A stretch of 64,000 nucleotides of DNA from Lysinibacillus macroides. GTDB taxonomy: Bacteria; Bacillota; Bacilli; Bacillales_A; Planococcaceae. The notes under the pieces were generated by a model that was given only the letters and a program-made list of their open reading frames with translations, searched no databases and was not told the DNA's origin. Location of the stretch: NCBI RefSeq assembly GCF_001281525.1, contig NZ_LGCI01000010.1, forward strand, positions 159,348-223,347, in the 5' to 3' direction. The position numbers were made by a program, and so were the translations under genes. This document shows positions 1 through 64,000 of this stretch, piece by piece. Numbering within the stretch: the first letter of the stretch is position 1; every line of letters begins with the position of its first letter.

Positions 1-645
1 CGGCAATCTGAGTGATAGTAAAGCGGCGATTCCGTTACTAAAAAAGATGAACCATATCATGCCTAACCATTTCACAACGGCTATTTTCGATGCAGGTTAT
101 GACTATGAAGCAATTTACCGCCAGATTTCAATACAAGAGATGAAAGCTGTGATTCCATATGTGAAAAGACGTGAGGGCGAAATGATCGGTTTTGATGAAC
201 ATTTCCGTCCAACCTGTGTGCGTGAACATAGCTACTGTTACGACAGCTTTGATGAAAAGTATCAAACGCTTAAGTTCACACGTCCAAAAGATTGCGCAAC
301 CTGTCCATTACGTGATGACTCGCTCTGTCAAAAGGTGTTTAAAATCAAGTGTGAAACCGATATCCGCAAATACACGTTTCCAGCACGTGGCTCCGAGCTA
401 TGGAAGAAACTTTACAAGGAACGCACAGCTGTCGAACGAGTAAATGCTTATTTAAAGCAATTTTTTCAGTTAAACAACGTCCGTCACAAAACCGGTAGAA
501 AAGCTAAACTGCACTTCAACCTTGTGACGTTTATTTATAATGCCTGCAAATTAGCAGTCGATCGGATGAATGTACGTTTACAGCTACAAAACAACGCAGC
601 TTAAATTTTAAAAAACAAAAATCAGACACAGGAGCAGTCTAAGCT
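1..645 (+). mobile_element. Insertion sequence, right-hand part (left end outside window)
   Basis: This is the end of an insertion sequence whose transposase reads rightward and stops at 604. The element lies against the broken 3' end of ptsI, which loses similarity to enzyme I at about 650-680. The exact terminus cannot be set because the partner inverted repeat is outside the window. Its transposase resembles IS1182-like DDE enzymes, but that family call is tentative. Confidence 0.7.
2..604 (+). CDS. IS transposase (IS1182-like), C-terminal part
   Basis: The reading frame is open from the first bases of the window, so the gene starts upstream and only about 200 C-terminal residues are seen; the internal ATG at 47 is not the real start. 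It contains a cysteine cluster of the C-x2-C-x6-C kind (CATCPLRDDSLC) and a terminal segment KERTAVERVNAYLKQFF, which fits the glutamate-bearing end of DDE transposases of the IS1182/DDE_Tnp_1_6 type. It would catalyse cut-and-paste or copy movement of its own element. The neighbouring ptsI is truncated at the element's edge, so insertion into ptsI is the likely history. Family assignment is by motif recognition only. Confidence 0.75.
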   Translation, partial: GNLSDSKAAIPLLKKMNHIMPNHFTTAIFDAGYDYEAIYRQISIQEMKAVIPYVKRREGEMIGFDEHFRPTCVREHSYCYDSFDEKYQTLKFTRPKDCATCPLRDDSLCQKVFKIKCETDIRKYTFPARGSELWKKLYKERTAVERVNAYLKQFFQLNNVRHKTGRKAKLHFNLVTFIYNACKLAVDRMNVRLQLQNNAA

Positions 646-2093
646 CTTGAAAAAATCGATTTATGAAATTGATTCAAATAGAAAACTTTTTCATTCATCC
701 GATCTGCCGCCATTGTATATTGAATTAAATCATTTGTGCCGATGGAGAAGAAATCCACTTCTTTGGCAAAAATATCTGCCATTACGGCTGTCGAGGGAAT
801 TTCCACCATCATCCCGACCTCTATGGAAGAGCCTACTGCAATACCTCCAGCTATCAGCTTTTCCTTTTCCTCAAGCAAAATGGCTTTAGCCGCACGGAAT
901 TCTTGAATGGTCGCTATCATAGGGAACATAATTTTTAAGTTTCCATAGACAGATGCTCGCAGTAGTGCTCGCAATTGTGTGCGGAATAACTCCTGCTGGT
1001 CAAGACATAGACGAATGGCACGGTGACCAAGGAATGGATTCATTTCTTCTTGCAAAGGTAAATATGGCAGGTGCTTGTCGCCACCAATATCGAGTGTTCG
1101 AATAACAACTGGCTTGCCCTTCATTCCTTCCAAGACTGTTTTATACGCTGTAAATTGTTCTTCCTCAGAGGGTAAATTTTCTCTGCCCATATATAAAAAC
1201 TCTGTTCGATATAAGCCAATTCCCTCTGCTCCATGACGCAATACACCATCCAAATCACTTGGCGATCCAATATTAGCCGCTAACTCAACATGCACACCGT
1301 CCTTAGAAACGGTTTGCTCATTCACTAAAGTAGACCATTCCGCCTGCTGTGCACGATAATTTTGTGCCTTTTCCTGATAGTCTGCAATCACATCGGCACT
1401 TGGATTCACTAGGACTTGACCCGTCAAACCGTCAACAATTATAGTATCGCCATCCTGAATTGTTGTCGTAGCAACCCCTGCCCCTACGACTGCTGGGATT
1501 TCTAAGCTACGAGCCATGATAGCTGAATGGGATGTACGTCCACCAATATCGGTAATAAAACCGAGGACATAGTTGCGATCCAATTGGGCTGTCTCTGAAG
1601 GTGTCAAATCATTCGCTATGATAATTACCTGTTCGTTAATAGTGCTTGGATTTGGAATATGTACACCGAGTAAATGTGCTAATATGCGATTTGTCACATC
1701 TTTAATATCTGATGCACGGGCACTCATGTATTCGTCATCCATACCTTCAAATAAAGCCACAAACATAGAGGACACTTCATACAATGCATACTCCGCATTC
1801 ACCGCTTCGTCTGCAATTTTTTGATTGATGGGTCCAATTAATTCGGGATCATTGACCACTAATAAATGAGCCTCAAAAATCGCGGCTTCTTCCGCACTAA
1901 ATTTTTCTAATGTTTGCTGTCGAATAACAACCAGTTCTTGCGCTGCTTTGGCAAGAGCGGCTACTAAACGTTGCTGTTCCGCCCCGATATCATGAACAGT
2001 TGTTTTAGAGAATGTTAAATCTGGTTGGACAAAACGATATGCTTTCGCAATGGCAATGCCGTCAGAAGCGGCAATACCAGTAAGCTGTGTCAT
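639..2093 (-). pseudogene. ptsI: PTS enzyme I, C-terminally truncated
   Basis: Enzyme I takes phosphate from phosphoenolpyruvate and passes it to HPr in the cytoplasm. The product is clear from the phosphohistidine segment [21 protein letters not shown] (about residue 190) and the PEP-binding barrel segment [20 protein letters not shown] near the end. The frame then runs into sequence not from ptsI and stops at 484 residues, where the family has about 570. The lost part includes the cysteine motif (GMCGEMA in relatives) needed for catalysis and much of the dimer-forming PEP domain, so this copy should be inactive. The ATG overlaps the ptsH stop by four bases, so it is the last gene of the nag/pts operon. 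Truncation by the adjacent IS is inferred; a complete copy elsewhere cannot be excluded. Confidence 0.9.
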
Positions 2094-2356
2094 TGTGCTA
2101 GCCCCATTTCTGTAATTAGTGCTGTTAATGCTGCAAATGCTTGCTCTTCATCACTACCTTCTACATAAAGGGTAAATTGTGAGCCTGGCTTAAGTGCTAG
2201 CCCCATAACACCTAAAATAGATTTTAAGTTAGCCGCTTTTTCTGCTGTACGCACCTCAATTTCCGAAGTAAACGGTGTTGCTTTTGCCACAAGCTGGCTC
2301 GCTGGTCGTGCATGAATACCTAAAGGATCGACTACTGTAAATTGTTGTGTTTTCAT
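2090..2356 (-). CDS. ptsH: Phosphocarrier protein HPr
   Basis: An 88-residue HPr, the normal family length. His15 in GIHARPAS accepts phosphate from enzyme I, and Ser46 in [10 protein letters not shown] is the HPr-kinase site used for CcpA-mediated catabolite control in Firmicutes. Both residues are in the expected places, so HPr itself looks functional. The gene overlaps nagB by four bases and ptsI by four bases, which indicates translational coupling. Location of ptsH and ptsI inside a GlcNAc operon, rather than as a free-standing ptsHI operon, suggests this PTS is used mainly for amino sugars. Confidence 0.97.
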
Positions 2357-3057
2357 AATTTATTCTCCTCTTCTTGTAAGTCTGTTAAAACCATTACATT
2401 TGGATGTTTCGATAAAGCAGTTGCAGGTACGTCTTCTGTATAATCAGATGCCAGTAAACGCTCTAACACCTCACACTTAGCTTCTCCCACTGCGAGTAAC
2501 AAAATGCATTTTGCCCGCATAATCGATTGAATACCCATCGTGTATGCCTGTGTTGGCACTTCGTCAATGGATGAAAAGAAACGCGCGTTAGCTTGACGAG
2601 TAGATTCTTCGAGTGTTACAAGATGTGTTAAAGAAGCAAATGACGTACCAGGCTCATTGAACCCGATATGACCATTTTGACCGATACCAAGTAATTGGAA
2701 GTCTAATGGATATTGTTGCAATAAACCTTCATAGCGAGCTGTTTCCACTAGAGGATCTACAGCTAATCCATCTGGTAAATACGATGCTAGAAATGGCTTT
2801 TGGTTCAATAAATGCTTGTTCATATAATAGGCGTAGCTTTGCTTATGAGTTGCCTCAAGCCCAACATACTCATCCAAATTAAAGCTCATACAATGTGAAA
2901 AATCAATATCTGTTTTACAGATTTTAGCATATAGTGGTTCCATTGTTCCACCAGTAGCTAGCCCAAATGTGATTGCACCATTATTTTTTGCTTCCATTAT
3001 AATAGCTACTGCACGCGTATATAACTCCTCTTTTGAGGAAAACCTTTCGATTCTCAC
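2353..3057 (-). CDS. nagB: Glucosamine-6-phosphate deaminase
   Basis: NagB converts glucosamine-6-phosphate to fructose-6-phosphate and ammonia, the last dedicated step of GlcNAc breakdown. Family signatures seen are FGLATGGTMEPLY near the N-terminus, SFNLDEYVGL, and GIGQNGHIGFNEPG with its catalytic histidine. I place the start at the GTG at 3055-3057 (234 residues): the strong site AGGGGGAGAT lies six bases before it, just past the stop of the SIS gene. The longer ATG-started frame from 3102 would overlap that gene and add residues the family lacks. The 3' end overlaps ptsH by four bases. Confidence 0.95.
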   Translation of the reverse strand: MRIERFSSKEELYTRAVAIIMEAKNNGAITFGLATGGTMEPLYAKICKTDIDFSHCMSFNLDEYVGLEATHKQSYAYYMNKHLLNQKPFLASYLPDGLAVDPLVETARYEGLLQQYPLDFQLLGIGQNGHIGFNEPGTSFASLTHLVTLEESTRQANARFFSSIDEVPTQAYTMGIQSIMRAKCILLLAVGEAKCEVLERLLASDYTEDVPATALSKHPNVMVLTDLQEEENKL

Positions 3058-3070
3058 GCTATCTCCCCCT

Positions 3071-3781
3071 CTAAAAATGAATGCGGCGTCCATATTGCTC
3101 AATCAATGCATCATTATCGGTCTTGCCCACATTACTGCTGCCAAACACTGGTAAACTTGCACCTTGTTTATGCATAAGCTTAATAATTTCGGCAAATAAT
3201 GCCTGTAATATTGTCGCTCCCAGTACAGTAGAAACAGGTGCATATTGCAATTGATCGATCGTTAAAACACCATCCCCTATTGGCACATGTGTATTTAAAA
3301 CTGCATCAACGATATGCTCTAAACGCTTACCTGATGGATGGCATGATGGCTGATGTTGGTATGCCAATGATTGTAGTGATACGGTCAAAGCACCTGCTTC
3401 TTTTGCATATACCGCCATATCAATTGGCACAGGATTGCTGGCTGATGTGGAAATAATGATACACACATCTTGTGCATCAAACTGTAGCTCCTTCTTATAG
3501 GCAGCTAAAAAAGCTGGTGTCTTTTCATTTTGCGAGGACTGCCGTGCCCCTTGATGTAGCATTAATGCCTCAATGTATATTGGTTTCACAGGCACTAAGC
3601 CACCTGCTCGGTAATAACCTTCCTGTGCCAATAACATGGAATGCCCTGAGCCAAATAGTTGAATAATACCTCCATGTGCTAGACGCTTCATAATTTGTTG
3701 GGCTATATCGGTAATTTGCTCGCTTTCCTGTTGGGCAATCATCGTGATATAGTGAGTTACTTGCTGGAAATAAGTAGTCAT
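3071..3781 (-). CDS. SIS-domain sugar isomerase-like protein in the nag operon
   Basis: A 236-residue cytoplasmic protein of the sugar isomerase (SIS) superfamily, of the type annotated 'sugar isomerase domain-containing' (UPF0309-like). The SIS phosphosugar-binding motifs are visible as IIQLFGSGHSMLLA (about residue 38) and CIIISTSASNPVPIDMA (about 107). Its place between nagA and nagB, 14 bp after nagA and 13 bp before the nagB start, suggests a phosphosugar role in amino-sugar use, such as handling N-acetylmuramate or glucosamine phosphates. The exact substrate is not evident; MurQ-type etherases share the fold but are longer. Confidence 0.85.
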   Translation of the reverse strand: MTTYFQQVTHYITMIAQQESEQITDIAQQIMKRLAHGGIIQLFGSGHSMLLAQEGYYRAGGLVPVKPIYIEALMLHQGARQSSQNEKTPAFLAAYKKELQFDAQDVCIIISTSASNPVPIDMAVYAKEAGALTVSLQSLAYQHQPSCHPSGKRLEHIVDAVLNTHVPIGDGVLTIDQLQYAPVSTVLGATILQALFAEIIKLMHKQGASLPVFGSSNVGKTDNDALIEQYGRRIHF

Positions 3782-3795
3782 TATCAGTCACCTTT

Positions 3796-4944
3796 TCATT
3801 TTAAGCTATACATAATCTGTCCAGCCTTAATAGTATGCTGCAATAGAAGCTGCTGATCCATAATTACTGCATCCGCATCATAGTCCTGTACAAGCTGTCC
3901 TTTTGTCCTTAATTTTAATTGCTGAGCTGCATTAAAGCTGGACATTTTCACAAGCTCCTCCAATGTACAATGAGTCACTTGTTGCATATTGCGTACAGCC
4001 TGATCCATTTTCAAAATACTTCCAGCTAGTGCGCCATTAGATAAATGAGCTCCTGCTTCTGTCACATGCACCATTTGCCCCCCTAAATCATAGTCACCAT
4101 ATGGCATTCCCTTCGCACGCATTGCATCGGTAATTAAAATAAGGCCATCTGCTCCCTTTAAACGATAAGCCATCTCCACTGCTCCTGGATGGGCATGAAT
4201 AAAGTCGACAATCAACTCAGCCTTTATAGCATCCAATAGCAAAACGCCTCCAACTACACCGGGGTCTCGATGATGAAATGGACGCATTTGATTGTATAAA
4301 TGGGTTCCCTGTGTTGCACCTAGTCGAACGGCTTCCTTCATCTGCTCAAATGTGGCATCTGCATGACCAATCGACACAATAACATCGCTTGCTGCAATGC
4401 TTTGCACCGCTTTAAAGCCATTTGGTTCTTCAGGTGCTAGTGTAATTTGCTTAATTTTATGGCCACTTAGTGCTTGCCATTTCGTAAACATCTCAATATC
4501 TGGCTGTACAATATAATCGAGAGGCTGTGCACCTGCACGCTTTTTGGAGACAAAAGGCCCTTCCACATGAATGCCAAGCAGCTCCGCCTCATCTGGCTGT
4601 GATTGAAACTGTGCAATATTGGCAATGGCACGCTCAATCTTCTCATAGCTTTGTGTCATCGTTGTGGCTAAAAAGCTTGTTGTGCCCTCTTTTAATAATG
4701 ATTTAGCCATCACATGAAGTCCTTCATCGGAAGCATCCATTGCATCCATTTGCGCAGATCCATGAATATGCATATCAATAAAGCCTGGCAATAAAAATTT
4801 TTCTGAACCGTCTAGCTCCTCAGTAGCGTGAACCTCAATATATGGGGCAATTTGTGCAATTTTGCCATGCTTCATCCAGACATCCATTTGCTCTTCTCGA
4901 CCAACTGCATTGACAACTGTAATGTTTCGAATTAATAAACTCAA
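3796..4944 (-). CDS. nagA: N-acetylglucosamine-6-phosphate deacetylase
   Basis: NagA removes the acetyl group from GlcNAc-6-phosphate made by the transporter. The amidohydrolase metal motif FIDMHIHG, the glutamate of GIHVEGPF, the histidines in SIGHAD and THLYNQMRPFHHR, and the catalytic aspartate in ILITDAM are all present. The preferred start is TTG at 4942-4944, nine bases after GAGGAG, giving 382 residues, the usual family length. An upstream ATG at 5001 with a weaker AGAGG would add 19 atypical residues and cannot be wholly excluded. It lies 99 bp after nagE and 14 bp before the SIS gene. Confidence 0.95.
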   Translation of the reverse strand: MSLLIRNITVVNAVGREEQMDVWMKHGKIAQIAPYIEVHATEELDGSEKFLLPGFIDMHIHGSAQMDAMDASDEGLHVMAKSLLKEGTTSFLATTMTQSYEKIERAIANIAQFQSQPDEAELLGIHVEGPFVSKKRAGAQPLDYIVQPDIEMFTKWQALSGHKIKQITLAPEEPNGFKAVQSIAASDVIVSIGHADATFEQMKEAVRLGATQGTHLYNQMRPFHHRDPGVVGGVLLLDAIKAELIVDFIHAHPGAVEMAYRLKGADGLILITDAMRAKGMPYGDYDLGGQMVHVTEAGAHLSNGALAGSILKMDQAVRNMQQVTHCTLEELVKMSSFNAAQQLKLRTKGQLVQDYDADAVIMDQQLLLQHTIKAGQIMYSLK

Positions 4945-5043
4945 GAAAAACATCTCCTCTTCTTGAACAAAGGCTGCTGCAAGGTATCCATCCGCAATCA
5001 TATATTGCCTCTGTATTCCTTAGCAAACAGCCTCACTTTATCA

Positions 5044-6990
5044 TTACTTTTTCACTGAAATAATATTCGTAGAGCCTGCTCGTTGGTAGCCTGATTTTTC
5101 CAGCTTTATTTCTTGCCCCATTAAGCCTGTAAAAATAACTGGTGTTATCATTGAAGGTACTTGATCTTGAATACGTGCAATATCCACTTTTAATAGTGCA
5201 TCACCACGTTTAATTGTTTGACCATCTAAGACAAACATGTCAAAGCCCTCACCATTGAGTTTAACAGTATCTAAACCAACATGAATTAATAGCTCTAAGC
5301 CTGTGTCTGACTTTAAACCAATTGCATGCTTTGTTGGGAAAATCATCACAACCTGCCCATCAAATGGTGCATATACGGTACCATCTGCTGGACGAATGCC
5401 AAAGCCTGGACCCATGAAGCCTGCTGAAAATGCTTCATCTGGTACTTCCGCTAATGGTACTAAATCACCTGTTATCGGCATTTCAAAATCACGGATGGCT
5501 GCTGTTCCATTATCTACTGTTTCTGTTACTCCAGGTTGTTCCTGTGGCAACTGTGCGTAAGCAGGCGCTGGATTGCCCTTTCTTAGACGTTCCTTCATTG
5601 CCTCTGCTAAAAATTCAACAGATGTACCAATAATTACTTGAACATTTGTTTTACTAATACGCATCACCCCACGCGCACCAGTTTGCTTTAATGTTTTGTC
5701 ATCGACCTTATTAGCATCCTGTACAGTCATTCGCAAACGCGTCGTACAGTAATCAATTTGCTTAATATTGTCCTGTCCACCTAATGCTTCAATTGTATAA
5801 TAGGCACGTACATCAACATCATCAGATATAGCAGTATCTACTTCTATGTCTTCCTCATCATCGTCTTCACGCCCAGGTGTTTTTAAGTCTAATTTTTTAA
5901 TTAAGAAATAGAACACCACAAAGTAAATTGCACCAAAGCCTAACCCTAATGGAATTAATAATAATGGTTTATCGGCTAGACCAAAGTTTAATAAATAGTC
6001 AATTAAGCCTGCTGAGAAGCCAAAACCATCGCGGAATCCAACAATATAAGCAAGTGCAAGTGAAATTCCTGTTAATACTGCATGAATACCATAAAGAACT
6101 GGCGATAAGAACATAAATGAAAACTCAATTGGCTCTGTTACCCCTGTTAAAAAAGCTGTTAACGCAATCGAAACAAACATTCCTCCAACGATTGGACGCT
6201 TTTCCTTTTTGGCTGCAAAATACATCGCAAGACAGGCTGCTGGTAAACCAAACATCATAATTGGGAAAAAACCTGCTTGGAAATGACCTGCTGATGGGTC
6301 GCCAGCTAAGAAGCGATGAATATCACCTTTGACAATATCACCCGCAGCATTTGTAAATTCACCAAAATCAAACCAAATAACGGTATTGATTACATGATGT
6401 AAACCAACTGGAATTAACAGACGGTTGAAGAAGCCATACATCCCAACGCCAAGTGAACCTGCGCCAATCATCCAGTTGCCGACAGCATCGATGCCACCTT
6501 GAATTGGACCCCAAACAATCGCTAAAATACTCCCCAAAATCGCCATGGTAATCGATGTTATAATCGGTACAAAGCGTCGTCCACCAAAGAATGATAACCA
6601 TTCTGGAAATTTCACATTATAAAATTTGTTATACAATAAGCCCGCGGTAATACCCGCAATAATACCACCAAATACCCCCATGTTTAATGTTTCATTAACT
6701 GCCTTTAAAACAGCTATTAAAACAAGGTGAGCAATGGCCCCTGCTAATGCTGCACCACCACCACTATCATGTGCAAAACCCATAGCAATACCAATAGCAA
6801 AAATAATTGGTAAGTTCCCTAGAATAGCATCTCCAGATGCGGCCATAATACTAGCAATGTACTGTATGACTTCATTTGGTATTGCCCCAAGCATATCGTC
6901 AGAGCCTAACCGTAATAGTAAAGCCGCTGCTGGTAATGTAGCGATTGGAAACATTAGTGATTTACCAATTTTCTGTAAGAAAGAAAACAT
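5044..6990 (-). CDS. nagE: N-acetylglucosamine PTS transporter, IIC-IIB-IIA fusion
   Basis: This 648-residue membrane protein imports GlcNAc and phosphorylates it. Residues about 1-365 form the multi-span IIC channel of the glucose/GlcNAc family. About 390-470 is the IIB domain with the phosphocysteine in DYCTTRLRMTV. About 505-640 is the IIA domain with the active histidine in LLIHVGLDTVKLNG. All three phosphotransfer residues are present. It is first in the minus-strand nag operon, behind a -10 box, a cre-like site and a dre-like operator. Its phosphate should come from HPr/enzyme I of the same operon, but that enzyme I is truncated here. Confidence 0.97.
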   Translation of the reverse strand: MFSFLQKIGKSLMFPIATLPAAALLLRLGSDDMLGAIPNEVIQYIASIMAASGDAILGNLPIIFAIGIAMGFAHDSGGGAALAGAIAHLVLIAVLKAVNETLNMGVFGGIIAGITAGLLYNKFYNVKFPEWLSFFGGRRFVPIITSITMAILGSILAIVWGPIQGGIDAVGNWMIGAGSLGVGMYGFFNRLLIPVGLHHVINTVIWFDFGEFTNAAGDIVKGDIHRFLAGDPSAGHFQAGFFPIMMFGLPAACLAMYFAAKKEKRPIVGGMFVSIALTAFLTGVTEPIEFSFMFLSPVLYGIHAVLTGISLALAYIVGFRDGFGFSAGLIDYLLNFGLADKPLLLIPLGLGFGAIYFVVFYFLIKKLDLKTPGREDDDEEDIEVDTAISDDVDVRAYYTIEALGGQDNIKQIDYCTTRLRMTVQDANKVDDKTLKQTGARGVMRISKTNVQVIIGTSVEFLAEAMKERLRKGNPAPAYAQLPQEQPGVTETVDNGTAAIRDFEMPITGDLVPLAEVPDEAFSAGFMGPGFGIRPADGTVYAPFDGQVVMIFPTKHAIGLKSDTGLELLIHVGLDTVKLNGEGFDMFVLDGQTIKRGDALLKVDIARIQDQVPSMITPVIFTGLMGQEIKLEKSGYQRAGSTNIISVKK

Positions 6991-7010
6991 ATTTTATCCC
7001 CCTTTATTTT

Positions 7011-7030
7011 TGGTATAGTTGTCTATACCA
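7011..7030 (-). promoter_or_regulatory. NagR/dre-like operator upstream of nagE
   Basis: A perfect 8-bp inverted repeat TGGTATAG-TTGT-CTATACCA lies 21 bp before the nagE start. Read on the minus strand it contains TGGTATAGACAACT, which closely fits the operator recognised by GntR-family NagR/DasR regulators of GlcNAc genes. It lies downstream of the probable -10 box, where a bound repressor would block elongation. No nagR gene is in this window. Confidence 0.75.
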
Positions 7031-7041
7031 CTCTGTTTAAA

Positions 7042-7055
7042 AAAAAGCGTTTTCA
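7042..7055 (-). promoter_or_regulatory. CcpA cre-like site
   Basis: On the minus strand this reads TGAAAACGCTTTTT, which fits the relaxed cre pattern TGAAARCGYTTWNN bound by CcpA with Ser46-phosphorylated HPr. It lies between the -10 box and the dre-like operator, so it could roadblock nag transcription. Confidence 0.55.
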
Positions 7056-7068
7056 CTAAGTTGCTTTT

Positions 7069-7074
7069 ATTATA
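7069..7074 (-). promoter_or_regulatory. Probable -10 box of the nag operon
   Basis: A perfect TATAAT on the minus strand, about 80 bp before nagE and just upstream of the cre-like site. The region 17 bp further upstream is T-rich with no good TTGACA, so the -35 is weak. Confidence 0.45.
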
Positions 7075-7185
7075 GGCGCAATTCAAAAAAAAATAAATAC
7101 TTTTTTTATAAAAGTGACAATATTTCATCGTTTTACCCCTAAATTTCTGCTTGAAAGTGCTATCAATATCAGGTTATACCCTTAT

Positions 7186-7224
7186 AAAATGAAGCTACCT
7201 CGTGATGTGAGATAGCTTCATTTT
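7186..7224 (-). terminator. Terminator after the chemoreceptor gene
   Basis: A 12-bp stem, AAAATGAAGCTA paired with TAGCTTCATTTT, with A/T tails on both sides. It lies four bases past the chemoreceptor stop and also separates it from the nag operon, so it may act in both directions. Confidence 0.85.
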
Positions 7225-7227
7225 CTT

Positions 7228-8913
7228 TTATACTTTAAACTTCCTTACCTCTTCCTGTAATTCTTGGGCGTTTTCACTTAGAGCTGTCGCCACATTTGTC
7301 ACTTCATTCATCGTTGCAGACTGCTCCTCCATTGCGGCTGCCACCGTATCAATATTGCTTGTGATATTTTTCGCGCCTGTGGCAATCTCTGTGACAGAGG
7401 CTGACACTTGCTCCGCACTGGCTGAAAGCTCCTCAGCCGTTGCCGATACCTCTTGAATTTGATGGGTCATTTCACCAACTGCTCCCACAATTGTTGCAAA
7501 GGACTCGCCAGCCTTGGTGATCACCACTACCCCATCCTGTACAGACGCCAGTGAATTGGTCATAGCACGTTCGACATTTTCCGTATCCTGCTGAATTTCT
7601 GTTGTAAGCATTGTAATACTATTTGCAGATGCCTTGGATTCCTCTGCCAGCTTACGCACCTCATCTGCCACAACGGCAAAGCCTTTCCCATGCTCCCCTG
7701 CACGGGCTGCTTCAATCGCTGCATTTAACGCTAACAAGTTGGTTTGCTCAGTTATATCCGTAATCACCTTCGTAATATGACCGATTTCCTCCGTTTGCTT
7801 TGCCAGCTTTTGCACCAGCTCATTGACGGTAGAGGTTGACTCATTAATCGTATCCATTTGCTTTTTGGCATCCGCAATAATTTCTGTACCATTTGTTGCT
7901 GTCTCACTCGCATAAAGGGAAGAGGTGTGAAGCTGCTGGGAAGCCTCGGCAATACGCTGAATGCCGTGTGCAGTTTCCTCCATTGCAACCGCACTTTCAT
8001 TTGCTGCACCGGACGCTAGTTGTGAGCTTTCTGCCGTTTCTGTTGCCTGCCTTGTCACATCCTCGGTTGTCGCTGTCATTTCCTCGGCACTTGCAGAAAG
8101 CTCCTCAGCAGATGCACTCAATTGCTCCGCATTTGATTGGATATGTACAATTAAACCACGTAAATTATTTTTCATATTATTAAAAATAGCTGCCAGCTTG
8201 CCTAATTCATCCTTAGATGTAATCATTACATCTTCTTGTGATAAATCCCCATCACCAATTACTGCTGCACTCCCCATAAGACGTTGTAATGGATTTGTAA
8301 TCGCACGACGCACATAGAACATTAGCCCTACAGCAATGGCTATACTTATCGCTAAAATAATACCAGAAACTGTACGAGCAGATGTCTGTAAAGAGGATAA
8401 AGAGGTCTTAATTTCATTGACCTGTGCTAACTGGTACTGTTCCATCTCTTCTGTAATCGTAAATGTATCTAAATTAATCTGCTGGATAGCTGTATTCAAT
8501 ATCGTTGTAGCCTGTACAGTATCACCTTCTTCAACAGCTGCTATGACTTTAGGCATTTCGACACTAAATTGTTCATTAGAGGTATTTAATTTCTCATGTA
8601 ATTCCTTCATTTTTATAGATTTTGAAGATTCTCCTAACCTAGCAATTGACTCCGTTAGCTCCTTAGCTGTTGTAAGAAGCTTTTCTTTATTCTCAGTTGA
8701 TGGACTTAAAATAAGCGAACGAACATACAGTCCTTGCTCAGTCACTTCTTGACGAATCCCTTTGATACTGAGCAGTTGTTCTATACGCCTTTCAATTGCC
8801 TCATCCGTTTGGTTCTCAATTCTATCTAAATTAATAAAATTACTACCTATAGCAATTGCTAATAACAAAATAAATGTAATAAAAGTTACATTCAATTTTT
8901 TTCCTACATTCAC
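7228..8913 (-). CDS. Methyl-accepting chemotaxis protein
   Basis: A 561-residue membrane chemoreceptor. Segments in order: membrane helix about 7-28, an extracellular four-helix-type sensor region about 30-185 with many charged helices, a second membrane helix about 187-206, a HAMP domain about 207-260, and a long cytoplasmic signalling coiled coil. The signalling tip [19 protein letters not shown] is intact, flanked by Ala/Ser/Glu-rich helices that carry the methylation sites. It should relay an unknown external signal to CheA/CheW. It is a single gene with a terminator after it and a long non-coding leader before it (see 9181-9420). The ligand cannot be read from the sequence. Confidence 0.95.
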
Positions 8914-9180
8914 TATAAACCCTCCTTACTTTAAAATCCTTCAATAATAATGATTCTATAATGCTAAATTTTATGGGACCCCTTATAACAAGTAGTCTAT
9001 TTCTATCTTATTAAATTATCAACTCCCACTCATTATTTACCATTATAATAAGTTGCTCATTCACTAATATATGTAATATGCACCTATTGAATTGATAGCT
9101 CTTTCAACAATAAAAGAGGAGCTATTTATAATTTTTCAAACACTACAATTATTAACTGCATCTTTGAATTTGTAGCTATG

Positions 9181-9420
9181 ATTATGTTGATTTGCTATAT
9201 TCCTTCAACTGGCTTATGCGATGTGACACGCCTCAAATCAATTACGCCCTAATACCATAGCGTCCGGATTTTTTCGAGTTCCCCAGGGGAAAACTGTCAC
9301 AATCACTAGGGCTTTTATCTTGATTTAGCAGGCGCTTGGACACCCGCTTAACCCAAGTAACAACTTGCATTCATCCTGTCAGCTGCTGAAGTAAGCTAAC
9401 CATTCTCGATAAGCACATCT
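9181..9420 (-). ncRNA. Unidentified structured RNA-like segment upstream of the chemoreceptor
   Basis: About 240 bp, richer in G+C than its flanks, with no convincing ORF. Read on the minus strand it contains an 8-bp hairpin, AGCGGGTG-tccaag-CGCCTGCT, which includes G-U pairs typical of RNA. There is also a palindromic TTTCCCCTGGGGAA core and a possible long-range GCCCTA/TAGGGC pairing around it. It ends about 270 nt before the chemoreceptor ATG. I compared it by eye with cobalamin, T-box, SAM, TPP, lysine, ydaO, M-box, c-di-GMP-I, tmRNA, SRP RNA and RNase P patterns and recognised none. It may be a riboswitch, a small RNA or a dispersed repeat. The strand is inferred from the G-U pairs. The rest of 8914-9836 shows nothing else except the terminator at 9540. 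Confidence 0.4.
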
Positions 9421-9539
9421 TTCAATTTAAGTTAATTTTATTTAAAATATTCTTAATATTATACCATATATTGTCTAAATCATATACTTTTTCACTTAGC
9501 TATCTCTTGAATCTTTTTTCTACACAATCATAAACTAAA

Positions 9540-9577
9540 AGGCTGTCCGAAATGGTAGCACCCTTCCAGACAACCCT
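9540..9577 (-). terminator. Possible terminator of the ABC exporter operon
   Basis: On the minus strand AGGGTTGTC pairs with GACAGCCT (one bulge, one G-U), followed by TTTTAG. It lies about 260 bp past the permease stop, the only candidate terminator there. Confidence 0.45.
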
Positions 9578-9836
9578 CTCTCCTATATAAGTGTTTACTA
9601 AAAATTTTGTATATCTGACGTTATACTTTCACAACAATTAACCTTTGCTCCTGTGGTCATCGCCTTAAATGTACTCTGTGCAACTACACAACAAAATATC
9701 ATCATCCCCATTGAGACTTAGCTATAATTCATTTGTCCATTATGAAAGCCAAATCATTTTTAAATTTACACATGATAGTTTGATTTTTTATTGGCTGAGA
9801 TCCTTTTATCCTAGCCCCGTATTGACTTTCTTCTGC

Positions 9837-10775
9837 TTACGCCGTGACATCCCGTTTTATGAAGGTTGTATAGCTAATCACAAGGAAAAGTATTGCGTAA
9901 ATTGTGAGAATCGTTAATGAAAATGGCATCGTGATTCCTTCAACCATAAAATCTCCTTGCAGATACTGTGTTAAATCTGAATGTGTAAGCCAAATATATT
10001 TTACAATATCATATCTGCTCAGGAACATCACAATCATGCCGCCTGTAAAAGATAAAAACATAGTTAACCCAATGGCTAATGAGCTTGAGCGGAACACAGA
10101 GCCAACTAAAAAGGCAAATAATGTCGACATGACAAAATCTCCGCCAGACAATACATAATAGTAGGCTAAGTCTTCCCATACTGCCTTTTCAACAATTTGA
10201 CCATCGACAATTTCTAATTCTACGCCTGTGCCTATGCCAAATAATAGTAAGCCAACAAACGCACTAACAACAATATTTACAGTTACTAAAAATAGACCAA
10301 ACAAGAAGGTCGTTAGCAATTTTGATGTTAACACTTTCATCCGAGATATTGGGCGCGTTAGTAACATTTTGATCGTACCAGTTGAAAATTCACTCGACAC
10401 AATACTAGCAGCAACAATAACTGTAAAAAGTGTGACAAGTGTTAACAGATTACTTGCGAAGGACATAAAGCTTACAAGACTTGTCTCCCTTTGACTTGGC
10501 ACATCATTGGCTAAACGATATTCTGAAATAGCCGTTTGCTCTTCAAAGTAGACGCTATCTTCCTCCGTTAATTCCCCGCTAGCCAGCATCTCTTTATTCG
10601 CTTGAATGGTTTGCTGCTCTACTTCCTGCCAAGAGCCTTCATCTGCCGACTTTCCATCGTAATATTTCATAATGGCACCTGGAACGACAATCACACAAAT
10701 CAGCATAGCCACCATTGCCCATGTACCTTTTTTATGCCATAACTTCATCCACTCATTTTGAATTAGCTTCAGCAA
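9837..10775 (-). CDS. ABC-2 type exporter, membrane subunit
   Basis: A 312-residue permease with an N-terminal membrane helix (about 18-36), a large extracytoplasmic loop (about 40-105), and five further hydrophobic segments to the C-terminus, as in ABC-2 (NatB/BcrB-like) subunits. The start is TTG at 10773-10775: GGAGGCGG lies five bases before it, and the frame overlaps the ATPase end by 23 bp, implying coupling. It would form the channel of a drug, peptide or sodium exporter with the adjacent ATPase. That ATPase gene is interrupted by a 9.2-kb element, so this permease probably lacks its partner and its original promoter. Confidence 0.9.
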   Translation of the reverse strand: MLKLIQNEWMKLWHKKGTWAMVAMLICVIVVPGAIMKYYDGKSADEGSWQEVEQQTIQANKEMLASGELTEEDSVYFEEQTAISEYRLANDVPSQRETSLVSFMSFASNLLTLVTLFTVIVAASIVSSEFSTGTIKMLLTRPISRMKVLTSKLLTTFLFGLFLVTVNIVVSAFVGLLLFGIGTGVELEIVDGQIVEKAVWEDLAYYYVLSGGDFVMSTLFAFLVGSVFRSSSLAIGLTMFLSFTGGMIVMFLSRYDIVKYIWLTHSDLTQYLQGDFMVEGITMPFSLTILTIYAILFLVISYTTFIKRDVTA

Positions 10776-11556
10776 TTTGTCCGCCTCCAGTCATTTCTAA
10801 GAATTGATCCTCTAATGTTTTTTGATATGGCTGTATCGCAAATAATTGTAGATTTGCTTGGACGAATTGACCAATAAAAGCGGGCACATCCTCTTTACTC
10901 ATTTCCACTACATAGCCCTGCTGCTCTGCCATAAAGTTATAGTTATGCTGCGCCAAATAAGCCGCCACCTGCTCTTTGGGCTGTGCCTCCACATAGTAAA
11001 ATGACGCACTTTCATTACGAATTTCACGAATATCAATCAGCTTCCCATTTTGAATAACCGCTACTCGATCACACATTAACTCAATTTCAGACAATAAGTG
11101 ACTAGAAACAAAGACGGAAACACCATCCTCTGTGGCAATCTTACGAAGGTATGTACGGAATTCACGAATACCCGCAGGATCTAAGCCATTTGTCGGTTCA
11201 TCTAAAATTAAAAATTTTGGCCGATGTAGCAATGCCTGTGCCAATCCAAGTCGTTGACGCATACCAAGTGAATAGGTGGATACCTTTTCATAGATACGAT
11301 TTTCTAGCCCCACCTGCCTAACAACCTCTTGAATACGTTCTTTCGTTATATTTTTATGCATACGCGCAAAATGCAGTAAATTTTTATAGCCTGACATAAA
11401 TTTATACATTTCTGGATTTTCAACAACCACGCCTACTTTGCTAATCGCTTCCTCATACTGCTCCTGTAGTGACAGCCCATCGATAATGACCGTGCCCTCT
11501 GTTGGATGCATTAGCCCTGTCATCATACGAATCGTTGTTGTTTTACCAGCACCATT
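10753..11556 (-). pseudogene. ABC exporter ATPase, 3' part (split in Walker A)
   Basis: The last 266 residues of an ABC ATPase. They start inside the Walker A motif (NGAGKTTTIRMM is read from 11,556 inward) and include the signature YSLGMRQRLGLAQALL, Walker B FLILDEPTNGLDP and the switch histidine in FVSSHLLSEIE. The first 39 codons lie 9.24 kb away at 20,795-20,910 on the same strand. Joining the two gives an uninterrupted frame of about 305 residues through LLGVN-GAGKTTT, the normal size for this family. Between them lies the integrated element. An internal ATG at 11,526 could start a protein without Walker A, which could not bind ATP normally. Confidence 0.93.
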
Positions 11557-11578
11557 AGCCGCATGTGCATATAGACAA
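11555..11578 (+). other. Element end (att site), left
   Basis: Core TT at 11,555-11,556, then the arm AGCCGCATGTGCATATAGACAA. On the minus strand this is TTGTCTATAT..ATGCGGCTAA, joined directly to ATPase codons for NGAGK. Confidence 0.8.
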
Positions 11579-11651
11579 CCCTTTGAAACCCTTGATACAC
11601 AAGGCTTTATAAAAATCTAAAGACAATTAAACACATCTATAATCACACCTA

Positions 11652-11693
11652 AAACGTCATTTGAACGGTATTTTACCGACAGATGGCGTTTTT
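11652..11693 (+). terminator. Hairpin with T-tail inside the element's left end
   Basis: AAACGTCAT pairs with ATGGCGTTT (one G-U) around an inner CGGTA/TACCG stem, followed by TTTTT. It insulates the element end from the surface-protein gene. The rest of 11,579-12,006 holds no gene. A TATACT -10-like box is seen at 11,959-11,964, 43 bp before the next gene. Confidence 0.6.
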
Positions 11694-12006
11694 AAGTGGT
11701 CTATTTATTTTCTTTGCCCAAACAAAATGAATAGGCGTAGATTGTTCTGAGAAATCATGAATTTGAAGCACAAATAATAGAATGGGTGACTGACTATTTC
11801 GTTTTGCCTGACACAGAGATAACGAACTTTCCGTTTTTCCTTTTTAATAACTACCCTATTATTTTATTTTGAGAACAGTCTTGTATGTATTGAGCTAAGA
11901 TAATCACCCTTTTTTAGATTAATTTTTATTGTTTAACCTAATTTTAACCTTCGCTCTGTATACTTTATCCACGTGACAACAAAATCAATCGAAAGGAGCC
12001 ACACAC

Positions 12007-14733
12007 ATGCAGCGAAAAACAAAGCCAACCCCCGTTCTGCTAGCGATAGTTGTCTTGTTCATGCAAACGCTATTTGGGAGTCTACCAGCAATGGCGATAG
12101 ATGAGAATAATGCAATAAGCTCTATCGTCACACAAATGCCAACGACTTCCGCAGATAGTGCAGCCATCACACAACAGACAACGACAGCGGATAGTGCGGT
12201 GATTTATGTGAAACAAGGCACAAGTGGCAATGGCACAAGCTGGACAAATGCCTTTGGCGATTTACAATCAGCACTTGAAGAAGCATCCACTAAATTAACA
12301 GCTGTAGAAATTTGGCTAGCGCAAGGGACGTATACACCAACGAAAGAAGTTGGCGCAACAGGTGCTCGCTATGCTACCTTCCAAATGCAAAATAATGTCG
12401 CGATTTACGGAGGATTTAATGGCACAGAAACCACTGTTACAGAACGAGATTGGAAGAATCATAAAACGATTTTAAGTGGGGATATTGATAATACCCCAAC
12501 GGATAATACAGGAAATGCTTATCATGTCTTTTGTCATCCAGATGGCTTGAATTTAAATGCTACAGCGATTTTAGATGGTGTGACCATTACAGGAGGAAAT
12601 GCTAATTCTAGTGTAGGTGGTGGCATGTTCAATGCTAAGAGTAGCCCCACTCTAACAAATGTGACGTTTGATAGCAATACTGCATTTTCTGGAGGCGGCA
12701 TGTACAATAATGTTAGTAGTAGCCCCACTCTAACAAATGTGACGTTTGATAGCAATACTGCAAGTTCTGAAGGAGGAGGCATGTTCAATAAAAATAGTAG
12801 CCCCGCTCTAACAAATGTGACGTTTGATAGTAATACTGCACATTATGGTGGTGGCATGTACAATGATAGTAGTAGACCCCCTCTCACGAATGTGACGTTT
12901 GATAGTAATACTGCACGTTTTGGTGGCAGCATGTACAATTATGATAGTAGCCCCTCTCTCACGAATGTGACGTTTGATAGCAATACCGCATCATCTCATG
13001 GAGGGGGCATGTACAATAGTGTTAGTAGTAGCCCCATCCTAACAAATGTCACAATGAGTGGCAATAAAGGCACAAACGCTATATATGGTGGCAGTGCAAA
13101 CAGTAAAATTCAAAATAGTATTATCGTAGGTAATGATGGCAACTCAGTACTTACTTACTATAGTGGTACGATTGAAAATAGCTTATTGGATGTAAAGGAA
13201 GGTGGGAAAGTTCTAGCTAAGTTCCATCAGTCAATAGCAGATATACAACCAGACACGTATACACCAGAAGCTATCTTTATTGACCCAAGTCAGCGAAATT
13301 ACCAATTACGAGCAGGGTCGCCAGCGATTAATAAAGGAAACGATGCGCTCAATACACAATCGACTGACCTTTTAGGCAATCCACGTAGGCAAGGTAGTTT
13401 CATAGATTTAGGGGCATATGAGTCAGAGTTTGCGTACCATGTGATGTACGAAAGAAATGGCGCAATAGGTGATACACCCGTGGATAACATGACTTATAAA
13501 CAAGGCGGTACTGTAACCGTACAAAATCGTGGCAACTTAGCAAGAACAGGTTTTACATTTACAGGCTGGAATACACAAGCAGATGGTCAAGGACAGGACT
13601 ATGCTGAAAATGCCTCTTTCACAATGCGCGCACACAATCAGACATTCTATGCCCAGTGGGCAGCGAACACCTACCCTGTAACCTTTGAATCAAATGGTGG
13701 GAGTACCATCACAGCGCAACAAGTACCATACAATACACAGGCAAGTGAACCCACGCCCCCAAGCAAACAAGGGCATACATTTGTTGGGTGGTATAAGGAT
13801 GCCGCATTGACACAGGCATGGCATTTTACGACAGATGTTGTGACAGAAGCTATCACGTTGTATGCGAAGTGGACAGCGAACCCACCCGCAACAGGTGGAG
13901 GCAGTCAGCCATCACCGCCACCTGTGTCGACTGATAATGACTACTCGCCACCGAGAAAAGTGACCATCACCTTGCAGACAAATGGAGGAACAATTTTAAA
14001 ACCAATTGAAATCACCTATAACACAAAAATAAGTCATGTACCTAGCCCAACAAGAGCAGGCTATCGCTTTGACGGTTGGTATCAAGATGAAGCACTCACA
14101 AAGCCGTTGACAGAGGAAACGGTTGTGCGAGAAAGTACGCTTTATGCGAAATGGACGGCATTACCTGTGGAAGAGCCGCAGCAGCCAGAAGAACCACAAC
14201 CCTCCAAGCCCATCGTGACATTTCGTGATGTAGAAAGACATTGGGCAAAAGAAATGATTGAGGAATTAACAGCACTCGGCATTATCCAAGGCTATGAGGA
14301 CGGGTCTTTCCGTCCAAACGCACCGATTAGCCGTATGCATGTGGCAGTGTTATTGACGAGAGCCTTTTCACTCGAAACCGTAAGAACCGCTGAGGATTTC
14401 TCAGATGTACCAAAGAACCATCCTTATTATGAGGCAATTGCCATATTACAACAAGCAGGCATTGTAGATGGCTCAAATGGTGCGTTTCATCCAACCGAAA
14501 ATATGACAAGAGCACAATTAGCGAAAGTCCTTGTGGGCGTACTAGGGCTAACACCACAAGGCACAAGTTCATTTAAAGATGTAGATAGCCAACATTGGAG
14601 TGCAGGCTATATTGCGGTGTTAGAGCGTGAAGGTATTGCATTAGGCGATAATGGCAATTTCCGCCTAAATGAACCTGTTACAAGAGCGCAGTTTGTTGCT
14701 TTTTTATATCGGATTATGCAAATGGAAAGATAA
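12007..14733 (+). CDS. SLH-anchored surface protein with beta-helix and InlB-type repeats
   Basis: A 908-residue secreted protein carried by the element. The start follows GAAAGGAGCC. A signal peptide (about 1-30, cleavage near AMA-IDE) is followed by a right-handed beta-helix region (about 60-390) built on the repeat LTNVTFDSNTA with Gly-rich spacers. Three InlB B-type (Listeria-Bacteroides) repeats follow, each ending YAQW or YAKW (about 480-550, 556-625, 660-720). A Pro/Glu-rich hinge and three SLH modules (about 738-908; FRDVERHWAKEMIEEL, FSDVPKNHPYYEAI, FKDVDSQHWSAGYI) attach it to the cell-wall polymer under the S-layer. The layout suggests adhesion or carbohydrate contact at the surface; the ligand is unknown. 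A strong terminator follows. Confidence 0.92.
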   Translation: MQRKTKPTPVLLAIVVLFMQTLFGSLPAMAIDENNAISSIVTQMPTTSADSAAITQQTTTADSAVIYVKQGTSGNGTSWTNAFGDLQSALEEASTKLTAVEIWLAQGTYTPTKEVGATGARYATFQMQNNVAIYGGFNGTETTVTERDWKNHKTILSGDIDNTPTDNTGNAYHVFCHPDGLNLNATAILDGVTITGGNANSSVGGGMFNAKSSPTLTNVTFDSNTAFSGGGMYNNVSSSPTLTNVTFDSNTASSEGGGMFNKNSSPALTNVTFDSNTAHYGGGMYNDSSRPPLTNVTFDSNTARFGGSMYNYDSSPSLTNVTFDSNTASSHGGGMYNSVSSSPILTNVTMSGNKGTNAIYGGSANSKIQNSIIVGNDGNSVLTYYSGTIENSLLDVKEGGKVLAKFHQSIADIQPDTYTPEAIFIDPSQRNYQLRAGSPAINKGNDALNTQSTDLLGNPRRQGSFIDLGAYESEFAYHVMYERNGAIGDTPVDNMTYKQGGTVTVQNRGNLARTGFTFTGWNTQADGQGQDYAENASFTMRAHNQTFYAQWAANTYPVTFESNGGSTITAQQVPYNTQASEPTPPSKQGHTFVGWYKDAALTQAWHFTTDVVTEAITLYAKWTANPPATGGGSQPSPPPVSTDNDYSPPRKVTITLQTNGGTILKPIEITYNTKISHVPSPTRAGYRFDGWYQDEALTKPLTEETVVRESTLYAKWTALPVEEPQQPEEPQPSKPIVTFRDVERHWAKEMIEELTALGIIQGYEDGSFRPNAPISRMHVAVLLTRAFSLETVRTAEDFSDVPKNHPYYEAIAILQQAGIVDGSNGAFHPTENMTRAQLAKVLVGVLGLTPQGTSSFKDVDSQHWSAGYIAVLEREGIALGDNGNFRLNEPVTRAQFVAFLYRIMQMER
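12640..13060 (+). repeat. Tandem coding repeats of 72-81 bp
   Basis: Six consecutive units share the core AATGTGACGTTTGATAGYAA, encoding LTNVTFDSNTA five times and LTNVTMSGNKG once. The spacers vary in length and sequence (AFSGGGMYN, ASSEGGGMFN, HYGGGMYN, RFGGSMYN, SSHGGGMYN). The near-identity at DNA level suggests recent copy-number change. Confidence 0.85.
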
Positions 14734-14810
14734 TTATTTTATTAAAAAACCTGAACTATTATCGTCACATGTTCAAGTGATGTGATGGTATAAATAGGTA
14801 AATCAGCAAG

Positions 14811-14857
14811 AACAGCACATTGTGGTCAGCGAAGCGAACAGACCACAATGTGCTGTT
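14811..14857 (+). terminator. Terminator of the surface-protein gene
   Basis: A 17-bp perfect stem (AACAGCACATTGTGGTC and its complement) with a 13-nt loop and TTTT at its end. A second compact hairpin, GGGCAGGG-CTTG-CCCTGCCC, follows at 14,865-14,885. Confidence 0.9.
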
Positions 14858-14893
14858 TTCTGCTGGGCAGGGCTTGCCCTGCCCCAGTGTCAG

Positions 14894-14917
14894 CCCCTCG
14901 TATCTAACAGGGGGGTA
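14894..14917 (+). other. Tn916/ICEBs1-like oriT nick region
   Basis: The segment CCCCTCGTATCTAACAGGGG followed by GGTACAAATACAAC closely resembles the inverted-repeat nick region of MOB_T elements. There, C- and G-runs flank TAACA and the relaxase (Orf20 of Tn916, NicK of ICEBs1) cuts next to the G-run; the GTATCTAACAGG core matches the Tn916 form as I remember it. GC-rich hairpins lie just upstream. No relaxase gene remains in the element, so it could be mobilised only in trans. The rest of 14,734-15,471 has a 12-bp hairpin (AGATGTCAACTA, about 14,990-15,022) and a RadC remnant, but no intact gene. Confidence 0.7.
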
Positions 14918-15169
14918 CAAATACAACAAAAAACAGTTCCTGACAACTGCTCACGCTAGATGGCGCAAGGATTTTGGAGGTATAAAGCAGATGTCAACTA
15001 TACCTCATTTAGTTGACATCTTTGAATATCTATGAATAAATATACATGATATCGAAAATGAAAGGAAAAGCAACTTGCATACGATGCTTTGCAAAATGAA
15101 CAAGTGCCATATTTCCACTTGTTAGGCATTTTCAATCAAGTCAACAGATTGTTTATTTGTCTATTAAAA

Positions 15170-15380
15170 ATAGCCTTTTTCTCTTAGTGAGGTAAATTGA
15201 TTACTTGTTACGATTAAATGTCGATTAATTCCACACCCAGTATTTCACCTGCTTGTTGTAAACGTTTTGTTACCCTAATATCTTCTGGGCTTGACGTACA
15301 ATTAGCACTCACATGGTTATGTGCCACGATGATGGATGCCCCATTTTACATAATCGCTGTTTTAAAAACTTCTTTCATTT
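15170..15380 (-). pseudogene. RadC/JAB-domain remnant, copy 1
   Basis: About 200 bp that closely match the 3' half of the RadC-like fragment at 16,652-17,104. Shared stretches encode AHNHVSANCTSSPED and RVTKRLQQAGEI-like sequence, but here frameshifts and substitutions (for example a missing base near 15,222) break the frame. It begins and ends abruptly inside the coding sequence. A second, more decayed copy this close suggests a duplication within the element. Confidence 0.75.
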
Positions 15381-15471
15381 TTCTCAATTTTTGAAAATTA
15401 TGCAGTAAATATCTTTAATAATTGACGATAATATTCATAGAAGAAGATATGAATATCTCAAGAAAGGAAGT

Positions 15472-16029
15472 ATGATAACATTGAATGTAAATTCTCTTTC
15501 TACAGAAAATATACTTTTCACACAAAAACTCCTTCAAGAATTGTCTGAAAACAAAAAATTAAATTTATCAGAAGAACAAAAAACTGCTTTCAAAAATGTA
15601 TTAACAGATACTCTTTTTAATAGTTCAAATATAAAAAACTTATCTGATATACAAAAACAGTTGTTATTAAAAGAACCTAAGGTATCAAATATATTAGACT
15701 TGTACACTGAGAATGGTTTTCTAAATCTATTTGAAACTAAATTAGATAAGGACAGTAATTTATCCACTGTACAGAAGCAACTAATAAATAGTATTGGTTT
15801 AACAAGTGAAGGTTCTATCTCGTCCTCAACTAACACTCTTATTGATGCTATAACAAATTCTACATTGAAACAAAATAAAGTAACGGATAAGACACAAGTT
15901 GGAAACAACAACGCTGTTAAAGCTAAGGCAAAATTTTCATATCAGCAACAAATCCCGATAAGCATACTTACAAATATGGGAGGTATGGCTTCCAGAATCG
16001 AACAAATTAGAACTAATTTCTTTGCATAG
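15472..16029 (+). CDS. Hypothetical protein in the element
   Basis: A 185-residue protein I do not recognise. It is Asn/Ser/Lys-rich and predicted mostly helical, with no signal peptide, membrane segment or cysteine. A motif-like stretch DIQKQLLLKEPKVSNIL is partly echoed later by TVQKQLINSIG. The upstream AAAGGAAG lies very close to ATG 15,472 and nine bases before TTG 15,481, so the start may be the latter. It lies between the two RadC remnants. Its composition is more AT-rich than the chromosomal genes around the element. Confidence 0.6.
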   Translation: MITLNVNSLSTENILFTQKLLQELSENKKLNLSEEQKTAFKNVLTDTLFNSSNIKNLSDIQKQLLLKEPKVSNILDLYTENGFLNLFETKLDKDSNLSTVQKQLINSIGLTSEGSISSSTNTLIDAITNSTLKQNKVTDKTQVGNNNAVKAKAKFSYQQQIPISILTNMGGMASRIEQIRTNFFA

Positions 16030-16139
16030 TACTTATCCTCTTTGTCTTTGAAGAATCAGAAATTTAACTATCTTCTTCTACTTAAAGTGGCAGTATAACA
16101 TCGCCCTTTAAAACTTAATACTCTATTTAAGGTCTTGGC

Positions 16140-16291
16140 ACACACTTCTCAATCCGTTTTGTCAACAATCTGGACAGCAAGTACCTGTGTGGGTAACAGT
16201 CAAATATTTAGATGAAATCACAAAAGCAACCCAGCTTTCACAATATGAATTAACCTTAGAAAAAGATGCAAATTGGATGATTGTGAAATAA
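16140..16291 (+). pseudogene. TcpC-like transfer protein, C-terminal fragment
   Basis: A plus-strand frame ends VPVWVTVKYLDEITKATQ..YELTLEKDANWMIVK and stops at 16,291. This pattern resembles the C-terminal NTF2-like domain of TcpC/Orf13 conjugation proteins of Tn916-type elements. No start or upstream part is present, so it is a remnant. The assignment rests on short motif similarity. Confidence 0.45.
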
Positions 16292-16406
16292 ATACATTTG
16301 GTTACATCATTTATGTTGTAATGTGATTCACTAAAACACCTAACAAGCACTATCATTGTACTTGTTAGGTGTTTACAATTTTTCTTCAATGAAATACAGA
16401 TATTCA

Positions 16407-16589
16407 TTATTTATCTTGCGTTTTTGGCACATATTTATTTAGATATCTAGCACCATGATAAGCGGCTAATTCTATATTATTTACTTTTTCAGCAGTATCA
16501 AAAATTTTTTGTATATGTTTGACGTTTTGTTCATCAATCACGATATTGCCATCCTTATCCCTTTTATAACCTAATGGTAAATTATTCAT
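16407..16589 (-). CDS. Small protein resembling a recombinase-domain segment
   Basis: A 60-residue frame with a good ribosome site (AAAAGGAGATAGAGCC before ATG). Its first half, LPLGYKRDKDGNIVIDEQNV, looks like the start of the PF07508 'recombinase' domain of large serine recombinases. The second half is not similar. It could be a short fragment with a chance start or a genuine small protein. Three hundred bases of flanking sequence hold only RadC and TcpC remnants. Confidence 0.4.
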   Translation of the reverse strand: MNNLPLGYKRDKDGNIVIDEQNVKHIQKIFDTAEKVNNIELAAYHGARYLNKYVPKTQDK

Positions 16590-16651
16590 GGCTCTATCTC
16601 CTTTTCATTTATTTTTATTAGTTCAATTGTAAATGATTCCTTATTTGCATA

Positions 16652-17104
16652 CTAGAAATAACCTCTTTCTTTTAGCGAGGTAAATTTGTTGCTTGTTACG
16701 ATTAAATGGTCGATTAATTCCACACTCAGTATTTCACCTGCTTGTTGTAAACGTTTTGTTACCCTAATATCTTCTGGGCTTGACGTACAATTAGCACTCA
16801 CATGGTTATGTGCCACGAGGATAGATGCCGCATTTTGCATAATCACTATTTTAAAGACTTCTCTTGGTGATGTTAGGTTCATATCCAATGTTCCAATATG
16901 ACAACAATTTAAAAATAATAGCTTGTTTTGAGTGGATAGACAAGCAGCTAATAATATTTTCCTATCCTCATTATCAATGTATTTTATCGCAATACTTGCA
17001 AAATCTTCTGGACTTCTGATTTGGTACTCGTTTAAATGTTCTGTAAGATATTTCTTTAGTAACTTGCCTCTTTCTGCCCTTAATCGAATAATTTCATAGA
17101 TAGG
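16652..17104 (-). pseudogene. RadC-like JAB-domain protein, 5'-truncated (copy 2)
   Basis: About 150 residues of a mobile-element RadC-like protein. It begins IYEIIRLRAERGKLL right after an in-frame TAA at 17,105-17,107, so the N-terminus is missing. The body includes CCHIGTLDMNLTSPREVFK, the JAMM metal motif HNHVSANCTSSPED and a C-terminal DHLIVTSNKFTSLKERGYF. The family is common on plasmids and ICEs; its biochemical role is unclear. An ATG-started inner part (78 residues) would lack the conserved N-terminal half. Confidence 0.8.
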
Positions 17105-17228
17105 TTAAATGTTTTTTCCTCATTTACCTTAAAAAATAACCTTATTATTTACATTTAAGAAAAATAATTGTTGAAGGTTATGAAGGGAAACCACTGACAC
17201 CTTTGCAATAGTGAAGGGAGGTGAATGC

Positions 17229-17510
17229 ATGGAACGTATACGTACCAAGTGGCAAGTGTGTTGTACGTTTAATAGTTTCTGTAAGTGAATATTGAAGAAT
17301 GAAGTTGTCGATATCTATTACCAAAGGCGTAAATAGTAATCACAAGAAACAGCCTATTCTGATCTCACACTACAAAAAAATCAACTTTATATGCTAGACA
17401 ACTATGACTATAAAAAAACTTTATTAGAATACATACCTCTAATTAATAAAGATTTATTAAAATATATTGTTGAAAAATCACGGTTTCAGTCGTATTTTGT
17501 CGGTAAATAA
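17229..17510 (+). pseudogene. ICE-type sigma-70-like factor, broken by stops
   Basis: The frame starts at an ATG behind GGGAGGTGAATGC and reads MERIRTKWQVCCTFNSFCK, stop, ILKNEVVDIYYQRRK, two stops, then YSDLTLQKNQLYMLDNYDY to a final stop at 17,510. This order matches small sigma-70-like regulators (RIRTKWQ..FCK.VL.NE) carried by conjugative transposons. Three in-frame stops make it a pseudogene. Just upstream, VEGYEGKPLTPLQ ends another lost gene; the same start, GTTGAAGGTTATGAAGG, recurs at 19,018. Confidence 0.65.
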
Positions 17511-17604
17511 AAACTAATTTACTATTTATTTTTTTGGATAATAATGTATTATATGTATTAAGGTATTATAAAATTGCCTTAAAAATACAAAAGGAGACAT
17601 AATT

Positions 17605-17970
17605 ATGAAAAAAGTAACAGCAATCTTGTCAGCATTATTTGCCGTATTTATTGTATTTGGGATGATGGAGAAAGCATCAGCATCTGAGTTAGACCAAGAA
17701 TTAAAGGAAGATTTGCCTTCTAATTTTTTTACAGAAACTTCAATTATTGATGAACATGAACATGAATATGAACACGAACATGATACTTTTGCACATGATA
17801 GTGTAATTAAAAGTGAACAAATTACACCTTTTGTTGTGTGTAACCATGTTGGTACTCTAAAACAAACAAAATATATTGGCATTCATAGCAAATGTGGAGG
17901 ACCTTTATACTATGTATATTGTAAGCCATGTGGTAAATTTACAGGTAAAACCATCTGTCTATGTCCTTAA
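17605..17970 (+). CDS. Small secreted His/Glu- and Cys-rich protein
   Basis: A 121-residue protein behind AAAGGAGACATAATT. A clear Sec signal peptide (MKKVTAILSALFAVFIVFG..ASA, cut near residue 27) is followed by an acidic region with HEHEYEHEHDTFAH (about residues 52-65). A C-terminal domain has six cysteines: PFVVCNHVG, SKCGG, YVYCKPCGK and TICLCP. The His cluster suggests metal binding; the cysteines could bind metal or form disulfides, as in some bacteriocins or small secreted zinc proteins. I do not recognise a family. It is one of the few intact genes in the element and ends at a near-perfect palindrome. Confidence 0.75.
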   Translation: MKKVTAILSALFAVFIVFGMMEKASASELDQELKEDLPSNFFTETSIIDEHEHEYEHEHDTFAHDSVIKSEQITPFVVCNHVGTLKQTKYIGIHSKCGGPLYYVYCKPCGKFTGKTICLCP

Positions 17971-18014
17971 TAGATTCTCATTACGTATAGTATAGCTACT
18001 TGCACTACACTTTT

Positions 18015-18050
18015 ACAATTGGCACACTATAATTATAGTGTGTCAATTGT
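18015..18050. other. 36-bp near-perfect palindrome
   Basis: ACAATTGGCACACTATAA followed by its reverse complement, with one mismatched pair and no loop. It lies 45 bp after the secreted-protein gene and lacks a T-run, so it may be a weak terminator or a protein-binding site. The rest of 17,971-18,317 shows no other gene. Confidence 0.6.
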
Positions 18051-18317
18051 ACATTTCCTTCCCCCTGACAAAACAAGTGTGTATTTCAATCTTTCCGTAT
18101 GTTTGTTATTAAAAGTTTTAAAAAAATAAGAGTTATTGTATTGATATTTTGAAAAAAATATTGTAGTTTCACATGAAATATATCAAATTCTCTTCAATGG
18201 TACGGAATGTGAGGTGGATTGTAGTGACGAGTTACATAAAGCTATGGGGAAGTTATAATGAATCTAATGTCAATCGTTCTTAGTTGTACCATGAAAAAAT
18301 TTATTCGGAGGATTTAT

Positions 18318-18713
18318 ATGAACATTAATAATCTTAATACATTAAATACTTTTACAAATAACAAAATGAATAATGTTGTAGTCACTGTTCCAATAAAGAC
18401 TTCTTTATTTGCAACTGTATTTAATGATTTTTTGAAAGAAAAATCATTAATAATAACTAATTCTAACGATTTGAATTCTTCACTGAAATTACATCTTTCG
18501 GAGGATAAAGTTAATGCAACAGTTGAGCTTGAAGACAAGTATTGTTCACTATGTGGTTCTATGATTGAAGATGATGGTAGTTGTCCACTATGTATTGTAC
18601 CTATGTTTATAACTGGTAACAGCAACCAAACATTTCAAAATCAACATGCTTCACAAGCAAACAATCATTATGCGGAATTTGGAAATAGAATACACAAGCC
18701 TTTTAGAAAGTAA
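18318..18713 (+). CDS. Small zinc-ribbon-like protein in the element
   Basis: The start at 18,318 follows TTCGGAGGATTTAT, an excellent ribosome site, giving 131 residues; an earlier TTG-type extension has no support. The N-terminal half is Asn-rich. The middle carries YCSLCGSMIEDDGSCPLC, two CxxC pairs spaced as in zinc ribbons. The C-terminus is Asn/Gln/His-rich. There is no signal peptide or membrane helix, so it is probably cytoplasmic and nucleic-acid- or protein-binding. Function unknown. Confidence 0.65.
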   Translation: MNINNLNTLNTFTNNKMNNVVVTVPIKTSLFATVFNDFLKEKSLIITNSNDLNSSLKLHLSEDKVNATVELEDKYCSLCGSMIEDDGSCPLCIVPMFITGNSNQTFQNQHASQANNHYAEFGNRIHKPFRK

Positions 18714-19438
18714 AAAAGTGATATTACACATTTTGGGATTTATAGAAAAATTAAACAATTTATTTAAATAGGTGCTTCTTTGTGTCATTATTTAGTTCTA
18801 ATCAATGTCTGTATTATTAATTACTTCAGCAAGCTTTATGTTTGGGGTATATACATTATAAAGTAATAAAAAAGCTATCTCAATTGTCTATCAAATTGGC
18901 TTTTGATGATGGTCTCTTTTATTATAAAAATATACAAGTAGAATATGATAAATTAGATTTTTTATTTCGAATTCCAAAAATTCTGCGCTATAATTTTGGC
19001 ATTTTATAAAAAAATCTGTTGAAGGTTATGAAGGAGAAAATCAATGACACCCTTGGAAATGGTCATTATTCTCTTTCATTTAAAATATTTATACTATCTT
19101 GTTCTTTGACAAAGAAAGCACGAAAGAGAACATCGTGCAGTATATCAAAAAATCAGATAAGTTTTATGAATAGTCAGCTACCAAACAAGTACGCCACGAC
19201 TCTCGCATGAGAATGAGTGAAATCTACTTTGTCTAACACAATCGTGGTAGATTTGTGAGCCATCACCTATCCATAAGATAATGATACTCCCCTACAGTCA
19301 CTGTCCGAGCGTTCAAAGCATCACAGGCTATGAGTAGGGCTGGAAGCAATACTTGCAGAGGTTGAAATACCTGTGGAGCTGTACCAACAGCCATCTGATT
19401 TTCAATTGCTTACAATGTACATGTAAAGAGGAAAGAAC
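18714..19438 (+). other. Gene-poor remnant stretch of the element
   Basis: No intact gene. At 19,018 the sequence GTTGAAGGTTATGAAGG..GACACCCTTG repeats the start of the 17.17-kb remnant. At about 19,342-19,428 a frame reads LEAILAEVEIPVELYQQPSDFQ and stops 10 bp before the next gene, apparently the end of a lost gene. The remaining frames are full of stops. Confidence 0.5.
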
Positions 19439-19696
19439 ATGGGAGCGTTAAAAGGGCTTGCAGAAGCAAAACACAAAGCGAAAGAAACTCGACCAACACA
19501 AGACCTTATAGACATACGACATATCCAAATTCAGCATGACTTACCTGCATTGGAGCGATTAGAAAAATATCTTCAAGACATCCAAAAACCTTACCAATTC
19601 TTGTGTGGGAATGTGACAGTTTATATTCGTTTTTTAGAGGATGGAAACGACTTATCTATGCAATTAAAACGCTACTTTTCAAGCTATAATCACTGA
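19439..19696 (+). CDS. Small protein upstream of the serine recombinase
   Basis: An 85-residue protein starting ten bases after AGAGGAAAG. It is charged, with a helical middle (LPALERLEKYLQDIQ) and a hydrophobic end (VTVYIRFLEDGNDL). It lies 55 bp before the recombinase gene in the same direction. Its position fits an accessory gene of the recombinase module, for example a directionality factor, but I recognise no family. It appears intact although the recombinase is not. Confidence 0.6.
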   Translation: MGALKGLAEAKHKAKETRPTQDLIDIRHIQIQHDLPALERLEKYLQDIQKPYQFLCGNVTVYIRFLEDGNDLSMQLKRYFSSYNH

Positions 19697-19751
19697 AATG
19701 ATAGGTTACACATGATATAATAAAGATGTGATTATGGAGGATTGGAGGAAC

Positions 19752-20741
19752 ATGGTACGAGTTAGAAAAAAGTCAAAAGTTCAGCAACCACGTCAAAAAA
19801 TTTGGTATGTATATGATGGCATGTGGGCTTTAGGTACAATTCATCGTATCTTAACCAATGAAAAGTACATCGGTACAAGGGCAACAACGAGTAATTAGTT
19901 ATAAAATTCATGAAAATTACACCACCAGAAGAAGAATGGTTTGTAGTGGAAAACACGCATGAACCAATTATTGAAAAATCTCTCTTTGAACAAGCACAAA
20001 ATTTACAAAAGCGAGATACTCGTACTGCACCATCTGAAAAGAAAGTCCACCTTTTTTCAGGTTTCCTTCGTTGTCCAGATTGCGGAATGGGCATGACAAG
20101 GAAATGCTACCGCAGACAAACAAAGTCTGGATGGAAAGAATATGCCTACTATATTTGTTCTACTTATGCAGTGAAACATAGAGGGAAATGTACTCGACAT
20201 AGTATGGGTATAGAGGACATCACAGAAGCCGTATTACGGGCGATACAAGCGCAAATCGCACTTGTAGATGGATATGACCACCCTTATCAAACATCCTATT
20301 GTGCGGACAAAATCGAAACAATTAGAACAGTTCTACAAAGCGAAACAACAAGAGTTAGAAAAAATAACAGCCGTCACAGATAATCTGTATATGGATTGGA
20401 AAACTGGCGATATTACCAAAGCTGACTATTTGCGAATGAAAGCAAAATTTGAGCAGAAAGTGAATGAAGTGACACAGGTGATTACCAACCTCGAAACAGA
20501 ACTGGCGACTGTTCAAAAAGGTATTGGTGTGAACCATCCCTATCTCCAAACATTTTTAAAGCATAAAAATATTCAAGCACTTGACCGAGGTTTGTTGGTT
20601 GAGCTGATTGATACAATTTATATTCATGAGAACAAAGAAATGACAATCCAATTTAATTTTGCAGACCAACATCGACATATGTTGGAATTTATTCAACAAA
20701 ACAAGAAGCCAATCATGACAATGAAAAACCAAGTCATGTGA
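19752..20741 (+). pseudogene. Large serine recombinase, catalytic domain deleted and frameshifted
   Basis: The start follows GGAGGATTGGAGGAAC and reads MVRVRKKSKVQQPRQKIW, typical of the N-terminus of ICE serine recombinases. The catalytic resolvase domain that should follow is absent. The frame jumps at once to WALGTIHRILTNEKYIGTRA, the end of the recombinase domain, then stops (19,897). A shifted frame continues EEEWFVVENTHEPIIEKSLF and the zinc beta-ribbon RCPDCGMGMTRKCYR..YYICSTY. A second frameshift near 20,300-20,350 leads to the C-terminal coiled coil and ends at 20,741. With no catalytic serine and two frameshifts it cannot be active. It would have integrated and excised the element through the att ends next to it. 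Confidence 0.88.
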
Positions 20742-20772
20742 TTCGCTGACTTGGTTTTCCTTCTTCGCAAAT

Positions 20773-20796
20773 TTGTCTATATATAGATGCGCCATT
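20773..20796 (+). other. Element end (att site), right
   Basis: The arm TTGTCTATATATAGATGCGC leads to CATT with core TT at 20,795-20,796, then ATPase codons for LLGVN (minus strand). It is the inverted counterpart of the arm at 11,557-11,578; the first ten bases from each end are identical. Confidence 0.8.
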
Positions 20797-20910
20797 AACA
20801 CCAAGGAGAGCAAAAATTTCCCCTTGCTGAACAGCTAATGACAATGGGTGCACAGCCGTTTTCGTGCTATAGATTTTACCTAATCCCTCTACATCAATGG
20901 CAATTGTCAT
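20795..20910 (-). pseudogene. ABC exporter ATPase, 5' part
   Basis: The first 39 codons of the ATPase, MTIAIDVEGLGKIYSTKTAV..EIFALLGVN, with ribosome site AGAGGGGATG. The ATG overlaps the stop of the upstream regulator by the ATGA pattern. After LLGVN the frame enters the integrated element and stops within about 20 codons. The rest of the gene resumes at 11,556. Confidence 0.92.
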
Positions 20911-21344
20911 TCAGCATCCCCTCTTGTATGCTTATTGACCGTCAGTGCTTGATCGAAAAATTTTTGCGTATAGCTCTCTGGTACAATGGCTAGCCCTCGC
21001 TCCTCATCCCCTACAATAATCAGTGAATCGCCTACCTCTATTTTAAATAAATCTCTTGCCTTTTTCGGAATAACGATTTGCCCTCTCTCCCCTACAACTG
21101 CAACACCGAATAAATGCTTGCCCTTCGGTGGAATCCCTAGCCCCATATCACTTTGATAATTGACTAAGTCATCTAATGTGACCTGATATAATCGGGCTAA
21201 TGCTATGCAGCTTTCGATATCAGGCGTTGATTCACCCTTCTCCCATTTCGCCACAGCCTGACGCGATACATTGATTTTTTCTGCTACGTCCTCTTGCGTA
21301 TAGTGATGGTGCTTTCTTAATTCCTTTAAATTCATACATATCAT
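20907..21344 (-). CDS. XRE-AbrB hybrid transcriptional regulator
   Basis: A 145-residue regulator that joins an XRE helix-turn-helix (ELRKHHHYTQEDVAEKINVSRQAVAKWEKGE, residues about 6-37) to an AbrB/SpoVT swapped-hairpin domain (GVAVVGERGQIVIPKKARDLFKI, about 80-125). The start at 21,344 follows AAGGAG with nine-base spacing; a longer frame upstream has no ribosome site. It is translationally coupled (ATGA) to the ABC ATPase, so it most likely controlled that exporter operon, which is now cut by the element. Regulators of this build typically sit at the head of ABC-2 exporter operons. Confidence 0.88.
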   Translation of the reverse strand: MICMNLKELRKHHHYTQEDVAEKINVSRQAVAKWEKGESTPDIESCIALARLYQVTLDDLVNYQSDMGLGIPPKGKHLFGVAVVGERGQIVIPKKARDLFKIEVGDSLIIVGDEERGLAIVPESYTQKFFDQALTVNKHTRGDAE

Positions 21345-21472
21345 CTTTTTCATCTCCTTAAACTTATTATTACGAATGGCTGCTAGATCGTCTATCAACA
21401 AACCATAACATCCATGTTAAGATTCATTGCTTTTTCGCTTTATATACTTTGACTTTCCGAAAATAGAAAAAT

Positions 21473-21511
21473 CCCGAATAGGTCCACTTTTTTAAGTGCC
21501 CACTATTCGGG
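21473..21511 (-). terminator. Terminator after the VOC gene
   Basis: CCCGAATAG pairs with CTATTCGGG, with an inner CACTT/AAGTG stem. On the minus strand ATTTTTCTATTTT follows. Confidence 0.85.
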
Positions 21512-21595
21512 GGTTCGTTCAGGTTTGATCAAAAGGCAGTTATGGTATTTTCTGTAATGGAAATACTACGCTTTAATTAAACATTATACCAATCC

Positions 21596-22360
21596 TTAAA
21601 AATTCAATATTCTTAGGTTTTCTATCAGTAACGGCGGCAGTATTTTACCCTTAGAATCAAGTAACACACGTGTTTCAATCGTATCGCTATTATAAAAATG
21701 GATTGATTGACCATTCTTAAGTGGAATATCAAGTTGATTGGAATTTTTACTAATGCAGTAGAACACTTTTTTTAACCATTCGAAGTCTCGACATGTAAAC
21801 GGTCCGTAAAATTCGACGGACTTTATTCCATTGATACCCTTATTTTCACTATTTGGTACCATTCGCTTGCGCATTTTCTTTTCAATTTGTGGCGTATCGA
21901 CTTGCTGAAACCCTAATTGAAATGGTACTTCGTCAAAATAGGGAAGATATGCATTTTGCCACTTAGCAGAAACGTTAATTAGATTAAAGAAAAAAGGAAA
22001 ACTAATTCTTTCAGGACCAGATATGCCACGGTCACTCAATAAATCAGTAGTTTCTTCAATATTATTAGTTTTGAGAAATAGTCCAATAACACCTCTGTGA
22101 CCAGAATTATACTTATCAACCCAGTCTTTGATCCAACCACCACCATCTTTCGATTTAATATGGATAAATTCAAAATATTCATCTCCTATCCATAAGTTCG
22201 AAGCTTTAAACCCTTTATTTCCTTTACCTTTTGAGGGTGTATAAGGTAACCCTACCTGATTAACTTCCTCAATAAATTGAACATTTTCTTGATATTTCTG
22301 ATCAACATTCACCACAATGTGGTCGATAGAAAATGGATTTATGTTAGACGTTTGTACCAT
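21596..22360 (-). CDS. VOC / glyoxalase-like domain protein
   Basis: A 254-residue cytoplasmic protein of the glyoxalase-like VOC type. The N-terminal half begins SIDHIVVNVDQ and has YFEFIHIKS in the place of metal-ligand strands; the second half (about 165-250) looks like a second, weaker module. Members are hydrolases, isomerases or binding proteins, so the activity is not predictable. The start follows AGGAGGAACTGT. A PadR-type operator half-matching that of the adjacent regulator lies 16 bp upstream of the start, so PadR probably represses it in response to a compound this protein handles. Confidence 0.8.
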   Translation of the reverse strand: MVQTSNINPFSIDHIVVNVDQKYQENVQFIEEVNQVGLPYTPSKGKGNKGFKASNLWIGDEYFEFIHIKSKDGGGWIKDWVDKYNSGHRGVIGLFLKTNNIEETTDLLSDRGISGPERISFPFFFNLINVSAKWQNAYLPYFDEVPFQLGFQQVDTPQIEKKMRKRMVPNSENKGINGIKSVEFYGPFTCRDFEWLKKVFYCISKNSNQLDIPLKNGQSIHFYNSDTIETRVLLDSKGKILPPLLIENLRILNF

Positions 22361-22375
22361 ACAGTTCCTCCTTAT

Positions 22376-22393
22376 ATAGTCAAAGTTGAATAT
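22376..22393 (-). promoter_or_regulatory. PadR-type operator before the VOC gene
   Basis: ATAGTCAAAGTTGAATAT matches the perfect palindrome at 22,973-22,990 in 16 of 18 positions. It lies 16-33 bp before the VOC start, just upstream of its ribosome site. Confidence 0.65.
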
Positions 22394-22414
22394 GTTCCTA
22401 AAAATAAAACCGAT

Positions 22415-22960
22415 CTAATCGGAATTATTTTCTTTATTAATTACACCAATAACACTTTCGATCAACTGACTTTGCAACTCAATTGTTTTTATCATGTGAT
22501 TGATCACAATTGAGGATAGTTCAGATAATTCGCCATTCGTTGCAATTTCTTTTTGTTTCTTTCCTGCAATAATTTCTCTTTTTTCTGTGTTTAAAGTGCT
22601 CATATTGTTCTTAAGTATTGAAATTGCAGACTGATTATCTAATTGATACGCAAAACCAATCCCCGAATATAGATCTCCATTGTATTGAATAGGTGAGGAT
22701 AAGGCATCTTTTATAAGGGATAGTTGATAATCTTGTCCCTTTTGGGTAATTTTGTATTCAGAACGTTGCCGATTACCTGTCATTTCAATGCTTGAAATGA
22801 TGATATATCCCTCCTTTTCTAATTTTTTTATCGCATTATAAATCGAACCCGGTAATACGCCGCTCCATCGTTTGGCATCAGTATTTTCAAGTATTTGCTT
22901 CATCTCATAGCCTGACATGGGGCGTTGACTTAATAACTCCAACACCAATAATTTAATCAT
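22415..22960 (-). CDS. PadR-family transcriptional regulator
   Basis: A 181-residue PadR regulator. The N-terminal winged helix is clear: MIKLLVLELLSQRPMSGYEM, LPGSIYNAIKKLEKEGYI, RSEYKITQKGQ. The helical C-terminal half (about 100-181) serves dimerisation. The start at 22,960 follows TAGGAGCGACAAA; a longer frame would run through its own operator. A perfect 18-bp palindrome lies 13 bp before the start, and a near copy precedes the downstream VOC gene, which points to autoregulation and control of that gene. Confidence 0.9.
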   Translation of the reverse strand: MIKLLVLELLSQRPMSGYEMKQILENTDAKRWSGVLPGSIYNAIKKLEKEGYIIISSIEMTGNRQRSEYKITQKGQDYQLSLIKDALSSPIQYNGDLYSGIGFAYQLDNQSAISILKNNMSTLNTEKREIIAGKKQKEIATNGELSELSSIVINHMIKTIELQSQLIESVIGVINKENNSD

Positions 22961-22972
22961 TTTGTCGCTCCT

Positions 22973-22990
22973 ATATTCAACGTTGAATAT
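22973..22990. promoter_or_regulatory. Operator of the PadR gene
   Basis: Perfect 18-bp palindrome ATATTCAAC-GTTGAATAT directly upstream of the PadR ribosome site, where binding would block transcription or initiation. Confidence 0.75.
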
Positions 22991-23235
22991 ATTATCATAT
23001 AAACTTCCCAAGGATGTCAACACCTTCAATCCTCTTACTTTCTAGCGGAAACAGTAAGAGGATCATTTTTATTTGTTCATTCACAAATCATTGATGTAAT
23101 TAAGCGTGTAAAAATGGTTGGACTAGTGCAATCGACTGGAAATATTCAGTGTCCAAATATAATTATTTTCTCTTTTAAGAATAGATAGCATATTTTTATA
23201 AACAAATACCGAGAATGTGTGAATCGTCTATCTCG

Positions 23236-23365
23236 ATTTTCAATAAGTCTCTTGCCTTTTTCGGAATAACATTTTACCCCCTCTCACCTACAACCGCAAT
23301 ACCGAAAATTACTTGCCCTTCGGCGAAATCCCTAGCTCTATATTAACTCTTTATAAAGAGTGCCC
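23236..23365 (-). pseudogene. Remnant of an XRE-AbrB regulator (AbrB half)
   Basis: About 130 bp closely resembling 21,040-21,180 of the intact XRE-AbrB gene (shared AATAAGTCTCTTGCCTTTTT, CTTGCCCTTCGG, AATCCCTAGC). Here there are substitutions and a lost base, so no frame remains. It appears to be the tail of a paralogue. The rest of 23,030-23,598 shows no other feature. Confidence 0.65.
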
Positions 23366-23598
23366 AGTGCCTTTCTATAATTGATTAAATGAATGTTCTT
23401 CCACAATAACTCGTCTGAAATGGTAGATGGCAATAGTTATCCAAATGAAGTCAATTGAGGTATTATTAAACTAACTAAACAGGATCATTGACACGTGTTG
23501 TAAATTTGTGTTCAACAATTGGGTCAGTATGTATGAATAAGGTAGTGGATAAATTGCTATAAAATAAAAAATATAGGTAAAGGGGATTTAAATGTATT

Positions 23599-24534
23599 AT
23601 GCTGATAATCGTTACAGTTATTATTTCGTTTTCTGTGTTGGGTCTTTCTGTGAGCTTTATTAATCACAAAATACAATTGTCAAAGGAAGAAGAGCTATTT
23701 GTTTCAACTGGACAACTTGTAGAAGTTAATGGTCATCAAATGCATGTTTATACAGAAGGAAAAGGAGAAGATACGCTTGTTTTTATGTCTGGTGGTGGCA
23801 CGAGTTCACCTGCATTAGATTTTAAATCACTTTATTCCCTGTTAAGCGATAAATATAAAATTGTTGTTGTTGAAAAGGCAGGCTATGGATTTAGCGAAGT
23901 CACAGATACTGATCGAGATATTGATACAATTCTAGCTGAAACAAAGGAAGCTCTTTTAAAATCAGGAATGGAAGGACCCTATATTTTATTTCCTCATTCC
24001 ATGTCCGGTATTGAAGCCTTGAAATGGGCACAAGACTACCCTGATGAAATAACCGCTATTATTGGATTAGATATGGCTGTTCCAGTTACATATGAAAAAT
24101 TAAATATCAATATGTTCCTTATTCAATTAGGTGCTTTAGCTGCAAATACTGGCTTAACTAGGTGGATTCCAAATCTATCAGAAAGTTATGCAATAAAATA
24201 TGGAAATTTAACAGATAAAGAGAAAAAGTTGTATAAAATCATCTTTTATCGAAGAACATTGACTAAAGATATGGTCAATGAAATAAATCATATAAAAGCA
24301 AATGCACAAAAAGTAAAAAAAGTCGAAATGCCCGATATTCCAATACTTTTATTTTCATCTAATGGTGAGGGAACTGGTTTTGATAACAAAACTTGGAATG
24401 GAATTCACAATGACTTTATTCGTATGATTGATAATGGGAAAGTCATTGAGTTAGATTCATCTCACTATGTTCATAGTATTGACTATGAGCGAATAGCTAA
24501 GAACTCAGAAGCGTTTATAGAAAGTTTAAAATAG
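23599..24534 (+). CDS. Membrane-anchored alpha/beta hydrolase
   Basis: A 311-residue alpha/beta-hydrolase with an N-terminal membrane anchor (about 1-18). The oxyanion region is FMSGGGTSSPAL, the nucleophile elbow PHSMSGIEA (Ser in HSMSG, about residue 136), an acid in the loop near FSSNGEGTGFD, and the catalytic histidine in SSHYVHSID near the end. Substrate unknown; relatives include esterases and peptidases. The best ribosome site (AAAGGGGATTTAA) is spaced for ATG 23,592, which is in another frame. The visible start at 23,599 is therefore awkward and a small indel near the N-terminus is possible. Confidence 0.85.
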   Translation: MLIIVTVIISFSVLGLSVSFINHKIQLSKEEELFVSTGQLVEVNGHQMHVYTEGKGEDTLVFMSGGGTSSPALDFKSLYSLLSDKYKIVVVEKAGYGFSEVTDTDRDIDTILAETKEALLKSGMEGPYILFPHSMSGIEALKWAQDYPDEITAIIGLDMAVPVTYEKLNINMFLIQLGALAANTGLTRWIPNLSESYAIKYGNLTDKEKKLYKIIFYRRTLTKDMVNEINHIKANAQKVKKVEMPDIPILLFSSNGEGTGFDNKTWNGIHNDFIRMIDNGKVIELDSSHYVHSIDYERIAKNSEAFIESLK

Positions 24535-24610
24535 CTAGTGCTTTAATAGCTCAAAAAGACATAAGCTTGAAATAGAGATGGGGAAATTTCAAAAAAAGTG
24601 CGAAGCTCGT

Positions 24611-24870
24611 CTATTTTAATAACATGGTAATTTTAGAACTTCCATTTGTTGTATTATAGTATGTCCATGATCCATCTGTAATGCCCAGTGTTGAAATTGT
24701 AGATTGAGTGTTTATTTCTTCACTTTCGATAACATTTTCAATCAGAATTTATGGTAATGAACCTCAATTTTATGTCCTTCTTCATCTGTTGTAGTAACAT
24801 ACCTATAAACAGTTGGTTCTTCGACTATTGCATTATTTATTGCAGCATATAATTCTTCATCATTAGGAGG
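24611..24870 (-). pseudogene. Frameshifted remnant of an unknown gene
   Basis: On the minus strand one frame reads PPNDEELYAAINNAIVEEPTV..YRYVTTTDEEGHKIEVHYHKF and stops; another continues IENVIESEEINTQ..ITDGSWTYYNTTNGSS and stops at 24,611. A single shift near 24,747 joins them. The protein family is not recognised and no start is present. Confidence 0.6.
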
Positions 24871-24877
24871 TGTCGTT

Positions 24878-25270
24878 ATAAGAACTTTCATACTCCTTGC
24901 AAGTTGTCTGTTGATCCTAGCTGCCTGTGCTTCTCAAAATATCGACAAAGAACATCTTGCATATATAGAAAATTTAGGCTGGACGATTCAATCATTTGAT
25001 TCAACTGAGCAAGTAACACTAGCATTAGCACCTGAAACGATCGCAAACTACGAAGAAGCTACTATCACTTTTATAGAAGAGTATATCGGGAAAGAAGTAA
25101 CTATAACAAGCTATACATTAAAGGAAAAAGATCCTGAAAACGATCAGCTCCTTGTATACATCTATGAGCATCAAGGAGAAATCATTGGCACTATCGGAAA
25201 AATACAGAATGCTACACCAGGTATATTTAACCCTGCCAATAAAGCAGGGCTAGAAATACAATTTTTTTAA
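24878..25270 (+). CDS. Small lipoprotein with a missing canonical start codon
   Basis: The frame reads RTFILLASCLLILAACASQN, a lipoprotein signal with lipobox LAAC, then about 110 residues including HLAYIENLGWTIQSF and KDPENDQLLVYIYEHQGEIIGTIG. This resembles DUF4830-type proteins. AGGAGG at 24,865-24,870 is spaced perfectly for the codon at 24,878-24,880, but that codon is ATA. The next usable codon, TTG at 24,911, would cut the signal sequence in half. Either ATA is used or the gene has lost its start. The flanking genes on both sides are broken, which favours decay. Confidence 0.6.
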   Translation: MRTFILLASCLLILAACASQNIDKEHLAYIENLGWTIQSFDSTEQVTLALAPETIANYEEATITFIEEYIGKEVTITSYTLKEKDPENDQLLVYIYEHQGEIIGTIGKIQNATPGIFNPANKAGLEIQFF

Positions 25271-25284
25271 AAAAGGGTGCAGGA

Positions 25285-25635
25285 ATGAAAAAATTGGTAT
25301 TACCCACTTTGCTTATTGCTTTTTTGAATGGCTTCTTGGTAATCTAGCGGGAAAAGTGATTATGGTCGGAGAACAATACGCCATGATGCCACGAGTGGAG
25401 CGAAGATAATATTGACATAAAAAGCTTGGGTTCTTCAGATATAAACGAATTAGCGGATGAATTTCCAATGTTAGAGGTAGAAAAAGAGGTAAGTTTAAAG
25501 TTTAACATTGACCAAAATCCTTTGTCTATTACTGTGATTCAATAGCATGAGGACGGTTCAAGTGATGTTGTTGAAATGGACAATCATCAACTAACAATGC
25601 CAACGAAAGAAGGCTATTATATTTATGAACTTTAA
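25285..25635 (+). pseudogene. Decayed secreted-protein gene
   Basis: It starts MKKLVLPTLLIAFLNGFLVI behind GTGCAGGA and stops. Further on, the frame DIKSLGSSDINELADEF..VSLKFNIDQNPLSITVIQ, stop, HEDGSSDVVEMDN..TKEGYYIYEL ends at 25,635. Several stops and a frameshift break it. It probably formed an operon with the preceding lipoprotein. Confidence 0.65.
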
Positions 25636-25734
25636 ACAATAAAAGAATCTTTTATTTTTGATGTTGATGTCAAGTAAACTGCCGTAATTGCCAGGGTAGT
25701 AATAATTTATTGTGAATAGTTATATATAGAAGCT

Positions 25735-25771
25735 AGGGCTGACCAAAAGTATGATCTTTTTGGTCAGCCCT
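25735..25771. terminator. Bidirectional terminator
   Basis: AGGGCTGACCAAAA paired with TTTTGGTCAGCCCT around a short loop. It ends next to the stop of the minus-strand gene at 25,772. Confidence 0.85.
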
Positions 25772-26164
25772 TTAAAATGTTGCGTTAGAAGGAACTTTAA
25801 TCAGCACATAGCGCGATGTCCACATCTCTGTACTAACAATTAAACGCTCACCATTTTTTTCAAAGAAAAGACCGCTACCATTCTTCTCGTTGAATTCCCA
25901 TCCATTACGACTAATGAATTGCTTGATCGTTTCATCTGCTGCTAACATACCCTTTTCAGGATTCTTTGTCATATACCAAGTTACATTGGAATTAGTTCCG
26001 ATTTCTACAATCTTTTGGTTGGATGTCTTTAGTTTTTGAAGCGCTTCTTTTGATGTTAGAGCATCTAGTGGAAGCGCAGGGTAATACCATTTATTAACAA
26101 ACCCTAAGGTTATAACACCCACTATAAGAATTAGTAGCACTACCCCAACTTTTTTCAACTTCAC
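25772..26164 (-). CDS. Hypothetical membrane-anchored protein
   Basis: A 130-residue protein with one N-terminal membrane helix (residues about 6-23) and an extracellular domain with EIGTNSNVTWYMTKNPE and FISRNGWEFNEKNGSGLFFEK. I do not recognise the family. It lies 14 bp downstream of the 26,179-26,421 gene in the same direction, so the two are probably co-transcribed, and it ends at a terminator. Confidence 0.7.
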   Translation of the reverse strand: MKLKKVGVVLLILIVGVITLGFVNKWYYPALPLDALTSKEALQKLKTSNQKIVEIGTNSNVTWYMTKNPEKGMLAADETIKQFISRNGWEFNEKNGSGLFFEKNGERLIVSTEMWTSRYVLIKVPSNATF

Positions 26165-26178
26165 TCACCCCATTGTTT

Positions 26179-26421
26179 CTATTTCAAATCACGCCATATT
26201 ATTACCTTCTTTTCTAAAAACCAAAAAGCCATTGTTAGCATCAATAAGAACAACGGTATAAAACCAATAGATTGCCAAGCATTATTTGCACCCCAAAAAT
26301 AAGCTGCAACAGGTATGCATGTAATTGTACTAATAAGCATAAATATCCATGAACACTTCACAACGGCTAAAACAAGGGCAAAAATAGCAACAACGAAAGA
26401 CATACTCCACAGTAATAGCAT
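26179..26421 (-). CDS. Small integral membrane protein
   Basis: An 80-residue protein with three hydrophobic helices (MLLLWSMSFVVAIFALVLAV, WIFMLISTITCIPVAAYFW, IGFIPLFLLMLTMAFWFL). The start at 26,421 follows GAGAGGAGGACTATAT; the six extra upstream codons would include the ribosome site. Function unknown. A decayed copy of this gene lies at about 33,460-33,620. Confidence 0.75.
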   Translation of the reverse strand: MLLLWSMSFVVAIFALVLAVVKCSWIFMLISTITCIPVAAYFWGANNAWQSIGFIPLFLLMLTMAFWFLEKKVIIWRDLK

Positions 26422-26647
26422 ATATAGTCCTCCTCTCATCAGTTATTTAAAAGCCCAATAAACGCAGGAAAAACTTGATGTTTTAATACATAGTATAAGG
26501 AATCTGTATACAAAAGCCCTCTTTCAGCCGAAATATCATTCTTTAATCCAAGAATTCCGCTTGATAAATCACTTCAAGTTTAAATAAAGGTTCTTCCCTC
26601 TGCATGATTTTTTGTGGATACACTAGGCTTCTTTAATGATAGTTATT

Positions 26648-26785
26648 TTAGCAGTATCGTCGTACGTATACCTGACTCTGTTGTAAACTGAAATTTTTCT
26701 GCTGGCTGTTCTTCTTCATTACAGTTAATAAAAAAGATAGCAACAACTTCACAAGTGATATTCTTGTCATAATGATTTCCATGAG
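26648..26785 (-). pseudogene. Short remnant of an unknown gene
   Basis: An open frame without a start reads HGNHYDKNITCEVVAIFFIN..EEQPAEKFQFTTESGIRTTILLK and stops at 26,648. It has coding-like composition but is isolated. The rest of 26,422-27,002 holds no other gene. Confidence 0.35.
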
Positions 26786-27002
26786 TTCTATTGATCCTTC
26801 ATACAAATCAGACATAATTTTTGTTAAAATATTACAAATTTAACTTTTTTCAAAAGATAACTTCACTACATTTAGCAAATTGACTATCTATTTATGCGTC
26901 CTTGTCAATAAATTTAAAAAATTCAATTGTTATTTATTTTAAAGCATTATACGATGTTTGTAGACATCGATGTACTAAATCAAAGGAGATTTTTATTTAT
27001 AG

Positions 27003-27296
27003 ATGAAAATTGAACAAATGCCAAATCTGAATACTATATTTATGCGAAGAACTGGTGCTTATGGTATTGAAAATACAAAATTAATGGCATCTTTTAAAAA
27101 ATGGCTAGTATCTAATGATCTTTTACATGATGACTCTGTTATTTTAGGTATTGCACAAGATCATCCATTATTCATAAAGCCTGAAGATTGTCGTTATGAT
27201 GTAGCGCTTATCGTATTAGATGCTAATAGAATTAGTGATACAAATATTATGAATGGCCTATTGAGACTCCCACAGCTAAAACAATGGGATTCTTGA
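27003..27296 (+). pseudogene. GyrI-like domain protein, truncated by an IS200/IS605 element
   Basis: It starts behind AAAGGAGATTTTTATTTATAG. The first 85 or so residues fit the GyrI-like/effector-binding fold (MPNLNTIFMRRTGAYG; ILGIAQDHPLFIKPEDCRYD), normally about 155 residues long. At about 27,262 the frame enters the right end of the IS element; the last dozen residues (RLPQLKQWDS) are encoded by IS sequence. The missing C-terminal half is not found on the far side of the element, so a deletion probably accompanied or followed insertion. Confidence 0.7.
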
Positions 27297-27390
27297 GTGA
27301 CTAAGCGTTCGCAGTCCATTTCTGTTTTAAACAGTCCTCAAGATGAGGGTATCTCATTACCCCTCATAGGGCAGAACATCTAGTTCCCTA
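27262..27390 (-). ncRNA. Probable omega RNA (guide scaffold) at the tnpB 3' end
   Basis: TnpB proteins use an RNA that overlaps the end of tnpB and runs to the element's right end, with the guide taken from flanking DNA. This stretch holds two hairpins, CCTCA-TCT-TGAGG and CCCATTG..CTGTGGG, and ends where the host sequence begins. The identity follows from element type and position. Confidence 0.5.
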
Positions 27391-28464
27391 TGCTGATTGA
27401 CTTTTACCATCAACCACAGGTGCAAAGCGAATATTCATAGCACCAATTATATCTCTATGCTTCTCGAATCCACATTTACACTTGTATTTTCTATCTTGTG
27501 CCTTGTTCTTCTCTGAACATTTCGGGCATGTTTGACTTGTATATGCAGGATTTACGTATTCAACTTTAATTCCTTCTAACCTTGCTTTGTATTCAATAAA
27601 TTGAGATAGTCGATAGAATGACCATGTATGCAAATTCTTTTCGTTTTTACGACTGGTTCTTGTCGTCTGTCTAATATTCGCTAATTGTTCTAAACGAATG
27701 ACAGAAATTTTATTCTCTTTCGCAAAATCAACAATTGCACGACTCGCTTTATGGTCTTGGTCTTGCATCCAACGTTGTTCCTTGTTGTTCAACTTACAAA
27801 TAGCAGTTACCTTTTTCTTTTCCCCTAATTCTTTACGAACTGAACGGAATTTTCTTTTCTTGAATTTGTTTTGTCTGCCATTACCAAAAAATCGTACCTT
27901 CTCATCGTCTGTTACAGCAACAGCAGGTACTTTTAGTCCTAAATCAACACCCATTACTCTTACTCCTGGTTTTTGAACAGTAGGAATGGTCACAGAAATT
28001 TGTGCTATCCATTTATCCGACTTTTTTGTGATACGCAGTGTGCCTAACTTATGTTTAAGCAAATCAAGATTTCGGTGACCTTTATCAACCAATAAAGCAC
28101 GAATAGGCGTTTTCTTGGTTTTGCCGTCAGTCATGATAGGCAAGGAGATATGAGTGGAATCAAAAGAGTAGTTTTGATTGTTCCAGATGCACATAGGCTT
28201 CTTTAGAACTGGAACTGTTTCGAATTTTGTTTTTTTCGCCTTCCTGAAAACACTTTTTGCCTCTTTAATTGCTTGGTTTTTTACTGCACTTGGCAAAGAT
28301 ACATGAAGGTTTTTACTTGTTTTCTTAGTGCTTTTCTTTTCTTTTACCATTTCAAATACAAGGTCATTGATTGTTGAAATGTATATTTTACTCATTTCAG
28401 TTAAAGTCAAAGCCTGTTCTTTTGTAGGCAACAATTTTATTTTGACAGTGATTGGTTGCGACAT
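27388..28464 (-). CDS. tnpB: TnpB RNA-guided endonuclease
   Basis: A full-length 358-residue TnpB. RuvC-type catalytic residues are present: D in VMGVDLGLKVPAVA, E in ISVIRLEQL and D in KHRDIIGAMNI. The zinc ribbon CPKCSEKNKAQDRKYKCKC lies between the last two. TnpB cuts DNA guided by the omega RNA and helps the element persist after transposition. It starts 4 bp after tnpA ends. No frameshift is seen, so both proteins may be active. Confidence 0.95.
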   Translation of the reverse strand: MSQPITVKIKLLPTKEQALTLTEMSKIYISTINDLVFEMVKEKKSTKKTSKNLHVSLPSAVKNQAIKEAKSVFRKAKKTKFETVPVLKKPMCIWNNQNYSFDSTHISLPIMTDGKTKKTPIRALLVDKGHRNLDLLKHKLGTLRITKKSDKWIAQISVTIPTVQKPGVRVMGVDLGLKVPAVAVTDDEKVRFFGNGRQNKFKKRKFRSVRKELGEKKKVTAICKLNNKEQRWMQDQDHKASRAIVDFAKENKISVIRLEQLANIRQTTRTSRKNEKNLHTWSFYRLSQFIEYKARLEGIKVEYVNPAYTSQTCPKCSEKNKAQDRKYKCKCGFEKHRDIIGAMNIRFAPVVDGKSQSA

Positions 28465-28468
28465 GATT

Positions 28469-28873
28469 TCACCCCCTTGTTTTCTGTTGCTCTACATAGC
28501 GTTTGATGGTTTGACTCGATACATTTCCAGCGGTAGAAACAAAATAAGAACGTGTCCATAAACTTGGCAAGTGTTGTAGGTGAGGAAATTCTTCACGCAA
28601 CTGTTTAGATGTCACTCCTTTGATTTTTGCCATGATGTTTGCAGGACTTAATGTAGGTAGTGCATTTAGAAATAGGTGGGCATGGTCTTTGTCACATTCT
28701 AAGGCTACCACTTTTATTTTTAAAGATTCACATATTTCGTGTACCATTTCTTTAAATCTCTGTTCTATTTTGTCATCAAGAAATATCTTTCTTCTGTATC
28801 GAGGGCAAAACACAAAATGATAATTAATCAATGATACGGTTGTATTTGTTCTTCTGTATTCTTCCATAACCAA
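28469..28873 (-). CDS. tnpA: IS200/IS605 Y1 transposase
   Basis: A 134-residue HUH transposase with the metal-binding pair in CDKDHAHLFLNA and the catalytic tyrosine in TIKRYVEQQ. It cuts and rejoins single-stranded element DNA at subterminal hairpins. Length and motifs are complete. The second methionine (MEEYRRTNTT) is an equally good start. Confidence 0.95.
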   Translation of the reverse strand: MVMEEYRRTNTTVSLINYHFVFCPRYRRKIFLDDKIEQRFKEMVHEICESLKIKVVALECDKDHAHLFLNALPTLSPANIMAKIKGVTSKQLREEFPHLQHLPSLWTRSYFVSTAGNVSSQTIKRYVEQQKTRG

Positions 28874-29003
28874 ATTGTATCAATTAACAAAATAAACTGC
28901 AACAAATGTATAAAAATATAGTTAGTGAAAATTTCGGTCAATTGAGATAGCAAAAGCTATCCCTTGACCGACCTCACTATCATCCCATATCTAAAGACGA
29001 TGG

Positions 29004-29138
29004 GCTTTCCCGTTCGGTAAATCTGTAAAGTTTGATATCGAGGGACAAGTGACAGGGTTCACTACCAATACGCTGTTATTGCTTAAAGAGGTGGAAAATT
29101 GTGTAGTTGTAGATATGCAATTTAAAAATAATGTATAG
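29004..29138 (+). pseudogene. 3' fragment of an unrecognised gene next to the IS605 left end
   Basis: A frame without a start reads FGKSVKFDIEGQVTGFTTN..LLLLKEVENCVVVDMQF and stops at 29,138. It looks like the end of a gene cut by the IS element, but it is not the missing part of the GyrI-like gene. The rest of 28,990-29,428 holds no other gene. Confidence 0.4.
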
Positions 29139-29428
29139 AAAAGCGTTAATTATTGCAAATCAGCGCTCTTTTCATTATTTTCTGTAAAATAAAGAGAAGA
29201 GTTATCATAATTTCTATCAAAACAGTCTTAATACAGTAGGATTATAATGATATGCCGTTTTTTAAGTACCTCAACTTGTTACTTGGCTTGTATTAAATAT
29301 TTTATAGAACACTTTAGGATTTGGAAACAAAAATGCAAACTACTGAAATTGAACAAATACAATATTTATTATACAATGTAATTACTCAATCTGACCGCTC
29401 GAAAGAATAGATGTTGGGAGGGGAAACA

Positions 29429-29743
29429 TTGAAACAATATGTAAAGTTTTTCATAGTCATAGGTACAATATCAGCAACCCTATTAACCGCTTGTAGCAGC
29501 AATGAACAGCAGGCTGAGCTCGACGCAGATTTAGTAGCAGAAGGTGAAAAAATTGCAAAATCTAGCTGTATCGGCTGCCATGCTGCTGATTTATCAGGCG
29601 ATATGGGACCGAATTTACGTCAGCTAAAGCTATCAAAAGAGGAAATTGTGGAAGTGCTTGAAAAAGGGAGAGGCTCCATGCCACCAGCCACTGCAAAGGG
29701 GCATGAAGAAGCAGTTGCTGAGTATTTGTTGTCATTACAATAG
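29429..29743 (+). CDS. Lipoprotein cytochrome c (c551-type)
   Basis: A 104-residue membrane-anchored monohaem cytochrome c. The start is TTG at 29,429, five bases after GGGAGGGG; an ATG 18 bp upstream lies before the ribosome site. The lipoprotein signal ends LLTACSS, the haem site is CIGCH and the axial methionine lies in GRGSMPPA. It resembles CccB of Bacillus, which carries electrons to cytochrome oxidase outside the membrane. Its terminator has been split by an IS3 element. Confidence 0.92.
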   Translation: MKQYVKFFIVIGTISATLLTACSSNEQQAELDADLVAEGEKIAKSSCIGCHAADLSGDMGPNLRQLKLSKEEIVEVLEKGRGSMPPATAKGHEEAVAEYLLSLQ

Positions 29744-29744
29744 T

Positions 29745-29765
29745 AAAAAAGGCTGATGGGAAATT
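29745..29765 (+). terminator. Left half of a cytochrome c terminator split by an IS3 element
   Basis: AAAGGCTGATGGGAAA here and TTTCCTATCAGCCTTT at 31,236-31,251 form a 16-bp stem with one G-U pair. The IS3 element occupies the loop, between two copies of AAATT. Confidence 0.8.
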
Positions 29766-29802
29766 AAAGTGTACCCTTTGTAAAGGACATTTTGAAAAAG
29801 AG

Positions 29803-30765
29803 CTAGGCAACTTGTTGAAGTTGCTGTCTGTATTTTGCAGGCGGCAGCTTCTTTAAGTTCCATTGCCCACGATAATGATTGTAGTACGTCATATAATTTT
29901 TAATTTCTCGTTTTACTTCTTCTAGCGTTTCACACGCTTTGATGTTTGTTTCATCTTTAAAATGCCCAAAGAAAGATTCTTGTGGCGCGTTATCCCAACA
30001 ATTTCCTCGACGTGACATGGACTGTCCTAAGCCCATTTTCTTCACCAATGCTTGGTAAATCGGGCTTGTATAATGAAATCCTTGATCGGAATGGATAAAG
30101 GCATCTTCTGCTAAATGTGCATGTTTTTTTAATTGCTTCAATGTGGTCAGAGCGATGTCCAGGTGTAAAGAAGGCGACACCTCATATGCTAGAATTTCGT
30201 TCGTCTCAGCGTCTTTAATCGTTGATAAATAAGCACGCTTGCCGTTTTTATATGTTAAATACGTGATATCTGTTAATAACACTTTCCCTGCTACACCTTG
30301 TTTAAAGTTGCGTTGTAGTTCGTTCGCGCAAGTGCGATGTTCTTTCGTCGCTTTCGCCATACGTCGGGCTGGATTGGCCTTGCGAATCGGACAAATGATG
30401 TCGAACTTCTTCATAATGCGGCGAATTCGCTTTAAGTTATAGGTAATCCCATATTGATTTTGGAGCGTCATTTTAATTTGGCGTGCCCCTTTTTTACGTC
30501 CACGGAAGTGATACGCCTTTAAAATAATGGCTTTCACTACTTCATCTGCTTCATCTTGGTTTGCACGATTTTGCGCTGATTTTTCGTTAAAATAATTGTA
30601 GAACCCTGAACGAGATACGCCCATTACTTCACATAAATAGCTCACCATGCGCTTTAATTTATACTTTTGAAGTGTCTGTTCAATTAATTCGAATTTTAGT
30701 TTCGCTTCGATTGTGATTTCTTCTTCAACATCTGCCTTTCGAGTAGATCGAGCTTTTTTAGACAT
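29803..30765 (-). CDS. IS3 transposase OrfB (DDE integrase domain)
   Basis: A 320-residue catalytic part of an IS3 transposase. It has an HTH_21-like region (MVSYLCEVMGVSRSGFYNYF) and an integrase core with the first Asp in VLLTDITYLTYKNGK, the second in AFIHSDQGFHYTS and the Glu in CWDNAPQESFFGHFKDE. It is normally made as an OrfAB fusion by -1 frameshifting; the frames overlap at 30,696-30,765. No break is seen, so the element may be active. Confidence 0.93.
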   Translation of the reverse strand: MSKKARSTRKADVEEEITIEAKLKFELIEQTLQKYKLKRMVSYLCEVMGVSRSGFYNYFNEKSAQNRANQDEADEVVKAIILKAYHFRGRKKGARQIKMTLQNQYGITYNLKRIRRIMKKFDIICPIRKANPARRMAKATKEHRTCANELQRNFKQGVAGKVLLTDITYLTYKNGKRAYLSTIKDAETNEILAYEVSPSLHLDIALTTLKQLKKHAHLAEDAFIHSDQGFHYTSPIYQALVKKMGLGQSMSRRGNCWDNAPQESFFGHFKDETNIKACETLEEVKREIKNYMTYYNHYRGQWNLKKLPPAKYRQQLQQVA

Positions 30766-31133
30766 TCATTTTCTGCACGTAATAGCTGGTTTTTGGCTTC
30801 TAAGCGGGCAATCTTTTCCTCCAAACTTCCCTCTTTTTGTGAGGGACGTCCCGAATTTGTCTTTCGTGTATCTTGTAAGCCTTCCACACCGGTTTGTCGA
30901 TAAACTGCACGCCAACGTTTTCCGGCAGAGCTAATTCGTTGTAAACCAATTAATTCTACATTTAGACCTGCCTCTTCGAAAATTTCTCTTGGTAATTTTC
31001 CTTTGTCATTTTCAGCGATGAAATGACGTTTGAATTCATCTGTATACGTAATCGCTTTCTCGCTAACTGCTTGTACATTTGGATTACGTTTTAGCTGTTT
31101 CTGTTCTTCTTTTGTAAATAATTGTTTGGTCAT
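30696..31133 (-). CDS. IS3 transposase OrfA (DNA-binding)
   Basis: A 145-residue OrfA with two helix-turn-helix regions (TYTDEFKRHFIAE..GKLPREIFEEAGL and ISSAGKRWRAVYRQTGVEGL). A leucine-zipper-like coiled coil follows (EEKIARLEAKNQLLRAENEC). It binds the inverted ends and supplies the N-terminal part of the OrfAB fusion. Confidence 0.92.
   Translation of the reverse strand: MTKQLFTKEEQKQLKRNPNVQAVSEKAITYTDEFKRHFIAENDKGKLPREIFEEAGLNVELIGLQRISSAGKRWRAVYRQTGVEGLQDTRKTNSGRPSQKEGSLEEKIARLEAKNQLLRAENECLKKLDLLERQMLKKKSQSKRN
30753..30759 (-). other. Programmed -1 frameshift site of the IS3 element
   Basis: On the minus strand the heptamer A-AAA-AAG, in OrfA codons for LKK, lies inside the OrfA/OrfB overlap. 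This is the usual IS3/IS150 slippery sequence. Confidence 0.75.
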
Positions 31134-31259
31134 CTCTCATCCGCTCCAACATCTTTTTTCTCATTATAAAGAAAAATACCCTATACGATAGTCTTTTTTC
31201 AAAGTGTCTATCGTATAGGGTACATTTTAAATTTACTTTCCTATCAGCCTTTCTTCATT

Positions 31260-32744
31260 TTATTCCGTTACTTCAAAATACATACGCAATGCAGGGATAC
31301 CTGTTCCAGGATGATCATCGCGATATGTTAATTGTGGGTTTAAATATAGATTGGGTTGAATTTGCTGCCCTTTATAGATGGAAGGGTAAATGTCAATGGC
31401 GCGATGGCCTGTATCACCCGTTGCCACTAAAGGAAGCTTAATCGTTCCTTGACTATTAAATCCGCAAATATACCCAACATATGAATTGTCATATGTTACG
31501 GCTAAAGCATTGTCAAATTCAGTCCAGCCTGAGCCTTTAATTTCTACAACAAATTTCGTACCAACAGGACCAGAGGATGGTGTAATCGACACAATGGATG
31601 GTAAAATGCGAAGCGCTGTTTGCCCATACACCTCATCCTTTACTTTCACATCAATTAGATGAGGTAGTCCGCCTAGATCATCAGGAATAGCAAATGTGTA
31701 TGTTAAGCTTCCCTCTGCATCTGTCTTTAAACTTTTCTCCAATGTGTTGACTTTTTCACCATAGCCGGCAGCGGATACACGGTTACCAACCATCGTATGC
31801 CAATCTATTGATACATTTTCGTTTTTTGGTAGCCCATTAGCAGTTAATGTGACTTCTTCTCCAACGATACCTTCCTCTTTATTTAATGAAACCGTAACTC
31901 CCTTTTTATTTTTTGGTGGATCTAATTCAATACCCCCACCTGCTGCAGTAGGCGCTTCCTCCACATAGCTCTCAACGGTAATTGGCTGTTCATTTGTTAC
32001 ATTAAATGTAAAATTTTCTGTATGGATATAATTAATGGCTGATTCTGAGCGATTTAAATAAGGCGAGCCAGATGAGCCACTTTCAATTGTAATCGAATGA
32101 TCGCCTTTATTGCCTGTAGCACGAATGACAGCGGTAGCCGAGCCTTTTGTCGAAACGCCTGTAATCATCCCTGTATATTTATTATCATAATTCAGGTGCC
32201 ATAAGCTACCATACATTTTCCAGCTTAAGCCTTCACCTTTAATGGTAATTTCTGTTCCAATAGGGCCAGATTCAGGACTCATCGTAAAGACTGTTTCCAC
32301 AAAGTAATTTGCTTTTGCTACAACTGTATCTTTTTGGTGAATTAAAATATCATGGTCATCACCAAAGCCTTGCGGAATTGTAATGGTGCCTTCCCATTTT
32401 CCATTGCTATCTGCTTGTGCCGTTAAAAGCTCTTGATCATTTGGCTCATATGTAGTACCGATAAAGGAGTAATTTTCCTCCATCTCATATTTGCCGATCA
32501 TATCCGTCCAAACAACTGTTAACGGCTCATTCGGCATTAATGACTCCGCGGTAAGCTTTACTTCATCACCAATACGACCTTTATCTGCACTAAGATTTAA
32601 TGTACCCTGTAATGCAACCTCTTTTTGCTGGGTGTCCTTTTTATCGCCAGTACTTTTCTCCTCTTTATCACTACAGCCGACTAGCAACAGCAGTAGCAAT
32701 GCTGAAAATACAATCGTATACCTTTTCATCATAGGCTTACTCAC
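31260..32744 (-). CDS. Large lipoprotein with duplicated beta-sandwich (IPT/TIG-like) modules
   Basis: A 494-residue lipoprotein (lipobox LLLVGCSD, Cys about 24). After a charged linker the protein has two similar halves: LSADKGRIGDEVKLTAESLMP / LNKEEGIVGEEVTLTANGLP, each followed by MSPESGPIGTEITIKGEGLSW / ITPSSGPVGTKFVVEIKGSGW and NKYTGMITGVSTKGSATAVI / NSYVGYICGFNSQGTIKLPL. These are Ig-like/TIG-type beta-sandwiches, so an internal duplication is evident. It overlaps the upstream gene by four bases (GTGA) and is probably co-expressed with it. A surface-binding role is likely; the ligand is unknown. Confidence 0.8.
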   Translation of the reverse strand: MSKPMMKRYTIVFSALLLLLLVGCSDKEEKSTGDKKDTQQKEVALQGTLNLSADKGRIGDEVKLTAESLMPNEPLTVVWTDMIGKYEMEENYSFIGTTYEPNDQELLTAQADSNGKWEGTITIPQGFGDDHDILIHQKDTVVAKANYFVETVFTMSPESGPIGTEITIKGEGLSWKMYGSLWHLNYDNKYTGMITGVSTKGSATAVIRATGNKGDHSITIESGSSGSPYLNRSESAINYIHTENFTFNVTNEQPITVESYVEEAPTAAGGGIELDPPKNKKGVTVSLNKEEGIVGEEVTLTANGLPKNENVSIDWHTMVGNRVSAAGYGEKVNTLEKSLKTDAEGSLTYTFAIPDDLGGLPHLIDVKVKDEVYGQTALRILPSIVSITPSSGPVGTKFVVEIKGSGWTEFDNALAVTYDNSYVGYICGFNSQGTIKLPLVATGDTGHRAIDIYPSIYKGQQIQPNLYLNPQLTYRDDHPGTGIPALRMYFEVTE

Positions 32745-33211
32745 TGTGCAGAACTTGCAATAATTGTTAATTTAGAAGGCGCTACATTAAATGGCTCATA
32801 AGAATATTCCTTGCCATCAACTTCAGCAACATATTTATAATCTAATGTACCAGTAGGGAAATCTTCTGGAATTGTCCAGCCAACTGTATAAAGCTCTGTT
32901 GCTTCCTCACCGTGTGGTCCTCGTGCCATTTCCATTTCTTCCCCATTACCTAACACAACTTTCACTTTCGCGTCACCAATAGCCTCATTTGTTTTTAAAT
33001 CGGTTACATTAGCACGGAATACAAGACGATGTCCTTGCTCAAAGCGACTATTTACAATACAAACTGCATCTTCAACAAGATGAGAGTTAATTGTATCACC
33101 TGTAACAGCGATATAGCTCACCTCTTCCTCCTCTGTAGCTGAACAGCCAACTAACAATGCTGCTGCCATAACAGAACTGCCAATAAAAGTAAAAATACGC
33201 TTTCTAAACAT
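32741..33211 (-). CDS. YtkA-like lipoprotein
   Basis: A 156-residue lipoprotein (signal ending ALLVGCSAT) with a single extracellular beta-rich domain: HRLVFRANVTDLKTNEAIGDA, VGWTIPEDFPTGTLDYKYVAEVDG. This resembles the YtkA/FixH-like fold. The start follows AAGGGAGGAATTTCCA. It is translationally coupled to the large lipoprotein downstream, suggesting they act together outside the membrane. Confidence 0.75.
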   Translation of the reverse strand: MFRKRIFTFIGSSVMAAALLVGCSATEEEEVSYIAVTGDTINSHLVEDAVCIVNSRFEQGHRLVFRANVTDLKTNEAIGDAKVKVVLGNGEEMEMARGPHGEEATELYTVGWTIPEDFPTGTLDYKYVAEVDGKEYSYEPFNVAPSKLTIIASSAQ

Positions 33212-33459
33212 TGGAAATTCCTCCCTTTTAAAATATTATTTATCTATTTTGTATGTCTTTGATGAGCAAAATGGTAAATAGGATACAATTCAATTATCCT
33301 ACTTTTCAGAATAATAAGTCAATGGAATTTTAGAATATTATAGCGAAGAAAGTAATTTGATGACGAATGAAGGGTGATGCTGAATTAATAAGAAGTTTTA
33401 TAATCAATCTATGTTGAGCTTTGAATGTAAATGATACAAGCCACTCTATTATTTTTTCA

Positions 33460-33620
33460 AAATCAAAAAACAATCATTACTATGAATGGGAAAATAGGCG
33501 CAAAACCAATATTTTGCCAAGCATTATTTGCTTCCAAAATAAAATACAAGGGGTAGGGATGTTAGTGTACTGCTCAGCCTCTATACTCCTGAACGCTTAA
33601 CGATTGTCCATAATAAAGGA
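33460..33620 (-). pseudogene. Remnant of a paralogue of the 26.2-kb membrane protein
   Basis: The sequence CCAATATTTTGCCAAGCATTATTTGC and its flanks closely match 26,260-26,310 inside the small membrane protein gene, but substitutions and gaps destroy the frame. Other parts of 33,212-33,800 show nothing identifiable. Confidence 0.55.
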
Positions 33621-33800
33621 AAAAAGTGCAATAACAACGGAAAAGCTCTAACATAAGAGCATTCCTATTCCACCCTCAGTATCTAACGCAAACAATTGGC
33701 TATGCTCAAATAAAGTAGCGATGTTTTAGGCTCCCAAAGCTAAATTGGATGACTTTCCATTTACTATTCTTGATACTAAAATCACAATAAAATGCCTGCT

Positions 33801-34283
33801 TTACTTTTCGAATTGCTGTAAAATATGCAGTATTCTCGTTTTTGCAGCATAGCCTACTAAATTTCCGTATTGACGGTCTTTGGCTGCACGTGCCCCAAAC
33901 TCAGCAATCCAATCTCGTCGTCCAGATTTATCTGCCTCTGTTTCATACATAGTAAAATTAGCCGAAACATACACGGGAGCATGTTGTTTGATATAATTAG
34001 TAGCCTTTTCATAATCAAATGTTAAGGTTACCACTTCCTTAAACGTAATTTCACCAGCTTTATAAAGCCTTGTTGCGACTTCCTTCACCTCATCAAATGT
34101 GGCATTTTGCATATTATATGTTTGTGCAAGTTCTTCCCAAATATTTGTAACAATAGATTGTGAATCGTTTATTTTTGGTACTGTAAATAAAGTGATTTGA
34201 GCCTCTGCCTTCCCACGATTACTTACTTGATTCCAAGAATTGAGCTGTGTAGAACCAATTGCCCCTATCATCTTGTTATCCAT
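33801..34283 (-). CDS. Hypothetical protein
   Basis: A 160-residue soluble protein I do not recognise, with no signal peptide, membrane segment or cysteine. Features are FDEVKEVATRLYKAGEITFKE, VYVSANFTMYETEADKSG and a basic C-terminus. It lies 25 bp after the 34,309-34,695 gene on the same strand, so the pair is likely one operon. The ribosome site is modest (AGGATGAAGGG before the ATG). Confidence 0.65.
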   Translation of the reverse strand: MDNKMIGAIGSTQLNSWNQVSNRGKAEAQITLFTVPKINDSQSIVTNIWEELAQTYNMQNATFDEVKEVATRLYKAGEITFKEVVTLTFDYEKATNYIKQHAPVYVSANFTMYETEADKSGRRDWIAEFGARAAKDRQYGNLVGYAAKTRILHILQQFEK

Positions 34284-34308
34284 CCCTTCATCCTATATTT
34301 AATCATCC

Positions 34309-34695
34309 TTAAATTGCCCTTGTATACGCATTAATCGTTGAATTAAACATGTTTTGCCTAAATAACTTAGCATGTTTAGGATTTCCTAACCCCTGACGTA
34401 AATCCATCATGCCTAGCTCACCCATTCTATTCAGTAACGGAACTAGCCAACTCTCACTTGACGTCCCATTTAACATATGTATTTGACCAGATGATAATTT
34501 GGAAACTTTACTTGCATCAATCGGTTCAGTGACATTTTTTAGCGCATCCATAAATCCTTTCATATCATTTCTATACCCGATGACTTTCCCATTTTCATCT
34601 TTTATATCTACCTTAAATCCCTTGTATCCATATGCACCTCTAAGCATAAATAACTGCATACTAACAGCTAGTTCCCTAGTCATTTCCATCAACAT
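34309..34695 (-). CDS. Hypothetical protein
   Basis: A 128-residue protein, start behind AAAGGAGGAGAATGT (ATG at 34,695 or the third codon). It has no signal peptide or membrane helix. Segments include KGFKVDIKDENGKVIGYRND and GLGNPKHAKLFRQNMFNSTI. No family is recognised. It appears paired with the downstream hypothetical gene. Confidence 0.65.
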   Translation of the reverse strand: MLMEMTRELAVSMQLFMLRGAYGYKGFKVDIKDENGKVIGYRNDMKGFMDALKNVTEPIDASKVSKLSSGQIHMLNGTSSESWLVPLLNRMGELGMMDLRQGLGNPKHAKLFRQNMFNSTINAYTRAI

Positions 34696-34872
34696 TCTCC
34701 TCCTTTCACACCATCTATCATTTTGTTACTGTAAACTATGAAAATTATTTTTTCCTTTTCTTATATTTAGTATCGGCTCCCTCCATCAAATCTAAAGTAA
34801 ATAACCAATAATGAAAATCAATATATATTATGGGATATATAGGAATATAATCCTTGATATATAGAAAACATA

Positions 34873-35397
34873 CTAATCATATATCCCCCATTCAAACAAA
34901 AAATAATGATTATCAGATTGCCCAAATATGTAATCATATGTATAGCCCTTTTTTAATTGAATAGCTTCAATGTGATTCAATCTAGTGAAAAGCTCTTTAA
35001 CAATTGATTCTGTTACATCCAGATAGGCTAATTCATTTTTAAATCTCCATCTAAACTCATCTTTGTTTACTAACTCAAGACAAATATATTTTTTGGGATA
35101 ATATTCATTAATCCAGCCATCTGCTAACGCTTTTATCCATTGTTCATCTGAAGGGTCTGGATCATCATTTATATCCCATTCCTCTCCATCGAATAGTTCT
35201 TTTTTAAATATTGCAGAAAATGCCTCTTGAATATGATCAAATTGACTTTTTTCCGCAAATATTAAATCCACTTGCATTACGTATTTATCTCTGAATTCAT
35301 ATACATCAAAAGATAAATTTGATAACCTTACATTTGCAATTTGTCTAGCAAATGAATTGTGATCATCAAGCAACTTTTGAATTTCCTTATTAATCAT
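34873..35397 (-). CDS. Hypothetical acidic protein (immunity-protein-like size)
   Basis: A 174-residue acidic cytoplasmic protein with many aromatic residues (DEQWIKALADGWINEYYPKK; HYFLFEWGIYD at the end). Size, acidity and single-gene setting are like those of some toxin immunity proteins, but no toxin gene is nearby and no family is recognised. The ribosome site is weak (AAAGGAATGG). Confidence 0.55.
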   Translation of the reverse strand: MINKEIQKLLDDHNSFARQIANVRLSNLSFDVYEFRDKYVMQVDLIFAEKSQFDHIQEAFSAIFKKELFDGEEWDINDDPDPSDEQWIKALADGWINEYYPKKYICLELVNKDEFRWRFKNELAYLDVTESIVKELFTRLNHIEAIQLKKGYTYDYIFGQSDNHYFLFEWGIYD

Positions 35398-35576
35398 ATA
35401 ATTTCCATTCCTTTATTCTACTTTTCTTCCATTAAAACAATAGTATAACAAACCATATTATTTAGATAACGATTCTCCTTTCATCATTGTATATAAAATT
35501 TGCTTATATTTTTAGATATTCACTAATTAATGGCTCTACTTACGTCTTCACAAGTATTAATTTGTAGAATTAAAAA

Positions 35577-35611
35577 AAGACCAGCCTCAAAATTAATTGA
35601 GTACCGGTCTT
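35577..35611 (-). terminator. Terminator of the hydantoinase-like operon
   Basis: On the minus strand AAGACCGGTACTCAA pairs with TTGAGGCTGGTCTT and is followed by TTTTTT. It lies about 100 bp past the operon's last stop. Confidence 0.85.
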
Positions 35612-35713
35612 GGCTTTATACTTACTTTAATATATTTATCATAGAAGCGCTTGAGCAAGGTTACCATCTGCTCACATGTTCATGACTCACTAAAAAAATT
35701 CATACTTTTCCCA

Positions 35714-37264
35714 TTACACCATATGCCCTACTACCTTTACTTTTAAGCGTGTGGCATTTTCTGGATGATAGGCAAGTGGCGTTTCCTCTACCTCTACAAG
35801 CTCAATTGACTTCTCTATTGCACCTGCTAAGACAGCTTGTTTAACGGCTTTGCCTTGGGCATCCTTTAAAGAATCCTCACGAGACTCTCTTGCGTAAATA
35901 TAAATTTGCTCGTATTGACCGCTAATTTGAGCAATGGATGCACCAATGGCATTAGCTACACCGCCATATTCCGATTTTACAATATGGGAAACGCCTCGAA
36001 TTTTTTCAGGCACAATCACAGCGCCACCGCCGACTAACACCAGTGACACATCCTCTGAGGAGGTTTTCATTTTATCAATAGCCTGCTCCAGTAAAGCAGC
36101 AATTTCCTTTTGTACATCCTTCGCAAAGGCTTCATCAATATGTGCTACTAATTGAGGATCACCAACGTCTGCCAAGCCTAGACGTACAGCTATATCTGTT
36201 GTTGTTAATGTGGAGCCGCCGAAAACAAGTGCCTCCTCGTTAATGCGATAGCCAACACTATCTGGTCCTACCGTAATGTTATCATTCTGTACACGTACAA
36301 TACTGCCACCACCAAGACCAACCGAAATAATATCAGGCATTCTAAAGTTTGTACGAATATCCCCTACCTCCACGGCAACAGAGGACTCTCGTGGAAAGCC
36401 ATCCTGTAATACACCAATATCGGACGTTGTGCCACCAACATCTAACACCATTGTATTTTGAATTTGGGATAAATACGACGCACCACGTATACTATTTGTT
36501 GGACCACAGGCAATTGTTAAAATCGGGAATTGCTTGGCATAATCAATGGACATTAATGTGCCATCATTTTGACAGAGGTAGACCTCTACATTTGAAATTC
36601 CCTCCGCTTGTAGTGCTTGCACAAAGCCCTGTGTCGTTGTATCAATTACCTTACACAAAGCAGCATTTAAAATTGTTGCATTTTCACGCTCAATTAAGCC
36701 AACAGAGCCAATTAATGAAGAGCAGGAAATAGGAAAGTCCTTACCATATACCTCCTGTATCCATTGGCGAACCTGTAATTCTTGGTCATTTTTAATAGAA
36801 GAAAAGACACCCACAATCGCAATTGACTCTACTTGATCGTGCCATTCTGCTAATAGCTTTGTAATTTCCTCCTTATCAAGTCCACTTAATAATTGACCAT
36901 CATATTCATAGCCACCATGTGCAATCGCATACTGCCCTGATAATGTATCAATCATATCCTTTGGCCATGCTGTATAAGGAAGGACAGAGGCCGTTGCTGG
37001 ATAGCCCAGTCGAATTACACCAACCTTTGCTAACTTTTTACGCTCTACAATCGCATTTGTACATTGCGTTGTGCCTAGCATGGCATGGGTAATTTTTGTT
37101 TTATCAATATTTGCACCCCCTAGCAGCTCCTGCAATGCTTGCTCAATCCCTGATTTGATATCTAAGCTTGTTGGTGATTTTACACTGTAAATTAACTGAC
37201 TATCACGGTCTAAAAGGATAGCATCCGTATTTGTTCCACCTACATCAATTCCAATTTTATACAT
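35714..37264 (-). CDS. Hydantoinase/oxoprolinase-family protein (HyuA-like)
   Basis: A 516-residue ATP-dependent amidohydrolase-type protein. The ASKHA-like phosphate-binding segments YKIGIDVGGTNTDAILLD at the N-terminus and NTMVLDVGGTTSDIGVL (about 270) are clear. Relatives hydrolyse hydantoins, 5-oxoproline or related cyclic amides; this shorter form usually sits with a DUF917 protein, as here. It overlaps DUF917 by eight bases and is the last gene of the operon. The substrate is not evident. Confidence 0.9.
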   Translation of the reverse strand: MYKIGIDVGGTNTDAILLDRDSQLIYSVKSPTSLDIKSGIEQALQELLGGANIDKTKITHAMLGTTQCTNAIVERKKLAKVGVIRLGYPATASVLPYTAWPKDMIDTLSGQYAIAHGGYEYDGQLLSGLDKEEITKLLAEWHDQVESIAIVGVFSSIKNDQELQVRQWIQEVYGKDFPISCSSLIGSVGLIERENATILNAALCKVIDTTTQGFVQALQAEGISNVEVYLCQNDGTLMSIDYAKQFPILTIACGPTNSIRGASYLSQIQNTMVLDVGGTTSDIGVLQDGFPRESSVAVEVGDIRTNFRMPDIISVGLGGGSIVRVQNDNITVGPDSVGYRINEEALVFGGSTLTTTDIAVRLGLADVGDPQLVAHIDEAFAKDVQKEIAALLEQAIDKMKTSSEDVSLVLVGGGAVIVPEKIRGVSHIVKSEYGGVANAIGASIAQISGQYEQIYIYARESREDSLKDAQGKAVKQAVLAGAIEKSIELVEVEETPLAYHPENATRLKVKVVGHMV

Positions 37265-38360
37265 GCTCTGCTTCCTCCTTTTTCACCATTTCCTCAATCG
37301 GCGTATACTCATAGTCATAACCAAAGTATCGTGGCCCTGCTGTTTCAATGCCCTTGGCTGTACGCCATTTTTTATGTGCTGGTAAGCCAATTACACGCAC
37401 ACGCTTGCCATATTTCAAGCTTTCGGTTGTGACAGGCTGTAATGTTTCAAAATCCACCAAGCAAATTAAATCTGGTGTCATCGCAATAACCTGCTCATTT
37501 TTCTCTGCAATTAAATTTTCATTTTGGAAATGAACCTTCATTTGGTCCGCTTTATACGTATCAATACCCTCTAGCACCATTTTTCCAAGATTAAAGCCAC
37601 CCTTTGTTTCACGAATGACATCGACAATTTTTCCTTGGAATAGCTCGTATCCTTTTACAAGCGTTAGTAGGCTCTCTAGCTTATCATTTACTTCCTGATC
37701 TTTAGAGGCAATAATTTCACCAATTTGTTCAGATAGTGTAATAATATGATGCACACCACTTTGCTTAATTTGCGCCCCTGTTGTTGGATATAAGCTTACT
37801 AATGAGCTAGCCCCCATCTCAACAGTCGCTGAGCGTGCTATGCGCTCTGTCCATTTATTATCGATGGTTTCGAAAATACCAATATTACCTTTTTCATCTG
37901 TAATCGCCATTGGTGTTGCGGAAATGCCATCAAGATGAAAGGTTACCATTTGCAGCTCTGGAAATGCACGTCCCATGCCATCACAATCAATTAATGGTAA
38001 GCCTAGCTGTGCTGCCACAACAATCGGAATCATAGAATTGACGCCACCCGCCTCCATTGGATATGTGCCAGCAATTTTATCCTTGCCTAAGTATTGGGCA
38101 AGCTTTTGAAAAACTTTGACAAACTCATCGCCACGTGGGAATTTTTCAATTAGTACGGATGGTGCACCCATCATCGCTGCTGGAATAAAAAAGTCCTCAT
38201 CTGCTACTTCATCCACTGAATATAATTTTACAGGACCATTTTTTTCGATAGCGGAAAGTGCCATCAGCTTGCCAATATACGGATCGCCACCTCCGCCCGT
38301 TCCTAGAAATGCTGCGCCAATCGCAATATGTTCAATAGCTGCTTGATCTAAATATCTCAT
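37257..38360 (-). CDS. DUF917 domain protein
   Basis: A 367-residue protein of the DUF917 family, with GAAFLGTGGGGDPYIGKLMA near the N-terminus and YPMEAGGVNSMIPIVVAAQLG. The family is nearly always paired with HyuA-like proteins and is thought to form a two-subunit enzyme with them. It overlaps the permease gene by four bases and HyuA by eight. Confidence 0.9.
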   Translation of the reverse strand: MRYLDQAAIEHIAIGAAFLGTGGGGDPYIGKLMALSAIEKNGPVKLYSVDEVADEDFFIPAAMMGAPSVLIEKFPRGDEFVKVFQKLAQYLGKDKIAGTYPMEAGGVNSMIPIVVAAQLGLPLIDCDGMGRAFPELQMVTFHLDGISATPMAITDEKGNIGIFETIDNKWTERIARSATVEMGASSLVSLYPTTGAQIKQSGVHHIITLSEQIGEIIASKDQEVNDKLESLLTLVKGYELFQGKIVDVIRETKGGFNLGKMVLEGIDTYKADQMKVHFQNENLIAEKNEQVIAMTPDLICLVDFETLQPVTTESLKYGKRVRVIGLPAHKKWRTAKGIETAGPRYFGYDYEYTPIEEMVKKEEAEHV

Positions 38361-39625
38361 TGCTGTTCCTCCAGTACGACCGTTTTTTGTGCGGATATAC
38401 GATACCCAATATAGTAAAGAATAAATGAAATGATAATACCGATCATCGGATTATTTGGTAATGCTGGTAGTTCAGGGAATAAAGAGAAGAAAACAGGTAA
38501 GCAGGCTATCACTGCCCCTACAAGCCAAGAAAAGACGCCTAATCGATTCACACCCTCTACCTCATGCCAGCTCGTTTTATTGCCTTTATGAATCACCCAA
38601 TATGAAGCAATCATTACCCCTGCAACAGGTGGAATCATCGCTGATAAAATCGACATAATTGGTGTAAAGTAATTTAAAATGCCGATAACCGCTAAGACAG
38701 TGCCAATTGTTCCCGCAACGCCAATTGCGATTTTTTCTTTATTTTTAGCAACATCAAAGACATTAATGAGCGCAATGCCTCCTGAAATCGCATTGACTAA
38801 GTTTGTTTTCCATGTTGCTAAAATTAAAGCAACACCACCAATAAACGGTGTAGCAATATGGAGAAATACAGCGGTTAAATCACTTGTTTGATAAGCAATT
38901 GTTAATACAGCACCTACGCCAATCATCAGCACACCAGCAGGAATAATCCCTAATGTAGCAGCTTTAAAAACATCTGATCGTTTTTTGGAAAATTGCGAAT
39001 AATCACCTGCGATTACTGCCCCTAATGCAAAGGAGCCAATTGTTACAGCTAGGCCATCCATAAAGCTCATCGTGCCCTGTGGCTGATAGTTACGAATCAA
39101 TTGTAGTTGATCACCTGTTAATGTTTGTACTAAACCATAGATACAAATAATTACTAAGATTGGTACAGCAATATAGCTTAAGATTCGTAGCACCTTCATC
39201 CCGTACATAGCGGATACAACCATAACTAGTCCGCTAATCAAAGATGCAAGTGGTACGGGTATCGTCAAATTGTAGGCTGCTAATAAATTGGCAAGGGCAA
39301 CCCCACAAACATTTGCCTGAATCCCAAACCATCCTAAACAAGCAATACTTAAAATAATGGATAATATGGTACGAGAGCCTTTTTTGCCAAATACTTGTCC
39401 AGCAATATGAACGGTTGGCTTTGCTAAATCACTGCTTTGCATGCCCTGTAATACCATAATAAAGACCACAATGGCATAGCCGACAAACGCAACAGCAAGT
39501 GCCTTTGGTAAACTCATATTGGTAATAAGTGCGTTTCCTACTAATAAACTTGGTATACAAATCATGGCGCCAGCCCAAATAATTCCTAAGCTATACCAGG
39601 ATTGAACGTTATTGTCGTTTTTCAT
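38357..39625 (-). CDS. NCS1-type cytosine/purine permease
   Basis: A 422-residue membrane protein with about 12 helices, beginning WYSLGIIWAGAMICIPSLLVG, as in CodB-like NCS1 transporters (nucleobases, allantoin, hydantoins). It is first in the operon with DUF917 and the HyuA-like gene, so it most likely imports the cyclic amide those proteins use. The start follows AGGGAGGGAGTCGC. The terminator of the upstream pucR-like gene separates the two units. Confidence 0.92.
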   Translation of the reverse strand: MKNDNNVQSWYSLGIIWAGAMICIPSLLVGNALITNMSLPKALAVAFVGYAIVVFIMVLQGMQSSDLAKPTVHIAGQVFGKKGSRTILSIILSIACLGWFGIQANVCGVALANLLAAYNLTIPVPLASLISGLVMVVSAMYGMKVLRILSYIAVPILVIICIYGLVQTLTGDQLQLIRNYQPQGTMSFMDGLAVTIGSFALGAVIAGDYSQFSKKRSDVFKAATLGIIPAGVLMIGVGAVLTIAYQTSDLTAVFLHIATPFIGGVALILATWKTNLVNAISGGIALINVFDVAKNKEKIAIGVAGTIGTVLAVIGILNYFTPIMSILSAMIPPVAGVMIASYWVIHKGNKTSWHEVEGVNRLGVFSWLVGAVIACLPVFFSLFPELPALPNNPMIGIIISFILYYIGYRISAQKTVVLEEQQ

Positions 39626-39702
39626 GCGACTCCCTCCCTGTTGATGAATGTTTTTAATTATAAGAGAAAGCTATACTACACGTCTTTTGCCTAAATGAAA
39701 AA

Positions 39703-39746
39703 AATAATCTGAAATTTTGTTCAAAATGACAAAATTTCAGATTATT
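39703..39746 (-). terminator. Terminator of the PucR-family gene
   Basis: An 18-bp perfect stem, AATAATCTGAAATTTTGT and its complement, with an 8-nt loop. On the minus strand a T-run follows. It abuts the stop at 39,747. Confidence 0.92.
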
Positions 39747-41396
39747 CTATCCATTAATTAAGCGATAAAGCATACAAGCCATATAAACATCATAAAATTC
39801 CGAGTAAGCTGTAATATCTGTCCCAAGCAGCTCACTAATTTTTTTAATACGATATTTCACCGTATTTTTATGAATATAGAGCAGCTCCGCACAGCGCTCT
39901 ATACTGCCCTTTGCATCGAGTAAAAAGGCAATTAATGTTTGTAAAGAATCCGTATCATGCAAAATAGGCTCAATCACTGCTAAATATTCTTCAATGATTT
40001 CCTCACCCTGCTTACTTGCATCAATAGCTCGCTTCATTGAGCGAACTTCCGCAGCTGTAAATAATTTGCGCTTCGGATAAATTGTCTGCACTTTGTCGCC
40101 TACTTGATTGACCAATTGATACATTTGCCGCACTGTTTTCGTGCTTTTCATATTTGGCGCATAGACAATTTCGGCAAGCTGGGCATCATACATCGTTGTT
40201 TCGCTATATTCCACCGCAATATCAAACTCATGATGCTTATACAAACAATTGCCTAATAGCACAATGATACAATGGTCAATGCATTGAATCACCCTTGTTT
40301 GATAGTAGGTGGAAAGCTGCCCCTCTAATTCCTCTCGAATGCTTTTTTCATCTGCAAAATCGTGAATATAGACAAGCCACATCATTTGAATGGCAGAGAC
40401 CTCAATATGAAGGAGGTTTGCCAATCTTCGCATTTTTTCACTTTCATCATTAATAATTGCCTTCATAAGGGCATATTCACTAACCTCATCATGCTTATCT
40501 CCCCATAAATTAATGGCTACTTGGACAACCTCACTAACCTTTTCCATTGTTTTGGCAGGTAGCTTGGTATTTTCCTTAATTAAAAATAAAAAGAGTGGCT
40601 CTCCATTTTTTTGGTGTACACGTTTATATTCCACAACACAAGAAACATCCCTTTTTTCCAAGGTCAACTTGCCCGCCTCTCGGTGCGTATGTGTTTCAGC
40701 ACATGTAGCAATAACATCTACAACATTCAATGTGGAATTTCTAGGCCACATTACTTGGTTCATAATGTCAAAATGGCTAGTTGTCAGCACAATATTGACC
40801 TTTAATCGATCCGATAGCATTTTTAGCGTAATTTCCACACTTCTTAAATGCTCTGGCAGCAAGGATACCTTTTCTAATGTTTCCTGAACAAAATGATCAT
40901 TGACACCCTCATTGTTGACAATTGCCTCCATCACCTCATAAATGACCTCATTATAGCGTAAGGAGTAATCGTTTCTTGGCATACAAATAATAATAAAGCC
41001 CTGCTCCTCTGCTAAAGCAAGAACCTCCTCCGGAATATCAGGCAAAATTATCCCAACATAATATAAAATAAGACCTAGCTCCCCTAGATCATGCAAATGC
41101 TGAATCGTTTCACATTGCTTCTCCACACTGTCGCGAATGGAATAAAACGAGCTAATGACAAGCTCCTCTGCATACCATTCCTCCTGCACACGATTAATAA
41201 TTTTAGAATAAAAGTCAACATTTGATACTTCTAGTACGGACAAAGAAGATACCGTGCGCTGTAAATTATTCTTACCTGTTAACACCTCTGCTCCCCGAAA
41301 GGATGGTAATTGTAGTAATTCATTGACCGTTACCCCATGTGTCATCACCGACTTTTCCATCATTCTTGTGAAGAAGAATACCATATTCTCTAGCAT
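39747..41396 (-). CDS. PucR-family transcriptional regulator
   Basis: A 549-residue regulator with the PucR N-terminal domain (TVNELLQLPSFRGAEVLTG, about 22-140), a GGDEF-like middle, and a C-terminal HTH_30 (SIERCAELLYIHKNTVKYRIKKISELLG, about 500-530). PucR regulators sense purine-breakdown or nitrogen compounds. The gene lies directly upstream of, and in line with, the permease/DUF917/HyuA operon and probably activates it. Several in-frame starts exist in the first 20 codons; MTHGVTVNELL is closest to the domain edge. Confidence 0.9.
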   Translation of the reverse strand: MLENMVFFFTRMMEKSVMTHGVTVNELLQLPSFRGAEVLTGKNNLQRTVSSLSVLEVSNVDFYSKIINRVQEEWYAEELVISSFYSIRDSVEKQCETIQHLHDLGELGLILYYVGIILPDIPEEVLALAEEQGFIIICMPRNDYSLRYNEVIYEVMEAIVNNEGVNDHFVQETLEKVSLLPEHLRSVEITLKMLSDRLKVNIVLTTSHFDIMNQVMWPRNSTLNVVDVIATCAETHTHREAGKLTLEKRDVSCVVEYKRVHQKNGEPLFLFLIKENTKLPAKTMEKVSEVVQVAINLWGDKHDEVSEYALMKAIINDESEKMRRLANLLHIEVSAIQMMWLVYIHDFADEKSIREELEGQLSTYYQTRVIQCIDHCIIVLLGNCLYKHHEFDIAVEYSETTMYDAQLAEIVYAPNMKSTKTVRQMYQLVNQVGDKVQTIYPKRKLFTAAEVRSMKRAIDASKQGEEIIEEYLAVIEPILHDTDSLQTLIAFLLDAKGSIERCAELLYIHKNTVKYRIKKISELLGTDITAYSEFYDVYMACMLYRLING

Positions 41397-41479
41397 CTTT
41401 CAAAACATCTATCGTTCACCTTCCAGCCTGTTAGTGATAAAATAATTATGAAGTTTATAGGATAAGAGAGGGAATAAGG

Positions 41480-42313
41480 ATGCCTCATCATACATCAATG
41501 AGCATAAAAATTCGCGAGAGCTTACAGGCAGATTGTCAAAGCTGCTTTGGTTTGTGCTGTACTGCTTTAAATATTGTAGCTTCCAGTGATTTTGCCGTTA
41601 ATAAACCAGCAGGGAAGCCATGTCCAAATTTACAGGAGGACTATCGTTGCCGTATTCATAACAAGCTAAGAGATACAGGCTTTAAAGGCTGTACAGTTTT
41701 TGACTGCTTAGGAGCAGGGCAGCACGTTTCACAAATTACATTTAAAGGGCAAGATTGGCGACAATCGCAAGAACACGCTGATAGGATGTTTCAGGTTTTC
41801 CCTATTATGGAGCAGCTCTATGAAATGATTGCCTATCTAGCAGAGGCTTTATCCTATAAAGTGAACAATACGCTTTATAAACAGCTCCTAACTCAATTGG
41901 AACAGCTTCAACAAATAACGGAATGCGATGCTGATGCCCTATTAGCGTTGGATATTATCACCATTCGAATGCCTGTTAACACATTACTACTCAAAACAAG
42001 CGAGCAAATTCGCCTAAAAGGGAAGCCCTCTAAAAAGTTAAATCAGCGTGGTGCTGATTGGATGGGCAAAAATTTACAGGGCAAGGATTTACGAGCTATT
42101 GACCTAAGAGGTAGCTATTTAATTGCAGCCAATCTACAACATGCCGATTTACGAGAGGTGGATTTTATTGGGGCTGATTTACGAGATGCTAATTTATGTG
42201 GAGCTGATTTATCTACTAGTATGTTTTTAACACAAATGCAAATCAATGCTGCACAAGGGGATCATTCTACGAAATTACCTTCCTATCTAAAGCGCCCAGC
42301 ACACTGGCATTGA
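41480..42313 (+). CDS. Pentapeptide-repeat protein with N-terminal cysteine cluster
   Basis: A 277-residue cytoplasmic protein. The N-terminal part (about 15-80) has a cysteine pattern, CQSCFGLCC, PCPNLQEDYRCRIH, GCTVFDCLGAGQ, that looks metal-binding. The C-terminal part (about 195-250) has pentapeptide repeats of the A(D/N)Lxx type (KDLRAIDLRGSYLIAANLQH, ADLREVDFIGADLRDANLCG), which form a right-handed quadrilateral helix. Role unknown. The start follows GAGGGAATAAGG. It converges on efeU with a shared terminator. Confidence 0.85.
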   Translation: MPHHTSMSIKIRESLQADCQSCFGLCCTALNIVASSDFAVNKPAGKPCPNLQEDYRCRIHNKLRDTGFKGCTVFDCLGAGQHVSQITFKGQDWRQSQEHADRMFQVFPIMEQLYEMIAYLAEALSYKVNNTLYKQLLTQLEQLQQITECDADALLALDIITIRMPVNTLLLKTSEQIRLKGKPSKKLNQRGADWMGKNLQGKDLRAIDLRGSYLIAANLQHADLREVDFIGADLRDANLCGADLSTSMFLTQMQINAAQGDHSTKLPSYLKRPAHWH

Positions 42314-42350
42314 AAAAAGGCAGATGGCAATTGACACCATCTACCTTTTT
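42314..42350. terminator. Bidirectional terminator between convergent genes
   Basis: AAAAAGGCAGATGG pairs with CCATCTACCTTTTT (one mismatch), lying directly between the two stops at 42,313 and 42,341. Confidence 0.9.
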
Positions 42351-44059
42351 TGTCTCTTTTTATAGAGCATCGTAGCCGCAACCAACACGAGCAAAATAAC
42401 CTGACCAATTATCGTTTCTACAGTTGGATAGAAGCCAATCCAGCTAATTACAGGCAAGCCGTCAACAATCGTTGTGGACAGATTATCTGTAAGCTGCAAG
42501 GTATGCAGACTAACGCCAATAATTTTAAAGGCTAATGCATAAATAAACACCGTTGCAACTGCGAAAAATTTATGAATCGGAATTTTGCCACTTGCTTTCC
42601 ATAAGACAAGTGCCAGCACCACAAGAATCAGCAGTGCCACAACAATGCCAAGGATAAATTGGGACGTCTCCATTTTCGGTGCAATCCCCGCATAAAAGAC
42701 CAATGTTTCCGCACCTTCACGGAAGACCGATAAAAAACTAATCATTGCCATCGCAAAAACAGAACCGCTAGAAATAGCATTGCCCATTTGCTTGGAAATA
42801 TAGCGATTCCAGCTTGCTACACTTGATTTACTATGCAGCCAAATACCCACGCCAATCATCATCGCTGCCGCCAATAAACCAACATAGCCCTCCATTAATT
42901 CCCGATTTGTATCAATTGTTGCTGAATTCAAAATGGTAGACATCAGAACCGCTGCCACTGCAGATAGCAACACACCAACAAATGCGCCAACATAAATCCA
43001 TTTGCGCATCTTGCTTTGTCCTGATTTCTCTAAGAAGGACACTAATGCCAAAATAATTAGCAGTGCTTCTAATCCCTCACGTAGTAGGATTAGTGCAGCA
43101 TCCCAAAAGGTATAATCCGAATCACCTTGAATCAATTCAATCTCTGTACGAAAATTGGCTAATTTTTTCGTAATCGCCTCTTGATCGACAGATGATTTTA
43201 GTAAATCACTAACAATAATCGGCATATCACTTTCAATTTTCGTATAAAGACTACCATTACGTGTTGAGATTTCAATTTCAACGCTTGGCCAAATTTTAAT
43301 AAAGTCACGGATTTTATCAGATGCCTTTTTATAGTCACCCGCCTCAACAAAGTCCATTGCTTCATTGATATATGTAATCAATGTCGCTAATGAATAGTCT
43401 CCCTCTACTGCTTCTGCTGTTTCTTTTCCTGCCACAAAGTCCTCGATGGTTTGCTGTAAATCTGCAAATTGTGCTTGCATCAGCGCTATATCAGGCTCCT
43501 CAGCGGAAATAGAGATACGCAGAAATGCCATTTGCGTTTCAATTTGTCCGTACATGGCAATACTTTGCTCACGCACTGGTCGCTCATTTTTATTCCATTT
43601 AATATTAAAATCTTTGTAGGCTTCATCAATGGCCTGCATGTCACCACTTGCTAAAGCTTTTTCAAAATCTGCCATCATCGGCTTAAACTTTTGTCCAAAC
43701 TCTGCTCGCTGGGCTGCTTCATCTACTGGATTTTCAAGCTTTTCTAAGGCACGTAATGCATTCGACAGTGCCGATAGCGCCTCTAAACGCTCGTCTTTGG
43801 ACGTTGCCTCAGTAGCATGTGCAAGGATTTCATCAACCTTTGCTTTTGCCTCTTTCTGTTCAGACGTAACCTTAGCCCAGTCCGCAGCAAATTGTTCAAG
43901 TGCCTGCTTGGCCTCTGCCTCTTTATCCTGCTTTGTATTCATCAGCGCATCACTAATCGCAATATATAAATGACTATAGGATTGTGTAGCTTGCACGGGT
44001 AATACCATAGCTAACAACAGGCAAACAATAATACTACAGCGCGTTAAAAAGTGCCTCAC
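42341..44059 (-). CDS. efeU: EfeU/FTR1-family iron permease with extracellular N-terminal domain
   Basis: A 572-residue ferrous/ferric iron permease. A signal-like helix (about 5-24) and a helical extracellular region (about 30-290, rich in Glu/Lys) precede the FTR1 membrane domain. Both iron-handling REGxE motifs are present: LLREGLEALLIIL and VFREGAETLVFYAG. The start is GTG at 44,057-44,059, eight bases after GGGGAG, overlapping efeB by 26 bp. With EfeB and EfeO upstream it forms an elemental iron uptake operon under a Fur box. Confidence 0.93.
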   Translation of the reverse strand: MRHFLTRCSIIVCLLLAMVLPVQATQSYSHLYIAISDALMNTKQDKEAEAKQALEQFAADWAKVTSEQKEAKAKVDEILAHATEATSKDERLEALSALSNALRALEKLENPVDEAAQRAEFGQKFKPMMADFEKALASGDMQAIDEAYKDFNIKWNKNERPVREQSIAMYGQIETQMAFLRISISAEEPDIALMQAQFADLQQTIEDFVAGKETAEAVEGDYSLATLITYINEAMDFVEAGDYKKASDKIRDFIKIWPSVEIEISTRNGSLYTKIESDMPIIVSDLLKSSVDQEAITKKLANFRTEIELIQGDSDYTFWDAALILLREGLEALLIILALVSFLEKSGQSKMRKWIYVGAFVGVLLSAVAAVLMSTILNSATIDTNRELMEGYVGLLAAAMMIGVGIWLHSKSSVASWNRYISKQMGNAISSGSVFAMAMISFLSVFREGAETLVFYAGIAPKMETSQFILGIVVALLILVVLALVLWKASGKIPIHKFFAVATVFIYALAFKIIGVSLHTLQLTDNLSTTIVDGLPVISWIGFYPTVETIIGQVILLVLVAATMLYKKRQKR

Positions 44060-45293
44060 CTACATAACTCCCCTTTTGTACACCAGGGAAGCAGGCAAAC
44101 ACTGCACTGCCTCGATGGGTAATATATTCATTCATTTTATCCATACGTCCTAAGCTATTTTGGACGGCGATAAATTGAGCTGGGTCTTTTTGAAACGAGA
44201 TAAATAGCAGTCCCGCATCATGGGCACCTGTATTTGACAGCACCCCTGATGCATAGGAATAAGAGCGTCGTAACATCCGTGCATCTGATTTACGCGCTAA
44301 GTGAACATGTGAAGTATCAGGTATAATATAGTCGCCTTTATCATCCTTCGCCTCTATATCAAAATCATCAAATTCATTTTCTTTACCAAGAGGTGCACCA
44401 CTATCACGGTAGCGCCCAAATGTTGCCTCTTGATCCTTTAAAGATGTACGATCCCATGTTTCGAGATGCATTTGAATTTTTCGGGCAATTAAATAGGAGC
44501 CGTTTTTGAGCCAGCCCTTATCCACCCACACAGTTTTATGTAAGTCCTGCTCATCCGTTATAGCTGGGTTCACTGTGCCGTCCTTAAAAGCAAAAAGGTT
44601 ACGAGGTGTTCCTCCTTCTGCTGGAAACGCATTAAAACCAGCCTGTGACCATTTAATCGCTACTTTACCAGACGCAGCGCGCACTAAATTACGCACAGCA
44701 TGGAATGCCACCTGTGGATCATCTGCACAGGCCTGAATGCATAAATCACCGCCTGTCCATTCTTGCTGAAGCTGATCCTTCGGGAAATGCGGTAAATCCT
44801 TTAGCTCTGCTGGCTTAACATGCTGCATACCTAGCTTATCAAACAAGGACGGACCAGCCCCAATTGTTAGTGATAAATGGGCGGCATCTAAGCCCTTGGC
44901 CTCACCTGTATCCCCTGGTGGCACTCTTGTATTGGTAGTCATCTCCACCATTTGTTCACCATTCATTAAGCGCACCATCAACGGTGTCCATTGCTGAAAC
45001 AATTGCTGCAATTCCTTTTGGGATGTCACTAACACATCCAGGGACGCAAAGTAAATATTAGTCTGGACAGGCGTTATAATACCAGTCTGATGCTTGCCAT
45101 AAAAATCCACTTTATGCTTAGCTGTTGTGCTATCAGCAACAGGCTCAAAAATATTATAGCCCATTGCCTTCATCACCCCGCCGAAGCCCGAGGCACCAAC
45201 AGCTACCCCTGCTACACCAACACCTGTTAGCTTCAACATATCACGTCTTGAGATTTTTTTATCAATCCATTTTTCATCATTTGACGTTGTCAT
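44034..45293 (-). CDS. efeB: EfeB, Tat-exported Dyp-type haem peroxidase
   Basis: A 419-residue Dyp-type peroxidase. The twin-arginine signal KISRRDMLKLTG and a hydrophobic stretch (GVGVAGVAVGASG) direct folded export. The GxxDG motif appears as AFKDGTVNP, and the proximal haem histidine lies in DTSHVHLARKSD. It is thought to oxidise ferrous iron or handle haem outside the cell for EfeU. It starts 6 bp after efeO ends. Confidence 0.94.
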   Translation of the reverse strand: MTTSNDEKWIDKKISRRDMLKLTGVGVAGVAVGASGFGGVMKAMGYNIFEPVADSTTAKHKVDFYGKHQTGIITPVQTNIYFASLDVLVTSQKELQQLFQQWTPLMVRLMNGEQMVEMTTNTRVPPGDTGEAKGLDAAHLSLTIGAGPSLFDKLGMQHVKPAELKDLPHFPKDQLQQEWTGGDLCIQACADDPQVAFHAVRNLVRAASGKVAIKWSQAGFNAFPAEGGTPRNLFAFKDGTVNPAITDEQDLHKTVWVDKGWLKNGSYLIARKIQMHLETWDRTSLKDQEATFGRYRDSGAPLGKENEFDDFDIEAKDDKGDYIIPDTSHVHLARKSDARMLRRSYSYASGVLSNTGAHDAGLLFISFQKDPAQFIAVQNSLGRMDKMNEYITHRGSAVFACFPGVQKGSYVGEALFNAL

Positions 45294-45299
45294 GTATGC

Positions 45300-46169
45300 T
45301 CACTCCAAAATAATACCCATTTGACTTAATGGCTCTCCAAGCTGATTCACCGCTGCCGCAAGTGCTTTCGTGTTTTCCTCCGTTAATGCCTCATAGGATA
45401 CATAACCACCATCAGCCGTTGTATGCTGTGCTAATAAATCGTCCACTGCTTTGAATTTTTCATCAAGCGTTGCCACTAATGTGGAATCTTTCGCTTCTAA
45501 TTTTGAGCGTAAAATCTCAAAGATTTTTTCGGCGCCTTCAATATTCGCTTTAAAATCATAAAGGTCTGTATGAGAGTAAATTTCTTCCTCACCTGTAATT
45601 TTAGATGTTGATACTTCATTTAATAAATCTACTGCACCTGTAATCATTAAGTCAGGTGTCACTTCCACTGTTTGCACAAGTGCATGCAATTCCTTCGCAT
45701 CTGCAAGAAGCTGATCTGCTACAGCTTCATAACCTTTTGTTGTATTTTCTTCCCATAGTGCATACTCAAGCTTATGGTAGCCTGACCATTCTTCCTCGCC
45801 TTTACCTTCTTCTTGGATATCTGCTAAACGTCCATCAATACGAGGGTCAAGATCACCAAAGCTTTCTGCGATTGGCTCTGAACGTTCAAAATACATACGC
45901 GCTGGCGCATACGCTGCTTTCGCCCCTTCAATATCGCCTGCCTTAAATAGATTCACGAATTTTTCTGTGTCCAGTAAAAATTGATCCATTTGCTCTAGCG
46001 CAAATTGTTGATAGGCTGATAGTTCAGTAGATAAATCCACCTCTTGTGTAGCTTGCTCTGCCTGTTCTGTTGCTGGCTTGTCCTCTTTTTTTACTTCCTC
46101 TGTATTGCCACAGCCAGCCATTAAAAGACCACCTGCCACTACCACAGATAACAATGCTTTATATTCCAT
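45300..46169 (-). CDS. efeO: EfeO, iron-binding lipoprotein of the M75 family
   Basis: A 289-residue lipoprotein (lipobox LLMAGCGN). The M75/imelysin-like domain carries the conserved HKLEYALWEE segment. It lacks the N-terminal cupredoxin domain of E. coli EfeO, as in the Gram-positive (EfeM) form. It captures iron at the surface for EfeU. It is first in the operon, 39 bp after a perfect Fur box. Confidence 0.93.
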   Translation of the reverse strand: MEYKALLSVVVAGGLLMAGCGNTEEVKKEDKPATEQAEQATQEVDLSTELSAYQQFALEQMDQFLLDTEKFVNLFKAGDIEGAKAAYAPARMYFERSEPIAESFGDLDPRIDGRLADIQEEGKGEEEWSGYHKLEYALWEENTTKGYEAVADQLLADAKELHALVQTVEVTPDLMITGAVDLLNEVSTSKITGEEEIYSHTDLYDFKANIEGAEKIFEILRSKLEAKDSTLVATLDEKFKAVDDLLAQHTTADGGYVSYEALTEENTKALAAAVNQLGEPLSQMGIILE

Positions 46170-46207
46170 ACTTCCTACCTACTTTCCAGTTAATTTTATA
46201 CTTCGAA

Positions 46208-46222
46208 TGATAATGATTATCA
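46208..46222. promoter_or_regulatory. Fur box of the efe operon
   Basis: TGATAATGATTATCA is a perfect 7-1-7 Fur site just upstream of efeO, predicting iron repression. Confidence 0.9.
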
Positions 46223-46254
46223 CAATTGATTACAAGCCTATTTTTAATTAAAAG

Positions 46255-46312
46255 AAAAAAACGTCATTTTTCAGTTGATCTTTACAAACAACTAGAAAAA
46301 AGACGTTTTTTC
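46255..46312 (-). terminator. Terminator of the MFS gene
   Basis: AAAAAACGTC pairs with GACGTTTTTT, extended by inner TTTTTC/GAAAAA and GTTG/CAAC pairs. It lies 20 bp past the MFS stop. Confidence 0.85.
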
Positions 46313-46332
46313 TACAATATAATGATTCTAAT

Positions 46333-47532
46333 CTACAAAATTTTTGCTTGTTTCAAATTTTCATGCTTTCCGTGTAAGAAGTAATAGAGCACAATCGACA
46401 CTAAAATAACAAAGACCATCGAAAAGAAAATCGAGCCATAGCCCATAGAAGGTACAAATAAGCCTAAGAAATAAGGCCCGACACCTAAGCCTAAATCATA
46501 AAAAATAAAATACGTAGATGTCGCAAGTCCTAAACGCTCATTTGGTGTTACTTTGATGGCAATTGCCTGTGCCACCGAGTTGAAGTTTCCATAGCCAATC
46601 CCGATACAAGCGGCAGCGATTAAAAAGGCAATCGTTGTTGTTGCTGAGCTAAAGGCATACATGCCAATTGCAAACAGCACTAAGCATGGATAGATAATGA
46701 TATTCGCCCCTCTTGTATCAAGCAATTTCCCTGTAAATGGACGTGTAGCCAAAATGACAATGGCATAGATAATAAAGAAGTAGCTACCTGCTGCTACTAA
46801 ATTTAGCTCCTTTGCATAAAACGTCATAAACGACATGACACCTGAATAAGCAAAGCCAATCACAAGTGCCACAAAGGCAATCGGTACGGCGCGCATTTCA
46901 ATAAAGTTCGTCACTTTAAAGCCTGCCTTCACCGCTGTATCCTTCGCTTTTTTCGGCGCATCTGGCACGGTCACCATGAAATACATAAAGAAACAAATAA
47001 TAGCTAAAACAGAATCAACTACAAAGATCATACGATAATCTTCAAACAGCTGTGTCAATAATATCCCGATAAATGGACCAATGGCTGTGGCTAAAATGGC
47101 GCTTAAGCTATAATAACCAATCCCTTCCCCACGACGATCAGCTGGTAAAATTTGTGCAATAATAGTACCTGTTGCTGTACTTGCAATCCCTAGCGCAATC
47201 CCCTGTACTAAACGATTGACCATCAGCAGCGGTAAATTGCCTGCTATAAAATAAGACATTGTTGATAACATAAATAATAATAGTCCACAAAATAATGTTT
47301 TTTTGCTACCCCAGTCTCCAATAATACGCCCTGTCCCAAGACGACCTAATAGTGTCCCGATAATAAAAATACTTGATACTAGCCCTGCTGTACTTGTAGA
47401 GGCATGAAAATGCTCCACCGCATATGCTGCTATCGTGACCATTAATAAATAAAAGATTAACGTAATGGTAAAATTAATAAGTGAGACAATTAAAAAATCC
47501 TTTGTCCATAGTTTCGTTCTGGTTGCTTCCAC
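46333..47532 (-). CDS. MFS efflux transporter
   Basis: A 399-residue, 12-helix major facilitator. The signature between helices 2 and 3 is FIIGTLLGRLGTGRIIGDWG, and an RxxQG-like segment follows (NRLVQGIALGIAST). I place the start at GTG 47,530-47,532, ten bases after AATAGGAGAG; a longer frame would overlap the regulator. It follows a MarR gene with 11 bp spacing, a typical drug-efflux arrangement. Confidence 0.9.
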   Translation of the reverse strand: MEATRTKLWTKDFLIVSLINFTITLIFYLLMVTIAAYAVEHFHASTSTAGLVSSIFIIGTLLGRLGTGRIIGDWGSKKTLFCGLLLFMLSTMSYFIAGNLPLLMVNRLVQGIALGIASTATGTIIAQILPADRRGEGIGYYSLSAILATAIGPFIGILLTQLFEDYRMIFVVDSVLAIICFFMYFMVTVPDAPKKAKDTAVKAGFKVTNFIEMRAVPIAFVALVIGFAYSGVMSFMTFYAKELNLVAAGSYFFIIYAIVILATRPFTGKLLDTRGANIIIYPCLVLFAIGMYAFSSATTTIAFLIAAACIGIGYGNFNSVAQAIAIKVTPNERLGLATSTYFIFYDLGLGVGPYFLGLFVPSMGYGSIFFSMVFVILVSIVLYYFLHGKHENLKQAKIL

Positions 47533-47543
47533 GTTACTCTCTC

Positions 47544-47972
47544 CTATTGATTGATATTCATACAAATTCTAGCTAAAACCTGTGTCGCAATGTCAATATC
47601 TTGCTTGGGCACACCTGCTAGTGCCTGCTCAAAAAACGATTTTAGCTGTAATTGAATTTTCTGCACAAGCTCCTCCCCATAGGGCGATAAGTGCACAAGC
47701 TTTTCACGCTTATCCTTGCCTGTCGTTGTTTCTACATAGCCTAGCTCTATCAATTTATGAACAAGCTTTGTAACACTTGGCTTCTCAATCGTCATAAAAT
47801 TAGCAATTTCTACAAAAGAATGTGGTCCTTTATCGTTTAAGAAACGAAGCACTGCCCATTGCGAGCTATATAACTGATATGGTTCAAGCTGAATATTCAG
47901 CTGCTTAATAAATGGTCTGTACATTAAACGGTACTGATTGAAAAAATCCTGTTCAATCGTCAACAATATCAC
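47544..47972 (-). CDS. MarR-family transcriptional regulator
   Basis: A 142-residue MarR protein. The winged helix is clear: SSQWAVLRFLNDKGPHSFVE, IEKPSVTKLVHKLIELGYVE, DKREKLVHLSPYGEEL. It probably represses itself and the MFS gene through the inverted repeat just upstream. The ribosome site is AAAGGAAGTGATATTG. Confidence 0.92.
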   Translation of the reverse strand: MILLTIEQDFFNQYRLMYRPFIKQLNIQLEPYQLYSSQWAVLRFLNDKGPHSFVEIANFMTIEKPSVTKLVHKLIELGYVETTTGKDKREKLVHLSPYGEELVQKIQLQLKSFFEQALAGVPKQDIDIATQVLARICMNINQ

Positions 47973-47983
47973 TTCCTTTTAAA

Positions 47984-48000
47984 TTAGTTAGCCTAACTAA
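47984..48000. promoter_or_regulatory. MarR operator
   Basis: A perfect inverted repeat TTAGTTA-GCC-TAACTAA directly before the marR-like gene's ribosome site. Confidence 0.75.
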
Positions 48001-48090
48001 CTATATACCCCGAATTCACATTTGTCTAGTAAGAAATTAGAAAATATGTACTATAATCATATTAGACCGCTTAAATTGGTAGCTTTTCCT

Positions 48091-49013
48091 TTAAGGTATA
48101 ATCCAATATTTTCGATGTCTTTTAGTGCCCTCTGCTTTTAAGGGCAGTTGCTGCAAAAATTTATACGCTCTATTTGGAGAATCAATAGCAAAAAACTCGC
48201 AAAAGCTTTTATTGGTCAGCATAGATCCAACTAATAAATGATAATCCTCTAATGTTCGATACAACGCATCGTAGGCAAATCCATTTTTTATAACGATAGC
48301 GCAAACATTGCCCATTGGCTACATAGCCCCCCCTTTATTATTTCTTGCAGCGGCACTTTCATTTCTTTTGTCACTTTTTGATGCATCGACAAAAGTAGCA
48401 TAGCAAATCGAAACAGCTTCTTTGTATCCTTCTCCAACAGTGGATATTGCTGTAGTCATTTTTACATATGTGTTACGCAAGTCTGTAACATGAAAAATCG
48501 ACTGCTCTCTAAAACTTTCTATTAAAATCCCGTTTTTCGATGCTACCACAACGGCATGTAGGACAGGCAAATCAAGGCACTCCTGCTGTAACAGCGATTT
48601 CATCCACGTCACATGCCGGGCAACCTGCTGAAACGGATCAGTCATACTTTCCTTTCACCACACCTTCTGCTGTTGTACGCGAAAATTGTGAAAATGCTGC
48701 ATGATATGAAAGAATACCTGTTATATTTTTAATCTCTAAAATAAGGGCAGAGAAAAATAGTATCCATTTGATGGGTAGTGCCAAGGCGATTTATTGTCTG
48801 GAAGTTATGAAGAAAATAATGTGGGGAAGGTAACTCGATTTCTAGCCATTCCGCATCCACTCGCTGTTCGCCAGCAAAGCCTGCTTGGATACGCCGTAAG
48901 TACTCATCATAATTTTTATACTCGTGATAGCTACTAGGCAATCTTCGGATCATTGCTTCTAAATATTTTTTGTAATTCTGATGGTTGTCGTGCCAATATA
49001 AACATCTATTCAC
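48091..49013 (-). pseudogene. NERD-domain protein, frameshifted
   Basis: Read together, three frames make one NERD (nuclease-related) protein: MNRCLYWHDNHQ..AGFAGEQRVDAEWLEIELP..TTHQMDTIF, then (shift near 48,755) SALILEIKNITGILSYHAAF..EGVVKG, then (shift near 48,650) SMTDPFQQVARHVTWMKSLL to a stop at 48,319, and a last frame to 48,091. The catalytic-type E-x-K of the NERD domain (LEIKN) is preserved but out of frame. Two frameshifts and a stop argue against function. The family's role is unknown, possibly nucleic-acid processing. Confidence 0.8.
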
Positions 49014-49036
49014 CTCCTACCAACATTATATAAAAA

Positions 49037-49062
49037 AAGAACCTCAGCAAAGGAGGTTCCTA
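49037..49062. terminator. Hairpin after the YppG-like gene
   Basis: AGGAACCTCC-type stem (GAACCTC with GAGGTTC) with A/T-rich sides, just upstream of the NERD pseudogene. A terminator is likely, mainly for minus-strand transcripts. Confidence 0.6.
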
Positions 49063-49159
49063 AAAATTTGTAATCTATATTTTGTAAAATAAATTTTTAA
49101 TTACATTTTAGTAGATAAAAAGTCTGGATATTTGAGCCGAAACAAGCGTTCATTATTAT

Positions 49160-49300
49160 TTTTCTGCTCTTTATCCATCACTTTGCACGAGCTATCCGCT
49201 ACGTAGCGCGGTTCCTTCACTTTCTCTGCTCTATCCGTCACTCTGCGCGGACTATCCGCTTCTTTCTTTATTCTATCCGCTCCACAGTGCGATTCCTACA
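49160..49300. repeat. Degenerate CTATCCGC repeats
   Basis: Within 140 bp the motif CTATCCGC/T recurs (GAGCTATCCGCTACG, GCTCTATCCGTCACTCTGCG, GGACTATCCGCTTC, TTCTATCCGCTCC), alternating with GCGCGG-like blocks about 25-40 bp apart. It lies in the 300-bp gap between two minus-strand genes, with no ORF. It looks like a dispersed intergenic repeat. Confidence 0.55.
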
Positions 49301-49316
49301 ACTTCTATGCATCCAT

Positions 49317-49547
49317 TTATCTAAATAAACTCAACAAAGAGCCCATTTGTCTTAGCATATTTACGCCATTTGTAATTGTTCCGACATGCCCCATAATGGT
49401 ATTGACATGGTCTGGTAGTCTACCTTGTGATGGCTGATTGGGAGAAACGTAGGGCTGCATCTGTCTAGCTCGATAAGGAGGGCCAAAGTTTTGGCGATAC
49501 CTTGGCGGATAAGGTCTTCTTCTGGGTTGTGGCTGAAAAAATGGCAT
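49317..49547 (-). CDS. YppG-like small Pro/Arg-rich protein
   Basis: A 76-residue basic protein: an N-terminal Pro/Arg/Tyr-rich tail (FFQPQPRRRPYPPRYRQNFG) and a C-terminal helix VNTIMGHVGTITNGVNMLRQ MGSLLSLF, the arrangement of YppG/YqfQ proteins of spore-formers. The start follows ATAGGGGGTGAATGG. Role unknown, possibly sporulation-associated. Confidence 0.6.
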   Translation of the reverse strand: MPFFQPQPRRRPYPPRYRQNFGPPYRARQMQPYVSPNQPSQGRLPDHVNTIMGHVGTITNGVNMLRQMGSLLSLFR

Positions 49548-49694
49548 CCATTCACCCCCTATCTATCATGTTTTACTAGTATATGTAGAAAGATTGAACG
49601 TGCATTAGACTTTTGAAGAAGTAGAAAAAAATATCAATCTCTAGTGATTTGCAGTGTGTAGCTAGCTTTCTTTTCATATCATAAGAAAAAGAAG

Positions 49695-50402
49695 GTGATT
49701 CTCATTCAAGATTCGTCGTATCTCGATTTTTTAGCTAAATTTGGTGTTGGCGGTGCACATCCTGGCGGCATTCAGCTCTCAAAGGAACTATTGAGGGCAG
49801 AAAACATTCAGCAAACCTCACATATTTTAGATGTTGGGTGTGGCACAGGTCAAACGGCGGCTTATTTGGCGGCTTCCTATCAAGCAAACGTAACAGCTCT
49901 CGATAGCCACCCCCTTATGGTAGCCAAAGCAAGGCAAAGAATGCATAAAGCTCGATTACCTGTCCAAGTTATACAAGGTTCGATTGAGCAACTACCATTA
50001 CCAGATCAATCCTTTGATTTAATTATTGCTGAATCTGTACTGGCATTTGTTCCGCAGCAACGTGCTTTACAAGAAATATATCGTTTATTAAAGCCTTGTG
50101 GTCGATTTATTGCCATTGAATGCACCATTCCTCCATCCCTGCCCATTTTGCTAGCCAAGACAATCCAGCAATTTTATGGATTTGAGGCGCTTCTGACGAA
50201 AAAGGAGTGGGTTGATAAATTGCAACAGGCTGGCTTTCAAGCGATCCGTATCCAAAAAAATAAAACGATCTCCTCTCCCCCTGAATTTCAGCTCTCCAAA
50301 GATATTGAACCTGCCCTTTATCAAGTAATGGAGCAACATATGAGGATGAATGAAAAATATGAAAATAGTTTGGACTATCGTATTTATTCCTGCACAAAAT
50401 GA
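49695..50402 (+). CDS. Class I SAM-dependent methyltransferase
   Basis: A 235-residue methyltransferase. SAM-binding motif I is HILDVGCGTGQTAAYLA (about 46-62), motif II VTALDSHPLMVAKARQRM, and the post-motif LPLPDQSFDLIIAESVLAFV. These fit the UbiE/Methyltransf_11 group. The GTG at 49,695 follows AAAAAGAAG, but an alternative initiation codon a few codons later behind GAAGGTGA cannot be excluded. Substrate unknown. Confidence 0.85.
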   Translation: MILIQDSSYLDFLAKFGVGGAHPGGIQLSKELLRAENIQQTSHILDVGCGTGQTAAYLAASYQANVTALDSHPLMVAKARQRMHKARLPVQVIQGSIEQLPLPDQSFDLIIAESVLAFVPQQRALQEIYRLLKPCGRFIAIECTIPPSLPILLAKTIQQFYGFEALLTKKEWVDKLQQAGFQAIRIQKNKTISSPPEFQLSKDIEPALYQVMEQHMRMNEKYENSLDYRIYSCTK

Positions 50403-50495
50403 CACCTGTCATAAAAATCCTTTGACTGCTGTGAATAGGTTTTCTTTTTGCGTTTTCTTATCATATATGTAAGAAGACAAAGAAAGAGGGATACT

Positions 50496-51629
50496 ATGAT
50501 GCAAATACAGCAAAGACTACCCTTTATTGATATCGTAAGAGGATTCGCTGTTTTAGGAACACTTGGCACAAACATTTGGATTTTTGCTTATCTAGGAGAT
50601 TTATCGTATATCACAACGGCTAACTATGCTGGTTGGTGGTCTTTTAACGATTTTTTAAGAATGATCGTCTTATTTTTGGTGAACGGTAAGTTGCTTGGGC
50701 TTTTAACAATTATGTTTGGCGTAGGCTTACAGTTAAAATATCAGCAAGCATTAAGAAAGGGCAATGCTTGGCCCGGTGTCTATCTTTGGACAATTGCCTT
50801 TTTAGGGTTGGAAGGGCTGCTTCATTACATACTTGTGATGGAGTACGATATTTTAATGAGCTATGCTGTTACAGCTTTTATCGTTGCCTTTATCCTCAGA
50901 TTGGGTGACAAAGTCATGACATGGACCTTCTATCTAATTGGTGGCTTTCACATCCTTCTGATCCTTCTTATTTTTATTAGCACCTTACAAGGAGCTGCTA
51001 TTTCCTTGAATGGTATGGAAACCGTTGCTCCATTGTATGAAAACGGTACATGGCTTGCACAGGTACAGCATCGCCTGACGAACTTTTTATTTTATCGCAC
51101 AGAAGCTATTTTTATTATCCCTATGAATATCTTTTTATTTTTACTTGGTGTGAAGTTTATGCGTAATGGCGTGTTTTCACCAACGGATAAAGGGCGTCAA
51201 GCTCGCCAAAAGCTATTTAGGATTGGCGTTTACATCGGCATTCCCTTTAATCTTCTTATTTTTATACCAGGAGGTCTTTTTGACTTACCTGTTCGTTATG
51301 TATGTGCACCGATTTTATCAATTGGTTATATTGGAATTTTAGGTAAACTGGTAGAATATAAGAGGTTAGACTGGCTTTGGCAACGCTTTGAAGATGTCGG
51401 CAAAATGTCGTTGAGCTGTTATATCCTCCAAAATGTGCTAGCATCTATTATTTTTTATGGTTGGGGACTTGGCTTAGGTGGGCAATTAAATAGTAGTCTC
51501 ATCATTATTATTTGGCTAACCCTGTCCTTCCTACAACTTATGATAGCGTCAACTTGGATACAGCGATTTCATACCGGTCCGATGGAATGGCTCCGTAAAA
51601 AAATGATGCAAGCCATGACGCCTCATTAA
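50496..51629 (+). CDS. DUF418 membrane protein
   Basis: A 377-residue membrane protein with about eight to ten helices. The N-terminal RLPFIDIVRGFAVLGTLGTN and the C-terminal DUF418 segment (VGKMSLSCYILQNVLASIIF) are typical of YeiB-like proteins. The start at 50,496 follows AAAGAGGGATACT; the longer frame from 50,448 lies before this site. It is followed, in the same direction, by a two-component system that may regulate or sense through it. Confidence 0.88.
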   Translation: MMQIQQRLPFIDIVRGFAVLGTLGTNIWIFAYLGDLSYITTANYAGWWSFNDFLRMIVLFLVNGKLLGLLTIMFGVGLQLKYQQALRKGNAWPGVYLWTIAFLGLEGLLHYILVMEYDILMSYAVTAFIVAFILRLGDKVMTWTFYLIGGFHILLILLIFISTLQGAAISLNGMETVAPLYENGTWLAQVQHRLTNFLFYRTEAIFIIPMNIFLFLLGVKFMRNGVFSPTDKGRQARQKLFRIGVYIGIPFNLLIFIPGGLFDLPVRYVCAPILSIGYIGILGKLVEYKRLDWLWQRFEDVGKMSLSCYILQNVLASIIFYGWGLGLGGQLNSSLIIIIWLTLSFLQLMIASTWIQRFHTGPMEWLRKKMMQAMTPH

Positions 51630-51648
51630 AGAAAGGATGGTGTAGGCA

Positions 51649-52752
51649 ATAAACATTTATCCAAATGACCAAGCAAGACATTATTTAATTATTGATGCAG
51701 TATCCTTGATTTTCCTTATAACGCTCGTCTTAGGGTCAAATTCGGCAATTCCATTTGGTGTTAAAATAGCGATTCTCATCGTGTATCTAGTGGCTTTTTA
51801 TAGTGCTTTATGGCATCGAGATTGGAAGCTACTCCTTGCTTCATTCGTTGGCTTCATACTTATTGCGATATTAGGTATTTACGAGGATGTATATATGCTT
51901 ATCTTCGGTTTTACCTTTGCTGATTTACTTGGAAGAGCTAAAGCAAAATGGCAGATTGCGTGTGGTATGTTAGGCATTGCTGGAATGTTCCTTACAGTCA
52001 TGTGGCTGGAAACAGGTTCGCTTTTACACATCGAATCACAGCTATTAATACCAATGATGATGATTCAATTAGTGTTCCCTATACTTATTTATTTTGTAGA
52101 AAAATCAAAGAACCTGCAATCTGAACTGGCTGAGGTGAACACACAGCTTGTTCAGCAGGAGGAAAGACAGCGTATTGCTAGAGATCTTCATGATACAATT
52201 GGTCATACACTAATGATGATTAAAGTGAAAACAGAACTGACTACAAAACTTATTGATCGTGATCCTACAAGCGTTAAGCAAGAATTAAATGATATATTAT
52301 CCACAACGCGTACAGCCTTAAAACAAGTACGTGAGCTAGTGTCTGATATGAATTTTATTTCGTTACAAACGGAGCTTGTCCATTGCCAGCAGCTTTTACG
52401 AAGCGCCAATATTACGACGACCCTTAGTAACCATTATCCAAATACCGTTCTTTCAAGTGTGGAGGAAACGATGCTAGCTTTATGTGTACGTGAAGCCACG
52501 ACAAATATACTCAAGCATAGTAAGGCAAAAAATTGCCGTATTACGATACAATGTCAAAATGGTCAGTACACGCTTGCTATCAAAGACGATGGGATTGGAC
52601 TACAAAATAAAGGATTCGGCAATGGGATCAACTCGATGCAAGAAAGAATGCATGTTCTTCAAGGTTATGCCTTATTTGAAGGGGATACAACGACAGGTAC
52701 AAGCGTGTTATTCAGCATACCTATTCAAAATGGAAAGGAGCCTCCGACATGA
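51649..52752 (+). CDS. DesK-type sensor histidine kinase (start codon ATA or lost)
   Basis: The frame reads INIYPNDQARHYLIIDAVS then five or six membrane helices (about 20-150), a short coiled coil, the HisKA_3 H-box ARDLHDTIGHTLMM and an ATPase domain with N-box CVREATTNILKHSKAKN and G-box KDDGIGLQNKGFGNG. It is of the DesK/NarL-partner class. The codon spaced correctly after GAAAGGATGGTG is ATA (51,649-51,651); the first ordinary codon in frame is TTG at 51,706, inside the first membrane helix and without a ribosome site. Either ATA initiates or the start has been lost. It overlaps the response-regulator gene by four bases. Confidence 0.82.
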   Translation: MNIYPNDQARHYLIIDAVSLIFLITLVLGSNSAIPFGVKIAILIVYLVAFYSALWHRDWKLLLASFVGFILIAILGIYEDVYMLIFGFTFADLLGRAKAKWQIACGMLGIAGMFLTVMWLETGSLLHIESQLLIPMMMIQLVFPILIYFVEKSKNLQSELAEVNTQLVQQEERQRIARDLHDTIGHTLMMIKVKTELTTKLIDRDPTSVKQELNDILSTTRTALKQVRELVSDMNFISLQTELVHCQQLLRSANITTTLSNHYPNTVLSSVEETMLALCVREATTNILKHSKAKNCRITIQCQNGQYTLAIKDDGIGLQNKGFGNGINSMQERMHVLQGYALFEGDTTTGTSVLFSIPIQNGKEPPT

Positions 52753-53354
52753 TACGTGTTTTACTAGCAGAGGACCAACAAATGTTACGTGGTGCCTTAA
52801 CATCACTGTTAGCATTTGAGCCTGATATTGAGGTAATCGCTGAAGTTGCGGATGGGCAACAAGCGTGGGACTATATCCAGCAGGAGCTACCTGATCTTTG
52901 TCTTGTCGATATTGAAATGCCCAATCTATCAGGCTTAGCGCTTGCTGAAAAAATAAAACAAGCAAACTTGCCCTGTAAAGTAATGATTGTGACAACCTTT
53001 GCACGACCTGGTTATTTACAGAAAGCCATGGAATGTGAGGTACATGGCTACCTATTGAAGGATGAGCCGATTGATTATTTAATCGCTACGATTCGGAAAA
53101 TTATGCAGGGAGAAAGGGTGGTCAGTAAGGATTTAGCGGCTACCTTGTTTATGAAGGAGCAAAACCCTTTAAATGAACGAGAGATTACAGTGCTACAGCT
53201 TGTTAAAGAAGGCTTAACCACCCAAGAGATCAGTAAACAATTATTTTTAACAAAAGGCACCATCCGTAATTATTTATCGACCGCTATTCAAAAGCTACAG
53301 GTTGAATCGAGACAGCAAGCTGCTCAAGTTGCTAGTGACAAAGGCTGGTTATGA
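52749..53354 (+). CDS. NarL/DesR-family response regulator
   Basis: A 201-residue response regulator. The receiver has the acidic pair AEDQ, phospho-acceptor Asp in LCLVDIEMPNLSG (about residue 55) and a Lys in YLLKDE. The LuxR-type HTH is LNEREITVLQLVKEGLTTQE..FLTKGTIRNYLSTAIQKL. The ATG overlaps the kinase stop (ATGA), so they form a coupled pair. Target genes are unknown; DesR relatives control membrane-lipid desaturation or transport genes. Confidence 0.93.
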   Translation: MIRVLLAEDQQMLRGALTSLLAFEPDIEVIAEVADGQQAWDYIQQELPDLCLVDIEMPNLSGLALAEKIKQANLPCKVMIVTTFARPGYLQKAMECEVHGYLLKDEPIDYLIATIRKIMQGERVVSKDLAATLFMKEQNPLNEREITVLQLVKEGLTTQEISKQLFLTKGTIRNYLSTAIQKLQVESRQQAAQVASDKGWL

Positions 53355-53359
53355 TTATA

Positions 53360-53392
53360 ATAGACAAAGTCAAAAAATTCGACTTTGTCTAT
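53360..53392 (+). terminator. Terminator of the two-component operon
   Basis: ATAGACAAAGTC pairs perfectly with GACTTTGTCTAT over a 9-nt loop; the T-tail is short. Confidence 0.8.
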
Positions 53393-53416
53393 AATTCAGA
53401 AAGTATATTATATTTT

Positions 53417-54115
53417 TCATACCGCTCCTGCTGCAAGAAGAATTTGTTCAATCTCTTTAAACCCTCGCTGTTTCGCGTATTGTAGTGGTGTGCTATCATC
53501 ATGATCTGGTATATTCACATCAGCACCCTATTCAATCAGCAATTGAACGACTGTTTGCTGAGTTGAATTGCCATTATTTAGAATAATGGCCTCCATTAAG
53601 GCTGTCCATCCCAATTTATTAATATGATTAACATTGATCTGTGTATTACTTAACAATTCTTTTATAACCTCCACATGTCCATGCTCTGCTGCCGGAATCA
53701 GCGCTGTTCCTCCATACCTATTCAAAATCGTAGGATCTGCACCAGCTTGTATCGTTAGCTTTAAAATATCGAGATAGCCTTCTGCACCTGCATAAAGAAA
53801 AGGCGTGTTTAGCCTATCATCTTGAATATTGACGTCAGCACCTGCATCTATTAATAATTTTGCTACCTCAACATCCTGATTATAGGTGGCAATCATCAAG
53901 GCTGTTCGATTGTTTGAATCTTGAGCATTTATATCCACCTTTTGATCAAGTATATGTTGGAGTTTCTCTATATCTCCATTTTCTACAGCTTTAAACCATT
54001 CCTGCATGAAATCTGTTGCCATTTTCTCACTCCCCTCTGTATCACTTAAGATACATCCTTGTAGCAAAAATGATACAGCTATAATAATCACTAGCAATTT
54101 CCTCATCTTTTCCAT
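53417..54115 (-). pseudogene. Ankyrin-repeat lipoprotein with an in-frame TAG
   Basis: A lipoprotein signal (SFLLQGCILS) is followed by ankyrin repeats: VDINAQDSNNRTALMIATYN, ADVNIQDDRLNTPFLYAGAE, ADPTILNRYGGTALIPAAEH, INVNHINKLGWTALMEAII. At 53,528-53,530 a TAG interrupts the last repeat after QLLIE. The same frame then continues GADVNIPDHDDSTPLQYAKQ to a TGA at 53,417. The stop is thus a point mutation, or is read through; the truncated form has 195 residues instead of about 231. It probably mediates protein contacts at the membrane surface. Confidence 0.8.
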
Positions 54116-54150
54116 ACCCCTTCACACCAGCAATACGGATTAACCATTTC

Positions 54151-54310
54151 TTACACATTGAAGCGATAGCCTGCCCCCCAGACCGTTTCCAAAAACTTGG
54201 GCTGTGCTAGATCATGTTCAATTTTTACGCAGATTTCAAATATGCACAGTAACGGTCGAAACATCCGCAGCTGATTCATAGCCCCTATTTCGCTCATATA
54301 GCTACTCTTT
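54151..54310 (-). pseudogene. Remnant of an OmpR-type response regulator (DNA-binding end)
   Basis: On the minus strand, pieces in shifted frames match the winged-helix end of OmpR/PhoB regulators: GYESAADVSTVTVHI, stop, then KIEHDLAQPKFLETVWGAGYRFNV to a stop at 54,151. No receiver domain remains. The rest of 54,116-54,600 has nothing else. Confidence 0.7.
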
Positions 54311-54607
54311 ACGTGAGCTACTTGCCACTTCGGTACGCTTGTTGACAGAAGAGCATATGCCTTACCTTACAGCTATTTCTCTTATAGATCAAACTATCCC
54401 CATAACCCCTATGGTTTAACAAATATTTTCTGTGTGAAAGCACATGACGTCACGACACAACATTAACCAACGAAAAGAATAAGCTGAAACTAATAGCAAT
54501 GTATCAAACAACTCTCACAACTTTATAAAATTATCCTGAAAAATCTATAAACAATTTTTCAGCATCACTATAGTGTTCCGCTCACCTAAAAGAATTAAAC
54601 ATAAAAA

Positions 54608-54649
54608 GATACGGCATACCTCTCATTTCATTGAAGGGTATACCGTATC
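54608..54649 (-). terminator. Terminator of the PepSY gene
   Basis: GATACGGCATACC pairs with GGTATACCGTATC (one mismatch). On the minus strand TTTTTATG follows. Confidence 0.88.
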
Positions 54650-54657
54650 ACAATATT

Positions 54658-55631
54658 TTATTGAGGTCCTTCTGCTCTTAGCTTTCTCTTTGTCTGCCAT
54701 CCTAAAATGATATATTCAATCAAGGCAACAGCAATCAATGAAGCGCCAAATAATGGCATTAAAATACCTAAAATAATGAGAAAAATAATAAAAGGTATCG
54801 ATATTTTATGAGAAATTTGCGGTGGTGCCGATAGCTCACCTTTTTTCTTGCGTAAAATCCAAGTACGCATTCCCCACATAATCACGGCTAAAAAAGCAAG
54901 GCAAACAACTAAGTTTAACAGCTTATTTGGCCAGCCGAATAAGTGACCCTCATGCAATGGAATGCCCCAAGTAAAGACTTTTGCCAACATACCATAGTCC
55001 TCGTAGTTGACTTGGTTAATTAGCTTCCCACTATACTGATCAAAATACATGGTTGCTTCATCCGAAGGGTTCACATCGAGACCTGTGACGCCAGAGTTAC
55101 TAGCCTTGGCCACTGTAAATACACCCTCATCATTCGAGGGATAGAGAATTGTGTATGGTTTGTCAATATTTTGAGCCTCTATTTCTTTTAGTAGACCAAC
55201 GATAGTTACTTGGTTCGGATTTGTATAACGCTCAGCAACTCCACCATGATGACGGGCATGCTCTCCATCAGAAACAGGTGCTTCTAATTGGCGCGTTGCC
55301 CAAGGGATTTCAGATACATCAGATGTTGGTGGCTGTTGCTGTAATAACGGATAGCCAAATGTTGGACTTTCAGAAGCTATATCTGAAAGCATAGATCCTA
55401 GAAAAGCAGACCATAACAGCCCCGTAAAAATAAAAATCACCATCGGAATTGTAAGTATTGTCCCAACAAGAGCATGCCATCGCTTATTTTTTTGGCGTTT
55501 GTTCTCTGACTTCTGCTTTTTCAATAAATTACCCTTAAATGTCATATAAAGACCTGACAGTAATAAAAAAATCGTCCAGCAAGCCGCCAGCTCCACTAAA
55601 TAATTGACAAACGTCCCCCCCATAAATAAAG
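54658..55631 (-). pseudogene. PepSY-domain membrane protein, C-terminal part (split by IS4 element)
   Basis: The distal part of a PepSY-associated TM protein (PiuB/YcnL-like): MGGTFVNYLVELAACWTIFL, several membrane helices, the extracellular PepSY region and HxG motif (IPLHEGHLFGWPNKLLN). The first 147 residues lie at 57,176-57,574. Deleting the IS and one 11-bp target copy gives ..RSIHSSLFM-GGTFVNYLVE.. in frame, a protein of about 465 residues. Such proteins act in iron-siderophore or respiratory processes. The ATG at 55,623 could in principle start the distal part alone. Confidence 0.9.
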
Positions 55632-57175
55632 CTATGCTTGCCCCACAAGATATCCTAATTATGGAAGGAGATGTTGGTAATACTCAAGTACGGTATAGAA
55701 TCGGTTGAATCCTCGCCACAGGACTTTGACACCCGGGTCCCCATCTGCTTTCCGTCCGAGGAAGCCGCCCATCTTGGCTAAGGAATCAACGGCTTCTTTG
55801 ATGCTTGGTGGGACAGAAGGGAGAGTGGATGTTTTATTCGAAATACGATAGAGCACCTGCCATTCCTCTTCGGTTAGAAATGGCGCACAGGAGGCTGTTG
55901 GTTGCTGTCTTGCTAAGTAAGTCATGCCGAGGATTCGGACAGCGATGATACTGTACACGTGTAGCTGTTTTTCTAGTCGTTCGGCTGTACGATTCTGCTT
56001 CTCCTCTATCTTACAGCCGCTTTTCAAAATGTAATGAAATCGCTCAATCTTCCAGCGATGTATATACCAGCTCACTTTTTCTATCGCTTCCTCCAGTGTA
56101 GTCACCGCTCGGTTCGTGATTAAATACCATTCGATTGGTTTTGATTTGGACAAGGGAGTTTCTTCTCGTACATGCAGAATGGACACGGCGATGGTTGCCT
56201 TTTGCTTCGGTGTTTTCAAGCCATTCATTGGCGCCGTCATGTGTACATGCTTGAACCGAATCGCTAAAGTTGCCTGTCGTTTGGGCAAATTTCTGCGTGT
56301 ATCTCGTGGGATTTCTACGCAAATTTTTCCTGCTGGAGGGGTTTGCTTCACTGCATCAACTAATTTGCAGGCTTCTGTTGTTCTTCGATTTTGCACAACA
56401 CGCACAAGGAAGTCCTGTTCTTTTTCGAGGGCATGTTGAAAAAATTCATAGATATCGGCTTCACGGTCACCAACATGAACGTAACGAACTCCTTTTGGTT
56501 GGTTCTTGCAACTATTATCCATACTTTTTAACCATTTGTAACTTTCCTTCGCTTCAATCGGTCTCTGTCGTTTGGCTGTCCGTTTCCCTCGTTCTTCTAC
56601 AGGACGTGTCCAAACAAATTGATCAAGTAAACCGAGGGGAATACCATCTGTCGTCACCGCAATAGCCGAATGAAGGAGAAGTCCTTGATGATGGGGACTT
56701 GCGCCAAAATCACCCAATCCTTCTGTCTTTTTGTGAGCTGTATAATTAAGTGTGGTTGTATCTTGCACGACTAAAATAACAGATTCTTCTCGTTTTTTGA
56801 TGTGTGCCATCGTTGCTTTTCGATGTGTTTGTAAGAGGACAGAGGGCGTGACTTTTGGATTTGCCAGTAGACGGTAGATTGCTTTCGCTTCGGCTTTATC
56901 TGCACTGGCACTCGCAATGGATGCGCCCATCTGTTTAGAAAGTGTCTGCATGGATCGAATCACCCGTTTAATCGTCCTTCCACAAGCAATGCCCATATCT
57001 TTGAATTCGTTATAGGTCCAGTGGTTCGTGTCTAGTTTTTCTGTCGAGAATGCCATTTCCCTCTCCTCCCCCTTCACGATTTTGTTTCTTCTATTCTACT
57101 ATTTTTGTGTGGGTTTGAGGAGAAAGGAGCTCACAGCAACATCCATTTATTGTATTCATTGTGGGGCAAGCATAG
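55632..57175 (-). mobile_element. IS4-family insertion sequence (1,544 bp)
   Basis: Perfect 17-bp inverted ends (CTATGCTTGCCCCACAA at the left, its complement at 57,159-57,175) flanked by an exact 11-bp direct repeat CATAAATAAAG (55,621-55,631 and 57,176-57,186). A single transposase gene fills it. The intact ends, target repeat and gene suggest a recent insertion. Confidence 0.96.
55659..57056 (-). CDS. IS4-family (Tn5/IS50-like) transposase
   Basis: A 465-residue transposase. The N-terminal Tn5-type DNA-binding domain contains RTIKRVIRSMQTLSKQMGAS and KAEAKAIYRLLANPKV. The DDE core has the first Asp in VILVVQDTTTLNYT, the second in YVHVGDREADIYEFF and the YREK-like box WYIHRWKIERFHYILKSGCK with the Glu. 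The start at 57,056 follows GGGGGAGGAGAGGGAA. It appears intact and catalyses transposition of its own element. Confidence 0.95.
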   Translation of the reverse strand: MAFSTEKLDTNHWTYNEFKDMGIACGRTIKRVIRSMQTLSKQMGASIASASADKAEAKAIYRLLANPKVTPSVLLQTHRKATMAHIKKREESVILVVQDTTTLNYTAHKKTEGLGDFGASPHHQGLLLHSAIAVTTDGIPLGLLDQFVWTRPVEERGKRTAKRQRPIEAKESYKWLKSMDNSCKNQPKGVRYVHVGDREADIYEFFQHALEKEQDFLVRVVQNRRTTEACKLVDAVKQTPPAGKICVEIPRDTRRNLPKRQATLAIRFKHVHMTAPMNGLKTPKQKATIAVSILHVREETPLSKSKPIEWYLITNRAVTTLEEAIEKVSWYIHRWKIERFHYILKSGCKIEEKQNRTAERLEKQLHVYSIIAVRILGMTYLARQQPTASCAPFLTEEEWQVLYRISNKTSTLPSVPPSIKEAVDSLAKMGGFLGRKADGDPGVKVLWRGFNRFYTVLEYYQHLLP

Positions 57176-57574
57176 CATAAATAAAGAGCTATGGATGGAT
57201 CGCATAATATTGGAAAATGTATATTGTGCATCCTGATTGCCCACCATTTGATTATTATCATCTAAAAAAATATATTTCTCATCTTTCCCATTCGACAATG
57301 TTAGGCGTGTATTATAAGGTTCTTCCAACACGATCACTTTATTAGTGGAATACCCTGCAAATGCCGCTTCCGCTTTTTCCACAGCCTCATCAATCGTTAA
57401 GACCTCTTCTTTAGTGTTTTTCCCAAAAAAGTAATCATCATATAATTGATTTTCAACATCTGTGAAAAATAAATAGCCAATCCCACTCAATGTTAGGGAG
57501 AGAAGCAATGGCGTGATAAAGAGTGCAGCAAAGAAATGTAGCCGCCAAAATCTTGTATAAAGCAAATTTTTCAT
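57176..57574 (-). pseudogene. PepSY-domain membrane protein, N-terminal part
   Basis: The first 133 codons, starting MKNLLYTRFWRLHFFAALFI behind AGAGAGATAGGGGATT. It has one membrane helix and a PepSY-type region (EVLTIDEAVEKAEAAFAGYS). The frame runs into the IS4 element after RSIHSSLFM and stops within it. Continuation at 55,631. Confidence 0.9.
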
Positions 57575-57710
57575 ATTTAATCCCCTATCTCTCTATTTAT
57601 AGCAGATTAATTATATAAATAAAAAGTGAAATATGAATGAAGTCCTAAAGGCAGTTTTATGACAAACAAATGTATTCCAATTGGTATTATGTTAATTAAT
57701 AGACAAAAAT

Positions 57711-57752
57711 AATCATAGCTAAGCTTGTTTTAATACAAGTTTGGCTATGATT
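57711..57752. terminator. Terminator hairpin
   Basis: AATCATAGCTAAGCTTG pairs with CAAGTTTGGCTATGATT (two mismatches). It lies between the 57,795 minus-strand ORF and the PepSY gene and ends with TTTT on either side. Confidence 0.8.
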
Positions 57753-57794
57753 TTGAAAAAATTGATTAAACTCATAATTGACAAGAATTTTATT

Positions 57795-58016
57795 TTAGCT
57801 ATAAGCTTTCTTTAATACCTTATAACATTTTTCTACGATACCATTTGGCTTATCGATCAGCAACTTCACAATCAGATAATCGAAATTTAGGCTGAATTCC
57901 ACTAATCTTTCCCAGTCGCTGACGATTTTAAGATGAACTGTACTGACACCTGTTGCCTCATATGCAACCTCTATCCCACTTATGTCCTTTGGATTAATAA
58001 CATAGATGGCGCCCAA
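57795..58016 (-). CDS. Possible hypothetical protein (perhaps a gene fragment)
   Basis: A 73-residue frame with coding-like composition (INPKDISGIEVAYEATGVST, DYLIVKLLIDKPNGIVEKCY). Its only start is a TTG with no clear ribosome site, and the upstream frame is open again beyond one TAA (ETASDKRP, stop, KTLELGAIYV). It may be the end of a broken gene. No family is recognised. Confidence 0.4.
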   Translation of the reverse strand: MGAIYVINPKDISGIEVAYEATGVSTVHLKIVSDWERLVEFSLNFDYLIVKLLIDKPNGIVEKCYKVLKKAYS

Positions 58017-58141
58017 CTCAAGAGTTTTTTAAGGGCGTTTATCGGAAGCGGTTTCACTTGCCCCTACCACCTAAACACTATGGGCCTGCACCAGAAATTG
58101 GATAGCTGTATAGAATTGTCAATGAATACGCCTACTAAAAA

Positions 58142-58168
58142 TGGCTACTTCCAAAATCGAAGTAGCCA
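58142..58168 (-). terminator. Terminator after the 58-residue gene
   Basis: TGGCTACTTC pairs perfectly with GAAGTAGCCA over a 7-nt loop; on the minus strand TTTTTAG follows. It is 9 bp past the stop. Confidence 0.9.
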
Positions 58169-58176
58169 AATCTACT

Positions 58177-58353
58177 CTACCCAATCAATTCCTTCAACAC
58201 ATTCGCGTACGCCGTTAAAATGGATTGCTCATGTGCAGCATCATGCCCGACGTATTGTGCTACAAGCTCCTTTAATGGTTTTGCAGCATACGGCTCCTGC
58301 ATAATTTCAAATTTTAATAAACTTTCATAGTACTCAATAACTTGTGGATTCAT
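58177..58353 (-). CDS. 58-residue protein under a cobalamin riboswitch
   Basis: A small soluble protein, MNPQVIEYYESLLKFEIMQE.. to ..YANVLKELIG, start behind AAAAGGAGCGGTCCAC and a perfect terminator after the stop. It is acidic and helical with no cysteine or membrane segment. It is the first ordinary gene downstream of the riboswitch at 58,575-58,755, the short ORF at 58,417-58,539 and their terminator, with only about 20 bp between that terminator and its start. It is therefore probably repressed by vitamin B12. Function unknown; I recognise no family. Confidence 0.75.
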   Translation of the reverse strand: MNPQVIEYYESLLKFEIMQEPYAAKPLKELVAQYVGHDAAHEQSILTAYANVLKELIG

Positions 58354-58375
58354 GTGGACCGCTCCTTTTAATAAT

Positions 58376-58413
58376 TTACATATAAAAACATCTTTCCCTC
58401 ATCAGAAAGATGT
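58376..58413 (-). terminator. Attenuator-position terminator after the first short ORF
   Basis: ACATCTTTC pairs perfectly with GAAAGATGT over an 8-nt loop, followed on the minus strand by TTTTTATA. Its 5' arm begins 3 nt after the stop codon of the short ORF. Confidence 0.85.
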
Positions 58414-58416
58414 CTA

Positions 58417-58539
58417 CTATGACAAATACACGACATAATACGGTGATTGCCACGCTAAAATAAGCTTTCTATTGAACATAGAAGCTACCTTTTTAGCAAT
58501 CATCGTACTATGAGCATGCAGGAGAATTTCTCTAGTCAC
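58417..58539 (-). CDS. Short ORF downstream of cobalamin riboswitch (40 codons)
   Basis: A GTG-started frame of 40 codons (TREILLHAHSTMIAKKVASM..WQSPYYVVYLS), six bases after GGGGGTG. That Shine-Dalgarno sequence forms the 3' arm of a small hairpin (CCTA-cgcgga-TAGG) at the end of the riboswitch. The stop lies just before a terminator. Its counterpart before metE has the same layout but an unrelated peptide, so the act of translation, rather than the product, is probably what matters. Whether it is translated is unproven. Confidence 0.5.
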   Translation of the reverse strand: MTREILLHAHSTMIAKKVASMFNRKLILAWQSPYYVVYLS

Positions 58540-58550
58540 ACTCAACACCC

Positions 58551-58755
58551 CCTATCCGCGTAGGTTTTTGGCTGTACTAGATAAAGGCAGGTCTCCTGGC
58601 TTATGTTCATCACACCTTTCACCTTCCCATTACGACACGTAACAGTGGTCTTTTGAAATGTGCTCCCATTTACAGTTGCGGGACAGCGTCGGATTCACAC
58701 CGATCTTCCCTTTTAAACAAATCAAAAAATCTGATTTGTACCTCTATCCTATTAT
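58551..58755 (-). promoter_or_regulatory. Cobalamin (AdoCbl) riboswitch 1
   Basis: On the minus strand the conserved cobalamin elements follow in order: GGGAAGATCGGTGTGAATCC, GACGCTGTCCCGCAACTGTA, CCACTG..GGGAAGG, and the B12 box AAGCCAGGAGACCTGCC at about 58,588. The expression platform ends in the hairpin CCTA/TAGG that covers the Shine-Dalgarno of the short ORF. In such riboswitches B12 binding represses the genes behind. Confidence 0.95.
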
Positions 58756-58946
58756 TCCGTTTTTATTATTATACCATAAAGGTTTATATACATAGACACT
58801 ATCTTAATAAAATATTGGGAGCTATCATAGCCATGCATGCGCTCCTTCAATCACACTTTATTTCCTCTCCTCATGAACATTCTCCTTTTTTCTGTTTCTT
58901 TACTATGTTACCATACATAGAAACATTTATCTTAGGAGGAATATAT

Positions 58947-59492
58947 ATGAAATTTAATAAAATCCGAATACTACTATTGATTAATCTACTTTTTATCTTA
59001 CTTCTATCTGCCTGCAGTAAAGAAAATGAGACAGGTTTCGATGACCAATTTATCGCTGATTTAAAGGACTATATTAAAGTAGAATCGGCATATAAAAACG
59101 TAGAAGAAAATAATATTAATAGCTTGATGAATTTATATGAATCGCAATCGTATTCATGGTTAAATTCTAGCGATGAAGTAAAAGAATTACTTGCTCAACA
59201 GCAAGTATTTGCTGAAGATAAAGTAAACTATATAGATAATAGATTAGATTTCGAACCAAAAACAAGCTCACCAGAAGAAAAAGAAGTTTATGATGCGATA
59301 GATGAGTTTGAAATGAAAAAACTCTTTCATGACACGCCAACTAGAAATTTAGTCAATGCAACGAATCAAGTTGATATACAAAATGTTCAAGAAGAGTATG
59401 AAAATTCTTTACGAGAACTAGATCAGGCATGGGATCATATTAAATCTCTTTCGGAAAAGTATAATTTGAATCTGTTTGGAGATGAAGCATGA
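58947..59492 (+). CDS. Hypothetical lipoprotein
   Basis: A 181-residue lipoprotein. The start at 58,947 follows CTTAGGAGGAATATAT; a longer upstream frame would run through the riboswitch antisense strand and is rejected. The signal MKFNKIRILLLINLLFILLL ends in lipobox LLSACS. The mature part is acidic and helical (YKNVEENNINSLMNLYESQS; NVQEEYENSLRELDQAWDHI), likely a coiled-coil bundle on the outer face of the membrane. Function unknown. Confidence 0.85.
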   Translation: MKFNKIRILLLINLLFILLLSACSKENETGFDDQFIADLKDYIKVESAYKNVEENNINSLMNLYESQSYSWLNSSDEVKELLAQQQVFAEDKVNYIDNRLDFEPKTSSPEEKEVYDAIDEFEMKKLFHDTPTRNLVNATNQVDIQNVQEEYENSLRELDQAWDHIKSLSEKYNLNLFGDEA

Positions 59493-59857
59493 ACGGATGG
59501 AAGAAGCCTTTCGTATTCTCTAATGTGTAAGGCTACTTCGAATTACGATCCCTATAAAAGTGTGTGGTGTCGGGTTAACAGAGACAATTGAAGAAGCTTT
59601 ACCATATTGAGAAAATGATATGGTTCACTTCGCTAGTGAGATGCCTCAAAAACTATCTACCAATACAAATGGGTAAAACGATAACTAGTTTACATAGGAT
59701 TGCATCTAGGTTTAAAAATCTTATAAATTACTATCAAAACAGTGTTTTGTAAGTATTTTACATTAAATATATTTGCATTCCATTTATGTTTAATGTAACC
59801 TGTTATATAGACATCCTTTTACAAGGAGTCAATATAAATAAGAGGAGTGCAATAAAC
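59493..59857 (+). other. Intergenic region without a supported gene
   Basis: Only short open frames, one reading MIWFTSLVRCLKNYLPIQMG to about 59,752 without a ribosome site. No hairpin or repeat stands out. Confidence 0.4.
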
Positions 59858-60025
59858 ATGGCAAAAAAAATTAAGAAAAACAAAAGTGAAGAAGTTGTAG
59901 CAGAGAAAAAAGCAAAGAAAAAAGCGGACAAAAAGAAAATTGAGAAAAAGTTAGCGAAGAAAAAAGTAGAAAAAAAGGCTACGAACAAAAAAGGCAAAAA
60001 GAAAAGCAGCAAAAAAGCAGCCTAA
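59858..60025 (+). CDS. Lysine-rich small basic protein
   Basis: A 55-residue protein, more than half lysine, with Ala/Glu between (MAKKIKKNKSEEVVAEKKAK.., KKLAKKKVEKKATNKKGKKK). The start at 59,858 follows AAGAGGAGTGCAATAAAC; codons upstream belong to a longer frame without a ribosome site. The composition resembles histone-H1-like or nucleic-acid-binding tails. A perfect terminator follows, which supports it as a real gene. Confidence 0.75.
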   Translation: MAKKIKKNKSEEVVAEKKAKKKADKKKIEKKLAKKKVEKKATNKKGKKKSSKKAA

Positions 60026-60034
60026 CAACCCAAT

Positions 60035-60075
60035 AAGGTAGCTGGAGAACATGAATGCTTTTCTCCAGCTACCTT
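60035..60075 (+). terminator. Terminator of the lysine-rich protein gene
   Basis: A 15-bp perfect stem, AAGGTAGCTGGAGAA and its complement, followed by TGTTTGG. The rest of 60,076-60,300 shows no gene. Confidence 0.9.
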
Positions 60076-60302
60076 TGTTTGGATAAATTAATGCGCCTTT
60101 CTATTTTCAGTCTTTCTTTTCTAAAAAAATATAAATATTATTGAAAGAAAGACAAAATTTATCCTTCTCCATACAAGTTATAATCTTTTAAATTGTCCTT
60201 CTATACTATTTGTTACAAGATAGTGTCGGATATTTACCTCCTATTACCCCTTTATATTATTTCAACATAATATAAAAACTATAATAGTAGATAGATAAAA
60301 AG

Positions 60303-60326
60303 CTTGACCTCCCGAAAGAAGTCAAG
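60303..60326 (-). terminator. Terminator of metE
   Basis: CTTGAC and GTCAAG enclose a 12-nt loop; on the minus strand CTTTTTATC follows. It starts 7 bp after the metE stop. Confidence 0.7.
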
Positions 60327-60333
60327 TTTTCCA

Positions 60334-62628
60334 TTAGCTTATAGAATGGTGTACATGCTGGCGTAAAGTTTTAGCAGCAGCTACCATATTTGCTAATGCA
60401 GCCACTGTTTCAGGCTCTCGTCTTGTTTTTAAACCACAATCTGGATTCACCCAGAACTGATTGCTGGATAAAACTTGTAGACTATCTTTCATAATCCCCA
60501 ACATTTCATCTTCACTTGGCACACGTGGGCTATGAATATCGTAGACGCCTAGGCCAATCCCTTTGCTATAAGGGTTTACTTGGAGCGAAGAAATCAGCTC
60601 ACCATGGCTACGGGATGTCTCAATGGATATCACATCTGCATCAAGAGCACTAATCGGCTCAATAAAATCGTTAAATTCACAGTAACACATATGGGTATGA
60701 ATTTGCGTAATATCCTTGACACTCGCAGTAGCAAGCTTAAAGGCATTAACTGCCCACTCCAAATAAGCTCCCCATTGTTCTTTACGCAGCGGCAAGCCCT
60801 CTCGCAATGCAGGTTCATCTACCTGTATAATCGCAATACCTGCCGCTTCAAGTGCCTCGACCTCTTGACGAAGTGCTAGGGCTATTTGATAAGCTACCGC
60901 TTTACGTGAAATATCATCTCGTACAAATGACCAATTTAAGATTGTTACAGGACCTGTTAACATTCCTTTCACAAAGCGCTTTGTTAAGCTTTGTGCATAG
61001 ACTGTTTCCCTCACTGTTATCGGTGCCTCCCATACGACATCCCCATAAATAATTGGTGGCTTCACACAGCGTGAACCGTATGAAACAACCCATGCTTTTT
61101 CCGTGAATGCAAACCCTGTTAACTTTTCACCGAAATATTCCACCATATCTGTACGTTCAAATTCACCATGAACTAAAACATCGAGATCTAGCTCCTCTTG
61201 AATCCCAATCCAGCGCTTAGTTTCCTCTGCTAAAAATGCTTCATACGCTTCATTGCTAAGTTGCTTCTTACGCCATGCATTACGTGTCCGCTTCACTGCC
61301 TCTGATTGTGGGAAGCTTCCAATTGTTGTAGTAGGGAACAACGGCAATTGTAATGCTTGCTGCTGCATTCTTTGTCGCGTGTGGAAATCACTATGACGTT
61401 CAAAATCCTCAATGGAAACGTTTTGAATCATTTGTTGTATTGTTTGATTGTTACGTATTGGATGATTTTTTAGTGCCTCAATGGCTTTCATGCTGTCAGA
61501 TATTTTATGTTTAGATGCATCGTCCTGACCCTGTAAATATTTCGTTACTTCAACGATTTCTGCCACTTTTTCATCTGCAAAGGCGAGCGCATTTTTCAGT
61601 ACTGGTTCAAGCTTTATTTCATGTTCTACTGTAATGGGAACATGCTGTAGACTACAAGATGGCTGAAGCCAAAGTTCTTTGGCTTGGCTTAGCTGCTCTA
61701 TTGCCTTGACTGTTGAGCAGACCTCGGCCAAATTTGCTCGCCAAATATCTCGTCCATTAATAATACCAGCAGCTAAAATTTTATCTTGCGGAAAACCAAA
61801 TTGACGCAGTGCCTCCATATTTGCACTATGGCCATGTATAAAATCTAAGCCAATGCCTTGAACAGGAAGTGTTATCAAAGACTCATAGGCAGACATTGAG
61901 TCAAAATAGGTTTGAAGCAGTAGCTTAGCTTGTGGTACAGCTATAGCTAGCTGAGAATATATTTCATGAATAAGCTTAACCTCTGCCTCATCTAATGTTG
62001 TCACAAAAGCTGGCTCTTCTAACTGTATCCAACTGGCTCCTGCCTCTACTAATTCTTGGATGACCTGCACATATAGCGGTAACAATGCTAATAAATATTC
62101 AACCTGTGACAGCTTATCATAGCCTTTTGTTAATTTAAAAAATGTATATGGACCAATAATGGTTGGCTTAGCTTTTATATTAAAAGCCTCTTTTGCCTCC
62201 AAAAAGTCTGCTAAAAGCGTATTCTCTGTTATCTGCAACAATTGCCCCTCATACTCTGGCACAATATAGTGATAGTTTGTATTAAACCATTTCGTCATTT
62301 CACTAGCGACAGCCTCTTTGCTTCCTCTTGCTATCCCATAATAGGTTTGTAAATTTACCTTCCCTCCAAGCCATTCAAAGCGCTTAGGGATAAGACCAAA
62401 CATGACAGCTGTATCAAGAACTCTATCATAAAGCGTAAAATCTCCAATTGTCACAAAATCAATGCCTTGTTTAAGCTGTTTATCAATACGGGCTAAGCGA
62501 ATGTCTTTTAACTTCGCTTGAAACGCTCCCTCTGTCAGGTCATTTCTCCAAAAAGCCTCTAATGCTTTCTTCCATTCGCGCTCTTCCCCAATATACGGAT
62601 AACCAATATTTGTGCTTGTATACATCAT
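60334..62628 (-). CDS. metE: Cobalamin-independent methionine synthase
   Basis: MetE methylates homocysteine with 5-methyltetrahydrofolate without vitamin B12. At 764 residues it has the usual length. The N-terminal half begins STNIGYPYIGEEREWKKALE; the catalytic half starts PLFPTTTIGSFPQSEAV. The zinc site is seen in THMCYCEFNDFI (His, Cys), the Glu in ISIETSRSHGEL and the Cys in NPDCGLKTRR. The start at 62,628 follows AAAAGGAGATTATCAA; eight earlier codons would include this site. A cobalamin riboswitch, a short ORF and a terminator lie upstream, so it should be off when B12 is available. Confidence 0.97.
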   Translation of the reverse strand: MMYTSTNIGYPYIGEEREWKKALEAFWRNDLTEGAFQAKLKDIRLARIDKQLKQGIDFVTIGDFTLYDRVLDTAVMFGLIPKRFEWLGGKVNLQTYYGIARGSKEAVASEMTKWFNTNYHYIVPEYEGQLLQITENTLLADFLEAKEAFNIKAKPTIIGPYTFFKLTKGYDKLSQVEYLLALLPLYVQVIQELVEAGASWIQLEEPAFVTTLDEAEVKLIHEIYSQLAIAVPQAKLLLQTYFDSMSAYESLITLPVQGIGLDFIHGHSANMEALRQFGFPQDKILAAGIINGRDIWRANLAEVCSTVKAIEQLSQAKELWLQPSCSLQHVPITVEHEIKLEPVLKNALAFADEKVAEIVEVTKYLQGQDDASKHKISDSMKAIEALKNHPIRNNQTIQQMIQNVSIEDFERHSDFHTRQRMQQQALQLPLFPTTTIGSFPQSEAVKRTRNAWRKKQLSNEAYEAFLAEETKRWIGIQEELDLDVLVHGEFERTDMVEYFGEKLTGFAFTEKAWVVSYGSRCVKPPIIYGDVVWEAPITVRETVYAQSLTKRFVKGMLTGPVTILNWSFVRDDISRKAVAYQIALALRQEVEALEAAGIAIIQVDEPALREGLPLRKEQWGAYLEWAVNAFKLATASVKDITQIHTHMCYCEFNDFIEPISALDADVISIETSRSHGELISSLQVNPYSKGIGLGVYDIHSPRVPSEDEMLGIMKDSLQVLSSNQFWVNPDCGLKTRREPETVAALANMVAAAKTLRQHVHHSIS

Positions 62629-62768
62629 TTGATAATCTCCTTTTCTATTCAAATCAATTAAATCCTGGCTGTTGCTAATGTTTGTTGGTACTTACAATAT
62701 CTATAGCTGACAGTGCACCTCTATAGTGGGCGCTTTCAGTTCAAAAATTTGCTAAACCAAAATAAAAA

Positions 62769-62798
62769 AGCCATTCTCCTATTCTTCGGAAAATGGCT
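62769..62798 (-). terminator. Attenuator-position terminator before metE
   Basis: AGCCATT pairs with AATGGCT, with extra inner pairs, followed on the minus strand by TTTTTTATTTT. It lies between the riboswitch and metE; its 5' arm begins 6 nt after the stop of the short ORF. Confidence 0.88.
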
Positions 62799-62804
62799 GT
62801 CTAT

Positions 62805-62885
62805 TTAAAACATCAATGAAAAAACACGAAATTTAGTTAAATATCGCTTGTTTTTTTCGTTGTCGCACAGTGCCAATATGGTCAC
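62805..62885 (-). CDS. Short ORF downstream of the metE riboswitch (26 codons)
   Basis: GTG-started, VTILALCDNEKNKRYLTKFR.., four bases after AGGTGGTG. The Shine-Dalgarno lies in the 3' arm of the hairpin ACCTA-cgtggaaa-TAGGT (62,894-62,911). The stop codon sits just before the terminator. The layout mirrors the short ORF at 58,417. Translation is not proven. Confidence 0.5.
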   Translation of the reverse strand: MTILALCDNEKNKRYLTKFRVFSLMF

Positions 62886-62893
62886 ATTTCACC

Positions 62894-63095
62894 ACCTATT
62901 TCCACGTAGGTTATTTGGTGTGTACTAGTAATTGGCAGGTCTCCTGGCTTCTCATCAACACGTCTCACATCCTTCCCAGTTTCCCAGTGGCATTTGTGAG
63001 TTGCTCCGATTTACAGTTGCGGGACAGCGTCGGATTTGCACCGACTTCCCTATTAAGCCAAACTTTCATTTGGCACCAACACTTACACAATATTC
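62894..63095 (-). promoter_or_regulatory. Cobalamin (AdoCbl) riboswitch 2, upstream of metE
   Basis: On the minus strand: GGGAAGTCGGTGCAAATCC, GACGCTGTCCCGCAACTGTA, GCCACTGGGAAACTGGGAAG and the B12 box AAGCCAGGAGACCTGCC at about 62,936-62,952, then the SD-covering hairpin. It is closely related to riboswitch 1. A -10-like TATAGT lies about 30 bp before the aptamer. Confidence 0.96.
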
Positions 63096-63109
63096 AATTC
63101 TGCTCTTAC

Positions 63110-63639
63110 TATAACATATTTATTTCTGAATAGTAGCATTATTTTTATTTCTTTATATAGTTATCAGTCTATTTCCTTCTGTTAATCAAATATATCTAAT
63201 AGTTTGACGAGCTATAGATTAATCTATCAGGTGTGGTACTTACTAGAATGATTGGTTTATACCATATACAATGGCAATGCCTAAAGGAGGAGAGAATTAG
63301 GGGAATATTTTATTGCTATTTCTTAAAACCTTAAGGAAAGAACGTGGCAGATTTATTTATTAGAAAGTATATGAAGGATTACAGAAATCCCCGAAATGAC
63401 CCTCCTTTTTGCGTAGCTTATTTCATGGCACTGTTCCATATTACATCCTCCTGAAACATTTGTAATAAAACTGTAAATTCCTACGCTGAAGCCTTTACTA
63501 GCAAGTGTTGAAGCCTGTTGCACGCACTCTTTGGCAACATTTACCGTCAAGAAGTGCTAGATTTTCATGCTACGATTATTTCCATGGCAAAGCTATACAG
63601 GAGAAATCCTACTAGATGCTTTAGGAGGTTATATACAAC
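63110..63639. other. Intergenic region without a supported gene
   Basis: A minus-strand frame of 65 codons at 63,353-63,550 has no ribosome site and no familiar motif. AAAGGAGGAGAG at 63,282 is not followed by a usable frame. Nothing else stands out. Confidence 0.4.
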
Positions 63640-64000
63640 ATGAATAAACGATTTTTATCTACGACACTTGCATTAACGATTGGATTTAGTTCATTCGGAA
63701 TCGTGCAAACAGCGATTCAGCCGATACAAGTAGAGGCTGCGACAACTAATGCGCAAAATAACGCACAGGCTGTTGCTGCGAAAGCAGATCAATTAATTCA
63801 GACAGGGAAAAGCTTAATGGGTCAAGCCACATACAGTGACACGGTATACAAGCCTACATATCCATATAAATTTTCTTGTGCTTCCTTTTTAATGTACATC
63901 TTCGAGAAAAATGGGGTAGATCTAGGTACGTATAATGAAGATTATATGATTCAGCAAGGAACCTATGTAGCAAGAAACCAATTACAAAAAGGCGATTTAG
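63640..64000 (+). CDS. NlpC/P60 cell-wall endopeptidase, N-terminal part
   Basis: The gene starts behind TTAGGAGGTTATATACAAC and runs off the window after 120 codons. A Sec signal (MNKRFLSTTLALTIGFSSFG.. cut near VEA-ATT) precedes an NlpC/P60 domain starting LIQTGKSLMGQATYSD, with the catalytic cysteine in YKFSCASFLMYIF (in place of the usual DCSGF) and VARNQLQKGDL near the edge. It should cut peptidoglycan stem peptides outside the cell. The remaining catalytic residues lie outside the window. Confidence 0.88.
   Translation, partial: MNKRFLSTTLALTIGFSSFGIVQTAIQPIQVEAATTNAQNNAQAVAAKADQLIQTGKSLMGQATYSDTVYKPTYPYKFSCASFLMYIFEKNGVDLGTYNEDYMIQQGTYVARNQLQKGDL

Follow-up and report, generated by a model that had tools for sequence, protein, structure and literature searches.

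A 9.24-kb insert in the window, as we call the whole 64,000-nucleotide stretch of DNA analysed here (G000:C8:159348-223347, from a genome of 4.87 Mb in 15 contigs), is, judging by its sequence, the decayed remnant of an ICE of the Tn916/ICEBs1 type that encodes a large serine recombinase (LSR). Its two flanks are halves of ABC ATPase genes. Since these halves come from different genes, the element appears not just to have interrupted one gene but to have brought about a gene fusion and a loss of DNA. That the insert was an ICE remnant had already been claimed in a sequence-only reading of this DNA, and the claim was borne out, since both the ends and the inner segments match a Tn916/ICEBs1-type ICE of the same genome (the C1 element).

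The junctions of the insert could be placed to the base, at 11,555/6 and 20,795/6, each within an AATGG of Walker A coding DNA (the complement of 11,552-11,556 and of 20,792-20,796). On the minus strand, an ATPase reading MTIAIDV...FALLGVNGA is followed by element sequence from 20,796 and, at the other end, the element yields to NGAGKTTTIRMM... at 11,556. When 20,600-20,850 was compared with the genome at the DNA level, the C1 match of the recombinase-side end (91%) proved to stop exactly at 20,796; at the opposite end, the C1 match extends 29 bp beyond the core, into conserved Walker A DNA, to 11,527. The LSR-side att junction (20773..20796, minus strand) comprises an arm at 20,773-20,782 and the core, and the other att junction (11552..11578, minus strand) the core and an arm at 11,569-11,578. 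The outer ends of these arms, TTGTCTATAT and ATATAGACAA, lie 23 bases from the AA centre on either side. In a 46-bp site built from both element halves, 34 of the 46 positions were palindromic in the window, compared with 34 in C1, 32 in L081 and 30 in L079, the last two being loci of the same LSR lineage. The window, C1, L079 and L081 also have in common a C/T difference adjoining the core, which an exchange inside AATGG explains. The exchange can thus be located within these five bases, and site symmetry favours their AA as the presumed exchange point. Coordinates, junctions and core therefore agreed with the sequence-only reading, AATGG being present at both ends. Its explanation of the C/T difference by a crossover at the core was likewise confirmed by the same pattern at the other three loci, and its arithmetic of about 305 codons for the joined frame holds (41 + 264).

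The C1 element, located elsewhere in the same genome, measures ~25 kb (about 601,190-626,440). Its LSR is intact (577 aa) and carries the domains of a large serine recombinase, namely Resolvase (PF00239), Recombinase (PF07508) and Zn_ribbon_recom (PF13408), together with a DUF4368 match at the C end that lies below the Pfam cut-off. Pfam also identified a conjugation module of the Tn916/ICEBs1 superfamily, consisting of an FtsK_SpoIIIE coupling protein, TcpE, a VirB4-like AAA_10 protein, Lysozyme_like+NLPC_P60, TcpC (TpcC), a Rep_trans relaxase and ArdA, genes that we take to belong together as one superfamily. C1 is, by its gene content, a predicted ICE of the Tn916/ICEBs1 type. It is inserted at the Walker A codons of another ABC ATPase (...GFLGPNGA/, a slash marking the insertion point here and below). 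The uninterrupted orthologue of this target in G015 aligns to one flank at 87.5% and to the other at 88.6%, the two alignments overlapping by 11 bp at the core, and the best match of both halves is L126 of G015 (95% and 90%), showing that the flanks of C1 come from one gene.

The remnant and C1 have both ends in common, and the inner segments are ~80-95% identical between them. The conjugation module of C1 had no DNA match within the window, and for this reason the insert is called a remnant and not an ICE. The end opposite the recombinase (11557..11700) is part of a 174-bp match (11527-11700, 93.7% to C1 626298-626471). It is followed by an intact plus-strand frame of 908 aa (12007..14733) for a surface protein with beta-helix, Listeria-Bacteroides repeat and SLH domains (Pfam), which has no counterpart in the C1 ICE by DNA comparison and is apparently cargo of the otherwise decayed element. 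Further inside lie an ICE segment at 14786..15023 (87% to C1 623357-623592), a first radC fragment (15147..15373, minus strand) that is 90% identical to a second one (16635..16862, minus strand), segment X at 15386..16100 (plus strand, with an ORF at 15472-16029; 95% to C1 612970-613681), segment Y at 16142..16383 (88% to C1 613675-613920) and a segment at 17152..17407 (80% to C1 604132-604392) whose start recurs at 18993-19058. No match to radC was found in the ten related ICE loci examined. A DUF6870 gene (19439..19696, plus strand; Pfam) adjoins the recombinase. The LSR remnant itself (19752..20741, plus strand) retains its first residues, after which ~700 bp are gone near 19805-19813, taking with them the catalytic resolvase domain as well as part of the one that follows; the Recombinase, Zn-ribbon and C-terminal pieces remain in frameshifted form (19910-20383 and 20268-20741). 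The recombinase of the remnant is dead. Because the arms agree, we predict that the intact C1 recombinase might act on the remnant in trans. Outside the remnant, window positions 24914-25138 are 75% identical to C1 611578-611805, which lies inside the C1 ICE.

Comparisons of the flanks were performed separately for each half. On the LSR side, the minus strand carries the 5′ half of an ABC ATPase gene (gene A, 20797..20910, ending ...FALLGVN(GA); 80% to the G065 ATPase in translation) and the regulator of operon A (20907..21401, minus strand), with HTH_3 and AbrB/MazE-like domains (Pfam) and 78% identity to G065. On the other side are the 3′ half of ABC ATPase gene B (10753..11554, minus strand, from (N)GAGKTTTIRMM to the stop) and the ABC-2 permease of operon B (9837..10775, minus strand; Pfam; syntenic in G014 and G031). 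Among 120 other genomes, the operon A regulator has a single relative whose identity exceeds 62%, that of G065, where it precedes an intact ATPase and permease. A degenerate second operon A regulator was also seen at 23211-23334 of the window; it shows 68% identity over 37 residues, a stop included, and its DNA is 74.6% identical to G065 over 122 bp. Gene A of G065 is 80% identical to the window over the 5′ half (41 residues) and 28% over the 3′ half. Similarly, the 3′ halves of more distant operon A kin (L003-L006) are 60-63% identical to that of G065 and 29-32% to that of the window. The 3′ half of gene B, for its part, has orthologues at 72-88% in 25 of the 31 other genomes of the genus, and all 25 carry a different 5′ half (e.g. 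TEPIVQLQNLSKTIRGKQLIQQLNIDLYPGQITGFLGPNGA), 24-32% identical to that of the window. When the halves were ranked against 118 P-loop reading frames from the available loci, some of which represent the same gene twice, the window halves picked different genes and the C1 halves picked the same gene. The L079 halves had the same top two homologues in swapped order (L123 at 85% and L064 at 76% for the 5′ half; L064 at 77% and L123 at 59% for the 3′ half), a result compatible with both flanks deriving from one gene. For L081, the best matches reached 41-43% and did not tie the two halves to one gene. On these matches, the 305-codon frame is a chimera of genes A and B.

Synteny with G014 and G031 was then used to delimit the missing DNA. 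Both genomes match the window at 9835-11,556 and resume from 35,714, the start of the first gene of conserved synteny beyond the rearranged stretch (35714..37264, minus strand). The intervening DNA measures 3.2 kb in G014 and 7.4 kb in G031 versus 24 kb in the window (11,557-35,713). In G014 and G031 this gap holds the 5′ half of B, a cluster of an ABC ATPase, a GntR-like regulator and a permease (by eye) and a few other genes; the 5′ half of B and the genes upstream of B are missing from the window. Elsewhere in the genome, neither the 5′ half of B (best-scoring match 43%) nor a whole gene A partner (best match to the G065 ATPase 38%) was found at the expected identity, and a search for the permease upstream of B in G014, which is weak as it was run without a positive control, gave no match. 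The absence of the 3′ half of A and the 5′ half of B is an observation, unlike the mechanism behind it. We infer that this variable gap also contained operon A, which would have preceded B with the same strand orientation; a deletion between co-oriented elements would then be the simplest account. Two window frames, 27388-28873 and 29803-31133, resemble transposase genes by eye and are presumably of the IS200/IS605 and IS3 types.

Altogether, we consider it probable that two co-oriented Walker A-targeting ICEs, one residing in A and the other in B, recombined, deleted the intervening DNA and left a mosaic remnant. The ancestor would have carried one ICE copy in gene A, itself part of an upstream accessory segment, and a second copy in gene B. 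Recombination between the copies could have been homologous or could have been catalysed by the recombinase with the inner attR(A) and attL(B) as substrates; by the latter route, the chromosomal DNA between the copies would pop out and leave two ICEs in tandem. Shrinkage would have followed. The DNA removed would comprise the 3′ half of A with its permease, the genes upstream of B and the 5′ half of B. The residue would be the mosaic 9.24 kb, devoid of conjugation genes and of the LSR catalytic domain, between the 5′ half of A and the 3′ half of B, and both exporters would be left without a whole ATPase. Precise excision is predicted to generate an in-frame A/B chimeric ATPase. A two-copy mosaic is suggested, and only suggested, by a step back in the segment order (15,386-16,100 corresponds to C1 613,681-612,970, and then 16,142-16,383 to C1 613,920-613,675), by the radC pair at 90% and by the uneven identity to C1, which is 95% in segment X and 84% at the LSR end. 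The step back and the radC pair could also be local duplications in one element. A second step back, involving segments at 17,152 and 18,993 that each resemble C1 at 604.4 kb, may be due to a repeat within C1 itself. By eye, no attP of the kind lying between two tandem copies was seen at 16,029-16,160.

Other histories could lead to the same arrangement. The sequence-only reading had considered both halves as one otherwise intact ABC ATPase interrupted by one ICE, and they do join in one 305-codon frame at the expected core. However, all Walker A sites share one codon phase, so a join across them is always in frame and frame restoration provides no evidence for a single gene. The identities point instead to two genes, the 5′ half being 80% identical to gene A of G065 against 24-32% to the gene B orthologues, and the 3′ half 73-88% identical to the latter against 28% to the former. 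We regard this history as very improbable. The uninterrupted empty site predicted from it found no support either, as the ATPases of relatives, with one genome compared per species, lack this junction for both halves.

An unlikely course of events, in our judgement, is that A and B had already become fused by recombination over their short stretch of conserved Walker A DNA, losing the intervening sequence, before a single ICE was inserted. The DNA of gene A (G065) and gene B (G014) agrees at most positions of GAATGGNGCNGGNAAAAC, a fusion within this stretch would be in frame, and one subsequent insertion would yield the same flanks as the deletion. Nevertheless, the fusion point would have to fall no more than a few bases from the att core, and the step back of the ICE segments would be left unexplained. 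Import of DNA would account for the rarity of operon A, whose regulator has its only close relative in G065, and for the LSR-side end being less like C1 than segment X is. A donor carrying the regulator, the 5′ half of A and one ICE end would then have recombined into an ICE resident in B and replaced the upstream side of B. Such an event would require a second crossover upstream, and no donor was found; we hold it to be quite unlikely. We rejected an exchange of the window element with the C1 ICE, whether by reciprocal translocation or by inversion, since the gene halves of C1 belong together and the 3′ half of A and the 5′ half of B are absent elsewhere at the expected identity.

We examined the insertions of the LSR lineage, defined as the window remnant and the LSRs at least 72% identical to that of C1, a small sample of 6 loci. 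All 6 insertions (window, C1, G008/L073, G013, which is L079, L080 and L081) were located at the same codons of ABC ATPases, G-x-N-G-A/G-K, which is the insertion pattern of the proposed Walker A-targeting lineage. Identity to the C1 LSR was 86% in G008 (only residues 67-577 matched), 90% in G013 (Lysinibacillus piscis KH24), 74% in Ornithinibacillus gellani and 75% in Bacillus sp. IITD106 (longest open stretch 421 aa). The other junctions of the lineage read FLGHNGA/, FLGTNGA/, GLLGPNGA/ and GLIGPNGA/. AATGG was present at 6/6 recombinase-side junctions and at 4/4 opposite-side junctions read, the flank opposite the recombinase having been read at four of the six loci (the window, C1, L079 and L081). 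From the comparison of these six loci, the attB of this TndX-like LSR is a short Walker A-encoding string, GG-NNN-N/AATGG-NGC-NGG-NAA (G-x-N-G-A-G-K), and the genome therefore offers dozens of candidate targets, always in one codon phase. In agreement, GGNNNNAATGGNGCNGGNAA occurs at 29 further sites in this genome (0 in the reversed control), all 29 in frame within P-loop reading frames of more than 150 codons, and among them are likely orthologues of the G008 and G013 targets (L099 and L123). The proposal that the attachment site is P-loop coding sequence consequently stands as regards a target string common to many genes, but not as regards the predicted empty site, the halves being two genes. 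That the core strictly favours AAT rather than AAC could not be shown, the genome having 29 AAT and 5 AAC sites.

LSR searches at the family, order and class levels (261, 261 and 398 genomes; E limits 1e-100, 1e-90 and 1e-100) recovered the LSR in three genomes only (G000, G013 and G008), and the search at order level covered as many genomes as that at family level and returned identical matches. In viral contigs, the single LSR protein as query gave no match and a four-sequence LSR alignment gave 58 loci; the 3′ flanks of 18 of these 58 mostly contained a further recombinase frame after the match and no recognisable target, and were uninformative on targets. No P-loop was recognised in the flanks of the plasmid/phage loci L093-L095.

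The present case resembles Tn5397 of Clostridioides difficile, a member of the Tn916 family, in combining Tn916-like conjugation genes with an LSR, in its short central dinucleotide and in its insertion in DNA for a conserved protein motif (PMC4430133). According to that source, TndX of Tn5397 prefers Fic domain-encoding DNA with a central GA in its targets, a targeting there called intriguing; in contrast, the targets described here are ABC Walker A codons, with an inferred AA, candidate targets are many per genome and the flanks come from two genes. The C1 LSR is ~32% identical to TndX-annotated plasmid records. A multi-targeting LSR clade (DUF4368) includes TndX-like enzymes, and close relatives within it integrate into divergent genes (PMC10083194); the C1 LSR shares the DUF4368 match at its C end, though below the Pfam cut-off. 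That clade is exemplified in the main text by an AT-rich TT-core, with further, more complex motifs in the supplement, and the words 'ABC transporter', 'Walker' and 'ATPase' are absent from the main text. CTn2, CTn7 and Tn6103 of C. difficile are likewise integrated elements with LSRs and short direct repeats, and Tn6103/CTn5 is located inside a gene, but Walker A targeting is not seen in the portion of PMC3158075 drawn on here. We recognised no report of such targeting in the literature searched, mostly outside subscription journals. The present case is of the same kind as TndX and the multi-targeting LSRs, with another motif and with two-gene flanks in addition.

These results describe a natural mobile element aimed at a catalytic motif common to many genes rather than at a single gene, with its dozens of candidate sites per genome in a fixed phase. 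Predicted consequences are recurrent exporter loss, deletions with ABC genes at their borders and ATPases that are in-frame chimeras. The results also call for caution, as halves that join in frame across an insertion in a conserved motif are not thereby shown to be one gene, and they make this LSR a candidate with a definable multi-copy target motif. It is conceivable, although we are doubtful, that P-loop-directed ICEs constitute an engine for ABC-transporter shuffling and that the window represents a frozen intermediate. Two insertions followed by recombination, or by crosswise excision (outer attL x attR), would combine a 5′ part from one ATPase gene with a nucleotide-binding domain from a second, and would swap regulators, N-terminal strands and partner permeases. 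Such fusions would always be in frame because all targets share core and codon phase.

Finally, we analysed more distant LSRs, at 51-55% identity. None of the six flanks read (L082, L083, L084, L133, L134 and L135; L136 left out) lay in an ABC gene, which argues against a strict ABC rule: four lay at collagen-like repeats, one at a VapE-like P-loop and one (L133) had no assigned target. Specifically, the L082 and L083 recombinases were inserted in collagen-like Gly-Pro repeats. L134 and L135, whose length and identity are the same as those of L136, adjoin similar repeats in the other reading orientation by eye, and the L083, L134 and L135 recombinases, at 51-54% identity, end at this Gly-Pro repeat DNA. 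For L084 (11500-12000; recombinase 54% identical), the insertion fell in codons for the P-loop of a VapE-like gene (PF05272). What all these targets have in common may be a string of Gly-rich codons, for instance GGN-CCN-ANN-GGN. In L082 (7692-7930, from a Coprocola pullicola MAG), ~70 bp of Gly-Pro repeat separate the recombinase-side end from DNA resembling the opposite ICE end (49 bp, 88% identical to window 11612-11660), which may reflect two insertions in neighbouring collagen-like repeats.
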